IMG/VR virus record: IMGVR_UViG_3300035156_000369
Coordinates: 1 to 36,889 of that record
Origin: a virus
DNA length: 36,889 nucleotides
Reading direction: 5' to 3' (one strand)
Shown here: positions 1 to 36,889 of the stretch, in pieces
How positions within the stretch are numbered: position 1 is the stretch's first letter
Layout: each line of letters opens with the position of its first letter
Program-made: the position numbers and the translations under genes
The notes under the pieces: model-generated
The model's input: only the letters and a program-made list of their open reading frames with translations
Database searches by the model: none
What the model was told of the DNA's origin: nothing

Positions 1-282
1 TTAGCGCGGCGGCCCGCCGTCCAATTTGGGAAATTCCACGACGCATGGCTCCTCGGCCAGCATGTTGCGCAAGCTCTCCAGCATGGCGCCGTGGGGACCG
101 CTCATCGTCCCGAGGGAGCGCTGCAGCTGGTCGGCACGGAGCACCAGGCCGCGCAGCCTGGCAACCTCCCATAGCAGCGCGCGAACATCGGGTGAAGTGG
201 GATTGCGGTCCTGGATTTCCTGCAGAACCGCCTTGGTGAGGGCGGGCTTGAATCTCATGCCCGCAGTATAACGAAGATACAT
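1..282 (-). CDS. Small phage protein downstream of lysis genes, function unknown
   Basis: The predicted protein has 93 residues if the ATG at 282 is used. That start lies one base after the TAA of the upstream gene, and a GGAG lies about 15 bases upstream. A second possible ATG at 258 (MRFKPALTKA) has a weaker context. The protein is soluble-looking, with a helical central part (VRALLWEVARLRGLVLRADQLQ) and no signal peptide or membrane segment. It is the last gene of the tightly packed lysis operon. I do not recognise the family. The stop codon is the first three bases of the window, so nothing is visible beyond it. Confidence 0.55.
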   Translation of the reverse strand: MYLRYTAGMRFKPALTKAVLQEIQDRNPTSPDVRALLWEVARLRGLVLRADQLQRSLGTMSGPHGAMLESLRNMLAEEPCVVEFPKLDGGPPR

Positions 283-283
283 T

Positions 284-472
284 TTAGGGCTTCGAGTCTC
301 CTTCGCCGGTTGCGTGCTTGAGCAGCAGCTCAGCATGCTCCTGCTCGATGCGCATCCAATGCGCCACGCGCGCTGCGCTGACCAGCTGCAGCGGCGTCTC
401 GTCGACCTCGCAGCGATGCGTGGTCATGACATGCGCGGCGCCGCCAGCGCTCAGCACATGGAAGTCCATCAC
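284..472 (-). CDS. Small hypothetical protein of the lysis operon
   Basis: The 62-residue protein starts with an ATG that overlaps the stop of the Rz-like gene by four bases (ATGA), so translation is probably coupled. Its middle (ARVAHWMRIEQEHAELLLKHA) looks like an amphipathic helix. There is no signal peptide and no membrane segment. The family is not recognised. It is kept as a gene because the stop and start junctions on both sides follow the compact overlap pattern of the cassette. Confidence 0.5.
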   Translation of the reverse strand: MMDFHVLSAGGAAHVMTTHRCEVDETPLQLVSAARVAHWMRIEQEHAELLLKHATGEGDSKP

Positions 473-927
473 GGCACCATGCCGTTTTCGCGCACGAACG
501 CCTGGCAGGCGCGGCCGGTGGATAGGTCGTCCTCGACGGCCAGCTTCAGCGCGCGAATATCTCGCTCAACGTCTGATCGAACCAGCCGGCCGGGTGGATC
601 GGCGCCGTCACCGCCGGCGGCGCCTTCGGCATCGGACGATCCGGCAGCGGGACAGATTCCCGCACCGACGCGCACGCGCTCAGCAGCAATGTGGCTGCGC
701 ACAGGAGCAAGTTCTTCATATTTGGCTTTCGTGATGACGGCGTTGATGGATGCCTGCTTGTCGGCGACGATGACGTTTTCGGCGGCGCGGTGCAACACGG
801 CCACGCCGTCGCGCGCGGCCCGCTCAGCCACGGCGGTGTCATAGCCGGACTGGTACACGTGGTGGTGGTAACCGGCGCCGGCGGCGGCCAGCATCAGGGC
901 CAGGCCGATTTTCGAGTAGAGGTTCAT
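469..927 (-). CDS. Rz-like inner-membrane spanin subunit (i-spanin)
   Basis: The 152-residue protein has an N-terminal hydrophobic anchor (about residues 5-22, IGLALMLAAAGAGYHHHVY) followed by a soluble periplasmic part with charged helical stretches. This is the usual architecture of phage Rz proteins, which span the periplasm and fuse inner and outer membranes in the last step of lysis. The ATG at 927 overlaps the holin-like stop (ATGA). A second reading frame inside the gene (546-719) encodes a lipoprotein matching the Rz1 partner, which strongly supports the assignment. Sequence similarity to classical Rz is only architectural here, so the call rests on topology, nesting and position. Confidence 0.75.
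   Translation of the reverse strand: MNLYSKIGLALMLAAAGAGYHHHVYQSGYDTAVAERAARDGVAVLHRAAENVIVADKQASINAVITKAKYEELAPVRSHIAAERVRVGAGICPAAGSSDAEGAAGGDGADPPGRLVRSDVERDIRALKLAVEDDLSTGRACQAFVRENGMVP
546..719 (-). CDS. Rz1-like outer-membrane lipoprotein (o-spanin), nested in Rz
   Basis: This 57-residue protein lies entirely inside the Rz-like gene in another frame. It starts MKNLLLCAATLLLSAC, a short lipoprotein signal with lipobox LSAC, so the mature protein begins at Cys16. The mature part is short and Pro-rich (residues 22-47 carry about nine prolines), a hallmark of Rz1 o-spanins. It would be lipid-anchored in the outer membrane and pair with the C-terminus of the i-spanin. The start at 719 is chosen because the signal peptide begins there; upstream sequence in this frame is only a shadow. 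Nested Rz/Rz1 pairs are well known in lambdoid phages. Confidence 0.8.
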   Translation of the reverse strand: MKNLLLCAATLLLSACASVRESVPLPDRPMPKAPPAVTAPIHPAGWFDQTLSEIFAR

Positions 928-1139
928 TTCGGTTCATCCGTTTTGACGACTGGATCGGGCAGCAGCGTCTTGACCAGCGCCGACACACTGCCGCCAAGCG
1001 CCGCAGCCGGGCCCCAGTCCAGGCCGGCGCCGAACTTCGAACCGGTCAGCGCGACCAGGAAGCCGATACCCTGCCAGGTGGATTGCTCACCGAGGCGGGC
1101 GAGCAGAAGCTCCAAAGTTTTCCGCAGTTTGTTTTTCAT
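924..1139 (-). CDS. Putative holin-like small membrane protein
   Basis: The 71-residue protein has a charged N-terminus, then STWQGIGFLVALTGSKFGAGLDWGPAAALGGSVSALVKTLL, giving one or two weakly hydrophobic segments, and a charged C-terminus (VVKTDEPK). The STW-x-G-[IL] start followed by a Gly/Ala-rich segment resembles small holin-type proteins common in proteobacterial prophages. The gene sits between endolysin and spanins with four-base ATGA overlaps on both sides, the expected place for a holin. A holin would oligomerise in the inner membrane to release or activate the endolysin. The membrane segments are not strongly hydrophobic, so this is a context-supported guess. Confidence 0.5.
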   Translation of the reverse strand: MKNKLRKTLELLLARLGEQSTWQGIGFLVALTGSKFGAGLDWGPAAALGGSVSALVKTLLPDPVVKTDEPK

Positions 1140-1597
1140 GCCGCTTCCTTTAAAACGTCGAAGCGCACCAGGTTGCGCGCGCGGATGGTGGAAATGAGTT
1201 TGTTGGCGTAATCCGGATCGGTTGCGTAGCCGGCAGCCGCCACAGCCCGGGCCCAGCCTTCACCGGTCTTCTCACCAAAGCATTTGCTGTAGCGCGGGTT
1301 GCGGTGGAAAAAGTCAGCGTGGTCGACCATCGAGGCCGCCCAGTCCGGGTATGCCCTGAACTTGTCGACCATCGCCACGCGCTTGCCCTCCAGGACTTCG
1401 TGTGTCGCGACGTCGACGGTGGCGCCACGCCAGGCCTTGTCAGCTTTCACGCCGAACAGGTTGCAACCGGGCGCGCGCGCGCCCCAGCCGGATTCGAGTG
1501 CGGCCTGGGCCAGCGTGAAGCTGGCCGGGATGCCGGTGGTGCGGTGGCAGGCCTGCGCGGCCGGTACCATCTTGTCGAGGAATTCTTGCGGTGTCAT
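1136..1597 (-). CDS. Endolysin, glucosaminidase (FlgJ/GH73-like) family
   Basis: The 153-residue protein matches the mannosyl-glycoprotein endo-beta-N-acetylglucosaminidase family, which cuts the glycan strands of peptidoglycan. TGIPASFTLAQAALESGWG (about residues 21-39) carries the presumed catalytic Glu35. GCNLFGVKA, FRAYPDWAASMVDHADF and AGYATDPDYANKL are family-typical blocks. No signal peptide is visible, so release would depend on a holin. The start at 1597 is preferred over an upstream codon in frame because GGAAC lies a few bases before it and it overlaps the upstream stop as ATGA. Confidence 0.85.
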   Translation of the reverse strand: MTPQEFLDKMVPAAQACHRTTGIPASFTLAQAALESGWGARAPGCNLFGVKADKAWRGATVDVATHEVLEGKRVAMVDKFRAYPDWAASMVDHADFFHRNPRYSKCFGEKTGEGWARAVAAAGYATDPDYANKLISTIRARNLVRFDVLKEAA

Positions 1598-1959
1598 GGT
1601 TTGTTCCAGAATGAATAAGCAAGCGTCACGGCAGCGGCGACAGCGACAAACCACTTGGCTGGCCGTTCTAGCCAGCCCAGCACCTTGATCCCGCCCTTCA
1701 TGCTGCCGACCGCCTCGAGGAAGTCGGCCAGCATGGTGAAGTCGATCCGGCCTAGCGAGGCTTCGATCACAACCTGGTTGTCAGCGACCTTTTTGGTGAT
1801 CAATGTGTTGGCCGCCAGGTCGCCCTTAAACGTGTGAAATTCCGCACTGAGTACGGCGAAGTGCGCAACGAGTCGATCAAATCGCTCCTCTGCAGTCGTA
1901 CCGCTGGCGATGTCTCGAAGTAGGGAAGGGTCAGCGGAGTTCGTGCGTTTTTCCAACAT
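1594..1959 (-). CDS. Membrane-anchored lysis-associated protein, possible second holin
   Basis: The 121-residue protein has a soluble, mostly helical N-terminal two thirds (for example TTAEERFDRLVAHFAVLSAEF) and one membrane segment near the C-terminus (about residues 99-117, PAKWFVAVAAAVTLAYSFW). The helix-then-anchor layout resembles XhlA-type hemolysin/holin partners, but I cannot assign the family. It opens the lysis cassette directly after the tail-spike terminator and its stop overlaps the endolysin start (ATGA). A role in holin or antiholin function is inferred from position only. Confidence 0.6.
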   Translation of the reverse strand: MLEKRTNSADPSLLRDIASGTTAEERFDRLVAHFAVLSAEFHTFKGDLAANTLITKKVADNQVVIEASLGRIDFTMLADFLEAVGSMKGGIKVLGWLERPAKWFVAVAAAVTLAYSFWNKP

Positions 1960-1983
1960 GGGCTGCTTTCAAGGTATGGACGT

Positions 1984-2006
1984 AAAAAAGCCGCTCGAAG
2001 GCGGCT
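1984..2006 (-). terminator. Intrinsic terminator after the tail-spike gene
   Basis: On the minus strand AGCCGC and GCGGCT form a 6-bp stem with a six-base loop containing TTCG, followed by a run of six T. It lies between the tail-spike stop (2020) and the next start (1959), so lysis genes need read-through or another promoter. Confidence 0.8.
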
Positions 2007-2019
2007 AGGGTGTGTGAGG

Positions 2020-3675
2020 TCATGCGTTGTTGGAGGGCCCGACTTGAAAAAACGTCCCGCCGCTACACTCGAATTGAATGCTTTGCAGGTTGGCGATCAC
2101 CACGGCCGCGCCGGCCGCAGTACGCATGTTGGCGTTCCGGTTAAGCGTAACCGGGCCGCCCGAGGCGTTAATGAGCCGAACAAGGCGGTTGCCGCCAGCG
2201 CCGCCGATAAGGCCGCCTGCCACCGTGCCGGCCACACCAAAGGTAAGCTGGTCACCGAGATCCGCATTCACGCTTGCCGGCACCGAAAAGAAAGTGCCGT
2301 TTGAATAGTTAATAGGCTTTCCGAAAGTGGCAGCGGACTCTCCGATCGCTACCACCGTCTGGCCGGCGTTGGTGAGAAATCGGATAGACCGGTTAGGACT
2401 GATGGTGTGTTCGAGGTCGAAGTTGGCGGGGTTCATCCTGGTGTAGTAATTGTCCAGATTACTATTACCCCGATATTGGATACCTCGGGAACCAGTCGGG
2501 ACACTAACGATAGGGCAGGTAATGCCGTCATAAGCATAAATCCCCGCTTCGTAGCAGCTATCCGTATATAACGCGAAGCCAAAATTGAATCGGTTGTCAC
2601 CTAATCCATTCGCCGGCGTCTTTGTCGCCTGCACAAAATACGCAGACCGAGGCCGGAAATTTCCCCCTGATGCGGTAACTTGGCCCCGGGCTATTGGGTT
2701 GGCATCCGTATCGCAGTGGGCGAGGTTATTGTTAACGTCAATTTCCTGCCCATACACCTGCGCAGAACCTGTTGCCCCCAGATCGAGTTGAGCCAGAAAA
2801 GCGCTAGCCCAGCCACGACCGTTTGGCGCAGAAACGCGAACGCGGCCATCCACACCGACGCCATCTGTAAGCGTGCCTTCGTACCCAGTCGCTGGCCCAT
2901 CGGTGATGTCGAGCCACCCAACGACTACCCATTTTCGTTGAGTCTCATTCTGATCAGATTCCGCATAGTTCAGGCTCTTGATATTAAAAGCGCGCGGGTC
3001 CACTCCTTCTGATTTTTGAATAAATCGGTGGAATGGCATCAGGCCGGGACCACTGAACCACGAAGGGGAGGCGCGCACACCAGTGTTCCGAGGGATCGTT
3101 GGCGAGCTGCTGAGTAAATACTTCACTGCCGGTGCTGGCACATCTACAGTCGCGCCAGTCTGCGCTGCGCGGGTAGCAGCATTGGTGAACGCTACTGTGT
3201 CGTCGGTCACGCCATCACCTTTGGCGCCGAACTGCGTGACGCTTACCCGCTCGCGCAACTCATCCTGCACTGTACGAGCAAGCGCGCCGACGCCTGATTG
3301 GATGAAGCCCATCAAGGTTGAGCCGGTTGCAGCGATCAGCGCTGTCAATTTGGCATAAAGCGTTAGCGATGGATTCAGCGAAAGCTGACTGCTCGCCCCA
3401 CTGATGTTATCCACAGGCCAGCCCGGCTGCGTGACACCAATCAGGTTCTTGAGTAGAAACTTATAGGTCTTTGCTGGATCCAACCACAGCGTGCACGACC
3501 CCGTCGCATCCAGCGTGATCGTCGTCGGGTTCGCGATCGTCAGGTCCTGGTCCTGAAACGTCGGTTCGGGCGTGGTGGTGCCGGCTAGGTAGGTGGTCAG
3601 CTTGCCGCCGGCCAGCGGGATGCCGAGGGCGTTGGAAAACTGTACGCGCGGGATGGTAGCGATAACGCCAGTCAT
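2020..3675 (-). CDS. Tail-spike / tail fibre protein
   Basis: The 551-residue protein probably recognises, and may cleave, a host surface polysaccharide. Residues 1-95 (IPRVQFSNALGIPLAGGKLTTYLAGT onward) match the N-terminal virion-binding domain seen in many podovirus tail-spikes. Residues 147-163 contain FGAKGDGVTDDT, the signature that begins pectate-lyase-type right-handed beta-helix domains. The remaining part is beta-rich with repeated Gly/Asn turns. The C-terminus (VRLINASGGPVTLNRNANMRTAAGAAVVIANLQSI) resembles short trimerisation or capping segments. GAAGG precedes the ATG at 3675. Base composition in the middle (2300-3400) is less GC-rich than neighbours, as expected for an exchanged host-range module. 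Confidence 0.85.
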   Translation of the reverse strand: MTGVIATIPRVQFSNALGIPLAGGKLTTYLAGTTTPEPTFQDQDLTIANPTTITLDATGSCTLWLDPAKTYKFLLKNLIGVTQPGWPVDNISGASSQLSLNPSLTLYAKLTALIAATGSTLMGFIQSGVGALARTVQDELRERVSVTQFGAKGDGVTDDTVAFTNAATRAAQTGATVDVPAPAVKYLLSSSPTIPRNTGVRASPSWFSGPGLMPFHRFIQKSEGVDPRAFNIKSLNYAESDQNETQRKWVVVGWLDITDGPATGYEGTLTDGVGVDGRVRVSAPNGRGWASAFLAQLDLGATGSAQVYGQEIDVNNNLAHCDTDANPIARGQVTASGGNFRPRSAYFVQATKTPANGLGDNRFNFGFALYTDSCYEAGIYAYDGITCPIVSVPTGSRGIQYRGNSNLDNYYTRMNPANFDLEHTISPNRSIRFLTNAGQTVVAIGESAATFGKPINYSNGTFFSVPASVNADLGDQLTFGVAGTVAGGLIGGAGGNRLVRLINASGGPVTLNRNANMRTAAGAAVVIANLQSIQFECSGGTFFQVGPSNNA

Positions 3676-3715
3676 GGGTGGCCTTCAAGTTCGCCCGGGT
3701 GACCGGGCTTGGACG

Positions 3716-3739
3716 AAAAAAAACCCGCTCGAGGCGGGC
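3716..3739 (-). terminator. Intrinsic terminator before the tail-spike gene
   Basis: On the minus strand CCCGC and GCGGG form a 5-bp stem around a CTCGA loop, followed by eight T. It lies between the stop of the ejection-protein gene (3761) and the tail-spike start (3675). Confidence 0.8.
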
Positions 3740-3760
3740 ATAGTGTTTTAGCTGACGGTA

Positions 3761-5791
3761 TTACTGGTTGGCCGGGGGAAGCGGCTGGGCGAGCAGCTGG
3801 TTGCTGAAGTTATTGCCAAACTGGACGCCAACGTGGTTCGATAGCTGCAGGTTCTGCTGATTGACGCGCTGGATCAGCGGCGCCAGGCTGTTCATGGTCT
3901 GCTGAGCTTCCGTTCCACGCGACAGCAGCATTGCCCCCATCTGGTCGCGCACGGCCTGCGGTGTTGCCGCCCGGTTCCAGACATTCTTGGCCGAGCCGAT
4001 CGCAGAAAGGATGTTCCCCGTCTTGGCCGCCCCCACCGCGGCGCCGGCATCCGTCAGGGCGCCCACGTCGAGGTCTCCCATTCCGGATTGGCGCGCAGCG
4101 GTCTGGGATCCGACGCCGACCGTCTGCAGGCGCTTCAAGGTGGACTCTTTTGCTACATCGGCCGCAAAGGTGCGGTAAGCCCGTTCGTCGCCGAAGATCA
4201 CCCGCAGCTTTTCCTGGGTGGCCGGGTTTTTCCACATATTCATGATTTCGGTCTGGCCGCCCTGCATCCCCAGCTTGCCGCGCAGCCCGTCAAAAGCGCC
4301 GATGCGAAAGGCTTCCAGCTCGTTCCCGGACATGCCTTTGACCGTGCTGAGAATGGACGACTCTTCACGCGAGATCGCCAGCTTGCCAGCGTTGGCGGCA
4401 TCGATGAGCTTGGACGGGCCCGCGAACGCGGCGCGCGCCTGGCCATACAGGGACGCACCGGTTTGCGGGTTTGTCGTTGCTGCATCGAGCTCGCCGGTCA
4501 ACCGATCTTTCAAGGTTTGGTAAGCGTTTCCCAAGGGCGTCATGCTGCCATCCTTGGCGACTGCCTTGCTGCTCCCGAGAACCTGGTCGATACCTTGCTT
4601 GATATGGTCCAGGTCGCCCATGTTCCAGCGCGCAGGCCCCTGAGCGCCAGGATCAAGCGAGAACGGCAGCTGGCGCGCCGTGGCGATTTCTCGCCCGAGC
4701 TTGGTCGCGCCGAGCTTGTCAGCGGCCGTGACGATATCGACGAGTGCTGGCGTTGGCGTGATGTCGACGCCGCGCAGCTGCGTGTACAGAGGTCCGGCGG
4801 CCTGGCTGCGCTGGGTTATCAGCGAGTCGACCGTCGTGCCAAGCCGCTGACCATTGATGTCGAGCGCCTTTTCAGCCGAATCGCGCATGCGATCGCCGAC
4901 GCCGGCGGTGCGCTGGCGCAGCATGTTGTAGGCCGCTTCCTTCGTGCGGCCTGGAAGGGTAGCCAGCGTATCGAGCAGCTGGTTCGTGTTGCGGCCGCCG
5001 GCGTCGGCCAGCACCGCCTCGTCACCCAGCTTGTCGAAGCGCGCAGCGGCCTGGCCAAGTGGACTGACCATTCCACTCGTCGCCAGCGTGCCGCGCGCAT
5101 CACGCGACAGTGCCTGGGCGATCTTCTGCGCAGCAAACGTTGCTGCAGCCGACTCAGACAGGCGCTGTCCGACGTTTCGGCCGACAGCCACCGCGCCGGC
5201 GGCAACGGGCGCGCCGGCCGCGCCCAGGGCGCCGGACAACAGGCCTCCCTTCAACGCGTCCCCAGCGATATCGGTGGCAGTTGCTGCAACTGAACCGCCC
5301 GCGCCGGCGACGGCGCCAAGCCCTGCGCCAACCGCGGCCGACTGCAGGGCGCGTGCGCCTACGCCGGCGACAACGGGCGCCGCTGCGGTCGCGCGCAGGC
5401 CGCCTGCCACGGTCGGCAGCGCAAAGGTCAGGGGTAGCGACGAAAGGCCCTGGCCAATAGCGGATGTGATCGGAGCACGCTCGCGCTGTGCTGCCTCCAT
5501 GCCGCGCACGGTGTCCCGGTTGGCCACGTAATTGTCGGACAGGGTCGATGAAGGATTTTTGACCTTGTCGATCACCGCCCCGACGCCCCCGGCCAGCTCA
5601 TCACCGAAACCGAGCAGCAGGCCATTTGCGCCGAGGACCAGGCCTTGCGCCCACGCCGGCTTCGCTTTGCCTGCCTCGAAATCCTTGTTCACGGGCGGCT
5701 TCGCTGCGCTGACAATCAGGTCTTTGTCCCAAGGCTGTGGACCGGCCTTAGGTGCACTGACAATCGGGTCCTTATCCCATGGGTTTGGCAT
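3761..5791 (-). CDS. Large DNA-ejection / internal virion protein
   Basis: The 676-residue protein begins with two near-identical copies of a PWDKDxIVSAxK motif (residues 4-15 and 20-31), a kind of N-terminal tag seen on podovirus internal proteins. Residues 45-210 are Gly/Ala-rich and contain several weakly hydrophobic segments (VAGVGARALQSAAVGAGLGAVAGAGG), which in ejection proteins can insert into the host envelope. The C-terminal two thirds are helical with coiled-coil character. It overlaps the upstream gene by one base (TAATG). Together with the next two genes it likely forms the set of three proteins expelled from the capsid to build a DNA conduit. No lytic transglycosylase motif is visible. 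Confidence 0.75.
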   Translation of the reverse strand: MPNPWDKDPIVSAPKAGPQPWDKDLIVSAAKPPVNKDFEAGKAKPAWAQGLVLGANGLLLGFGDELAGGVGAVIDKVKNPSSTLSDNYVANRDTVRGMEAAQRERAPITSAIGQGLSSLPLTFALPTVAGGLRATAAAPVVAGVGARALQSAAVGAGLGAVAGAGGSVAATATDIAGDALKGGLLSGALGAAGAPVAAGAVAVGRNVGQRLSESAAATFAAQKIAQALSRDARGTLATSGMVSPLGQAAARFDKLGDEAVLADAGGRNTNQLLDTLATLPGRTKEAAYNMLRQRTAGVGDRMRDSAEKALDINGQRLGTTVDSLITQRSQAAGPLYTQLRGVDITPTPALVDIVTAADKLGATKLGREIATARQLPFSLDPGAQGPARWNMGDLDHIKQGIDQVLGSSKAVAKDGSMTPLGNAYQTLKDRLTGELDAATTNPQTGASLYGQARAAFAGPSKLIDAANAGKLAISREESSILSTVKGMSGNELEAFRIGAFDGLRGKLGMQGGQTEIMNMWKNPATQEKLRVIFGDERAYRTFAADVAKESTLKRLQTVGVGSQTAARQSGMGDLDVGALTDAGAAVGAAKTGNILSAIGSAKNVWNRAATPQAVRDQMGAMLLSRGTEAQQTMNSLAPLIQRVNQQNLQLSNHVGVQFGNNFSNQLLAQPLPPANQ

Positions 5792-7077
5792 TATGGCTTC
5801 CTCCGTGTGTGCCCATCAGGCGTGATGTAGTTGGAGCCGGATGGCACCTTGGCATAGTCCTCGGCGTTTGCGACCTTCACGGTGCCGACAGGCTGATCGG
5901 CGGTGCCCAGAATTTTATTGATCTGTTTGGCGCCTGATCCGGCCTGCACAGCCATGGCGTTTTCAGCTACTTTGCGAGCTGCAGCCTTTTGCGCCCTCCT
6001 GGCATCGGTATCGCCCGCCTGGGGAAACCATTTTTTTGCTTCGTTCTCTTTTTCCTTGTCACCGATTACGGCCCCGGATTCGAGACGCAGATTCGCCGTT
6101 AGCCAGTTTTCTTGCGCCTGCTGATAGAGCTGTGCTTCCGGCGCGCGCATACCGATTGCAGAATTAACGGCCGCATCGACCATGCCGCCGCCCGGCAGCC
6201 ACGACGGCGCAACGCCGCCAACGGCCGCTACGGCAGACGGTGAGACCGTTTTGTCGAACTTCGCGATGATTTTGTTAGCGTCTTGCATTCGAGCAGCAAA
6301 GCCCGTCGCTTTGCCCTGAGTTTCGGTGAGTGGCTTGTTTCGCTCGATCGCAGGATCGGCAGGCCCGCCAGGGATGAACGAAAGCGTACCGTCGCCGTTC
6401 GATCGGTAGCCGGCAGGCGTCTTGCCCTGATTGAGCGTCTCGCGTGCACGGGCATCCGTCTGCGCCTGGCCGGCAGCGGTAAGGCCCTCAGTCGTCTTAT
6501 TGTGGCGGACATCCTCGGTCGCTTTGCTGACGTCCAGGTCATAGCCCTTCGCTTTCCAGTGCTGCTCGAGCTGCTGGAGCGCCGTCAGGCCCTCGGTACG
6601 CTTGGCCTGCACGAATGCGGCGTCAAACTGCGGTGGCATATTCGTGACATCGAGCCCGGCCTGCATTGCAGTCTGGCGGGCAGCGTCGTAGCTGGCCTGG
6701 TCTTTGGCCGACCCCAGGATCTGCGCGCTCAGGGCGAGCCTCTGGCCCATTGCATCCAGCTGGAATTTCTCAGTCTCGCGCTTGTCCTTTGAGACCTTGG
6801 CCGACGATTCAGCCAAGCTGCGCGCTTCGGTGAGGAAGCCGCCGCGCTGCAGCGTGCCGACCTGCTCGTCGACGGGCGCATCGAACTTCATGCCGGCCAG
6901 CGTCGACTGCAGGAGATTCGTACGATCGGTGCTGCGCTGGTGCTCGTCCAGCTTGGCCTGGCCGAGCTGGTTTTGCTGCTGCGCACCCTGCACCTGGAGC
7001 ATTTGGGCCAGCGCATTGACAGGCGATTCCACTTGAAAGGGCTTGAGCCCGCCGATGATGCTTGGATCGATTGGCAT
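5791..7077 (-). CDS. DNA-ejection / internal virion protein
   Basis: The 428-residue protein is helical and Gln/Ala-rich with long coiled-coil-like stretches (QMLQVQGAQQQNQLGQAKLDEHQ). Two blocks are typical of podovirus internal proteins: GYRSNGDGTLSFIPGGPADP (about 223-242) and the C-terminal NYITPDGHTRRKP. The gene lies between two other ejection-type genes, with a one-base overlap to the larger one downstream. It is probably packaged in the head and injected with the DNA. The start at 7077 is the only good ATG near the previous gene's stop (7085). Confidence 0.75.
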   Translation of the reverse strand: MPIDPSIIGGLKPFQVESPVNALAQMLQVQGAQQQNQLGQAKLDEHQRSTDRTNLLQSTLAGMKFDAPVDEQVGTLQRGGFLTEARSLAESSAKVSKDKRETEKFQLDAMGQRLALSAQILGSAKDQASYDAARQTAMQAGLDVTNMPPQFDAAFVQAKRTEGLTALQQLEQHWKAKGYDLDVSKATEDVRHNKTTEGLTAAGQAQTDARARETLNQGKTPAGYRSNGDGTLSFIPGGPADPAIERNKPLTETQGKATGFAARMQDANKIIAKFDKTVSPSAVAAVGGVAPSWLPGGGMVDAAVNSAIGMRAPEAQLYQQAQENWLTANLRLESGAVIGDKEKENEAKKWFPQAGDTDARRAQKAAARKVAENAMAVQAGSGAKQINKILGTADQPVGTVKVANAEDYAKVPSGSNYITPDGHTRRKP

Positions 7078-7084
7078 ATGAACC

Positions 7085-7879
7085 TTAGAACAGCGTGTTG
7101 TTGACGCCTCCGGAACCGGAGGTGTTTTTACCTAGCATGCCGAGCAGTTGGTTTTGCTGGTATCCGGTATAGGCCTGCGAGAGTCCGTTGGTGAGCGCGT
7201 TGCTCGCGCCGACATACCCTGAAGCGCGCGCGTTGCCGGAGCCAGTGATGTTCTGTCCGGCGGTAGTGCCGTAATTGCCCAGGGCGGTGCCAGCGCTGTT
7301 TGCAAAGTTCTGTCCAGCACTCCCCAGCGTGGCGGCGGCAGTCTGGCCGGTGCCGGTCAGTGACTGCAATGGAGTCAGCTTGTTGGAGCGATTCACCTGA
7401 AAGCGGTCGAACGCAGCCTGATAATCCTGCGACGCCAGGCCCTGCGAAAAGCGAGCCGTGTCCTTTAGCGCCGCGCCCGACATCAGGCCGCCGCGCGCGG
7501 CCGCGCTGCGCTCGAGCGCCTGCTGGCCCTGATCGACGCGGAACTGGTAGCCCGGGTCGGACGTGAAGTCGTCCGCGCTGAAATCCTTCACCGCCGAGCC
7601 GTTGTCCGCACCACCTGCACTGAGGCCCAGCAGCTGCATCAGCCGATTGCGCGCCGTGTTGCCGGCATCGACGGCCGGCTGATTCAGCTCATTGGTCTTG
7701 TTGAACATTTCGCGCTGCAGCGCAATCTGGGCATCGCTGGTGTCCTTGGCAAGCGCGTTTGCACTTGCTGCAGAATCGGCCTGCGCGCCGGCGGCCTTGT
7801 TCGAGGTGTAAATGCCGACACCGGCACCCACGCCGGCGCCAATCAGGCCGACTGCTGCTGCTGATAATCCGAAAGACAT
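7085..7879 (-). CDS. DNA transfer / injection protein
   Basis: The 264-residue protein has a hydrophobic Gly-rich N-terminus (about 4-25, GLSAAAVGLIGAGVGAGVGI), a helical region (AQIALQREMFNKTNELNQPAVDAG) and the block DPGYQFRVDQGQQALERSAAARGGLMSGAALKD split over about residues 108-140, a hallmark of phage DNA-transfer proteins. The C-terminal part is low-complexity Gly/Ser/Thr/Asn. It is probably the smallest of the ejected proteins. It lies eight bases upstream of the next ejection gene in the same operon. Confidence 0.8.
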   Translation of the reverse strand: MSFGLSAAAVGLIGAGVGAGVGIYTSNKAAGAQADSAASANALAKDTSDAQIALQREMFNKTNELNQPAVDAGNTARNRLMQLLGLSAGGADNGSAVKDFSADDFTSDPGYQFRVDQGQQALERSAAARGGLMSGAALKDTARFSQGLASQDYQAAFDRFQVNRSNKLTPLQSLTGTGQTAAATLGSAGQNFANSAGTALGNYGTTAGQNITGSGNARASGYVGASNALTNGLSQAYTGYQQNQLLGMLGKNTSGSGGVNNTLF

Positions 7880-7880
7880 A

Positions 7881-8360
7881 TCATTCCTCCACTTGTGCTG
7901 CAGCGCGCTGCGCCGCCAGTTGTTTGTTTCCGGACTTGCCGAGCATGTCGCCTGCCTTCGCCTCGGTCACCAGCTCGACCAGGCGGTCAGGATCGGTCTC
8001 GTCGGTAGCGAACAAGTTCACCCAGGCCGAGTCTTCCAGCGCAGTGACAGCGTTTTTCATGCCGGGGTGGCAGGTGATGACGTCGCCGGCGGCCACGTCG
8101 CGCGTGCCGGCGTCGGTCACGATGCGGAGGCGCCCCTTGGCGATCACGATCAGGTGCTCGATCTTGTGCACGGCGCCAGTGACGACGGTTCCGGCCGGGA
8201 TTTCGATCCGGCGCGCAATCATGCCGGGAGCTGTGAAGTGATCGACCGGGCAGTGAACCTGTGGCAGGGTGCGCATGCTCGCCTCGAGCTGGTCGACCTT
8301 CTGGCGCATTGTCGGCAGCGGTGCCATGTTGAAACCCGCGCCGTACGACACCGTGATCAC
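7881..8360 (-). CDS. Cupin-like phage structural or accessory protein
   Basis: The 159-residue protein is read from a GTG at 8360 that overlaps the stop of the upstream gene (GTGA). A longer ORF in this frame is only the shadow of the neighbours. Residues 58-125 (RRIEIPAGTVVTGAVHKIEHLIVIAKG, then DAGTRDVAAGDVITCHPGMKNAV) have the double-stranded beta-helix pattern of cupins, but the metal-binding HxH of the first motif is not preserved. Enzyme activity is therefore doubtful. Position between tail accessory genes and the DNA-transfer gene suggests a virion or assembly role. Confidence 0.7.
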   Translation of the reverse strand: MITVSYGAGFNMAPLPTMRQKVDQLEASMRTLPQVHCPVDHFTAPGMIARRIEIPAGTVVTGAVHKIEHLIVIAKGRLRIVTDAGTRDVAAGDVITCHPGMKNAVTALEDSAWVNLFATDETDPDRLVELVTEAKAGDMLGKSGNKQLAAQRAAAQVEE

Positions 8361-8701
8361 GGGTTGGTCTCGTAACCGGACGCCACCAGCGCGACTGCGC
8401 CGGCCAGGTCCGACAAGGCCTGTATGGTGGCGCCGGCGTGGATCGTCTGGCCGATGGCCTGGACCACGTTGTACGACTCGCCGGCCGCGATCGTGCGGGC
8501 GGACAGAATCATGTTTGCCGGCCCGGCCGCGCCGCCATTCGGCACCAGATGCATCGTCACCGTGCGCGCGATCGCGGTGCTGTTGGTGAGCGTCGCCGCG
8601 CTGATGGTGGTCATTGTGTTCGCGGGCACGGTGTAGAACGTGGCGACCGCCAACGGGAGCAAGGTGCCGGGGCAGATCTGTTTTGGAAGTCGTTGAGCCA
8701 T
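8357..8701 (-). CDS. Small virion-associated protein, beta-rich
   Basis: The 114-residue protein is beta-strand and Thr/Ala-rich (TFYTVPANTMTTISAATLTNSTAIARTVTMHL). It is similar in style to short phage proteins that decorate or complete virions, with an immunoglobulin-like alternation of strands, but no named family is recognised. It overlaps the cupin-like gene downstream and lies three bases from the gene upstream. A structural role is inferred from position inside the tail cluster. Confidence 0.6.
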   Translation of the reverse strand: MAQRLPKQICPGTLLPLAVATFYTVPANTMTTISAATLTNSTAIARTVTMHLVPNGGAAGPANMILSARTIAAGESYNVVQAIGQTIHAGATIQALSDLAGAVALVASGYETNP

Positions 8702-8704
8702 GAA

Positions 8705-9307
8705 TTACCTCGGGATGAAAGTGAGTGTGGGTGCCGCGGAATAGGTCACGGTGACTTTGTCGCCTGTGGATAACTGGATCAGGCCGTTCGTCAGGCCGAG
8801 CGTGATCGAGGCGCCGCCGCGCGCGAACGTCACCAGCGACACCGTGCCGCCTTGCACGGAGAGTGCGCCGTGGTCGCGCGCCACGAACGCCATCGGGCTG
8901 GCCGTGGCCGCAACGCCTTGCAGCGGCGCGGTGCTGCTCGCCGACTGCATGACGTCGCCGCCCTGGAAAATGGTTTCGAGCATCGCGCTGGCCACGGCCG
9001 CCTGCATCAGGACGGGATCCGCCACCGGTGGCACGCATGCAGTAGCCGTGACCATGTCGCCCAGGCTGGACGTGTCGGCAGCCTGGGCGAAGACGCCGCC
9101 ATCTGAACCTGAGACCGTCTCGCCGGCCGATTGCTGCGCGTCGCCGCCATTGATGGAAATCGAATAGACATCGCTCCCAGCGTCACCAATGGTGCCGCCG
9201 ACGCGGGACACCAGAATTTCCAGCATGCGCAAGGCCTCGACGGTCAGCGTACCGTCCGCGTTGGACCAGCGGACGCGCGCCGGGAAAAGGTTCAGGGCGT
9301 TACTCAT
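8705..9307 (-). CDS. Tail-cluster protein of unknown function
   Basis: The 200-residue protein starts at an ATG (MSNALNLFPARVRWSNADGT) overlapping the gp10-like stop by four bases; an in-frame extension upstream is a shadow. The N-terminus contains RALRMLEILVSRVGG-type sequence seen in phage tail proteins, and the C-terminal 60 residues are beta-rich (ALSVQGGTVSLVTFARGGASITLGL). It probably contributes to the tail or needle assembly given the neighbours, but the family is not recognised. Confidence 0.6.
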   Translation of the reverse strand: MSNALNLFPARVRWSNADGTLTVEALRMLEILVSRVGGTIGDAGSDVYSISINGGDAQQSAGETVSGSDGGVFAQAADTSSLGDMVTATACVPPVADPVLMQAAVASAMLETIFQGGDVMQSASSTAPLQGVAATASPMAFVARDHGALSVQGGTVSLVTFARGGASITLGLTNGLIQLSTGDKVTVTYSAAPTLTFIPR

Positions 9308-10740
9308 GCGCCACCCGGCTCGCCATCGAGCACGGCGCCGAATACGGCGAATTTCACAGGGTCGGTCATGCTGATTTCCCATACACGGTTGCGGCCGGAG
9401 CCAAGTCGGTTGAATTTGGCGCGCGCGCCATACTGGCCAGTGCCGCCGATAGTGGTGGTGCGCTCCGGGCTCCAGGTGTGCCCGCCGTCGCTCGAGTAAC
9501 GCAGCATCAGCAGCGGCGCCTCGCCCTGGCCCGAAGCGATGCCGACGCCGGTTTCCATATCGACCTGCAGGCAGCTAAAGAACATGCGCTGCTGCATCGC
9601 CTCGCTGCTGGTGGTGCGGCGCTGGCGCAGGATCGGTGCACCGTCGTCGCTGTGCACGTCGAGGCGCAGCGCATAAACGTTGCCATTCTCGAAGTCGCCC
9701 ACAAGGTGTTCTCCATTCGAAAACACGTGGCAGGCGGGGCGCCAGCGGATCAGCTGCCCGGTACCGGGGTCGCGCCAGGCGCGTTCGTGCCACAACTGCG
9801 TGGCGGCGTCGTAGCACCAGGTCGCGCCGGCAGTCGGGAAGGTCAGCGCATAGAAAATGTGGCCGTCCTGCTGGTACGTGAAGGCGAATGCGTCGGCGAT
9901 GACGCTGTAGCCACCAATGGCGTGCTCGAGGCCGTGATCAGAGATGCGCTGCGGGGTGTAGCCGTCAGCGCGCCAGACGATTCCGGCGCCCTTGTCGTCG
10001 GCGCCCAGCCAGAACACGGTGTTGTCGGCCTTGGCCACCGTGCCGGCAGCAGCGCAGCCGTGCTCGATGAACACGTTGCCGCTGCGCTGGAACGGGAAAT
10101 CGGCATTGCCGGTGTTCGACCACACCTCGGCGGTCAGCTCGCCGAAGAGCCACAGTTCACGGTGGTCGCTGATGATGGCGATCGTGTTATCGGGCGAGCC
10201 TTCAGCCGATGCGAAATCGAGCCCGTTCCACTTCGCGCCGTCGTTCGGCACCTCGTTCATGTAAAACTTGCCGGTACCGTCGCCGGTGACCAGGAAGAAA
10301 CCATCCTGGTACGTGGCGCGGGTCACGCCGTGCGGGAACTCGGGATCGGTGATGCTCGACAGGACCGACGTCGACACATCGACCAGCCAGCCGCTGGCGC
10401 CATCGACGATCAGGACCTGGCCGCCATTCGACGCGATGCCCACTTCACCGGTGTAGGTGCCGATCGTTCCGATGGCCAGCTGCGCATACGCGTTGTCGAC
10501 GCGGTAGACAACATTACCGGCCACCCACCAAGAAAACGCGCCCTCGCGGAACACTGCCCGCACCGGCGCCGTCGGGAACGTCAGCTTGCGCAGCGTTCCA
10601 GGTGTGCCGTAGAGGGCCAGCGGGGCGCGCGGGCTGGCGTTGTCCATCTCGCAATAGCAGTTCAGCGTGCGCTGGCCGTCTGCATTCAGGCTGCGGGCCT
10701 TGTAGGAAGGCCCGACAAAAGGAACTTTAACTCGCATCAT
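9304..10740 (-). CDS. P22 gp10-like packaged-DNA stabilisation / tail hub protein
   Basis: The 478-residue protein matches the phage stabilisation family (P22 gp10). It begins MMRVKVPFVGPSYKARS followed by LNADGQRTLNCYCE, the family's typical opening. Later blocks RELWLFGELTAEVWSNTG, FIEHGCAAAGTVAKADNTVFWLG and a Trp/Gly-rich beta-propeller-like pattern also fit. In P22 the hub binds below gp4 on the portal, closes the filled head and carries the tail-spikes. Here it overlaps both neighbours by four bases, including the gp4-like gene, consistent with joint assembly. Confidence 0.85.
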   Translation of the reverse strand: MMRVKVPFVGPSYKARSLNADGQRTLNCYCEMDNASPRAPLALYGTPGTLRKLTFPTAPVRAVFREGAFSWWVAGNVVYRVDNAYAQLAIGTIGTYTGEVGIASNGGQVLIVDGASGWLVDVSTSVLSSITDPEFPHGVTRATYQDGFFLVTGDGTGKFYMNEVPNDGAKWNGLDFASAEGSPDNTIAIISDHRELWLFGELTAEVWSNTGNADFPFQRSGNVFIEHGCAAAGTVAKADNTVFWLGADDKGAGIVWRADGYTPQRISDHGLEHAIGGYSVIADAFAFTYQQDGHIFYALTFPTAGATWCYDAATQLWHERAWRDPGTGQLIRWRPACHVFSNGEHLVGDFENGNVYALRLDVHSDDGAPILRQRRTTSSEAMQQRMFFSCLQVDMETGVGIASGQGEAPLLMLRYSSDGGHTWSPERTTTIGGTGQYGARAKFNRLGSGRNRVWEISMTDPVKFAVFGAVLDGEPGGA

Positions 10741-11390
10741 CCCCTCACTTCAAAGCTGATCGGCTCGGAGGCGATCGAGTACTCCAGCGCGGCGCTACGC
10801 TTCATCTGCCAGCGCGCGCTGATGGCCTGGGCCTTGGCCATTGGCGTATCGAACTTGAACAGCAGTTCATTGGCCACGCCGTAGCCCAGCGCATTCAGCC
10901 AGAACTGGGGCACGTCGGGCGCCGTGGTACCGCCGTCGGCAAGGTCATCGACGATGCGCTGGTACTGCAGCGTCACCGCCGGCGCGCTGGTCGGCGTCGG
11001 CCACAGGTACAGCAGTTCATCCGGCCCGATGTAGAAATGAGTCGGCGTGCCGGTAGTGCTGCTGCGGTCGACCATCTGCACCCAGCGTGCGTGCGCAATC
11101 TGCGCCAGCGCGCATTTCTGGCCGTTGACGGTGCGCCAGGCGATCGGCGAGCCGAAATAATCGTCAGGCAACGGGATCGTTTGGCCGGCGGCCCAGGCCA
11201 GTGCCGCTTCGCTCGACAGTTTCGGCCAGGCGTAGCCGGCCAGTGGCAGTTCCTTGAGAACCGCGTCGAGCGCGCGCAGGGCCATCTGCATATCGTCACC
11301 GCTGGCCGCTTCGCCGGCGCCGACTACGCCCATGTGCTCGAGCGCGTCGGTGCAGACCTCCGCAGCGGCAAGCGTCCAGGCGGTAGTCAT
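10737..11390 (-). CDS. P22 gp4-like tail accessory / head-completion protein
   Basis: The 217-residue protein has the features of P22 gp4-type adaptors: an N-terminal helical region (AAAEVCTDALEHMGVVGAGEAASGDDMQMALRALDAVLKEL, residues 8-48) and a middle with PLPDDYFGSPIAWRTVNG and FYIGPDELLYLWPTP. In P22 this factor binds the portal after packaging and forms the top of the tail. It overlaps gp10-like downstream (ATGA) and the small gene upstream by one base (TAATG). Confidence 0.75.
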   Translation of the reverse strand: MTTAWTLAAAEVCTDALEHMGVVGAGEAASGDDMQMALRALDAVLKELPLAGYAWPKLSSEAALAWAAGQTIPLPDDYFGSPIAWRTVNGQKCALAQIAHARWVQMVDRSSTTGTPTHFYIGPDELLYLWPTPTSAPAVTLQYQRIVDDLADGGTTAPDVPQFWLNALGYGVANELLFKFDTPMAKAQAISARWQMKRSAALEYSIASEPISFEVRG

Positions 11391-11626
11391 TAGACCGGCT
11401 CGATGGTGTAGCTGTATTGCGGGATCGTGACGTCTTTCGGCTTGCCGTCGTCGCCCTTTACCTGGGTGTGCACCACTGCGTGCTTCAGCACAGCCAGGTA
11501 GTTTTCGTCGATGGTGGTCTCGACGTTGCGCTTGTACACGTTCAGCTTGTAGTTGTGCGCGATCTCGACATCACCGCCTTCACCGTGAAAGGTGATTTTG
11601 AACTGCTTCAGTTTGGCTTCAGCCAT
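11390..11626 (-). CDS. Small virion-cluster protein of unknown function
   Basis: The 78-residue protein starts at 11626 (MAEAKLKQFKITFHGEGGD), where GGAG sits at a normal distance; an upstream in-frame TTG is not needed. It is beta-rich and charged, with no membrane segment. It follows the major capsid gene and its terminator and precedes the gp4-like gene, overlapping it by one base. A capsid decoration or head-tail role is possible but unproven. Confidence 0.6.
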   Translation of the reverse strand: MAEAKLKQFKITFHGEGGDVEIAHNYKLNVYKRNVETTIDENYLAVLKHAVVHTQVKGDDGKPKDVTIPQYSYTIEPV

Positions 11627-11640
11627 GTGATTCTCCAATG

Positions 11641-11670
11641 AAAAAGGCCCGAACGATGGCCGGGCCTTTT
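11641..11670 (-). terminator. Intrinsic terminator after the major capsid gene
   Basis: AAGGCCCG and CGGGCCTT form an 8-bp stem with A/T runs on both sides, so it can work in either direction; the minus direction (after the capsid gene) is the relevant one. Confidence 0.8.
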
Positions 11671-11704
11671 GTGCTGCAGGGGAGAGCGCTGAGCGCCCAG
11701 TGGT

Positions 11705-12691
11705 TTAGACCGACGCCAGCGACTCGATGCGCACCATCCACGCCTGGTTCAGGATCGTGGTGGTGGTCGTGGCCTTCCAGCCCACCGACGAACGCTGCTC
11801 CAGCGGGTCGGCGGTACCGGCCGAACCCAGCGCCTTGACGAAGGTGTTCATGGCCTGGCCCGACAGCGGCGAAATGCCGTAGGCGTTGTCCGCGAGCAGC
11901 AGCGAGGCGTACACGTCGTTCTTCGTGGTGCCCTTGAAGCCGGCCGTGGTGGCGGTAGTGGCATCTGCAAAGATCTTGCAGTTGGTCGAGGTGACGAAGC
12001 GGATGTTCTTGTACGCGCCGATCTCGTCTTCGATCACGCCTTCCTGCGAGCCGTAGTCCGATACGGCACGGAAGCCCGTAATCTGCTCCAGGTCGTATTC
12101 CACGTCTGGGTGCACCAGCATGATGAAGGCCTTCCGGATCGCGCCGGTACCAACGCCATCCGATGGCGCGATGCCCTGCTTGACGAACTTGGCGTTCTGG
12201 GTCTTCAGGAAGCGAATCGCCTTGTCCAGGTCCGGGCCGGTGATCTTGTTGATCAGCGCCAGGCGGTTGGCCACACCCGATGCATAGGCGGCATTGGTAC
12301 CAGCCACCAGCACGTCACGGCGGATCTGGTCGATCGTGATGCCGGCCTGGTCGCCCAGGACGTCGGTGGCTTCCGTCACAACGGCGTCCTGGTTGGTCAG
12401 CGAGACCATGTCGGACAACGTGATGAAGTCGCCGTACTGGGCCAGCGTCGACACGATGTCGGTCACGGCCAGCGTCGAGCCGGCAGGCGTGACGCCTTCG
12501 GTCAGCGCGGTGACGGCCGCGGCCAGTTGCGAGTAGCGGCGGAACTTGATCTGGTTGCCGCTGCGGGTCTGGATAGGGCGCTTCTGGCCAAAACGGCCGT
12601 GCACGTCGTTTGGCATCGCGCGGGCGAGGAGGTTGCGGTCGTAGAAGGCTTGTACGCCTGGTGCGACCTGGCCAATGGTGGTTGTAGGCAT
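11705..12691 (-). CDS. Major capsid protein, N4-gp56 family
   Basis: The 328-residue protein matches the N4-gp56 family of HK97-fold capsid proteins. Typical blocks are FYDRNLLARAMPNDVHGRFGQKRPI (residues 16-40), TLAQYGDFITLSDMVSLTNQD, ALINKITGPDLDKAIRFLK and GFRAVSDYGSQEGVIEDEIGAYKNIRFV. It forms the icosahedral shell around the scaffold. The gene follows the scaffold-like gene directly and is followed by a strong terminator, common for the most expressed virion gene. Confidence 0.9.
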   Translation of the reverse strand: MPTTTIGQVAPGVQAFYDRNLLARAMPNDVHGRFGQKRPIQTRSGNQIKFRRYSQLAAAVTALTEGVTPAGSTLAVTDIVSTLAQYGDFITLSDMVSLTNQDAVVTEATDVLGDQAGITIDQIRRDVLVAGTNAAYASGVANRLALINKITGPDLDKAIRFLKTQNAKFVKQGIAPSDGVGTGAIRKAFIMLVHPDVEYDLEQITGFRAVSDYGSQEGVIEDEIGAYKNIRFVTSTNCKIFADATTATTAGFKGTTKNDVYASLLLADNAYGISPLSGQAMNTFVKALGSAGTADPLEQRSSVGWKATTTTTILNQAWMVRIESLASV

Positions 12692-12705
12692 GGACTGCTT
12701 TCTTT

Positions 12706-13527
12706 TCAGTAACCGCGGACTTTGCGCACTTCGGCTTCAAACTCGCGGTCGGTCATATTGGAGATGCGTTGCGCTTCCACCAGTTGGGCATCCTGCGGTG
12801 AACCTACCACCGAAGATTTACCCGTACCAGGGACGCTCATCGCGGATTTTTCTTGCTGCCGGGCCAGTTCAGCGGCGAAACGCTTGCCGGTCTGGCGCTC
12901 GGTAAAGGCGATCTTTTCCTGCGTGATCACGCGCACGACTTCGAGCGGATCCTGCGCTGCGTCGCCCAGGTCCTGCCACGCCTTGGCAATCGAGGTTTGC
13001 AGCTCGGCCGGCATCTCGACGGCGAAAGCGTCCGGGTGCGCTTTCTCGATCACGGACTGGAAGGCAGTGGCACGTGCCTCGGCTTGCTGCTGCGGCGCCG
13101 GGTCGGTGGCCACAAAGCGAATTGCGTCGGCCAATTCCGGATTCGCATCCAAAATAGCTGGCCGGGTGGCTTCGCGTTGCTGGGCGTCCTGCTGGCGGCG
13201 CAGTGCTGCTGCTTCCTGCGCCATCCGCGTGCCCCATGCCTGGGAGTCTTTCGCCATCTTTTCGGTACGCTCGAGGCGGGCCGTCAGTTCAGCGAGGGGA
13301 TCAGCGGCCGCTGCCGGCGCGCCCGGTGGAACTTCAGCCGGTGGTGTTGCGACGGCAGGCGCTGCTGGTTCTTCGGCCGGTGGCACCACAGCTGGCGCGG
13401 GTGCCGCTGTGAACTTGCCGCCGTCGTCGCGCGCGGTAGTGGCCGGGAGGGCCGCCGCGTCGAGCTTTGCCGCCGCCTCGTCGTACTGGCGTTGGTATTC
13501 CACTGCATCGAGTGTTTCTAGTGACAT
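12706..13527 (-). CDS. Scaffold-like protein
   Basis: The 273-residue protein sits between portal and major capsid genes, the classical scaffold position. Residues 30-78 are Pro/Ala-rich and disordered. Residues 78-125 form a charged coiled coil (LAELTARLERTEKMAKDSQAW), and the C-terminal part has charged helices (EAQRISNMTDREFEAEVRKVRGY), which in scaffolds binds the coat protein. GGAG precedes the ATG at 13527 at a good distance. There is no enzymatic motif. The call is architectural and positional. Confidence 0.75.
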   Translation of the reverse strand: MSLETLDAVEYQRQYDEAAAKLDAAALPATTARDDGGKFTAAPAPAVVPPAEEPAAPAVATPPAEVPPGAPAAAADPLAELTARLERTEKMAKDSQAWGTRMAQEAAALRRQQDAQQREATRPAILDANPELADAIRFVATDPAPQQQAEARATAFQSVIEKAHPDAFAVEMPAELQTSIAKAWQDLGDAAQDPLEVVRVITQEKIAFTERQTGKRFAAELARQQEKSAMSVPGTGKSSVVGSPQDAQLVEAQRISNMTDREFEAEVRKVRGY

Positions 13528-13564
13528 GTGTATCTCCGTGGGGCGCTTGCGCGCTAATCCATGC

Positions 13565-13816
13565 TTAAAGTGCCGAGTCCGGTTCGGGTAGTTCGGCGGC
13601 GAGAATGCTTCGGCGCTCAGCTTCGAGCGCCTCCGGCAAATCCATCAGGTCGTGCAGGGCCTTGATGCGGCCCCGCGTTTCCTCGTTGTTCTGGCTGACC
13701 AGGGCGGCGGTGTAATCCGCGATCAGCAGCTTGATTTCGTGGCAGACGGCGGGCCAGGCCACATGCATGCCAGCCAGGGCTGCGTCGATCTGGGTCATGC
13801 GCGCGGCGTCGTTCAT
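13565..13816 (-). CDS. Small phage protein between portal and scaffold genes
   Basis: The 83-residue protein is helical and acidic, without membrane segment or signal. Its ATG overlaps the portal stop as ATGA. Small helical proteins at this place occur in related podoviruses, but the family and function are not recognised here. Confidence 0.6.
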   Translation of the reverse strand: MNDAARMTQIDAALAGMHVAWPAVCHEIKLLIADYTAALVSQNNEETRGRIKALHDLMDLPEALEAERRSILAAELPEPDSAL

Positions 13817-16002
13817 TGCGGCACGCCTTCATTCGCCACCGGTGGCGCCTGCTCGTCCTGGGGCGAAAAAATAGCCGCTTCAGGCGGCTGTTCGTCGATC
13901 GGCTGTTCGTCGGGCGCTTGCCCGTCCGGCGGCGCACCCGGCGGCTGCATCATGTGGTCGTGGAAGTCGACGATTGCCTGGGTATCTTCCGGTGAGCGCG
14001 GTGCCGGTTCACCCAGCGCGGGCGCCGCCATCATGCGTTCGACGGTCTGCATCACCAGCGCCTGGATTTCTTCCGGCGTCATCGCCGGCGCGACCACCTG
14101 CATGCGCTTGGTGTCGGAGTCCTGTTCCTTGACTGCCGTTTCGCGCTCCTTGATTTCCATGCCCGCTTCGAGCTTTGTCACTTCGGCGTGCGCGTTGTTC
14201 AGCGCCTCGCCCATCTGCTTGACCTGCTCCTGCAGCGCCGTCATTTGCTGCTTGATTTGCGGCGGGATGTCCTGTTCGCCTTCTTCCTTCAGGATCGGGC
14301 TTTCCTTACCGATCTCCATGGCGTCCCACGTCTGGTTCAGCAGCTCGCGCGTGTCGATCAGTGGGGACGTGGCGGGATTCGACATAGCGAAGTCGGCGAA
14401 CGCGCGCAGCTTGTTCGTGAGGATTTCTTTCTGCATGAACGATGCGACGCCTGTGGCCTGCCACTCCATGAACGACGTTTTGCCGAACTGCTTGATCTGC
14501 CCCCACTTCCCGGCGATCTCGTCGCCGTGGATCTTACGCACCGTTTCGACATCCAGATATTTCAGATTCCACTCGATGGTGCGCTCGACGATTTCCTCGA
14601 TCCACATTTCGTCGACGTTCTGGATTACTTCCTTGATCGGCAACGAGCTGGCCGACATGATCATGCTGATGCCGGTCGCTGTCTTGTTCAGGTGGCTGCT
14701 GTCGTCGCCCTGGGTGTACTTCGTAATGCCAGTGTCGTCGTCGCTGAACTGGTCGGACATGGCGATCAGGTCGCGCCAGCCGTCGGTGATGTCAGGTTCA
14801 ACGTGGTGGATGATGGCCGTCTGGCGCTCTTCCGGTGTCAGGCCCGGCTTGAACTGGTAGACCTTTCCCGGGAATTTGCGGAAATCTTCGCGCGGGTCAA
14901 ACTTGGAGCGGTCCACCGAGGCGGTGCCCAGCAAGGCCATGCCTTTGCCCTCCATCACCAGGCGGAAGGCTGCGTTCGTCACCTTCTGATGCGGCGCGTT
15001 GTTTTCGGCCACGCCAACGCCCCAGATTTCGTGCTCGACCGCTTCGTAGACGCAGCGCAGCGCCGGGCACTTGCCGCCGTAGGGGGACGGGTCGACCTTC
15101 ACCACCACGCCGCCAGCCATGATGACGATCGCGTCGACCATCTCACCGTCTTCCAGCTCGACAGCAGGTTCGCCTTCGGCCGCCCGTGCCTTGCTCAGTG
15201 CGGACTTCGGGATCTTGCCGAAGAAGCGCGCCACCTTGATGCGGTCACCCTTGTGCCAGTAATCAACGTTGCCGCGCAGCTGCACGGCTTGCTCGCTGCC
15301 CGTGTCGTTCGCGTCACCCGAACCCTTCAGTGCCATGTCGATATCGTGGTAGCGCTTGTCGTACTTCCATGCCGCCACCGTGTGCTTCGATTCCATCGTG
15401 GCCCAGAACACGCCCAGGCCGGCGTCGACGTCGCGTGCTTCCGGGTCGGGGTACACGTCCAGGCTGCTGCCCAGCTCGAAGTACGGGAAGTCGAATTCGT
15501 ATTTCTTTTCCACCAGCGCAGTGACGCCCAGCGAGTTATCCGCACTGGTCTCGGTGATCGATTCCTTGCGCACAAAGGGGCCGAACACGAAGCCGGTGCC
15601 GTATGTGGCCAGCGTGTTGACGCCGGTCTTGATCATCGCCTTGAACTTCATACGTTCGAACTGCTCGGTGAGGATGTCCTCGACCGCGTCGGCCCAGGGC
15701 GCCAGCTTCTCGTTCGTCGGGGTGGTGTCGAAGGGCAGCTTGCCGGCACCGAACAGTGCGTCGTTGATCTTGGCCCGGGCAGCACGCACCTTGTTGCGGC
15801 TCGATCCGATGAACAGGCTTGCCGCTTTCTTCGCGCGGGCCGCGCCGGTACCGGTCGTGTCGTTGTCGCGCGGGATGCGCATCACGTCCTGGTAGCACTC
15901 CAGCATCTTGAGCTTTTGCGGCTCGCGCGCATTCTCCCAGCCGGTCAGGCGCTCGCATAGCAGGCTGCATAGGCCGGCGTTTTGTTGGAGTGTATGGCTC
16001 AT
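13813..16002 (-). CDS. Portal protein
   Basis: The 729-residue protein starts at 16002 (MSHTLQQNAGL), where the start overlaps the terminase stop by one base (TGATG); a longer in-frame extension into the terminase gene is a shadow. Blocks typical of large podovirus portals include FIGSSRNKVRAARAKINDALFG, VNTLATYGTGFVFGPFVRKE, YFELGSSLDVYPDPEARDVD and SSHLNKTATGISMIMSASS. The C-terminal 150 residues form a coiled coil (QQMTALQEQVKQMGEALNNAHAE) and a Pro/Gln-rich acidic tail, like the barrel region of long portals. The dodecameric ring is the DNA entry and exit gate. Confidence 0.85.
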   Translation of the reverse strand: MSHTLQQNAGLCSLLCERLTGWENAREPQKLKMLECYQDVMRIPRDNDTTGTGAARAKKAASLFIGSSRNKVRAARAKINDALFGAGKLPFDTTPTNEKLAPWADAVEDILTEQFERMKFKAMIKTGVNTLATYGTGFVFGPFVRKESITETSADNSLGVTALVEKKYEFDFPYFELGSSLDVYPDPEARDVDAGLGVFWATMESKHTVAAWKYDKRYHDIDMALKGSGDANDTGSEQAVQLRGNVDYWHKGDRIKVARFFGKIPKSALSKARAAEGEPAVELEDGEMVDAIVIMAGGVVVKVDPSPYGGKCPALRCVYEAVEHEIWGVGVAENNAPHQKVTNAAFRLVMEGKGMALLGTASVDRSKFDPREDFRKFPGKVYQFKPGLTPEERQTAIIHHVEPDITDGWRDLIAMSDQFSDDDTGITKYTQGDDSSHLNKTATGISMIMSASSLPIKEVIQNVDEMWIEEIVERTIEWNLKYLDVETVRKIHGDEIAGKWGQIKQFGKTSFMEWQATGVASFMQKEILTNKLRAFADFAMSNPATSPLIDTRELLNQTWDAMEIGKESPILKEEGEQDIPPQIKQQMTALQEQVKQMGEALNNAHAEVTKLEAGMEIKERETAVKEQDSDTKRMQVVAPAMTPEEIQALVMQTVERMMAAPALGEPAPRSPEDTQAIVDFHDHMMQPPGAPPDGQAPDEQPIDEQPPEAAIFSPQDEQAPPVANEGVPQ

Positions 16003-17273
16003 CAGAAATAGAATCCGTCGTTGTCGGGTAGCGGCTGGTCGATCTGGCGTACTGCACCCAGATCCTCGTTTGTCATGTCCTCGGCATTCACTGCGATATA
16101 TCGCAGGTTGTCGGCGCCGTGGCTCCATTCGTCGTGCAGCGGGGCGCCGGCCTGCTGCGTCGTCTGGTTGATGCTGCGCCGGTACCGCTTGGCGCACTGG
16201 ACCATGCGTGCGGCCTTGGTCTTGTCGAAATACAGGCGGGGGAACGTCATGCGCGTCAGGCGGATGCCGTCCTCGATGCTCGTGTTCGGCGTGATCTTCA
16301 CGTCCCACCCGAGCGCCTTCATGATTTCTTCAGCGCTCTTGCCGGTTTTGTAGTCCTTGTGCCGGCCGTCGTGGGGCAGGTACAACGTGCCCCAGTTCAT
16401 GTTCATTTTTTTCAGCTCGGCCGAATACCAGTCGAGCGTTTTATGCGAATCTTCGATCTCGCCGATAATGCGCAGCTCGCTGGTGTGCTTCTGCACCAGG
16501 CTGATGAACATCGAATCGTTCCAGCCCAGATCGAACACCACGTGCACTTTGAGCAGCGGGTCGTACGGAACGTTGGCAATGCGCTTTTCTTCCTGCGCCT
16601 TCGAAATCTGCTCGAAGTAGATGGCACCCACCACGGCCGGCATGCACCGGCCCTCCCAGATGTTCATGTACTCGGCGTCGGACAGCGTCGCCTTGGCGTG
16701 CAGGCGCTCCTTTTCCAACACAGCGGGGAACCACGGGTTGTCCGTGTAGTTCATATCGACGATCTTGCAGTCGTCCGGGCAGTCGGTAATGAAGCGGACA
16801 AACGTCTCGTCGGTGTCCAGCTCGGGGTTGAACGTGATCCAGATTTCCGAGTCGTCCTTGCGGATCGTCGGGATCAGCGTCTTCCAGGAGCGCTTCGATA
16901 CCGTCTGCGCTTCCTCCACCCAGACGATGTCGCAACCCTCGAACGACTTGATCGAGTCAACCGTCTGCTCGGACAGGCCGGAAAAGCTGAATTCGGTGCC
17001 ATTCTTGCCTCGAATCTCGTTTTCCAGAACCTTGTAGAACTTGGACAGGCCCAGGGTTTCAATCTGGTCTTTCAGCAGCTTGTGGACTGACTGCTTGATC
17101 GACTTCTGCACTTCGCGCGTGCACAGGATGCGCAGCCGGCGCGAGGAGCCCAGGATCAGCAGCGCCTTTGCCACGCTCCACGACTTCGCACTACCGCGTC
17201 CACCCTTGGCGCCCTTGTACCGGTGTTTCTCGTTCAGCAGGAATTGCAACTTTTCCGGGAATTTAACGTTCAT
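16002..17273 (-). CDS. Terminase large subunit (PBSX/Terminase_3-like)
   Basis: The 423-residue ATP-driven packaging motor and nuclease has Walker A GAKGGRGSAKS (21-31), Walker B DIVWVEE (115-121) and the coupling-type block WITFNPELDTDE. The C-terminal nuclease shows acidic positions in VVFDLGWNDS and LYLPHDGRHKD and the typical DEWSHGADNLRYIA ending block. The length is normal for this family. It overlaps the small-subunit gene by 11 bases and the portal gene by one. Headful packaging is likely by analogy with P22-like relatives but cannot be read from the sequence. Confidence 0.92.
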   Translation of the reverse strand: MNVKFPEKLQFLLNEKHRYKGAKGGRGSAKSWSVAKALLILGSSRRLRILCTREVQKSIKQSVHKLLKDQIETLGLSKFYKVLENEIRGKNGTEFSFSGLSEQTVDSIKSFEGCDIVWVEEAQTVSKRSWKTLIPTIRKDDSEIWITFNPELDTDETFVRFITDCPDDCKIVDMNYTDNPWFPAVLEKERLHAKATLSDAEYMNIWEGRCMPAVVGAIYFEQISKAQEEKRIANVPYDPLLKVHVVFDLGWNDSMFISLVQKHTSELRIIGEIEDSHKTLDWYSAELKKMNMNWGTLYLPHDGRHKDYKTGKSAEEIMKALGWDVKITPNTSIEDGIRLTRMTFPRLYFDKTKAARMVQCAKRYRRSINQTTQQAGAPLHDEWSHGADNLRYIAVNAEDMTNEDLGAVRQIDQPLPDNDGFYF

Positions 17274-17850
17274 CGGTCGATTTCACGAACTCGATGGAGA
17301 AATTCATGTTGGCGGTCTCGTCGTCCTCGCCCTTATTCATTTTCTCGATGACTTCCTTGTTGGCGCGCAGCAGATTCATAGGGCCTTCCATTGCGCTGTT
17401 TGCCAGTTTTTGCAGGGCGGCGTGCGACTGAAGGAACACCGCGGTTTTCATCGGGTCGACATCGTCAACCCGTTCCATCTGCTGGTTGGCCAGCATCGAC
17501 AGCCGGTGCGCGGAAGCGGCGCTGTACTCGGCTGCCGAACCGAGGTGGTGGCTGATGTTCGCCAACTTGCGCGCCAGGTCCGACACGATCGCCTGGCCTG
17601 CGAACGGCAGCTGGGCGATCTGCTCGCTGATCCGTTTGCTCGCGGCGTCCGCGCGAACCTTCTCTTCGGCCAGCGCGGCCAGCTTGTTCTTGCCGTCGGG
17701 CGCGTCCTTGCCACCCTTCAGGCGCCGGCGGATCGATGACTCGTTCACACCGAAGTCCGCAGCGAGTTTGTTGAACGAGTCGCCGTCCACCAGGTGGCGC
17801 CGCTCGACCTCGATCCACTGCTCAGGCGTGAGGGATGATCTACGCCCCAT
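17263..17850 (-). CDS. Terminase small subunit
   Basis: The 195-residue protein has an N-terminal helix-turn-helix (residues 8-45, PEQWIEVERRHLVDGDSFNKLAADFGVNESSIRRRLKG) suited to binding the packaging site, followed by helical oligomerisation regions. It sits directly upstream of the large subunit and overlaps it. It would select phage DNA and start packaging. The HTH plus position make the call firm, although no named subfamily is recognised. Confidence 0.85.
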   Translation of the reverse strand: MGRRSSLTPEQWIEVERRHLVDGDSFNKLAADFGVNESSIRRRLKGGKDAPDGKNKLAALAEEKVRADAASKRISEQIAQLPFAGQAIVSDLARKLANISHHLGSAAEYSAASAHRLSMLANQQMERVDDVDPMKTAVFLQSHAALQKLANSAMEGPMNLLRANKEVIEKMNKGEDDETANMNFSIEFVKSTDER

Positions 17851-17875
17851 ATGCCAACTCCCTCAGCCACAAATG

Positions 17876-17905
17876 AAAAACCCGCCTAGGCTTGCACCTG
17901 GCGGG
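17876..17905 (-). terminator. Intrinsic terminator just before the terminase genes
   Basis: On the minus strand CCCGCC and GGCGGG form a 6-bp stem with a 13-base loop, followed by TTTTT. It lies 26 bases before the terminase small-subunit start, so transcripts from further upstream must read through it to reach the structural genes. Confidence 0.7.
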
Positions 17906-17987
17906 ATAAGGTCACGCGCTATTTCAGCGGTAACGAGAAGTGATCGGGGTGACTAGCTTACACCGTGAACGACCAGGTGCAAATTGA

Positions 17988-18347
17988 CTATGCGGCGGGA
18001 GGCAGCTCGCCCTGAGAAAGCTTTTCAAGAAAAAGTTCTACGTAAACCATGGTGAATGCACCAACTCCCTGCAAGATGAATCGACCGCTCAGCGCCGCGG
18101 CGTTCACCATGCCTAACCATGGGTTCTCCATACTGGTGTGGCCAATATCTAACAGCAGAATCGGGAGGTGGATGTCGTTTCCGACAATCTCAAGGCCAGA
18201 CAGCTTTGGAGCGTCGCCAACATTTGCGACGCCGTGAAAGCGAAGAGCCCTGCCGTCGAGGCCAGGTGGCGTAATGACAATCTCGTCTCCAGCTTTGATC
18301 GAAAAGAATCCCGAAAAGACTTTTTCTTTTCCGTTAACAGTAATCAT
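17988..18347 (-). CDS. Accessory protein, paralogue A of unknown function
   Basis: The 119-residue beta-rich protein starts MITVNGKEKVFSGFFSIKAGD. It resembles the product of 18804-19151: both open with an I-x-[IV]-NG-K/NK-VFS block, then a KAGDEIVI/AKGDNVLL block followed by PPG or PPD. There is no signal peptide, membrane span or catalytic motif. AAGGCGAACT precedes the ATG. Each paralogue has its own conserved upstream element and a terminator, like an independently expressed accessory gene (moron). The location beside a Tad2-like gene suggests anti-defence or host interaction, which is inference only. Confidence 0.65.
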   Translation of the reverse strand: MITVNGKEKVFSGFFSIKAGDEIVITPPGLDGRALRFHGVANVGDAPKLSGLEIVGNDIHLPILLLDIGHTSMENPWLGMVNAAALSGRFILQGVGAFTMVYVELFLEKLSQGELPPAA

Positions 18348-18389
18348 AGTTCGCCTTTATAAATTCGCGACCCATATCGCGTTGCATCT

Positions 18390-18398
18390 ATGCTAACA
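18390..18398 (-). promoter_or_regulatory. Conserved extended -10 promoter element of paralogue A
   Basis: The minus strand reads TGTTAGCAT, fitting an extended -10 (TGn-TAnnAT), 43 bases before the start at 18347. The same nine bases, followed by a similar GTAGAT/TAGATG and AACGCGA, occur 47 bases before paralogue B. No convincing -35 is seen, as is common for extended -10 promoters. Confidence 0.45.
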
Positions 18399-18470
18399 CG
18401 CAGCTGATGAGCGAATCCAAGACTCAGTGTGGCGGCCGGACCTCGCCGTACCTGACGCGATCAGCGCTTA

Positions 18471-18568
18471 ACCACACGACTGCCGACTGAAGGCGGTAGC
18501 TAACCGGCCATGTTCAGGTATTGCGGACCTGTCAATCGGCATGCGTGTGGCGCCTCGTTTCGTGAGGC
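18471..18568. repeat. Structured hairpin repeat, unit 1
   Basis: Positions 472-478 (last three digits after 18) pair with 544-550 (CCACACG/CGTGTGG); two mismatches follow, then 481-486 with 536-541 (TGCCGA/TCGGCA), one C/A mismatch, and TGA/TCA. Inside are CAGGT and ACCTG at 18515-18531. A short hairpin GCCTC/GAGGC (18552-18568) follows. The C/A mismatch becomes a G-U pair in RNA from the minus strand, so the structure is tighter in that orientation. A second unit with the same plan starts at 18640. Confidence 0.7.
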
Positions 18569-18639
18569 AACCGTCAAGCGCTTCATGCAGCGAGCGTCTG
18601 AACCAAGGTAGCGTGAATCGGCCCGATATCAAGGCGGGT

Positions 18640-18744
18640 ACCACACGACTGCCGACCGGTACGAAGCCGTCAAGCCTCGCCCAACCAGGAGGACCAGTCC
18701 TGCCGATCGGCATGCGTGTGGTCACCGGTTGCGCCGGTGAGGCG
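18640..18744. repeat. Structured hairpin repeat, unit 2
   Basis: The outer stem CCACACG/CGTGTGG (18641-18647 with 18715-18721) and the inner stem TGCCGA/TCGGCA (18650-18655 with 18707-18712) are the same as in unit 1, as is the C/A mismatch. The next three pairs are CGG/CCG in place of TGA/TCA, so two base pairs have changed on both sides. A 7-bp hairpin TCACCGG/CCGGTGA (18722-18740) follows, replacing the GCCTC/GAGGC hairpin of unit 1. The interior sequence is otherwise different. The two units are separated by about 70 bases. Confidence 0.7.
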
Positions 18745-18750
18745 GAATGC

Positions 18751-18783
18751 AAAAAGCCCGCGACCTTTCGGTGCGGGCTTTTT
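18751..18783. terminator. Strong bidirectional intrinsic terminator
   Basis: AAAAAGCCCGC and GCGGGCTTTTT pair over 11 bases, with an inner ACC/GGT stem and a TTTC loop. Runs of five A and five T on the two sides allow termination in both directions. For the minus strand it ends transcription of paralogue B; for the plus strand it would end any RNA made across the hairpin repeats. Confidence 0.85.
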
Positions 18784-18803
18784 GGAAACAGGTTCAGTTT
18801 TTT

Positions 18804-19151
18804 TTAGAAACCGTGCTGATGAATGTCGACGTGCACAAGCATATAGGCGCCAGCTCGATGCCCGGAAACCCGGCAGTTCACCGGACCTTGTGCCGAGACA
18901 AATTGATCACCGTTAAAGTCCGCCGCGAAGTCAGCCGTACCGACGACAAATGGAACTTCACAGATCATTTGGTTTTCTGCGTGCCGACGGATGAAGTCCG
19001 GCGCCCCTGCCGGCCATTCGCTTTCCAATTTATCGGCAACGATTTTTACGGTCAGGCCCGCAATATCAGGCGGCGCCAGCAGAACATTGTCGCCTTTCGC
19101 CATCATGAACGAGGCGGAGAATATTACTTTATTACCATTAATGTTTAACAT
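18804..19151 (-). CDS. Accessory protein, paralogue B of unknown function
   Basis: The 115-residue protein starts at 19151 (MLNINGNKVIFSASFMMAKGD), where GGAG sits at a normal distance; upstream in-frame codons are not needed. It is a diverged copy of the protein at 17988-18347, with the same length and N-terminal blocks and a beta-rich pattern (QMICEVPFVVGTADFAADFNGDQFVSAQ). The C-terminus is His-rich (MLVHVDIHQHGF). The gene has its own upstream element and terminator. The function is not recognised. Confidence 0.65.
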   Translation of the reverse strand: MLNINGNKVIFSASFMMAKGDNVLLAPPDIAGLTVKIVADKLESEWPAGAPDFIRRHAENQMICEVPFVVGTADFAADFNGDQFVSAQGPVNCRVSGHRAGAYMLVHVDIHQHGF

Positions 19152-19197
19152 TTGCATCTCCACTTTCCGTTATACGCAGTACTTTCGCGTTATCTAC

Positions 19198-19206
19198 ATG
19201 CTAACA
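19198..19206 (-). promoter_or_regulatory. Conserved extended -10 promoter element of paralogue B
   Basis: The minus strand reads TGTTAGCAT, identical to the element before paralogue A and at nearly the same distance (47 bases) from its start codon. Conservation of this block between otherwise diverged upstream regions supports a regulatory role. Confidence 0.45.
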
Positions 19207-19253
19207 CGACTGTTGCGCAGTAAAGATGGATGCTGGCATCTGATAAACCGCAC

Positions 19254-19739
19254 CTATTCGACCAACTGCCAGTCGTCGGCCAGCGCGTCGCTGCCGCTCG
19301 GCGCCCAGGTGCTGACCGTGTCGTCGACACCCTTCAGCGCCATGTACGCGTTGTACGGAACCATCGAGCCTTCACCGAAGTGCGACTTCGCAGCGCCGGT
19401 CTGCACCGGATACGATGCGGCCGGTACCAGGTAGACGAACATGCCCTTGCCGTTCCAGCCAGCGCGCGCGACCTTGGCGCCTTTCTTCAGCGCTTCGACG
19501 GCCAAGCCGAACGGCATGCCAGTGGTCGAGCGGTAGGCGCCATCGAACTGTTCCTTCGGGGACCAGCTGACATAGCCGGCATGGCCCGCGACGTTCGGCT
19601 TGCCGCCGTCGGTGTATTCGACCAGGTAGCCTTCGTCATTGCCGTCTTCGTTGGCCGGCAGCGACCAGCCGCGATATTCGTTGTAGATCGCGCGAGTCAT
19701 TGCCAGCGCGATGACGATCTTGGTTCCGATGAAGCGCAT
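19254..19739 (-). CDS. DUF2829 / Tad2-like protein (anti-Thoeris family) with N-terminal extension
   Basis: The C-terminal 85 residues match DUF2829: MPFGLAVEALKKGAKVARAGWNGKGMFVYLVP, then PYNAYMALKGVDDTVSTWAPSGSDALADDWQLVE at the end. DUF2829 proteins include Tad2, which sequesters the cyclic ADP-ribose-type signal of Thoeris defence. The first 75 residues form a separate block (MTRAIYNEYRGWSLPANEDG, then DEGYLVEYTDGGKPN and AGYVSWSPKEQFDGAYR) seen in other phage proteins. The total is 161 residues, longer than minimal Tad2. AAGGA precedes the ATG at 19739. Family membership is clear; anti-Thoeris activity is inferred from the family. Confidence 0.8.
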   Translation of the reverse strand: MRFIGTKIVIALAMTRAIYNEYRGWSLPANEDGNDEGYLVEYTDGGKPNVAGHAGYVSWSPKEQFDGAYRSTTGMPFGLAVEALKKGAKVARAGWNGKGMFVYLVPAASYPVQTGAAKSHFGEGSMVPYNAYMALKGVDDTVSTWAPSGSDALADDWQLVE

Positions 19740-19794
19740 GGTTTTCCTTACTTGTGGCGCAGCACGGAAGTGTGAGCGCAAAGTGAGCGGCAAT

Positions 19795-19830
19795 AAAAAA
19801 AGCCCCGCTGTCCTTTCGGAGGCGGAGCTT
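19795..19830 (-). terminator. Intrinsic terminator after the early right operon
   Basis: On the minus strand AAGCTCCGC and GCGGGGCTT pair over nine positions (one G-T), with an inner TCC/GGA stem, followed by seven T. It separates the putative late regulator gene from the Tad2-like gene. Confidence 0.8.
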
Positions 19831-19893
19831 ATTTTCGGGCGCACGAAGCCCCGATGGCCGAATCTTACATCAGGTTTTTCGGATTGGCAACAA

Positions 19894-20391
19894 TCAACAT
19901 GCGACGCGGTCCTTCAACATTTGGAACAGGCGCTCGACGGCCTGGTCGAATACACGCGCAAAGTCCGTGCGCCAGACGGTCTGCGTGTTCAGGCCGTAGT
20001 GCACCATCACCGCCTCGCGCTCCATCACCGGAAGATCCCACACGGCCGTGTGCAGCTCACGCACCAGGCGCTTGTTGACCTCGATCTCCATGTCGTCGAA
20101 CGAATTGATCCGCGCATCGGGCGCGCCCAGGCACTGGCGCGGCGCGCCCTCGGCGATCGGCTCGTTCGTGCGGATCCAGTCGGCCCAGCCGTCGAGCAGC
20201 AGGACAACATTGTCGCAATGCTGCTGGTGCGCGGTCCGCTTCGGCGCAGGTGGCACAACCAGCGTGCGCGCAGCCAGCACGGCAATCACTGCCAGCTCAA
20301 CCGTCGCGATCTCGGCAATTTCGTCGTCGAAGATGACGTCCGGTACCGGCGCGCACTTGCCGCGCCAGCCAAGGGTAAGTTTTGTGCGCAT
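19894..20391 (-). CDS. Putative late-gene transcription regulator (Q-like position)
   Basis: The 165-residue protein starts at 20391 (MRTKLTLGWRGK) with AGGA upstream; an ATG at 20412 is also possible. The last 50 residues (LPVMEREAVMVHYGLNTQTVWRTDFARVFDQAVERLFQMLKDRV) look like a sigma-region-4 type helix-turn-helix found in phage late activators and antiterminators. It is the last gene of the early rightward operon, followed at once by a terminator and then the late genes, the place of Q in lambdoid phages. The exact family is not recognised, so the role rests on fold impression and position. Confidence 0.5.
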   Translation of the reverse strand: MRTKLTLGWRGKCAPVPDVIFDDEIAEIATVELAVIAVLAARTLVVPPAPKRTAHQQHCDNVVLLLDGWADWIRTNEPIAEGAPRQCLGAPDARINSFDDMEIEVNKRLVRELHTAVWDLPVMEREAVMVHYGLNTQTVWRTDFARVFDQAVERLFQMLKDRVAC

Positions 20392-20395
20392 TCCG

Positions 20396-20821
20396 TCAGT
20401 CCTCTTCGCCATGGTGGCGTTTAATGGCTTTTGCGCCGCGGTCGATTCCGACGGCGACAAGCAGCACCGCGGCGAGCGCGGCAAATCCCAGCAAAATCAG
20501 GGCGGTTTGGACATTCAACTTTTGGCCTCTTTTAGTGGTTGCGCTGGGGCAACTTTTTCGGCGTTTCAATAGAGCAACAGCGACATACCCGAAGGAAGCG
20601 CCTCCTATGGCAGAGCAGATTTTCAGCGCATCCGGATCGCCGGTTTTATTCGGCTTTATAAATCGCTTTTTTTGCGCCGGATTGGCGTTTTCCAGCATTT
20701 CGATGCCGCTTGGCAATGCAGAAAAGGTGCGAAAACAGGCAGGTTTTGCGCTCGAAATGGCGCCTTGAATCGAGCGGTTTTGGCCGGAAATCGTGAAAAG
20801 TGACGGATGACTGTTAATCAT
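20396..20821 (-). CDS. Small putative membrane protein downstream of the recombinase
   Basis: This 142-residue ORF begins with an ATG that overlaps the recombinase stop as ATGA. It has two hydrophobic segments, about residues 71-90 (LKICSAIGGASFGYVAVALL) and 105-125 (ALILLGFAALAAVLLVAVGI), with a basic loop between them. The first 45 residues are unconvincing. A shorter product from a TTG at 20518 (40 residues, preceded by GAGG) containing only the second membrane segment is an alternative. The family is not recognised. Without this gene the 300 bases after the recombinase would be non-coding. Confidence 0.45.
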   Translation of the reverse strand: MINSHPSLFTISGQNRSIQGAISSAKPACFRTFSALPSGIEMLENANPAQKKRFIKPNKTGDPDALKICSAIGGASFGYVAVALLKRRKSCPSATTKRGQKLNVQTALILLGFAALAAVLLVAVGIDRGAKAIKRHHGEED

Positions 20822-21894
20822 TTGCATTTGCTGTGCTTTCCTGCTGCCGTTCCGATCTCTTCGCCAGTTTCGCGCCGGACGAATCCGATTACAGAGCCGA
20901 TGTGGTCTGACGCCCGGGCAGCCGTATCGAGGTTCTTCTCCAGGTATCCGCGCGTCGTCGTGAAACTCTTGTGACGCATCACCGCCTGGATGGTCTGGAT
21001 GGGCACGCCTTCCTCCGACAGCAGGGTGGCGAACGTCCCGCGCAGGCGGTGCGGCGTGATGCCCTTGGTCGAGCACTCGGCGTTTGCCCGGCGCATGGCG
21101 ACACGCGAAAAGCCGGACGTGAACTTGCGGCCATCGCTGCGGCAGGCGATCAAGCCATCAGCCTTGCGCAGTGGCCCCAGCTCAGCGACCAGCCAGGCCG
21201 GCATCGGGATCGGCTCGGCTTCGCGGCCCTTGGTCTCGCCCGGCGTGTAGGTGGCGCGCTGCCAGTCGATCCATTCCCAGCGCGCTGTGGCCGCTTCACT
21301 TTCGCGCAGGCCCAGGCCGAACATCAGGCGCACGCCGGTACCGACGCCGTGGTGCTTCTTCGATGCGCCGTCGATCGCGGTGAACCAGGTTTTGGCCACG
21401 TCGAGCGGCAGCACCGCGCGCGGGCGTTTTTGTACTTTGATCATGGCTACCTTCCAGGGGGATCGTGCGAGGATTTCGCGGTTGACTGCCCACAGCGTGA
21501 GCAGCTTGAGAATGCGCAGCCAGTGGTTGGCCGTGGCCGGCCTGCGGTCCTGCAGGTGTTCGTTGCGGGCCGCTTCCACCAGCTCGGTGTTGATGTCGCT
21601 GATCTTCAGGTCGGCCAGGTCGTACATGTGCAGGCGCCGGAACGATTCGATGCTGCTGATGTGCGACGTGCTCGATGTCGGCCGGTGCGCCACCAGCCAG
21701 GAGCCGACCAGTTCGTCCAGCGTCGGTACCGGCTCGCCACCGTTCGCCTCGATCACCGCTTTGTCGAACGCGGCCTGGGCCAAGGTCTCGGCGCGCGCGC
21801 GGTTGCGCAGGCGAGTGCTGCGCTGGGTGCGCCGGCCGGCGACCTGGAAGCGGAAGTGCCAGATTTGGCCCTTTTTGAAGATGTTCGCGCTCAT
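20818..21894 (-). CDS. Tyrosine recombinase inside the early operon
   Basis: The 358-residue protein has an N-terminal SAM-like DNA-binding region and a full catalytic domain: Arg197 (GLGLRESEAA), His282 and Arg285 (ITPHRLRGTFA), His308 (MRHKSFTTTRGY) and nucleophile Tyr317. All core residues are present, so it should be active. It is co-transcribed with replication genes (ATGA overlap with the gene upstream), not placed at a prophage end. A second recombinase (34662-35762) sits at the end. This one may resolve multimers or recombine an internal site rather than integrate; that is inference. The start at 21894 is preferred over a longer shadow extension. Confidence 0.85.
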   Translation of the reverse strand: MSANIFKKGQIWHFRFQVAGRRTQRSTRLRNRARAETLAQAAFDKAVIEANGGEPVPTLDELVGSWLVAHRPTSSTSHISSIESFRRLHMYDLADLKISDINTELVEAARNEHLQDRRPATANHWLRILKLLTLWAVNREILARSPWKVAMIKVQKRPRAVLPLDVAKTWFTAIDGASKKHHGVGTGVRLMFGLGLRESEAATARWEWIDWQRATYTPGETKGREAEPIPMPAWLVAELGPLRKADGLIACRSDGRKFTSGFSRVAMRRANAECSTKGITPHRLRGTFATLLSEEGVPIQTIQAVMRHKSFTTTRGYLEKNLDTAARASDHIGSVIGFVRRETGEEIGTAAGKHSKCK

Positions 21895-22133
21895 GCGGCT
21901 TCCACTTCTGCTACTTGGTGGCGAGCCACGAACTGAACGCGCGCCGCCAGCTGCTGCGAGCGGTGGTACTGCACACACGGGCGCGCGGTGGCGTGCACGA
22001 ACGGCTCGACCGGGCCGACTTCGCCATCGAAGCCATGGCAAGCGCCAATGCCGAGATCGGCTCGGGCAGGATCATCTTTCGTCGTGAAGTGCGCGCAAAA
22101 GCCGCAGGCGCGATACGTGCGGTCGACCTTCAT
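21891..22133 (-). CDS. Small Cys-containing (zinc-binding-like) phage protein
   Basis: The 80-residue protein has four spaced cysteines (Cys10, Cys13, Cys32, Cys53; start RTYRACGFCAHF), suggesting a metal-bound finger. The start at 22133 overlaps the P-like stop as ATGA, and its stop overlaps the recombinase start in the same way. Small Cys-rich proteins of this kind are frequent in the region after replication genes. The family and partner are unknown. Confidence 0.65.
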   Translation of the reverse strand: MKVDRTYRACGFCAHFTTKDDPARADLGIGACHGFDGEVGPVEPFVHATARPCVQYHRSQQLAARVQFVARHQVAEVEAA

Positions 22134-22846
22134 GCAGCACCCCACTCGCGCGACTTGATGCCGACGGCTTCGGACGCGAACTGGATCTGAATGGCAAGCA
22201 GTTCCTTGTCGCCGCGCGCCGCGCGCTCGAGGATGCGCTCCGCCCATCGCTTTGGGTCGCGCCCGTCCGATCGAGGGCTGACGACTTCGTCCCGAAGCTT
22301 GCGTAGCAGCTGGGCAGCCTGCGCCGGGTTCGGCACCGATTTGCCTGGTGCCACCAGGGCCAGCATCGGCTGCGGAATCTCCGCCCACTCGCCGATCGCC
22401 ATCTGCGCGTCGAGCGCAGACTCCCAGCGCGGCTTCATCTGGCTGACCGACATGTTGCCGAGGTCGAACGACATCGGCATGGCCGTCCAGTACACGGCCG
22501 GATGCGACCACTTGCCATACTCGCCGGCAGCGCGCGCGGCTATCCCGGCAACGGCCTCGTAGTACGCCTTCACCGGGTCGAGCGGCGAACGGCAAAGTTT
22601 TTTGAATTCAGGCAGCGTCGGCGGCCACTCCTTGTTGGCCAGCGCATCGAGGCCGCGTTTGATTTCGGCGCCTGTGTATCCGGCCAGCTCCAGGCCCCAG
22701 TGAGCGATCAGCTCGTCACCGTCGGCGCCGCCCCACTGGTCGGTGAATTTCTTCCCGTAGGAGAGCAGCATCCGGTGGAACAATTTTTCGATCCAGCTAT
22801 CCGGAAGCTGCTCAGTTGATGTCTGTGATGTGGCGAGGTTCAGCAT
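22130..22846 (-). CDS. Replication protein P-like (putative helicase loader)
   Basis: The 238-residue protein lies directly after the O-like gene, overlapping it by 35 bases, as P follows O in lambda. The N-terminal part (SWIEKLFHRMLLSYGKKFTDQW, then ELAGYTGAEIKRGLDALANKEWPPTLPEFKKLCR) matches the helical region shared by many phage P-type proteins, which bring host DnaB to the origin. GGA precedes the ATG at 22846. There is no Walker motif, so it would be a non-ATPase loader. The C-terminus is charged and helical. Confidence 0.65.
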   Translation of the reverse strand: MLNLATSQTSTEQLPDSWIEKLFHRMLLSYGKKFTDQWGGADGDELIAHWGLELAGYTGAEIKRGLDALANKEWPPTLPEFKKLCRSPLDPVKAYYEAVAGIAARAAGEYGKWSHPAVYWTAMPMSFDLGNMSVSQMKPRWESALDAQMAIGEWAEIPQPMLALVAPGKSVPNPAQAAQLLRKLRDEVVSPRSDGRDPKRWAERILERAARGDKELLAIQIQFASEAVGIKSREWGAA

Positions 22847-23642
22847 GTTTTTTTCCGGTCAGGCGGTCTGCGAGGTCTTTGGCTTTTTCATTGGCGGTCT
22901 GGTACTGCCCGCCTGGTCCAGCCCGCGCGGCATTGAGCACCCACGCCGCCTCGAAACCCACCCAGCCCCTGGTACAGCAGATCGCCAGCACGCCGTCGAG
23001 CGACATCCCCGCCTTGGCGGCCTCGGCAAGCAGCGTCTTCAGGACGGTTGGCGTCACCGGCGCGCGCTTCGACTTGCGCATGGCAAGCCAGTCGGCAGCG
23101 GTTTGCGGCTGCACGCCATGCGCTTCGAAGGCCGGCCCCGGATCGAAAGACGGCGCAGCCGTTGCTGTTGTTTTTGACTTTGCTTGTTTACTCTTCTCTT
23201 CTCTTCTCTCCTCTTCTCTAGGCGTGACATGGCGTGACGTGGCGTGACATGGCGTGACATCGCCGGATTCACCATCGTCGATAGCCCGCCCGCGCTGCTG
23301 ACGTTTCCGCTCAGCGGCGTTGCTATCGACGCGCTCGCGCTTCGGCTGGCGAACCTCCCAGCGCACCACGCCGCCACCGTGCAGCAGGCCGCGGTCTTCC
23401 ATCGCGACGAGGATGCGCGCGGTGGTGCCGTCCTCTGCGCCCAGGAGGAAGTCGGTGGCTTCGTGGTCGATATCACCGATTGCGCCACGGTCGTGGTTTG
23501 CACTGGCCAGCTCGAGCACCAGCGCCCATACAGCGATTACATCGCCCACGCGCGCGTCGGCACGCTTGGCGACCAGGCCGAACTTCGGATCATTGACACT
23601 GCCGTGATGCCACCTGAACCAGTGATTGATCGCATCGGCCAT
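22812..23642 (-). CDS. Replication initiation protein O-like
   Basis: The 276-residue protein starts at 23642 (MADAINHWFRWHHGSVNDPKF). Residues 1-105 fit the winged-helix N-terminal domain of phage replication initiators (VIAVWALVLELA, then GLLHGGGVVRWEVRQPK). The charged linker (residues 128-160) is encoded by the iteron and purine tract described at 23191-23260. The C-terminal part (DWLAMRKSKRAPVTPTVLKTLLAEA, then GWVGFEAAWV) is the block typical of initiators and DnaT-like proteins. It would bind the iterons inside its own gene and recruit the P-like loader and DnaB. Confidence 0.8.
   Translation of the reverse strand: MADAINHWFRWHHGSVNDPKFGLVAKRADARVGDVIAVWALVLELASANHDRGAIGDIDHEATDFLLGAEDGTTARILVAMEDRGLLHGGGVVRWEVRQPKRERVDSNAAERKRQQRGRAIDDGESGDVTPCHATSRHVTPREEERREEKSKQAKSKTTATAAPSFDPGPAFEAHGVQPQTAADWLAMRKSKRAPVTPTVLKTLLAEAAKAGMSLDGVLAICCTRGWVGFEAAWVLNAARAGPGGQYQTANEKAKDLADRLTGKKHAEPRHITDIN
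23191..23260 (-). other. Predicted replication origin: four iterons plus purine-rich tract inside the O-like gene
   Basis: Plus-strand positions 23221-23260 are four tandem 10-base repeats GGCGTGACAT, the second with one change (GGCGTGACGT). Beside them, 23191-23220 is an uninterrupted pyrimidine tract on the plus strand (purines on the coding strand). Lambda ori has the same plan: O-binding iterons within the O gene followed by an asymmetric, easily melted region on the downstream side. Confidence 0.8.
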
Positions 23643-23785
23643 TAGACGAACCTCGCTACCTGGCAGGCAGGCGTGTGCGGGGCGCCCTGGGGCGCATGGC
23701 AGCTGGTGCAACGGGGAGCGTTGAGAATTGCCCAGGTAGTCACGGGCGGGGTGGGGCGGGGCGAAGATATATCTTTATTCTTCAT
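23642..23785 (-). CDS. Very small Cys-containing protein upstream of the O-like gene
   Basis: The 47-residue protein starts at 23785 (MKNKDISSPRPTPPVT) and its stop overlaps the O-like start by one base (TAATG). It has Cys28 and Cys31 in CTSCH and another Cys at 42, a possible zinc knuckle. A GGAA lies about 10 bases before the ATG. The stop-start junction supports it as a translated gene. No function can be assigned. Confidence 0.55.
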   Translation of the reverse strand: MKNKDISSPRPTPPVTTWAILNAPRCTSCHAPQGAPHTPACQVARFV

Positions 23786-23814
23786 GGTGCGAATTCCACT
23801 TGGTGTAATGATGG

Positions 23815-24264
23815 TCAGACGCAGGCAGCAGCATGCCCGGCCAGCAGCTGGTGCACGTACGTGAGCAGACGCAGCTGCGCGCCGTAGCGCTCTTCGAACC
23901 GGGCTTTAAATGGGTGCACGGCGATCAGTGCCTTGTCCTCGCCGGCGCCGTCCTGGTGGTGGCCAGCGCACAGCGGAAGCACCAGGCCATGGCAGCCAGG
24001 CTTTGTCCGGCCGTCGATGTGGTGAATGCTGACGTGCGGGGTGAAGTGGCCATCGATGCGGCAGGCGACGCAGCCGACGATTTCCACCATGCGCGTCCAC
24101 AGGATTTTTTCCGGCTTCGTTGGCCGGCGCTGCGCGCTCTTGAGGGTGCGCTTCGTGCGCTCGCGCCCGTTGTTGGTCGACCGGGCCAGGTAGCCGCTTC
24201 GGGCCATGGCTGTGGTGCGCGGCTTGAACGCCGTGCGGACCAACTGGGCGCGGGCGGGTGTCAT
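23815..24264 (-). CDS. Ref-like HNH nuclease (RecA-dependent nuclease family)
   Basis: The 149-residue protein matches the Ref family, first described in phage P1. The metal/HNH core is CVACRIDG (Cys65, Cys68), SIHHIDGRTKPGCHG (His81, His82, His92) and LPLCAGHHQ (Cys99, His102, His103), followed by HPFKARFEERYG. The N-terminal 50 residues are very basic, as in P1 Ref. P1 Ref cuts DNA at RecA-made displacement loops. An internal ATG at 24207 could also start the protein; 24264 is chosen because it overlaps the upstream stop as ATGA. It may support phage recombination. Confidence 0.8.
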   Translation of the reverse strand: MTPARAQLVRTAFKPRTTAMARSGYLARSTNNGRERTKRTLKSAQRRPTKPEKILWTRMVEIVGCVACRIDGHFTPHVSIHHIDGRTKPGCHGLVLPLCAGHHQDGAGEDKALIAVHPFKARFEERYGAQLRLLTYVHQLLAGHAAACV

Positions 24265-24440
24265 GCGGAGGCGATCTCTGGGTGCGCCCAGTCAGCATAG
24301 GCCCGGTCCCAGCCGTCTTGCCACTCGACGATCGCTGGTGCGCTCCAGTTCATGCCATGGTCGTCGCGACTGCGACCGGCCTGGAATGCTTCAGTACCGC
24401 GTTCGCGAATATGCTCGCGTGAAATGATCAGTTCGTTCAT
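24261..24440 (-). CDS. Small RMF/CrpP-like protein
   Basis: The 59-residue protein (MNELIISREHIRERGTEAFQ onward) carries the pattern G-x-EAF-x-AGR...WQDGWDRAY, which resembles the ribosome modulation factor/CrpP fold: one helix with GxxAxxxG, a loop, then W-x-x-GW. Phage-borne members are common and mostly uncharacterised. Its start and stop overlap the neighbours as ATGA on both sides. Ribosome binding would be a guess, so only fold-level similarity is claimed. Confidence 0.6.
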   Translation of the reverse strand: MNELIISREHIRERGTEAFQAGRSRDDHGMNWSAPAIVEWQDGWDRAYADWAHPEIASA

Positions 24441-24616
24441 GGTTGGGCTCCAGCTTCATCAACGACCTTGGCCAGGTCGGTGCGTGCCTTGTATTCGGCG
24501 CGCTGTTTATCGGGGTCCTGCTTGTCTGCGATGGCGGCCTTAGCGCGCTGGCGCCAGACTTTTGCGGCAGGGACGATCTTTTCGTCCGGCGTGCCGCGGG
24601 TACTTTTCTGTCCCAT
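24437..24616 (-). CDS. Small basic helical protein of unknown function
   Basis: The 59-residue protein starts at 24616 (MGQKSTRGTPDEKIVPAAKV), preceded by AAGGAAACGA, a good ribosome site; a longer ORF in frame is a shadow. It is highly charged and helical (WRQRAKAAIADKQDPDKQRAEY). It overlaps the RMF-like gene (ATGA). It could bind nucleic acid, but no family is recognised. Confidence 0.55.
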   Translation of the reverse strand: MGQKSTRGTPDEKIVPAAKVWRQRAKAAIADKQDPDKQRAEYKARTDLAKVVDEAGAQP

Positions 24617-24681
24617 TCGTTTCCTTGGTATTCGTCGGTTGGCACTACGGTGCGGTGGCTTCGTGTCGAAGGCGAAAGCCT

Positions 24682-24921
24682 TTAAACCTGCCTCCGGAGG
24701 GACATAAAGGCGCTGCCCCGGGCCGCTGGCCGACCAGGACCCCGACATCCCCGGGATTCCTTTCGCTGTGGCGGCGCTTTACCATCTGTCCGCTCCGCAA
24801 CGTTGATGAGGTGACGGAAATACGGGCTGCGGCCCAAGCCGCCGCGCAGGCGATCGAGGCAACTGACCTCCGCGCCGTTCAAAAGGACTTCGATGGTGAC
24901 GTTGCGGGTGTTCGTGTTCAT
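24682..24921 (-). CDS. Putative ribbon-helix-helix DNA-binding protein
   Basis: The 79-residue protein has an N-terminal 40-residue block, RNVTIEVLLNGAEVSCLDRL then GLGRSPYFRHLINVA, with the strand-helix-helix pattern of Arc/CopG-type regulators (alternating strand, then LDxL and GRSxxxRxLI). The C-terminal tail is basic and Pro/Arg-rich. AGGAG precedes the ATG at 24921. It lies second in the cro operon, where small early regulators are usual. Confidence 0.6.
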   Translation of the reverse strand: MNTNTRNVTIEVLLNGAEVSCLDRLRGGLGRSPYFRHLINVAERTDGKAPPQRKESRGCRGPGRPAARGSAFMSLRRQV

Positions 24922-25034
24922 GCAGTGCTCCTGGTAGTGGGGTAATTCAGGCGTTCAAGGCGTTGATAGAAGGAATTTCATTTCCTAAATGCAACAGTAA
25001 GGACGTGCAAAAGCCGCCGGGGTCACAACGGCGT

Positions 25035-25268
25035 TTAAACGGGATCGGTCAGGTGAGGCTCGTTGCCCAGTTCAGGCTTGGGTGCAAATACATCCGGACG
25101 GGCCAGTCGGATGAACTTAAGTTGATGCTTAGGTACGCCGTTCCGTCGCCACTGCGACACCGCGGCTGCGGAGACGACGCACAGCTCGGCCGCCTTCGCA
25201 GTGCCGCCGAGCCTCTCGATTACATCGAGTGCTTCGGCATTCAGTGCTGGATCGTCGTTCATGGGCAT
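25035..25268 (-). CDS. Cro-like (YdaS-type) HTH repressor
   Basis: The 77-residue protein carries a helix-turn-helix: DVIERLGGTAKAAELCVVSAAAVSQWRRNGVPKHQLKFIRL, as in YdaS/Cro-type regulators. It is divergent from the CI-type repressor with three palindromic operators between them, the classic genetic switch. Either ATG (25268 or 25262) could start translation; GAG lies suitably before 25262. It is expressed from the promoter at 25292-25320 and heads the early operon containing replication genes. Confidence 0.8.
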   Translation of the reverse strand: MPMNDDPALNAEALDVIERLGGTAKAAELCVVSAAAVSQWRRNGVPKHQLKFIRLARPDVFAPKPELGNEPHLTDPV

Positions 25269-25291
25269 CTCGGGTTGGACTAGGTTTCCAG

Positions 25292-25320
25292 ATATTAAGG
25301 CAACTTAATTTATAAGTCAA
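25292..25320 (-). promoter_or_regulatory. Early rightward (PR-like) promoter of the cro operon
   Basis: On the minus strand TTGACT (25315-25320) and TAATAT (25292-25297) are separated by 17 bases, a near-ideal sigma70 promoter reading toward cro. Each box overlaps one of the palindromic operators. Confidence 0.8.
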
Positions 25321-25355
25321 GGCACCTTAACTTAAGTTTAGTTAAGCTAGCTAAA
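25295..25355. promoter_or_regulatory. Tripartite operator between cro and cI
   Basis: Three 14-base palindromes follow the pattern TTAAG-N4-CTTAA: 25295-25308 (perfect), 25317-25330 (TCAAG on one side) and 25342-25355 (CTAAA on one side). Spacings are 22 and 25 bases, about two helical turns. The first two cover the -10 and -35 of the cro promoter; the third reaches the cI start codon. The same palindrome recurs twice at 27385-27420. Confidence 0.8.
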
Positions 25356-26071
25356 TGGGAAATTTCAAATTGCTATCGGAACGACTAAAGTGGGCGGTGC
25401 AACGAAGGCTCGAGGCAGAGCCAACGATCACGCGCATCACAAAAGGAAAAATTGCACTGGAGGCTGGCGTTTCGCCGACGGCAGCTGGCTACTGGTTTGC
25501 TGATACGAATGGCATGCAGGCCCCCGCAGCACGCAGGCTAGGGGCATTCCTTGGCGTAGATCCTGTCTGGCTTGAAAAAGGAGAGGGCTCGCCAGAGATC
25601 GCGCCAGCAAAGGAGGATCTCGGATACCAGGCCCTCGAAGCAAGCGACCAGCAGTTCGTCCAGATACCGCTGGTTGAGCTCAAGCTGTCGGCGGGACTCT
25701 CCGGCTATCAGACCGCACCGCTCGGCGAAGGTGATTCGATACTCAATCTGCGCCAGGGCTGGATGCGGTCGAGACGGCTTAACCCGAAGAATCTTGTAGC
25801 CATCCAAGTCACAGGGGACAGTATGGAGAGGGCGCTACACGCGGGCGATATCGTAATTTTGGACACCTCCGATACTTCGCCGAAAGATGGTGAAGTTTAT
25901 GCTGTAAATTACGAGGGCCAGGCTGTGGTCAAGCGTCTAGAGCGGGATGCGGGCGACTGGTGGCTGACATCCGATAACGCGAGCCCTGGGCGACACGCCC
26001 GAAAGGTCTGTCGTGGTGATGACTGCATCATTGTGGGCCGCGTGGTGCGGAAAGAAAGTGACCGAATCTAA
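25355..26071 (+). CDS. CI/LexA-type prophage repressor (S24 peptidase)
   Basis: The 238-residue protein has an N-terminal DNA-binding region (about 10-70, with KGKIALEAGVSPTAAGYWF as HTH) and a C-terminal LexA-like domain. The self-cleavage site is likely Ala113-Gly114 (KLSAGLSG), the nucleophile Ser156 (TGDSMERA) and the general base Lys193 (AVVKRLE). It should hold the lysogenic state by binding the TTAAG-N4-CTTAA operators and be inactivated by RecA-stimulated self-cleavage after DNA damage. There is no Shine-Dalgarno before the ATG and the third operator overlaps it, so the mRNA may be nearly leaderless, as for lambda cI from PRM. Confidence 0.9.
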   Translation: MGNFKLLSERLKWAVQRRLEAEPTITRITKGKIALEAGVSPTAAGYWFADTNGMQAPAARRLGAFLGVDPVWLEKGEGSPEIAPAKEDLGYQALEASDQQFVQIPLVELKLSAGLSGYQTAPLGEGDSILNLRQGWMRSRRLNPKNLVAIQVTGDSMERALHAGDIVILDTSDTSPKDGEVYAVNYEGQAVVKRLERDAGDWWLTSDNASPGRHARKVCRGDDCIIVGRVVRKESDRI

Positions 26072-26317
26072 TTGAAAATATCCATCGCAGAGACACGTAT
26101 TGCACAAGGTAATTTGCTTATCGCTATCGTTGAGACGGAATCTGTCGGCCCGGCGGGTGATCTGATTCTTAAAAAACTAAATGCGTTTTATCCCCACCTT
26201 CCTGCCATGCTAATCAGCGTAAGCGATAATGGTTTTTCGGCGTACGCCCACTTTGAAACACATCGGCTGTTAGCAATGATTCAGCTGAAGGCGCTTGTTT
26301 TTCATCGATTGATTTGA
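26072..26317 (+). CDS. Small protein co-transcribed with the repressor
   Basis: The 81-residue protein starts at a TTG immediately after the repressor stop (TAATTG), the only start consistent with the N-terminus MKISIAETRIAQGNLLIAIVE. It is a mixed alpha/beta sequence with GPAGDLILKKLNAFYPHLPAMLISV and ends in a hydrophobic helix. I have an impression of similar small proteins after repressor genes in other prophages, but no function is known to me. Co-transcription suggests a role in lysogeny. Confidence 0.65.
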   Translation: MKISIAETRIAQGNLLIAIVETESVGPAGDLILKKLNAFYPHLPAMLISVSDNGFSAYAHFETHRLLAMIQLKALVFHRLI

Positions 26318-26355
26318 ATTGCCCACCTGACGTGAAACTGCCTTTTTAAGGGAAT

Positions 26356-26646
26356 ATGAAATTAATAACAGTCTTGCTTAGCTTTGGACTAGCAGCGTGC
26401 GCTTCAACATCAGGCGTTTATAAATCTGGCCTAGATACTTTCACTGTCGCAGCCACGGCCTCTCCCGGTGCTGGTGGCAGCGCAAAGGCGAAGGGATCAG
26501 CCTACTCCGCGGCGGAGAAGGAATGTTCGCAACATAACGGCGCTGTGGAAGTCGTATCCGAGAAAGTATCCGCTCCAACTTGGACCGATGGAATGCATAC
26601 GATTGATTTGGTATTCCGATGCCGTGCAACTGGGAGCGCCGCGTGA
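26356..26646 (+). CDS. Prophage lipoprotein 1 (lysogeny-expressed)
   Basis: The 96-residue protein starts MKLITVLLSFGLAAC, a lipoprotein signal with lipobox LAAC and Cys15 as the lipidated residue. The mature part is about 80 residues with two more cysteines (CSQHNG and FRC near the end) and no membrane span. AAGGGA precedes the ATG. It resembles the next protein in size, signal and the C-terminal VxFxC ending, indicating duplication. Expression with the repressor suggests a lysogenic-conversion role, such as blocking a phage receptor; this is inference. Confidence 0.75.
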   Translation: MKLITVLLSFGLAACASTSGVYKSGLDTFTVAATASPGAGGSAKAKGSAYSAAEKECSQHNGAVEVVSEKVSAPTWTDGMHTIDLVFRCRATGSAA

Positions 26647-26921
26647 TGGTGCGTTGCGGGCTCATGCTAGCATTGATTCTATCTGGCTGCGCAACTCAAA
26701 CTGGAATAGTCTCAACCGGAGCTAACTCTTATATGCTTATGAAGCAGGGTAATGGCTTTTGGACATCGCCAAGTCTATTGGTGGCAGATGTTACCCGTCA
26801 GGCAAGCGAATATTGTTCGGCTAGTGGAAAGTCGATTTCCATAGTTTCAACAAAAGAAAAGCCGGTCGGTATTCGCCCTGGCGACTATCCTGAAGGTGAA
26901 GTGCGGTTTAACTGTAATTAA
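26646..26921 (+). CDS. Prophage lipoprotein 2, paralogue of lipoprotein 1
   Basis: The 91-residue protein starts at 26646 (MVRCGLMLALILSGCATQTG), overlapping the stop of the first lipoprotein by one base (TGATG). It has lipobox LSGC (Cys15). The mature part has YCSASGKSISIVSTKEKPVG and ends EGEVRFNCN, parallel to ECSQHNGAVEVVSEKVSAP and DLVFRC in lipoprotein 1, so the Cys pair and spacing are conserved. Base composition is AT-richer than the virion genes, as expected for a moron. Confidence 0.75.
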   Translation: MVRCGLMLALILSGCATQTGIVSTGANSYMLMKQGNGFWTSPSLLVADVTRQASEYCSASGKSISIVSTKEKPVGIRPGDYPEGEVRFNCN

Positions 26922-26964
26922 GTTCCGCGAGTTTGGCACAGTAATATTACATTAAAGGGGTGCG

Positions 26965-27282
26965 ATGTCTATCGAAGACGATGTGGTCCAGCTACAGCGC
27001 GAACTGAATGAGCTTAGGCAAAATTTCCGTGAGTACGGCACAATTCACCAATATGATCTCGGTCAGGCCCAAGCTTTTCGCGCTGCAATTACCGCTATTA
27101 TTGCAGCCCATCCTGATCCGGATTTGTTGGCGGTTCATCTGGACCAACACCTTTCTCGCCCGGAGGCCAGTGAGGTTTTTCAGTCGAACAACGAGGAACG
27201 CCTACAAGGTTTGCAAGCCGCACAAGCCTATCTCCTTGAAGTAGTCGGTATCGCTCAAAGGCTGCATCGTACGCCTCGTTAG
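26965..27282 (+). CDS. Small helical protein at the end of the immunity operon
   Basis: The 105-residue protein has an N-terminal coiled coil (DDVVQLQRELNELRQNFREYG) and a C-terminal helical part, no signal and no membrane segment. AAAGGGG lies just before the ATG. It is followed by an intrinsic terminator at 27309, which closes the repressor-lipoprotein transcript. The function is not recognised. Confidence 0.65.
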   Translation: MSIEDDVVQLQRELNELRQNFREYGTIHQYDLGQAQAFRAAITAIIAAHPDPDLLAVHLDQHLSRPEASEVFQSNNEERLQGLQAAQAYLLEVVGIAQRLHRTPR

Positions 27283-27308
27283 CGTCTAGTCCCATCTCCA
27301 CTCTCCAC

Positions 27309-27332
27309 GCCCCGCCAGCCGGGGCTTTTTTT
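27309..27332 (+). terminator. Intrinsic terminator of the immunity operon
   Basis: GCCCCG and CGGGGC form a 6-bp stem around a CCAGC loop, followed by seven T. It separates the immunity operon from the left early promoter. Confidence 0.85.
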
Positions 27333-27384
27333 CGCCCCGACGATCGGTGCGCGAAAAAATCTTAACATTTTTTTGGCGGCAAGT

Positions 27385-27423
27385 TTAAGGTAGCTTGACA
27401 TTAAAATTAAGCCAGCTTAAGAT
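27385..27423 (+). promoter_or_regulatory. Left early promoter with two repressor operators (PL/OL-like)
   Basis: TTGACA (27395-27400), a 17-base spacer and TAAGAT (27418-27423) form a strong sigma70 promoter. Two operators of the same palindrome as at the cro-cI switch overlap it: TTAAG-GTAG-CTTGA (27385-27398) and TTAAG-CCAG-CTTAA (27407-27420), 22 bases apart. Their placement over -35 and -10 is the same as at the cro promoter, so repressor binding should block the whole left operon in the lysogen. Confidence 0.85.
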
Positions 27424-27465
27424 GACTTATCGAAACGCGCCGACCAGCGCACACCGGAGACCACG

Positions 27466-27588
27466 ATGCGCTTCCTTCTGTTTTACAAAATTGAACTCAC
27501 GGACCGTTTCCCGGTCACCACCGCAATCTGCGGAACCTGCGTGACCTTTGCGCTAGCCACCTGCTTGCATGCGATGGGCTGGCTGTAA
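27466..27588 (+). CDS. Very small membrane protein, first gene of the left operon
   Basis: The 40-residue protein (MRFLLFYKIELTDRF, then TTAICGTCVTFALATCLHAMGW) has one membrane-like segment at about residues 18-38 with three cysteines. GGAG sits six bases before the ATG, an ideal ribosome site, and the stop overlaps the next start by one base (TAATG). The family is unknown. Confidence 0.6.
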   Translation: MRFLLFYKIELTDRFPVTTAICGTCVTFALATCLHAMGWL

Positions 27589-27689
27589 TGCGCACCGTCT
27601 ACAACCTTTTCCGCTTCTACCGCCGCCGTGGTGCCACACCGATCGGCGCGGTGCGGACGGCACTGCGCGTCTACCACCACGGCTTTTGA
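27588..27689 (+). CDS. Very small Arg-rich protein
   Basis: The 33-residue protein (MRTVYNLFRFYRRRGATPIG onward) is strongly basic and starts within the stop of the preceding gene (TAATG). It has a character seen in small early proteins of Burkholderiales prophages, but I know no function. The overlap supports translation. Confidence 0.5.
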   Translation: MRTVYNLFRFYRRRGATPIGAVRTALRVYHHGF

Positions 27690-27690
27690 A

Positions 27691-27879
27691 ATGGCTCGCA
27701 TCGCGCCAGACCGCGCCGCCCTCGAAGTCGCCCACCGGCTGCTCATGACGGCAGCGCCGCTTGACGCGATGCTGAAAAACGCCACGCTGAAAATCGTGCT
27801 CGAAATCGTCGCCAGCCGCCACATGGCGCGCCGCGCCCAGGTCGACGTGAAAAAGCTCCAGGCGAACGACCGCGACTAG
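27691..27879 (+). CDS. Small helical protein of the left operon
   Basis: The 62-residue protein starts at 27691 (MARIAPDRAALEVAHRLL), one base after the previous stop; a longer in-frame ORF is a shadow. It is entirely helical with a basic C-terminus (ARRAQVDVKKLQANDRD) and no membrane segment. The family is not recognised. Confidence 0.55.
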   Translation: MARIAPDRAALEVAHRLLMTAAPLDAMLKNATLKIVLEIVASRHMARRAQVDVKKLQANDRD

Positions 27880-27927
27880 CCGGCCGCCGCCGCACCAGAT
27901 TCTTTTACCCACCACCAGAGGAACAAC

Positions 27928-28470
27928 ATGTTCACTGAATTACATGCGATGGCGAAGGCCGCCATGCTTTTGATTACCGCTACCGCCGAGGGCGACCAGC
28001 TGCGCATCAGCATCACGCCGTCGTACCCCGACGGCAAAGTCCCGGCCGGCGCCACCGCGCTGCGACCGCTGGCCGTGGTCGGCACGCCGGACGAACTGAA
28101 CGAGGACTTCGCCGCAGTGCTCAACCTATGGCAAGCGCCGAAGCTGTCGGTGCTCGAGCAGGCTCAGGCCCAGGTCGCCGAGCTGGACGACGATGCCGAC
28201 ACGCAGAAGGCAACCGGCAAAGCCGTCACCAAGGCGTCCGATGCGAAGTCGAAGACAAAGTCCACGCGCAAATCGGCACCTGCAGCGCCTGCCGACACCA
28301 GCGCGCAGCCAGGCGATGAGAAGAGTGGCGAAGCTGCCGTGCCGGTTGACGTGCACACCCTCGACATTTTCACGCAGCCGGCAAGCGTTGACGATGCTGG
28401 CGCACAGCCGAGCGGTGAGGGCGACGAAGCCGCCGCGCCGGTCGACGTGCCCGCGATTGACATTTTCTAA
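27928..28470 (+). CDS. PRTRC system protein E
   Basis: The 180-residue protein opens with the PRTRC-E conserved region (MFTELHAMAKAAMLLITATA, then GDQLRISITP and a PLAVVGTPDELNEDF block, to about residue 70). A low-complexity Lys/Ala/Pro/Asp tail follows. In the tail a segment of about 25 residues is duplicated, each copy ending in PVDVxxxDIF (139-148 and 171-180, the very C-terminus). AGAGGAAC precedes the ATG. It opens the PRTRC run and is only 11 bases from protein C. Its biochemical role is unknown. Confidence 0.85.
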   Translation: MFTELHAMAKAAMLLITATAEGDQLRISITPSYPDGKVPAGATALRPLAVVGTPDELNEDFAAVLNLWQAPKLSVLEQAQAQVAELDDDADTQKATGKAVTKASDAKSKTKSTRKSAPAAPADTSAQPGDEKSGEAAVPVDVHTLDIFTQPASVDDAGAQPSGEGDEAAAPVDVPAIDIF

Positions 28471-28481
28471 CGGAGCCGGCC

Positions 28482-28685
28482 ATGCACACCACCGCCCTCA
28501 TCCGTGAATTCCGCTATAACGCCGTGCGCCTGGCCGACCCGCTGCCGACCATGACGCTGCTGCAGGTGCGCGACTTCTATTCGAACGTCTACCCCGAACT
28601 GACCAGCGCCGATATCGAAGGCCCTGAGCAGGCCGGCAATAAACAGATTTTCACCTTCCGGCGCGCCGTCGGCACGAAGGGCTGA
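28482..28685 (+). CDS. PRTRC system protein C, ubiquitin-like
   Basis: The 67-residue protein matches PRTRC-C, grouped with prokaryotic ubiquitin-like (Prok_Ub) proteins as I recall the family. Features are REFRYNAVRLADPLPTMTLLQVRDFYSNVYPEL and the C-terminus IFTFRRAVGTKG. The chain ends in Gly67, as needed for activation by an E1-type enzyme without processing. The size and alternation of strands and one helix fit a small beta-grasp fold. GGAG precedes the ATG. It lies in one operon with E2-like, JAMM and ThiF-like genes, so it is the likely modifier. Confidence 0.8.
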   Translation: MHTTALIREFRYNAVRLADPLPTMTLLQVRDFYSNVYPELTSADIEGPEQAGNKQIFTFRRAVGTKG

Positions 28686-28687
28686 TC

Positions 28688-28888
28688 ATGCTGACCAAGG
28701 CAATCGCAATTGCTCGCCTGCGCGCCACCGGCTCCCTGGGTAGCGACGAGATGACAGTGAAAATCATCCCGGCAGCCGCAGGCAAAGAACCGCTGGCGCG
28801 CTTGGTGAGTAATGTGCTGCTGTCGAATCCGAAATCGCGCGGCATTCGCATGGTCGCGTCAGGTTCCAACCAGGCGGTGCTGCCGTGA
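28688..28888 (+). CDS. Small unassigned protein within the PRTRC cassette
   Basis: The 66-residue protein (MLTKAIAIARLRATGSLGSD) starts two bases after protein C and its stop overlaps the start of protein F (TGATG). It has a mixed alpha/beta composition and no motif I recognise. Its tight placement suggests it works with or is translated with the cassette. I cannot say whether it is usual in PRTRC cassettes. Confidence 0.6.
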   Translation: MLTKAIAIARLRATGSLGSDEMTVKIIPAAAGKEPLARLVSNVLLSNPKSRGIRMVASGSNQAVLP

Positions 28889-29943
28889 TGGCCGCCACCA
28901 GCTGCGCGCTGGCCATCCCGCACCTATCGCCGGCCGTGCCGCTGAAGTATCTGATCAGTGGCGCGGATGACCTGGTGGCGCCGCTGACGATCGCACTGCT
29001 CGAAGCGGACCTGATTACCAATGCCATGCTGCGCCACCCAAAGAACGCCACGCTGGCGCAAACCCTCGGCGGCGTGAACGCGCGCGACCTGGCAATGCGC
29101 GCGCTGTCGAAGTGGTGGGACGCAACCATCAAGGCAAATTCGTGCAAGTTCTTTCGATGGCAACTGCACGTGCAGCGCCTGGACGAGGATGAAATAGGCC
29201 CTGAGTACGACGGCAACGCCTGGTTCATTTTTACCCGGATGCACGACGACATTCCGCGCTTTGCCCTGCAGCGCCGCATCACGCAACTGGAGGATACCCT
29301 TGAGGGCTTCGGTCAGACCGTGCTGGCGGTGCTGAAGGACGCAACGCTTCGTTTGCCCGATTCGTTCACGCCGTGGGTTGCCGTGGATATGGCCGACTAC
29401 CTGCACTGGTCGAACTCGGAGACGGATGAGGAGCTGATCGAGGACTGCCGTGAAATGAATGGCTACGCCACCGCCCAGGAAGTCATCGACAACAATTCCG
29501 TAATGACCCGTGCGATGTTCTTCGCCGATGTGCCGCGCTGGGTGACAGCGCCAGTGCGCGTCGTGTCGCGGGATGAAATTTGCGCTGCCGACCTGGGGCT
29601 GTTCGGCCAGCGCGTTGTCGATGCTTGCGATGCCATCGCCCAGCTGGTGAATGACCCCGGCTTTACGTTGACACCGTCGGACAAGGGCGTCTACCGATGC
29701 GGCCAGGACACGACGGACGGCGCCATGGTTCTGTTGTGGCACGAGGGTGACGTGCTGGGACAGGCAATCGACGATGTCATCAACGATCTGTTCAATGCCG
29801 GCATGGCCACCGAATTCATCGACGCCAATCCCGTGCCGATGACCGCCGCCGGCATCCGCCACTTCCAGGACCTGACCGAGCAGACGATGAAGCTTGCGGT
29901 CCTGACCGAAAAACTGATCCTGCTGATTGGAGACCCGCTGTGA
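28888..29943 (+). CDS. PRTRC system protein F
   Basis: The 351-residue protein starts at the ATG at 28888 (MAATSCALAIPHLSPAVPLKYL); a GTG one codon upstream is possible. It matches the PRTRC-F layout with AMRALSKWWDATIKANSCKFFRWQLHV, NAWFIFTRMHDDIP, RFALQRRITQLEDTLEGFGQTVL and a long helical C-terminus. No catalytic motif is visible. It lies between the modifier gene and the E2-like gene and overlaps the latter by four bases (GTGA). Its role is unknown; a substrate-binding or scaffold role is only speculation. Confidence 0.75.
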   Translation: MAATSCALAIPHLSPAVPLKYLISGADDLVAPLTIALLEADLITNAMLRHPKNATLAQTLGGVNARDLAMRALSKWWDATIKANSCKFFRWQLHVQRLDEDEIGPEYDGNAWFIFTRMHDDIPRFALQRRITQLEDTLEGFGQTVLAVLKDATLRLPDSFTPWVAVDMADYLHWSNSETDEELIEDCREMNGYATAQEVIDNNSVMTRAMFFADVPRWVTAPVRVVSRDEICAADLGLFGQRVVDACDAIAQLVNDPGFTLTPSDKGVYRCGQDTTDGAMVLLWHEGDVLGQAIDDVINDLFNAGMATEFIDANPVPMTAAGIRHFQDLTEQTMKLAVLTEKLILLIGDPL

Positions 29944-30674
29944 GCCAACTTGTCAACGTTATCAGCGCGGGCGATCGCACCTTGCGCCTGGTCGGCGCGA
30001 TGCTGATGTACGACTCCGGCCAGGGCGACGTGTATGCCACGACGCACCAGATCGACGTCGACGCCGCCCATCCGGACCGGCGCGTTATCGGCCCAGGCGT
30101 CGCGCTCACGAAGGATGCGCTGGCCAAATTCGGCGCATCGGTCAGCGTCGCCACCGCGTACGCCGGCTTCGTGCCGTCGAACATGCTCTACACCTCACCG
30201 AACCTGCTCGCCTGGTGGGTGCCCGCAGCCATGCGCAACACGTGGTTCAAATGCACCGCTGACACGCTCGGCGAAGTGAGCGGCCCGGCAGCGCACCCGG
30301 CGCTCGTGTTCGTCGCCACTAGCGCGAACTGGTATGTGTTCGCGCTGCGCACATCCCAGCGCCCGGCGCCGGCCGCGCCGCTGTTTCATTCGCCACACAT
30401 GAACGTGTGGGACGGCGGCCGGATATGCACGGGCAACGTCGAACTGCCTGAGCATCTGTCGGCCGACACGCTGACCGCATATGAACAGGCCTTCTTCCGT
30501 AGCCGTTTCACGCATCCGAACCGGCAGGAGGCTGTGAAAAGCAAAGGCGGCATGTATGGCCTGTGGCGCGACCAGCTGGCCAAGCCGGACGCCGCCGCAA
30601 TGACCCGCGCGCTCAAGCCCGCAAAAGAAACGCTGCAACAAGCCATCGAACGTATTTCCGACAAAACCCGCTAA
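29940..30674 (+). CDS. PRTRC system protein B, E2-like
   Basis: The 244-residue protein starts with GTG (reads as Met-Ser-Gln-Leu) in the GTGA overlap with protein F. It matches PRTRC-B, which has been related to prokaryotic E2 (UBC-like) proteins. The block PLFHSPHMNVWDGGRICTGNV (residues 147-167) lines up by eye with the E2 HPN-V...G-x-[IV]-C loop, making Cys163 the candidate thioester cysteine. A central beta region (ALVFVATSANWYVFALR) precedes it and a helical C-terminus follows, as in E2 folds. It would receive the modifier from the ThiF-like enzyme. Confidence 0.8.
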   Translation: MSQLVNVISAGDRTLRLVGAMLMYDSGQGDVYATTHQIDVDAAHPDRRVIGPGVALTKDALAKFGASVSVATAYAGFVPSNMLYTSPNLLAWWVPAAMRNTWFKCTADTLGEVSGPAAHPALVFVATSANWYVFALRTSQRPAPAAPLFHSPHMNVWDGGRICTGNVELPEHLSADTLTAYEQAFFRSRFTHPNRQEAVKSKGGMYGLWRDQLAKPDAAAMTRALKPAKETLQQAIERISDKTR

Positions 30675-30686
30675 TCAAGGACCACC

Positions 30687-31463
30687 ATGAACGCCCAAGA
30701 AATCCAAATGCAATTCACCGAGCTGCTCGATATCACCCGCTCGTCGTTTGAAGCTTTCCTGACGACCACCGAGACCGTGATGCGCGCTGTGCGCCCTTGC
30801 GTGCTGGCCGTGGATGAAGACGCCGTCGACGAGGACAAACTCGCGCTCGACCTGGCCACCTACAACGCCGCGCCGATCGTGGCCGTGCCGGTGCATTGCG
30901 AATTCGCGCCGCTGATCGAGAACGGCCACCGTTTCCTGCTGGCCCAGGGCGGCCTGTACCTGGAAGTGCGCAGGCCGTGGCTGCACATCATCCACCCGAT
31001 TGCCGAGCCGTCGAGCACGGTGCGCGTGCCGTACGGCGCGGTGGCAAACAAGATGGAATTCGGCTTCGGGCGGCTGGGCAGCGCGCTGACGCAGATGAAG
31101 GAGTTCGCCGCGCACGCCATGGTGGAGTCGCCGATCGAGGCCGCGGCCAGCCTGATCTGGAACCACGTCACCAGCGAGTGGGCGCTGAAATACCCGAAAA
31201 CGATTGGCGAGGCCACCGGCGGCAGCATCCAGTTCGAGCAGGTTGAGCTGGCCGAGGATGAAAGCCTGGTGGTCGACCTGCACAGCCACGGCGCGCACGG
31301 CGCGTTCTTCAGCGGTACCGATGACGCCGACGATGCCGGCAGCGTCAAGATTTGCGGCGTGTACGGTGATCTCGACAAGGGCGTGCAGACCGCGGTCTTC
31401 CGGCTGTGCGTGCTGGGCGTGTACCTGCCGATCGCCGTCCCGGCCGACAAGATTTTCGGCTGA
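30687..31463 (+). CDS. PRTRC system protein A, JAMM/JAB metallopeptidase
   Basis: The 258-residue protein matches PRTRC-A. The C-terminal half carries a complete JAMM zinc motif: LVVDLHSHGAHGAFFSGTDD, with His199, His201, Ser209 and Asp212 in the spacing HxH-x7-S-x2-D. The conserved upstream Glu is probably Glu151 or a nearby residue in MVESPIEAAASLIWN. JAMM enzymes remove ubiquitin-like proteins from targets or trim their C-termini. Protein C already ends in Gly, so removal from targets is more likely than maturation. It lies 12 bases after protein B. Confidence 0.85.
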   Translation: MNAQEIQMQFTELLDITRSSFEAFLTTTETVMRAVRPCVLAVDEDAVDEDKLALDLATYNAAPIVAVPVHCEFAPLIENGHRFLLAQGGLYLEVRRPWLHIIHPIAEPSSTVRVPYGAVANKMEFGFGRLGSALTQMKEFAAHAMVESPIEAAASLIWNHVTSEWALKYPKTIGEATGGSIQFEQVELAEDESLVVDLHSHGAHGAFFSGTDDADDAGSVKICGVYGDLDKGVQTAVFRLCVLGVYLPIAVPADKIFG

Positions 31464-31482
31464 GCCAGGCGCGAGGAATCCC

Positions 31483-32244
31483 ATGCCACATTACACACCA
31501 TCGAACCTGCTGAACGGCCGCGTGTCGATTGCCCTGGCCGGCTGCGGCGGCAACGGGTCGCAGATGCTGACGGGCCTGGCCCGGCTGAACCACGCACTGG
31601 TCTCGCTCGGCCACCCCGGCCTGGCCGTGCGCGCCTTCGATCCAGATACGGTCAGCGAGGCGAACATGGGCCGGCAGCTGTTCGGGCGGTTCGACGTCGG
31701 CAGCAGCAAGGCGATTGTCCTGGTCAACCGCCTGAATGCTTTCTTCGGGCTCGATTGGGAGGCGCATTTTGGCCGCTACGACCGCAACGACACGAACCGG
31801 CCGGACATCCTGATCGTGTGCGTCGATAGTGCGAAGGCGCGCCACCAGATCAGCCGCCTTTCGTCGCAGCCGGAATACATCATGGACATGGGAAACCGGG
31901 CAGCCGACGGCCAGGTGATCTTCGGCCAGCCCGATTGGCCGTCGCGCAAGGGTCAGTCTGACCGGCCCGGACACGTGCGGCTGCCAAGCCCGTACCGCGT
32001 GCTGCCCGAACTGGTCGACGTAACGGTGCCGGAGGATGACACGCCCAGCTGCGGCCTGGCCGAAGCGCTCGAGCGCCAGGAGCTGTTCGTCAACCAGGCG
32101 GTGGTGACGCCGGCGCTGAACATCCTGTGGGATTTCTTCCGCCGCGGTGAGTTGAGCTGGCATGGCGCGTTCGTGAACCTGCGCACCGGGACGATGCGGC
32201 CGCTGCAGGTGCCGGCGCCAGCGGCGGCGGAAGCTGCACAGTAA
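31483..32244 (+). CDS. PRTRC system ThiF-family (E1-like) protein
   Basis: The 253-residue protein starts at 31483 (MPHYTPSNLLNGRVSIALAG). It has the E1/ThiF adenylation motifs: the Gly-rich loop GCGGNGSQ (20-27), DPDTVSEANMGRQLF (53-67, with Asp, Asn and Arg-Gln for ATP) and LIVCVDSAKAR (110-120). A candidate active Cys is Cys190 in DDTPSCGLAEALERQELFVN. It would activate the C-terminal Gly of protein C with ATP and pass it to protein B. It is the last recognised gene of the cassette. The 20-base gap to protein A contains GAGGAAT as ribosome site. Confidence 0.88.
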   Translation: MPHYTPSNLLNGRVSIALAGCGGNGSQMLTGLARLNHALVSLGHPGLAVRAFDPDTVSEANMGRQLFGRFDVGSSKAIVLVNRLNAFFGLDWEAHFGRYDRNDTNRPDILIVCVDSAKARHQISRLSSQPEYIMDMGNRAADGQVIFGQPDWPSRKGQSDRPGHVRLPSPYRVLPELVDVTVPEDDTPSCGLAEALERQELFVNQAVVTPALNILWDFFRRGELSWHGAFVNLRTGTMRPLQVPAPAAAEAAQ

Positions 32245-32246
32245 GC

Positions 32247-32579
32247 ATGGCAACGTATTCCGTCCGCTGCAAGGACAGCGCCTGCCGGCACCGCCGGGTG
32301 CTGAAGCGGCACCCCGACAGCTACGTCGTCGTGCCGAAGTGCGCGATCTGCAGCCAGCGGAAGGGCTGGCGCATCGAGCAGCGCGGATACAACCGCCGCG
32401 ACCTGTGCAGCTGCGGCAAGTCGCCGCTGTACCCGCACCGCGTCGGCAAGTACAAGTTTTGTGATCACCACCCGCGCGGCTTCTACAACCAGGCGAAGCG
32501 CCAGGGCGTGGCCGATGCCGATATTCCGCTCGAAGTCCTGGGCAAACCGATGAAAGAAACCGATGACTGCCCTTTCTGA
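32247..32579 (+). CDS. Zinc-ribbon-type Cys-rich protein
   Basis: The 110-residue protein has seven cysteines in pairs suited to metal binding: Cys8/Cys13, Cys32/Cys35 (KCAICSQRKGW), Cys54/Cys56 (LCSCGK) and Cys72 with neighbouring His (YKFCDHHPRG). The basic composition fits nucleic-acid binding. The ATG is three bases after the ThiF stop. It is followed by the HNH gene (17-base overlap). It resembles Cys-rich companions of HNH proteins in other phages. No named family is recognised. Confidence 0.65.
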   Translation: MATYSVRCKDSACRHRRVLKRHPDSYVVVPKCAICSQRKGWRIEQRGYNRRDLCSCGKSPLYPHRVGKYKFCDHHPRGFYNQAKRQGVADADIPLEVLGKPMKETDDCPF

Positions 32580-32937
32580 TCCGCTGCCGCTGGTTGGCGG
32601 TTTCCACGTGGGTCCGCTGTTCGAGATCCGTAAGCAGCGGCCACTGATGCGGCCGAAGGGAAAAGAGGGCGTCGTGCACCGCGCGCAAACGGTTCGCGCC
32701 ACGCCGCCCTGGGCAGTCGGTTGCCCGCGAGTGCGCGCGATCTATGCCGAGGCGCGGCGCCGCACGCTGGAAACAGGTGAGCTATGGGTGGTCGACCACA
32801 TCGTGCCGAAGATTGGCCGCACCGTGTGCGGCTTGCACGTGTGGTGGAACTTGCGGGTGATCCACTGGCGCGAGAACGCCGTCAAAGGCGCGGCCACCTG
32901 GCCGGGCATGCCGTTCGAACAGATGGACCTAATTTAA
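32563..32937 (+). CDS. HNH-type endonuclease-like protein
   Basis: The 124-residue protein has ELWVVDHIVPKIGRTVCGLHVWWNLRVIHWRENAVKG (about residues 73-108), the DH-P...CGLH...NL...N-xxK pattern of small HNH nucleases. The His in VDH would be the general base and the later Asn/His and Lys complete the fold. The N-terminal 60 residues are basic. It overlaps the Cys-rich gene upstream and the next gene by one base (TAATG). A role in DNA processing is likely, with unknown target. Confidence 0.75.
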   Translation: MTALSDPLPLVGGFHVGPLFEIRKQRPLMRPKGKEGVVHRAQTVRATPPWAVGCPRVRAIYAEARRRTLETGELWVVDHIVPKIGRTVCGLHVWWNLRVIHWRENAVKGAATWPGMPFEQMDLI

Positions 32938-33824
32938 TGATGACCGTTTCTAATAACTGGGAAATTACAATGACCGAACAAAACAAGCCAGGTGTGCTGA
33001 CCCCCGAGGAAGCCGCTTTCGCACTGGACGTGTTCCAGCAGCCAGCCTATGCCCTGTTCCCGATCGTCGGTGCCAACGTCATGCCGGAACAGCTGCGCCT
33101 GGTGCGCCCCATTGGCCACGGCAAGTGGGTGCCGCAAGCGCCGCTGCGTGCGCTGCTGATGCAGGCATTGACTGCGCCGCGTCATGTGACGATGCTGGAC
33201 TGCCCGCTGTGCGACCAGGCCAGCTGCTTTACCTGCGAAGAGTGCGACGGTCGCGGCAAGATCAATGTGAGCCCGCCGGCACCTACTCCTAAAAATATCA
33301 GCACCTGGCGCGAGCGCATCGGGCAGCCGGCGGATTTCCCGCTGCACGTGCCCACGGACGTCGAGCGCGCGATGGTGGCAGAAATCGCCGATTTACGGGC
33401 CACCGCTGTTGCAGGAAGCGAGCCGACCGAGATTTCAGCGCAGCTGCGCGACTTCGCCGGCAACCCGGGTTACAGCCATAACGACTACGCCGACGTGATG
33501 CGCCGTGCTGCCGATGAGTGCGACCGTTTTTATAACGGCATGCTGGCGTGGAAGAAAACGGCTCACAAGAAGGACGCTGACGCGCAGAGCGAACGCATGG
33601 GCCGCGTGAACGACCGCATCAAATCTCGCGCTGCTGTTGCGCTGGAAGACCTGATCATGCAGCACCGCATCGCCATTGCGCCAGAATATGAAGGTGGGTT
33701 TCACGCCTACATTTACCGCGACCAGGACGCGGCCCTCAACGCCGGATATGGCGCAACGCCGCGCGAGGCCGTCGACATCGCCCTTGCCGCCCCACTGACT
33801 GGCAAGACAGGCGGTGCAGCATGA
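32937..33824 (+). CDS. Hypothetical phage protein with DnaJ-like Cys motif
   Basis: The 295-residue protein starts at 32937 in a TAATG overlap; an ATG at 32970 (MTEQNKPGVLTPEEAAFALD) after GGGA is an equally good start. Residues about 93-112 (CPLCDQASCFTCEECDGRGK) form a zinc-finger-like Cys cluster similar to the C-x2-C-x-G-x-G repeats of DnaJ. The end (EYEGGFHAYIYRDQDAALNAGYGATPREAVDIALAA) is a block found in other phage early proteins. It is probably a composite early protein; function unknown. Confidence 0.6.
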   Translation: MMTVSNNWEITMTEQNKPGVLTPEEAAFALDVFQQPAYALFPIVGANVMPEQLRLVRPIGHGKWVPQAPLRALLMQALTAPRHVTMLDCPLCDQASCFTCEECDGRGKINVSPPAPTPKNISTWRERIGQPADFPLHVPTDVERAMVAEIADLRATAVAGSEPTEISAQLRDFAGNPGYSHNDYADVMRRAADECDRFYNGMLAWKKTAHKKDADAQSERMGRVNDRIKSRAAVALEDLIMQHRIAIAPEYEGGFHAYIYRDQDAALNAGYGATPREAVDIALAAPLTGKTGGAA

Positions 33825-34432
33825 AACGAACGGACGACCAAATACGCTGCCAGTTCTTCAAGGAGCTCAGCGCGGGCGAGCGCCTGAAGGTGCTGCGCGT
33901 CTTCCTCAACATCCCGGATGCCGCCGCTGCTGAAGTCACCAGCCACAGCATCGAGGCGAAATTGCTGTCGACCATATTGCGGCCGGCGCCGGCGGTTGAT
34001 GCACAGCCGGCCGCCGCGGTCCCTGAGCGGATGGCGCCAGTCCAGGGATACAAGGCTGGAATTCCTTGGTCCCTGCATCTTGAAGCGTACGACGCCTACT
34101 CGAAGAAATGGGCGCCACAGCAGGCTTTGATCGAGGGCGGCTGCCGCGGCGGCTTCGGTACCGGAGAGCTGGACGAATTTATTCCAGGCTGGCGCGAAAA
34201 GGCAGCTGAAATCGGACGACTTAGAGCCCGTATTGCCACGTTGGAAGCAGCGCAAGTTAGCGTTGTGCCGGACGCAACTGAGGATCGCGCGCGCCTGGAC
34301 TGTCTGTATCAAACCATGTGCGTCAGGCCGTTCATCGCTCCTATCGCCAGCAAGGAACGATGGATCGCGTCGATCGACGCCGCGGTGGCGGCGATAGCCG
34401 GCGTTGCTGCTGCGCCTGGCGGTGAAACATGA
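33821..34432 (+). CDS. Hypothetical early phage protein
   Basis: The 203-residue protein starts at an ATGA overlap with the previous gene. Residues about 80-145 (GIPWSLHLEAYDAYSKKWAP, then GCRGGFGTGELDEFIPGWRE and a short coiled coil AEIGRLRARIATLEAA) look like the C-terminal part of variable early phage proteins such as the Ea22 type. No enzymatic motif, membrane segment or signal is seen. It overlaps the DUF4224 gene by four bases. Confidence 0.6.
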   Translation: MKRTDDQIRCQFFKELSAGERLKVLRVFLNIPDAAAAEVTSHSIEAKLLSTILRPAPAVDAQPAAAVPERMAPVQGYKAGIPWSLHLEAYDAYSKKWAPQQALIEGGCRGGFGTGELDEFIPGWREKAAEIGRLRARIATLEAAQVSVVPDATEDRARLDCLYQTMCVRPFIAPIASKERWIASIDAAVAAIAGVAAAPGGET

Positions 34433-34665
34433 CCCGCTATCTGACTGCAGTCGAGCTGGCCGAGCTGATCGGCTGCTCGCCGCACAGCTTTTCCTGCATG
34501 CGGCGATACCTGACCAGGAACAATTGGCCGTTCGAACCGAACCTGCGCGGCTTTCCGCAGGTGAGCAGGGATTACCATGACGGCCGCATGGCGGGCAGTG
34601 TGCTCGCCGGCGCCACGATAGAGCAGGGCGACGAGCCCGATTTCACTATGTTTGAGGCAGCATGA
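34429..34665 (+). CDS. DUF4224-like protein, putative excisionase
   Basis: The 78-residue protein has the DUF4224 pattern: LTAVELAELIGCSPHSFSCMRRYLTRNNWPFEPNLRGFPQVSRDYHDGRM, a winged-helix-like element typical of genes directly upstream of phage integrases. It overlaps the integrase start by four bases (ATGA). Such proteins are suspected to act as excisionases or recombination directionality factors. The C-terminal 25 residues are acidic. Confidence 0.75.
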   Translation: MTRYLTAVELAELIGCSPHSFSCMRRYLTRNNWPFEPNLRGFPQVSRDYHDGRMAGSVLAGATIEQGDEPDFTMFEAA

Positions 34666-35762
34666 TAGGTAGAAGAAAATCCCCCGATGGCATGCCCTTC
34701 CGCTTGTACGAGCGCATCGGCAAGTTCAAGGTCAGCTATGGCTACAAGCTGCCTGACGGGACATGGTCGTTTCGCCTGACCGCCAGCATCCTCGACAAGG
34801 CGGCAACCGCACGGATCCGCGCGGAGGCGATCGACCGTGCCAACGTGCTGAACGGTGCGCCGCTCGACGGCGGCGAAACTGAGGCGCTATTCCGGCGTTA
34901 TTTCGCATGGCAACTGGGCCTGCCGCTGGAGAGCGAGGACCGGAAGGCCGCCAGCACGCTGAAGGAGAACGAGAAATACGAGGCGCCGCGGATCCTGCGC
35001 ACGTTCGGCAAGGTGCGCCCGGCGGCGATCAAGCCGGTCCACATCTATAAATATCTGGATGGCCGGGCCGCCGAGGGCGCGCCGGCGAAGGCGAACAAGG
35101 AAATCGCCCTGTTGTCGGCCGTGCTGGAATTCGGCCGGCGCAAAGGCGTGCTCGAGCTGAACCCCTGCCGCGACATCAAATACAACAAGACCCGCCCGGA
35201 CACTCGCTACGTCACGCCGGCCGAGCTCGACCTGGTGATGCGCGTGGCGCGCGAGCGCGGCGGCATGTACCTGGTCAATGCGCTGTGCCTGCGCGCGGCA
35301 TACCTGACAGTCAGCCGGCCGGACGAGATGCGGCACGTGATGCGCCAGTCGATCACGGCCCTGGGAATGGAGATGGAAGTTGGCAAGCGGAAGCGAGGCC
35401 GCGCGGTGAAGTTCAAGCTCATCGAATGGTCGACCGGACTACGGTCTGTCATCGATGAGGCGCTGACCCTGCAGCGGACGACAAGCTTGTACGTGTTTGG
35501 CAACAGCGATGGGCAGCCATACACCACCAGTGGCTTCAACACAAACCTGCGCCGGCTCATGGTGCACACCGCGAAGAAGGCCGTGGAAGAGGGCGTCGAG
35601 TTCACGCGGTTTACGCTAAAAGACATGCGGCCGGCGGCGGTAACGGACAGGGTAGACGATGGGGATGAGACGATTACGAACGCTACCGGGCACAGCAGCG
35701 ATCGCATGGTGAAACAGGTGTATGACCGGCGAAAAACTAAGGCAGCACGCGCGACAGAATAA
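34662..35762 (+). CDS. Prophage integrase, tyrosine recombinase
   Basis: The 366-residue protein has an N-terminal arm-binding-type region (FRLYERIGKFKVSYGYKLPDGTW), a SAM-like core-binding domain and a catalytic domain: Arg219 (VSRPDEMRH), Arg323 in FTLKDMRPAAVTD (with Lys320 where box II usually has His), His344 (TGHSSDRM) and nucleophile Tyr354 (QVYDRRK). It is the last gene before composition shifts, and its 3' end faces the presumed attachment site, the normal arrangement. It is co-transcribed with the putative excisionase under the repressor-controlled left promoter. Confidence 0.88.
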   Translation: MIGRRKSPDGMPFRLYERIGKFKVSYGYKLPDGTWSFRLTASILDKAATARIRAEAIDRANVLNGAPLDGGETEALFRRYFAWQLGLPLESEDRKAASTLKENEKYEAPRILRTFGKVRPAAIKPVHIYKYLDGRAAEGAPAKANKEIALLSAVLEFGRRKGVLELNPCRDIKYNKTRPDTRYVTPAELDLVMRVARERGGMYLVNALCLRAAYLTVSRPDEMRHVMRQSITALGMEMEVGKRKRGRAVKFKLIEWSTGLRSVIDEALTLQRTTSLYVFGNSDGQPYTTSGFNTNLRRLMVHTAKKAVEEGVEFTRFTLKDMRPAAVTDRVDDGDETITNATGHSSDRMVKQVYDRRKTKAARATE

Positions 35763-35868
35763 ACTCATAGCAAAACAACGTTAAAGATGATCCACATCAA
35801 ACGTTGAGTCAAGTAGCGATTGATACTTCAAAAAAGAATGTTCTATAGTATTTAAGGATGAAGAAAAC
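35763..35868. other. Probable right prophage junction / attachment region
   Basis: This AT-rich stretch begins right after the integrase and separates GC-rich phage genes from lower-GC genes. AACGTT occurs twice here (35778-35783 and 35799-35804 by my count), possible arm sites. No tRNA end is recognisable. The left junction is outside the window, so the core repeat cannot be determined. Confidence 0.4.
35820..35849 (+). promoter_or_regulatory. Sigma70-type promoter for the small Pro-rich ORF
   Basis: TTGATA (35820-35825), an 18-base spacer and TATAGT (35844-35849) make a good promoter. The start codon at 35869 follows 20 bases after the -10, with AAGGA at 35854-35858 between them. Confidence 0.55.
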
Positions 35869-36048
35869 ATGGAAGACCTAAAAAAGTCTGCCGATATGCT
35901 GCCCATCGGGAAAGAAAAAAGCCCACAGGCACATGTATATGTGGAAGTTAACTTAATAATGGACAGGAGGCCGCACTATGGACCACCTTCGCCGATAGAA
36001 CCAATAAGTAATCATGTTGGCCCCCCGTCTCCGATAGTTCCCCAATGA
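35869..36048 (+). CDS. Small Pro-rich protein convergent with a trypsin-like protease
   Basis: The 59-residue ORF reads MEDLKKSADMLPIGKEKSPQ, then AHVYVEVNLIMDRRPHYGPP and a Pro-rich end in which a GPPSPI motif occurs twice (about residues 38-43 and 51-56). It has its own promoter and a ribosome-site-like AAGGA 10 bases upstream. The stop is two bases from the stop of the convergent protease gene, so the pair share a tail-to-tail end. No signal peptide is seen. The family is not recognised. Confidence 0.5.
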   Translation: MEDLKKSADMLPIGKEKSPQAHVYVEVNLIMDRRPHYGPPSPIEPISNHVGPPSPIVPQ

Positions 36049-36049
36049 T

Positions 36050-36889
36050 CTATCGTGCAATTCTTCTTAGTAATGCCTCAAAATCAAGGATTCGTAGGGA
36101 GTTTATTACTACTCCAATGTTATTAGGAATCATTGTAACCGGTACTGGTCTGGTGTCAGTAGGTACCGTAACAATCTCGATAGTGCCGTCTGCTCTATGT
36201 TGCGCACCCGCATAGTGCACACCCAAAAGACGGACCCTATTGACGCCCATATTAGTTGTTCCGTTAGAATCAACATAGCTGCCGATGTTCACCATCAAAA
36301 CCGGTGATCCACTCGAACCAGGGAAACTTGCAATGTCCGTAAGAAATTCGTCATTTCCGCGCCACTTGGTCTTTACGTGTGTTGCAGTGATGCCTTTCCG
36401 GATAACGGGCATATTATTTACCTGATCCCAGATCCCGTTCGGGTAGCCAATCATCACGACGTCTTCCATCGCGGAATAACCCTGGCGCTCATCTGTTGAT
36501 GGTATCAAAGCAGTGTCAAGTGCAATAAAAAAGCATTTGCGACCAGTTGACGTTCCCACATTCTCTACAATTTGCGCTATTGGTAAGATTGCCAAATCAA
36601 TAGCAGGGTCAGGATGCGGAATCCATTGCTGCTCAAAATGGTCGATTTCGTATTGCTGATGGCTGCCAGGGTCCGGCTCGCCACTGGGAAGTTGAAAAGT
36701 AAAATGAATTCGACCTTTACGCGCGCCCTTAATTACATGCTTATTTGTAATGATAACGGGAATGTAGCGTTCTTCATTACGCAACAGGTTCATAAAAAAA
36801 CCAGTGCCACAGGAAGAATTGCCGTCGTGCAAGGTGCATTCGATTCTTACGGTGCTATGCGTTAGCTGCTCAACAATTCCAAGTGCCAT
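36050..36889 (-). CDS. Trypsin-like serine protease domain protein
   Basis: The 279-residue protein has a chymotrypsin-fold catalytic triad: His51 (IITNKHVIKG), Asp98 (AIDLAILPI) and Ser193 (ASFPGSSGSPVL). The first residues already enter the domain (VEQLTHSTVRIECTLHDGNSSCGTGFF), and there is no signal peptide, so it is probably cytoplasmic. Such proteases occur in signalling and defence islands as well as alone. GC is clearly lower than in the phage genes. The ATG is at the last base of the window, so upstream context is not visible. It may be a host gene at the prophage border or a late-acquired accessory gene. Confidence 0.8.
   Translation of the reverse strand: MALGIVEQLTHSTVRIECTLHDGNSSCGTGFFMNLLRNEERYIPVIITNKHVIKGARKGRIHFTFQLPSGEPDPGSHQQYEIDHFEQQWIPHPDPAIDLAILPIAQIVENVGTSTGRKCFFIALDTALIPSTDERQGYSAMEDVVMIGYPNGIWDQVNNMPVIRKGITATHVKTKWRGNDEFLTDIASFPGSSGSPVLMVNIGSYVDSNGTTNMGVNRVRLLGVHYAGAQHRADGTIEIVTVPTDTRPVPVTMIPNNIGVVINSLRILDFEALLRRIAR

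Follow-up and report, generated by a model that had tools for sequence, protein, structure and literature searches.

The locus

The window, that is, the whole stretch of DNA analysed here, corresponds to a 36,889-base virus record in IMG/VR that contains no host sequence. Its minus strand has the layout of a temperate-type phage: replication genes are followed by an integrase gene, a Q-like gene, a Tad2-like gene, an orphan ORF of 119 aa, the RNA element that is the subject of this work, a second orphan 119-aa ORF, and the genes for the small and large terminase subunits (Table 1). ARAGORN finds no tRNA gene in the window.

The Q-like gene, whose true start is probably near 20394, has no PHROG or Pfam family match. 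Directly after it stand the candidate late promoter, a conserved initial transcribed sequence, CATCGGGGCTTCGTGCGCCCGAAAATA, and a terminator, which together occupy 19795-19890 (minus strand) in the window and 10480-10585 in L011, a locus with a relative of the Q-like gene. The candidate late promoter and terminator are followed first by the Tad2-like gene (19254-19844, minus strand), which encodes an anti-Thoeris domain (PF11195, E 1.7e-23). Each of the two orphan ORFs is preceded by GTGTTAGCAT, and a search for relatives of the two 119-aa proteins found none.

Table 1. Features around the RNA element, in minus-strand order
Feature	Position	Strand	Remarks
Q-like regulator gene	19894..20484	minus	Named from position and adjoining promoter-terminator, not from a family match
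Candidate late promoter	19862..19890	minus	TTGCCA-17-TAAGAT, then the initial transcribed sequence common to L011
tR'-like terminator	19795..19828	minus	Just past the candidate late promoter; same place in L011
Orphan 119-aa ORF upstream of the RNA	18804..19163	minus	
Bidirectional intrinsic-terminator-like hairpin	18750..18784	both	Directly upstream of unit 2
Unit 2 (5' copy in the RNA)	18638..18742	minus	P0 18739-18723; P1 5' strand 18722-18715; P2/P3/P4 branch; P1 3' strand 18647-18640
Unit 1 (3' copy in the RNA)	18466..18572	minus	P0 18568-18552; P1 5' strand ~18551-18544; P2/P3/P4 branch; P1 3' strand 18478-18471
Short GCGC/GCGU hairpin between the two P1b strands	18455..18467	minus	Occupies the place of the relatives' D-like hairpin; small-type relatives L016, L040, L042, L055, L056
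Candidate P1b 3' strand GCCACAC	18427..18434	minus	Partner of unit-1 GUGUGGU; family-conserved, weak in the window (6 pairs, one U.G)
Orphan 119-aa ORF downstream of the RNA	17988..18347	minus	N-terminus resembles the upstream 119-aa ORF
Terminase small subunit	17263..17850	minus	PHROG matches
Terminase large subunit	16002-17273	minus	After terminase small subunit; PHROG matches

Two tandem units and their fold

A preliminary description of this DNA had reported two structured repeat units at 18471-18744, sharing stems and mismatches and differing by compensatory changes. The units are indeed there, as direct copies of ACCACACGACTGCCGAC at 18471 and 18640 with the other arm at 18528 and 18699, and so are the TGA/TCA versus CGG/CCG pairs, the 2x2 mismatch, and the C/A mismatch of the plus strand, which is U.G on the minus strand. 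As had been said of the loops, these differ: loops and P4 are wholly different between the copies, and the layout is identical. Each unit was also credited with a second hairpin following it. Such neighbouring hairpins are present and unlike each other, but in the RNA they sit 5' of the unit, abutting P1 directly. The element extends past the interval first reported: a second candidate partner of the P1 3' strand lies further 3', at about 18434-18427 (minus strand), and the bidirectional terminator-like hairpin (18784-18750) stands just upstream.

The complete minus-strand layout common to both units consists of the P0 hairpin, P1 (8 bp), a 2x2 loop, P2 (10 bp), P3 (5 bp with a 7-nt loop), a 5-nt joint, P4, and 1 nt. 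P1 is RCCACACG/CGUGUGGU and the 2x2 loop is CA/GU. A unit measures about 100 nt, and roughly 150-250 nt with the second domain described below. The folding z-scores of the units are -5.2 and -4.8 on the minus strand and -3.4 and -3.4 on the plus strand; none of 200 shuffles folded as well.

Relatives of the element

A covariance-model search, suggested earlier as a check, was run with R1, a model built from the two window units, and relatives were found in Oxalobacteraceae prophages. At E <=0.01, R1 matched 10 of 392 Oxalobacteraceae genomes; the clear matches were 6, in 5 genomes, and included a tandem pair in G317 with a spacing of 179 bases. From the clear matches a consensus pattern, CCACACGCATG-N45-75-CAGYCGTGTGG, was derived, which matches 41 IMG/VR viral contigs. 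The reversed pattern, used as a control, matches none. When the gap was lengthened to 76-106, 12 contigs were matched, of which 9 were new. These nine long-insert contigs lay outside the training of a second covariance model, R2, and thus provide an independent test, in which R2 matched all nine with E values from 2e-16 to 1e-10.

Several other searches yielded nothing or were set aside. Three of the 41 pattern contigs (L043, L044, L053) hold one repeated sequence without P0 and were judged to match by chance. One exact pattern scan with the window units gave no match; another gave three contigs (L006-L008) with one common stretch unlike the RNA, also judged chance. BLAST of the region and of the consensus against named phages produced no true match. 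R2 gave no match to the RNA up to E 0.5 in loci related through the terminase small subunit (L002-L005) or through the Q-like gene (L009-L012). R2 scans of 399 and 369 bacterial genomes were near-empty but carry low weight, as 9-10 of up to thousands of candidates were scored per genome; because these scans were uninformative, the genomes were searched with the consensus pattern instead.

Covariation and strand

The alignment A3 contains 43 sequences, both window units among them. In it, 91.3% of cells pair, compared with 29-42% in slid controls. Changes on both sides occur in 15 of 24 pairs (126 cells), and none of 500 shuffles reaches any of the measures, although such shuffle counts overstate significance because related sequences are not independent. 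The compensatory changes that the preliminary description took for a conserved RNA structure thus extend across a family. A3 omits the three contigs judged chance (L043, L044, L053), weak members (L050, L062, L052), and copies of L035 (L064, L065); also outside it are L020, L022, and L023, weak matches judged chance, together with L019 and L021.

The core of P1 is invariant across A3, partly because the contig scan demanded P1 exactly. Support for P1 therefore comes from its continuity with P2 and from the R1 matches, which were found without that requirement: in the R1 search, the same P1 sequence occurs in L014-L018 with one base changed.

The U.G wobble is kept in 31 of the 43 sequences, which fixes the strand of the RNA. 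R2 scores agree, at 82.7 bits (unit 2) and 84.0 bits (unit 1) on the minus strand versus 28.0 and 29.1 bits on the plus strand. Reading in the late-gene direction, which had been proposed from the C/A mismatch, is accordingly upheld.

Two further structures lie upstream of P0 in some relatives. A hairpin, GCGTAACTTCGGGATAAGC, is found in 6 of 42 loci (L014, L029, L038, L042, L048, L058); it has a UUCG loop and a bulged-G-like motif, and we take it to resemble a 23S rRNA hairpin. A module with the loop TGCCTNAT occurs in 9 of 42 loci (L015, L016, L026, L032, L033, L046, L057, L059, L063), and its stems read CGC/GCG or CCC/GGG, a compensatory change.

A second partner for the conserved strand

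Further downstream, the flanks of the element contain another RCCACA with a hairpin directly against it. An initial, cruder test of its pairing with the conserved GUGUGG (P1b) was not significant (p 0.16). In a second test the partner was chosen solely by its abutting hairpin, blind to the bases tested. The base that follows GUGUGG then forms a pair with the one preceding CCAC in 33 of 37 loci, against a permuted mean of 27.2 (p 1e-4); counting Watson-Crick pairs only, the figures are 24 versus 15.8. The first two positions together give 58 pairs versus 46.4 when permuted (p 2.5e-4). The count dropped L019, L021, L025, L029, and L047, and it kept the rows in which the automatic partner differed from the choice by eye, as happened in several loci (e.g. 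L027, L031, L036, L038, L058).

In L021 the strand reads UGUUGG, and both of its partners have CCAACA or CAACAC in place of the usual sequence. The D-like hairpin inside the P1b helix shows double changes in 4 of 5 pairs (13 loci). P1b covaries and a hairpin abuts it; canonical T loops are present in only a few loci (L035, L060, L021), and in L035 and L060 an acceptor-like strand and then GCCA come after canonical T arms. The P1b of the window is weak, and the fold of lowest energy there contains P1.

P1 and P1b draw on a common strand and are mutually exclusive. With its second covarying partner downstream, the conserved GUGUGG makes the fold a switch of three strands; in the second state, a domain the size of a tRNA is closed.

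Genomic setting and linkage to tRNA genes

Among whole viral records, R2 finds the element in 34 of 34, at one locus each, single or tandem, with a possible second site in one record. The consensus pattern occurs in 0 of 399 Burkholderiales genomes and 3 of 385 Oxalobacteraceae genomes, at no more than one locus per genome, and all five bacterial loci examined adjoin phage packaging genes; at one of these (L106) the next gene is a portal gene rather than a terminase gene. The element thus does not behave as a REP-type palindrome, one of the three identities that had been offered for it. Repeats without an RNA role, including REP elements and a pair of transposon ends, would account for tandem imperfect palindromes with unlike inner parts, but are already refuted by this copy number and by the RNA-type covariation; the phage context of the five bacterial loci also counts against them. 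Integron attC sites, which end in the motif GTTRRRY, were rejected by eye, as no matching end was seen.

The survey of proteins encoded around the element omitted some ORFs that were short or overlapped others; it covered 104 of 113 ORFs downstream on the RNA strand, 103 of 107 upstream, and 95 of 112 downstream on the opposite strand. The leading families downstream on the RNA strand are terminase large subunit, terminase small subunit, and HNH endonucleases of many kinds. Upstream, the leading named families are integrase, replicative helicase, primase, and helicase loader, with recombination genes as well. Among the 25 families listed for downstream opposite-strand ORFs there is no terminase or HNH. 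The site of the element is the junction between replication and packaging genes, upstream of HNH and terminase genes of many families.

In 42 viral loci (363,326 bases), ARAGORN finds 11 tRNA genes, and all 11 are on the RNA strand within 270 nt of the element, 9 downstream and 2 upstream; the fraction expected by chance is about 4%. This count left out L114 (a copy of L110), L043, L044, L050, L053, L062, L064, and L065. Most loci have no tRNA gene. In the bacterial locus L017, the element lies within an array of seven tRNA genes, and in the bacterial locus L019 a tRNA-Gly follows it. L011 has the Q-like gene, late promoter, leader, and terminator of the window without the element, and a tRNA-Gly occupies its slot. 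In L047 a real tRNA-His begins within the P1 strand. In L107 a real tRNA-Tyr (3895-3986, minus strand) is enclosed by P1b, whose pairing takes in the A-CCA end of this tRNA. The units themselves are not called as tRNA or tmRNA by ARAGORN or by the Rfam tRNA and tmRNA models, which call only separate, real tRNAs.

Comparison with known RNAs

The window has no Rfam match at gathering score. When the region and 11 loci were scanned at a relaxed threshold, real tRNAs were the only matches above cut-off, all others being sub-threshold, and the GOLLD and ROOL models had no match in the window or these 11 loci at the relaxed threshold. Sub-threshold matches to RF02278, "Betaproteobacteria toxic small RNA", were seen in L042 (2024-2090, plus strand; 41.9 bits) and L016 (1399-1463, minus strand; 30.8 bits), in both cases at the terminator that separates the RNA from the first late gene; the RF02278 family may in part consist of phage late-leader terminators.

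Like tRNA and (permuted) tmRNA, the element has a 7-bp closing helix, a D-like hairpin, and a further hairpin set directly against the 3' strand; L035 and L060 have canonical T arms with GCCA ends, and real tRNAs stand at the same place in L047, L107, and L011. Unlike them, most members have no TTCRA loop, CCA, or anticodon arm. Also comparable, though from a different phage group, are stable RNAs C and D in the tRNA cluster of phage T4, small RNAs of unknown function encoded among tRNAs.

GOLLD and ROOL are structured noncoding RNAs whose function is unknown and which phages and prophages encode, in many cases close to tRNA islands; GOLLD members are often >800 nt and their level rises during lysis (PMC12286853). 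The present family is likewise phage-encoded and near tRNAs, as the 11 tRNA genes within 270 nt in 42 viral loci indicate, but GOLLD and ROOL have other folds and their own Rfam models, and the unit here is about 100 nt.

The HK022 put RNA works on RNA polymerase by way of the zinc-binding domain of beta'. HK022 put is about 70 nt with two stems and belongs to early operons (PMC9378689). The present element is also a phage leader RNA of adjacent stem-loops and could act on transcription; it is set apart, by description, by its late leader position upstream of terminase, its branched hairpin, its second exclusive pairing, and its tRNA linkage. The suggestion of a put-like antitermination site is not supported, given the early-operon location of put (PMC9378689) and the candidate late promoter-terminator pair that this phage already has beside its Q-like gene. 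The accessible literature on structured phage RNAs, processive antitermination RNAs, terminase-leader RNAs, GOLLD/ROOL-like and tRNA-like phage RNAs, in which few subscription journals are covered, contained no description of the element. Structured RNAs of phage tRNA islands are a known kind; the family and its two-partner architecture appear to be new.

Proposed role and alternatives

The data support an RNA gene or a leader element of phages, at the place where late transcripts begin and phage tRNAs are encoded. In the explanation we prefer, the two units would be tandem copies of a structured noncoding RNA in the phage late transcript, in the leader that separates the late promoter-terminator pair from the first packaging genes, a slot filled by tRNA genes in relatives. 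Its core is a P0 hairpin abutting RCCACACG, a variable branched hairpin behind the conserved 2x2 loop, and the strand CGUGUGG, which pairs either back (P1) or forward with the second RCCACA after another hairpin (P1b), closing the tRNA-sized domain. The existence of the family, its strand, its location and its linkage to tRNAs are shown, as are both pairings through covariation in the family, whereas transcription, processing, action in trans and a partner in the tRNA machinery are inferred. Most likely, the element would be transcribed with the late operon and processed alongside neighbouring tRNAs, and the resulting stable RNA would act in trans via tRNA-like features, perhaps with a partner in the tRNA machinery. 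To this explanation as a whole, a late-leader RNA co-processed with tRNAs and acting in trans, we assign a probability of roughly 0.5. That most members have no canonical T loop and CCA end counts against it, as do the non-significant first test of the second pairing, the weakness of P1b in the window, and the failure of ARAGORN and Rfam to call the units tRNA or tmRNA. A small RNA was the best of the three identities first offered, although the element is larger than was envisaged, is associated with a tRNA slot, and has two exclusive folds that had been overlooked.

A possibility to be taken seriously is a cis-acting switch in the late-operon leader, in which selection of P1 or P1b, either in the course of transcription or through the binding of a factor, would set read-through of a terminator before the first late gene, as an attenuator or a put-like antiterminator. 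The element heads the packaging operon in phages with unrelated terminases, and it has two conserved, mutually exclusive pairings. Sense terminators within 600 nt downstream are present in 20 of 42 loci versus 5 of 42 for antisense ones, an excess that keeps the cis reading alive. However, the terminator overlaps neither pairing and tRNA genes can intervene (L056), and read-through in the window already has a candidate in the promoter-terminator pair beside the Q-like gene. A processed trans-acting RNA is judged a little more likely than a cis leader switch because tRNAs replace the element in its slot and the same leader and terminator occur in L011, with a tRNA and without the element.

An unlikely role is that of a tRNA processing element, in which the P0-P1-P2 hairpin would hold or release the partner strand for the RCCA end in a following tRNA or tRNA-like domain, and so time the maturation of the latter. 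In L107, GUGUGGU can pair with the A-CCA-CA end of the embedded tRNA-Tyr, the tRNA-His of L047 shares the strand, and all 11 tRNAs are near an element. However, because most loci lack a tRNA gene, this can be the role in general only if the domain downstream stands in for the tRNA. Less probable still is a packaging RNA or a DNA-level packaging site (pac or cos) beside the terminase genes. The element does usually adjoin terminase or HNH genes, but the terminase families are too varied for a single recognition element, the relatives of the terminase small subunit in L002-L005 come without it, and the conserved U.G wobble and the strand bias indicate RNA and not a DNA site.

A more specific formulation of the RNA we favour is offered tentatively. 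The element may represent a new class of phage RNA, in which two modules resembling tRNA 3' ends, each a hairpin plus RCCACA, flank one shared acceptor-like strand and switch between a hairpin resembling a permuted tRNA and a tRNA-like domain. As the strand can also pair with the ACCA end of a real phage tRNA, phages may in this way couple late expression or tRNA maturation to the state of tRNA.

Significance

Many unrelated bacterial viruses share a folded RNA, previously unclassified, that lies ahead of their packaging genes and often by tRNA genes. Its units of about 100 nt are of a size that allows direct probing and mutation. A compact RNA with strong covariation, found at one genomic place next to unrelated packaging genes, probably has a general role late in infection. 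That it is linked to tRNA genes, and that real tRNAs take its place in some phages, bears on the role of the RNAs of phage tRNA islands, GOLLD and ROOL among them.

Follow-up and report, generated by a model that had tools for sequence, protein, structure and literature searches.

A 36,889-nucleotide stretch of viral DNA (the window; positions 1 to 36,889 of IMG/VR record IMGVR_UViG_3300035156_000369) belongs to a temperate P22-like podovirus, and its left early operon encodes six PRTRC-type proteins together with a small seventh one. We think it probable that this operon encodes a pathway for ubiquitin-like conjugation that the phage uses early in lytic growth; the conjugation, its targets and its benefit are what we infer from the sequence. 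The PRTRC family is already known and its phage-borne form is new, and the literature we searched speaks of these cassettes only for plasmids and integrative elements (ICEs), just as the original prediction held. Literature matches for Rhizobium tropici appear to reflect the plasmid name pRtrCIAT899 and not the PRTRC system. The cassette is not peculiar to the window phage; it is a module shared across an entire phage clade.

The cassette and its boundaries

The cassette consists of the following genes:

27928..28470, plus strand: PRTRC E (TIGR03741, 65.5 bits against a cut-off of 37.95, 3.5e-18)
28482..28685, plus strand: PRTRC C, ubiquitin-like modifier (TIGR03738, 4e-29; Prok_Ub, 7.1e-24)
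28688..28888, plus strand: x66, an unnamed seventh gene of 66 aa between C and F, ending in ...AVLP
28888..29943, plus strand: PRTRC F, alpha-hel2 (TIGR03742, 83 bits, 1.8e-23)
29940..30674, plus strand: PRTRC B, E2-like, Prok-E2_D (TIGR03737, 9.2e-60)
30687..31463, plus strand: PRTRC A, JAMM/JAB peptidase with an N-terminal DUF2016 (TIGR03735, 8.4e-60)
31483..32244, plus strand: PRTRC ThiF, E1-like (TIGR03736, 4.4e-90)

All six named proteins score above the curated NCBIfam PRTRC cut-offs, in agreement with the families originally assigned to them, and Pfam concurs (Prok_Ub, alpha-hel2, Prok-E2_D, DUF2016 with Prok-JAB, and ThiF). The six genes and their positions as first described stand, with two starts revised: ThiF begins at 31483, and F most likely at the ATG at 28888, overlapping the stop of x66, a gene that had been missed. 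The order E-C-F-B-A-ThiF is that of plasmids. The PRTRC ParB (TIGR03734) has no match in the window, nor does it occur upstream in any phage-type locus, and because of this we regard the cassette as a ParB-less phage variant rather than a standard PRTRC system. Searches for protein D (TIGR03739) found no match in the window and eight phages, with the control search likewise empty everywhere, and D is without annotation in all five plasmid PRTRC operons inspected. In PHROGs, the six proteins and x66 are all without a match below an E-value of 0.05, and megablast of the window against phages returned no match.

All seven genes are under purifying selection, with a median dN/dS of 0.07 for C, 0.09 for ThiF, 0.12 for B, 0.15 for F, 0.16 for A, 0.26 for E and 0.28 for x66.

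Predicted control of the left operon

The features surrounding the cassette, among them a putative lambda-like switch, are the following:

25035..25268, minus strand: Cro-like (YdaS-type) repressor, first gene of the right operon; an ORF opposite CI; relatives carry cro homologues at the equivalent position
25295..25355, no strand: OR-like operator cluster, with TTAAGNNNNCTTAA-type palindromes at 25295, 25317, 25332 and 25342 (pattern and shuffles)
25320-25292, minus strand: PR-like promoter, overlapped by the OR-like cluster
25355..26071, plus strand: CI-like repressor with an S24 peptidase domain (Pfam Peptidase_S24, 1.5e-21)
27309..27332, plus strand: intrinsic terminator, GCCCCGCCAGCCGGGGC followed by T7, predicted to end the CI transcript just before PL
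27385..27430, no strand: OL-like operator cluster, with the same palindromes at 27385, 27407 (perfect) and 27417
27395..27423, plus strand: PL-like promoter TTGACA-N17-TAAGAT, operator-covered, 505 nt upstream of E
34429..34665, plus strand: excisionase (phrog_4764, 9.8e-12)
34662..35762, plus strand: tyrosine integrase, closing the left arm (Pfam Phage_integrase, 1.4e-7)

The TTAAGNNNNCTTAA pattern has 10 matches at no more than two mismatches against 3.1 expected, and seven of these fall in two clusters, one in the CI/Cro region and the other at the PL-like promoter, which ties for the best promoter-like site (10 of 12 positions) across 25000-36000. The cassette genes are the first major genes downstream of this predicted PL. 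An arrangement in which palindromes of the CI/Cro region recur at PL, with operators that differ between phages, is common to 14 of the 27 phages tested, and 162 single-base shuffles never reached the threshold; the other 13 have no clear shared operator. PL and the operators are predicted sites, and together they support CI/Cro-type control of the left operon, in line with the repressor-controlled early promoter and lambda-like PL position proposed at the outset.

Distribution among phages

A search for the operon elsewhere, as the original prediction had suggested, found it in 57 IMG/VR contigs, 18 bacterial-genome loci and the isolated Burkholderia phage BgVeeders33. The 68 phage-type cassettes are monophyletic with a support of 1.0, apart from the plasmid/ICE cassettes from which they may derive, and their clade covers both myoviruses and non-myoviruses. 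The podovirus capsid family phrog_1357 gave no match in 28 relatives, where the control was equally silent. Gene order is intact in nearly all phage loci. Because dozens of phages have the cassette located between their CI and integrase genes, with CI-type operators in the 14 mentioned above, it is not a stray insert, and this conserved position in relatives rules out a separate element inserted in the prophage. Phages with related integrases and no PRTRC genes fill the same interval with ParB-like, DUF2303 and DNA methyltransferase genes, or with a YqaJ exonuclease.

Conserved active sites and the modifier

Alignments of 29 to 33 diverse sequences, plasmid ones among them, show that the catalytic residues are retained. 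In ThiF, GxGGxG, D53/D55, N61, R64, K76, D115 and C190 are invariant (29 sequences), and against PDB sequences its profile is closest to eukaryotic ubiquitin/NEDD8 E1 (7e-10), followed by ThiF and MoeB. Cys163 and His192 of B are invariant among 33 sequences, and A keeps E151, H199-S-H201, S209 and D212 in all 29, which is the JAMM motif E-HxH-S-D. Since the profiles of B and A retrieved nothing useful from the PDB sequences, whether solved E2s or JAMM proteins, the roles assigned to them rest on Pfam, NCBIfam and these conserved residues.

Protein C is, judging from its family matches, a beta-grasp modifier with a C-terminal glycine. The window C terminates exactly at ...RRAVGTKG, and GTKG is present in 75 of 75 phage-type modifiers. 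In most phages and hardly any plasmids the modifier extends beyond this glycine, as would fit a processable precursor. x66 was found in all 56 phage loci where a check was possible, and in 18 of them it is fused to C directly after GTKG. It is without a family match, its counterparts in relatives have no Pfam match, and its two phage subfamilies are homologous to each other (hhalign, 95%, 2e-8). In position, size and LP-rich end x66 resembles the small ORF between C and F of plasmids; homology between the two is not supported by hhalign profile comparison (probability <1%).

Structure models were built from window and phage rows only. The AF2 model of a C-x66 fusion is mediocre (pLDDT 70), giving beta-beta-alpha-beta-beta with a low-confidence GTKG junction, and a fold search with it returned insignificant matches only, several of them to beta-grasp domains. 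The model of F is good (pLDDT 88.7) and its fold has no match in the PDB at E<1. E has a conserved N-terminal region of about 105 aa, a low-complexity tail and a conserved C-terminal peptide (...VPAIDIF in the window).

A proposed pathway and its alternatives

In the pathway that we favour, the operon would be switched on upon induction or early in infection, when PL is free of CI. ThiF would adenylate the C-terminal glycine of C (GTKG) and then hold C as a thioester on Cys190, from which C would pass to Cys163 of B; B, aided by E, F and x66, would attach it to a target protein, and A could take it off again. In relatives with an extended C, A would also cut the precursor after the GTKG glycine. 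E may steer the machinery through its low-complexity tail and the conserved D-hydrophobic-aromatic peptide at its C-terminus; this peptide is similar to partner-binding tips like the one of SSB. The pathway most likely serves to take over the host early or to protect phage DNA replication. A broader proposal, which we offer tentatively and would stop short of calling probable, is that a large temperate-phage clade runs its own tagging pathway in lytic takeover, its modifier being made as an extended precursor, as in eukaryotic ubiquitin genes, and its own JAMM cutting after the invariant GTKG to free two products, the tag and a further small protein, either x66 or a helical domain.

Conjugation might instead protect the lysogen from other phages, like type II CBASS (Cap2/Cap3) or Bil. 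Bil is an anti-phage ubiquitin-like system, and defence genes are frequent in prophage left arms. Among bacterial ubiquitin-like systems, the better-studied ones act against phages (e.g. PMC10097602), and ThiF weakly matches the E1-E2 and BilD models of PADLOC. However, the other five cassette proteins match no PADLOC model, and because the promoter lies under CI-type operators, beyond the terminator of the CI transcript, the cassette should be off in a lysogen. Its position is also constant across phage types, whereas defence cargo is scattered, and prophage defence is in our judgement unlikely. The expected early expression suits counter-defence, a special case of the favoured pathway in which the modifier is attached to immune proteins of the host, or host CBASS/Bil conjugates are stripped by the JAMM: anti-defence genes belong to this phase, the JAMM site is conserved, and plasmid cassettes have N-6 DNA methylase and DUF932 genes nearby. 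Yet stripping alone needs no E1, E2 or modifier, on which constraint is equally strong, and no host target is known; we regard this as rather unlikely.

PRTRC has been called a partition function on plasmids (PMC7466150) and ParB heads nearly all plasmid/ICE cassettes, so that the phage form could serve an episomal or replicative stage, but phage-type cassettes carry no ParB, except for three loci (L037, L039 and L043) in which ThiF is followed by a small distant ParB-like gene, and the window phage has an integrase and excisionase, which makes a maintenance role very unlikely. The homology of the E1-like protein to ThiF/MoeB would allow C to be a ThiS/MoaD-like sulphur carrier; this is highly improbable, as its E2-like and JAMM partners keep conserved active sites, the nearest solved relatives of ThiF are ubiquitin/NEDD8 E1s, and rhodanese and cofactor genes are absent, and for lack of such partner genes thiamine and molybdenum cofactor roles were dropped. 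That the cassette is plasmid cargo in decay, with no role in the phage, might be suggested by its possible plasmid/ICE origin, but the dN/dS values, invariant active sites and intact gene order largely refute it and leave it barely credible.

So far as the papers found show, PRTRC function has never been demonstrated since its description, and the literature searched reports no transcript, conjugate or phenotype for any PRTRC system. A CI-controlled early module found across many temperate phages, including an isolate, offers tractable genetics: its switch can be induced, the cassette can be deleted, and plaques provide a readout. Trypsin acting on a ..GTK|G tag would leave a single glycine (+57 Da), and because this equals the mass of carbamidomethylation, routine proteomics may have missed the tag. 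If conjugation is confirmed, ubiquitin-like tagging would be used by phages too, beyond bacterial defence, and the phage modifiers would provide a prokaryotic example of a precursor matured by a JAMM protease.

Comparison with known systems

The phage type shares its six families, gene order, active-site residues and the GTKG end of C with plasmid/ICE PRTRC (ParB-E-C-F-B-A-ThiF; TIGR03734-TIGR03742), as in Cupriavidus metallidurans pMOL28 and Polaromonas pPNAP01, and in the plasmid operons, too, C and F are separated by a small ORF with an LP-rich motif at its end. It differs in lacking ParB, in a ThiF at most 48% identical, in forming its own clade, in the phage operators upstream, in the usual extension of C past GTKG, and in the tip of E, which is D-hydrophobic-aromatic compared to PASLW/PATLF in plasmids. 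Operon type 6d of Iyer, Burroughs and Aravind (2006; PMC1779556) comprises the same gene set: it combines a Ub-like protein, a JAB with an N-terminal domain, an E1-like protein, an E2-like protein with a downstream His and an alpha-helical protein, with which Cys163/His192 of B, DUF2016-JAB and alpha-hel2 in the window agree. The sections consulted list type 6d from bacteria, and phages enter them solely through the lambda tail pair TAPI/TAPK, which is unrelated.

Type II CBASS Cap2/Cap3 and Bil follow the same E1, E2 and JAMM logic, but they are defence systems with fused E2-E1 or Ub-like proteins of their own; their defining proteins were not matched here, and the PADLOC resemblance is confined to ThiF and weak. 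The isolated phage BgVeeders33 (OK665841) has a complete E-C-x66-F-B-A-ThiF operon, its genes annotated as hypothetical and 'dinucleotide-utilizing enzyme', and a ThiF 58% identical to that of the window, although this phage, unlike the window, is a myovirus with a tail sheath and its C has a helical extension.

The cassette and its phage

The linear IMG/VR virus record encodes a terminase, portal, major head protein, head closure, DNA-ejection protein and tailspike, together with an endolysin, O- and P-like replication proteins, an excisionase and an integrase. Because structural, lysis, replication and integration genes could all be identified, it is, judged by gene content, a near-complete P22-like temperate podovirus. 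The six PRTRC proteins lie in the interval between the CI-like repressor and the integrase:

25355-26071, CI-like repressor
28688-28888, x66, a seventh gene between C and F
31483, start of ThiF
34662-35762, integrase

Each of the six exceeded the cut-off of its curated PRTRC model, and Pfam returned Prok_Ub, alpha-hel2, Prok-E2_D, DUF2016 with Prok-JAB, and ThiF, with E falling under Pfam's own cut-off in the search of the window's proteins. The profile searches proposed with the original prediction thus bear out its six PRTRC-type genes in operon order. A Cys-rich protein of 110 aa (32247-32579, phrog_17384) follows ThiF; in many relatives its homologue lies directly 5' of E. A second tyrosine integrase (20818-22041, minus strand; phrog_1, 6e-45) is present within the right operon.

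The same operon was also to be sought in other prophages, and it was found in phages and in bacterial genomes. A single scan with the ThiF protein matched 57 IMG/VR contigs, nearly all of which, truncated ones excepted, carry E-C-F-B-A-ThiF in order. The isolated Burkholderia phage BgVeeders33 also has the cassette, with one product annotated as 'dinucleotide-utilizing enzyme' and the others as hypothetical proteins. Phage-type loci in bacterial genomes number 18, mostly in Burkholderiales (Janthinobacterium, Duganella, Massilia, Paraburkholderia, Trinickia, Caballeronia, Burkholderia and Cupriavidus), beyond which the next matches, at most 48% identical, are of the plasmid/ICE type; 9 of 399 genomes sampled from one family have a phage-type ThiF. 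In a tree of B, A and ThiF, 68 phage-type cassettes form one clade (support 1.0). The cassette is not confined to one phage type, since 9 of 28 phages carrying it have tail-sheath genes and the window is a podovirus. The large Vibrio phages D69/D181/D148 and Bacillus phage KLEB27-3 (187-217 kb) encode distant ThiF-like proteins.

Control region

At up to 2 mismatches, the window contains 10 matches to the palindrome TTAAGNNNNCTTAA, compared with 3.1 expected. Seven of them form two clusters, one at 25295-25355 (CI/Cro) and one at 27385-27430. A promoter-like site pointing towards Cro overlaps the first; the second covers TTGACA-N17-TAAGAT (27395-27423; 10/12 matches), one of the region's two best promoter-like sites, 505 nt upstream of E. 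In 14 of 27 phages with an identifiable CI, CI-upstream palindromes likewise occur two or more times in each of the two regions, and their operator sequences vary from phage to phage. None of 162 shuffles scored as high in this comparison, mononucleotide shuffling being a mild control. A predicted terminator at 27309 would end the CI transcript. On sequence grounds this appears to be the OR/OL logic of lambda. The proposed early operon behind a repressor-controlled promoter therefore stands as to operators, promoter-like site and terminator, and the cassette would be expressed from the left promoter. Two small lipoprotein-like genes (26356-26921), 3' of CI and 5' of the terminator, could be surface genes expressed in the lysogen or could act in superinfection exclusion.

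Different modules occupy the CI-integrase interval of PRTRC-less phages whose integrase is related (74-92% identical) and, in several cases, whose CI is related too:

L147 and L149, ParB-like protein with DUF2303 and/or DNA methyltransferase
L148, YqaJ exonuclease
L153, large ParB and VapE-like protein
L154, reverse transcriptase (RVT_1, 2e-21) at 8297-9625; integrase 74% identical

Because related phages exchange modules here, likening the position to lambda's recombination and takeover region was fair.

Modifier and pathway

GTKG is present in all 75 phage-type C proteins, only 5 of which end exactly there, the window's among this minority; plasmid/ICE C proteins have it in 58 of 63, and 55 end there. 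Past the Gly, phage C is fused to x66 in 18 of 56 loci, or extended by domains of roughly 60-100 aa that are unrelated and probably helical, or, in a few proteins, by just 1-7 residues; x66 is a separate gene wherever C is fused to a different domain. In an AF2 model of one C-x66 fusion, helices follow a beta-grasp, and confidence is very low where the GTKG junction lies (residues 64-68). The extended phage C looks as a precursor would that the JAMM protein is predicted to cut.

All phage loci examined, and many plasmid/ICE loci, have a small gene in the x66 position between C and F that is matched by no family model (6394-6591 in L062; after C in L083, L110 and L128). In plasmids it overlaps the annotated F start, which was therefore probably called too early.

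Phage E has a low-complexity tail, and 61 of 70 phage E proteins terminate with D-[LIVM]-aromatic/hydrophobic (background 76 of 11,673 ORFs of at least 100 aa from all loci, those E proteins counted in), likely a docking tip for a putative partner; plasmid E ends are PASLW/PATLF-like. Besides this tip, many E tails of loci L020-L051 (e.g. L023) hold DPRQTxIPG or DPRQMRIDD, resembling clamp-binding peptides.

Alignment of phage and plasmid sequences shows C190 and the ATP loop of ThiF, C163 and H192 of B, and E151/H199/H201/S209/D212 of A to be invariant, and eukaryotic ubiquitin and NEDD8 E1 are nearer to the ThiF profile than ThiF or MoeB. Across 18-19 pairs, median dN/dS runs from 0.07 (C) to 0.28 (x66), which places every one of the seven genes under purifying selection. 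The original observation is confirmed and extended; as to function, we infer that conjugation early in the lytic cycle is the best reading and somewhat probable. As its purpose, taking over the host or protecting the replication of the phage is preferred to counter-defence or defence, though sequence alone does not separate these roles.

Comparison with known systems

Operon type 6d of Iyer et al. 2006 (PMC1779556), afterwards modelled as PRTRC, has the same gene set as the window's cassette. The papers found that name PRTRC deal with plasmids and ICEs and treat it as a partition function (PMC7466150, PMC3826726), which agrees with the usual context first assumed; in this open-licence literature phages go unmentioned. 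ParB lies upstream in nearly all plasmid/ICE cassettes, mostly 1.2-2.6 kb from E, and upstream of none of the phage-type cassettes looked at. A phage subgroup (L037, L039, L043), and only this subgroup, has a small ParB-like gene, a distant PRTRC ParB relative, immediately 3' of ThiF (10767-11567 in L037). Because ParB, a named feature of PRTRC, is missing from the phage type, the window's cassette is classed as a ParB-less phage variant of PRTRC.
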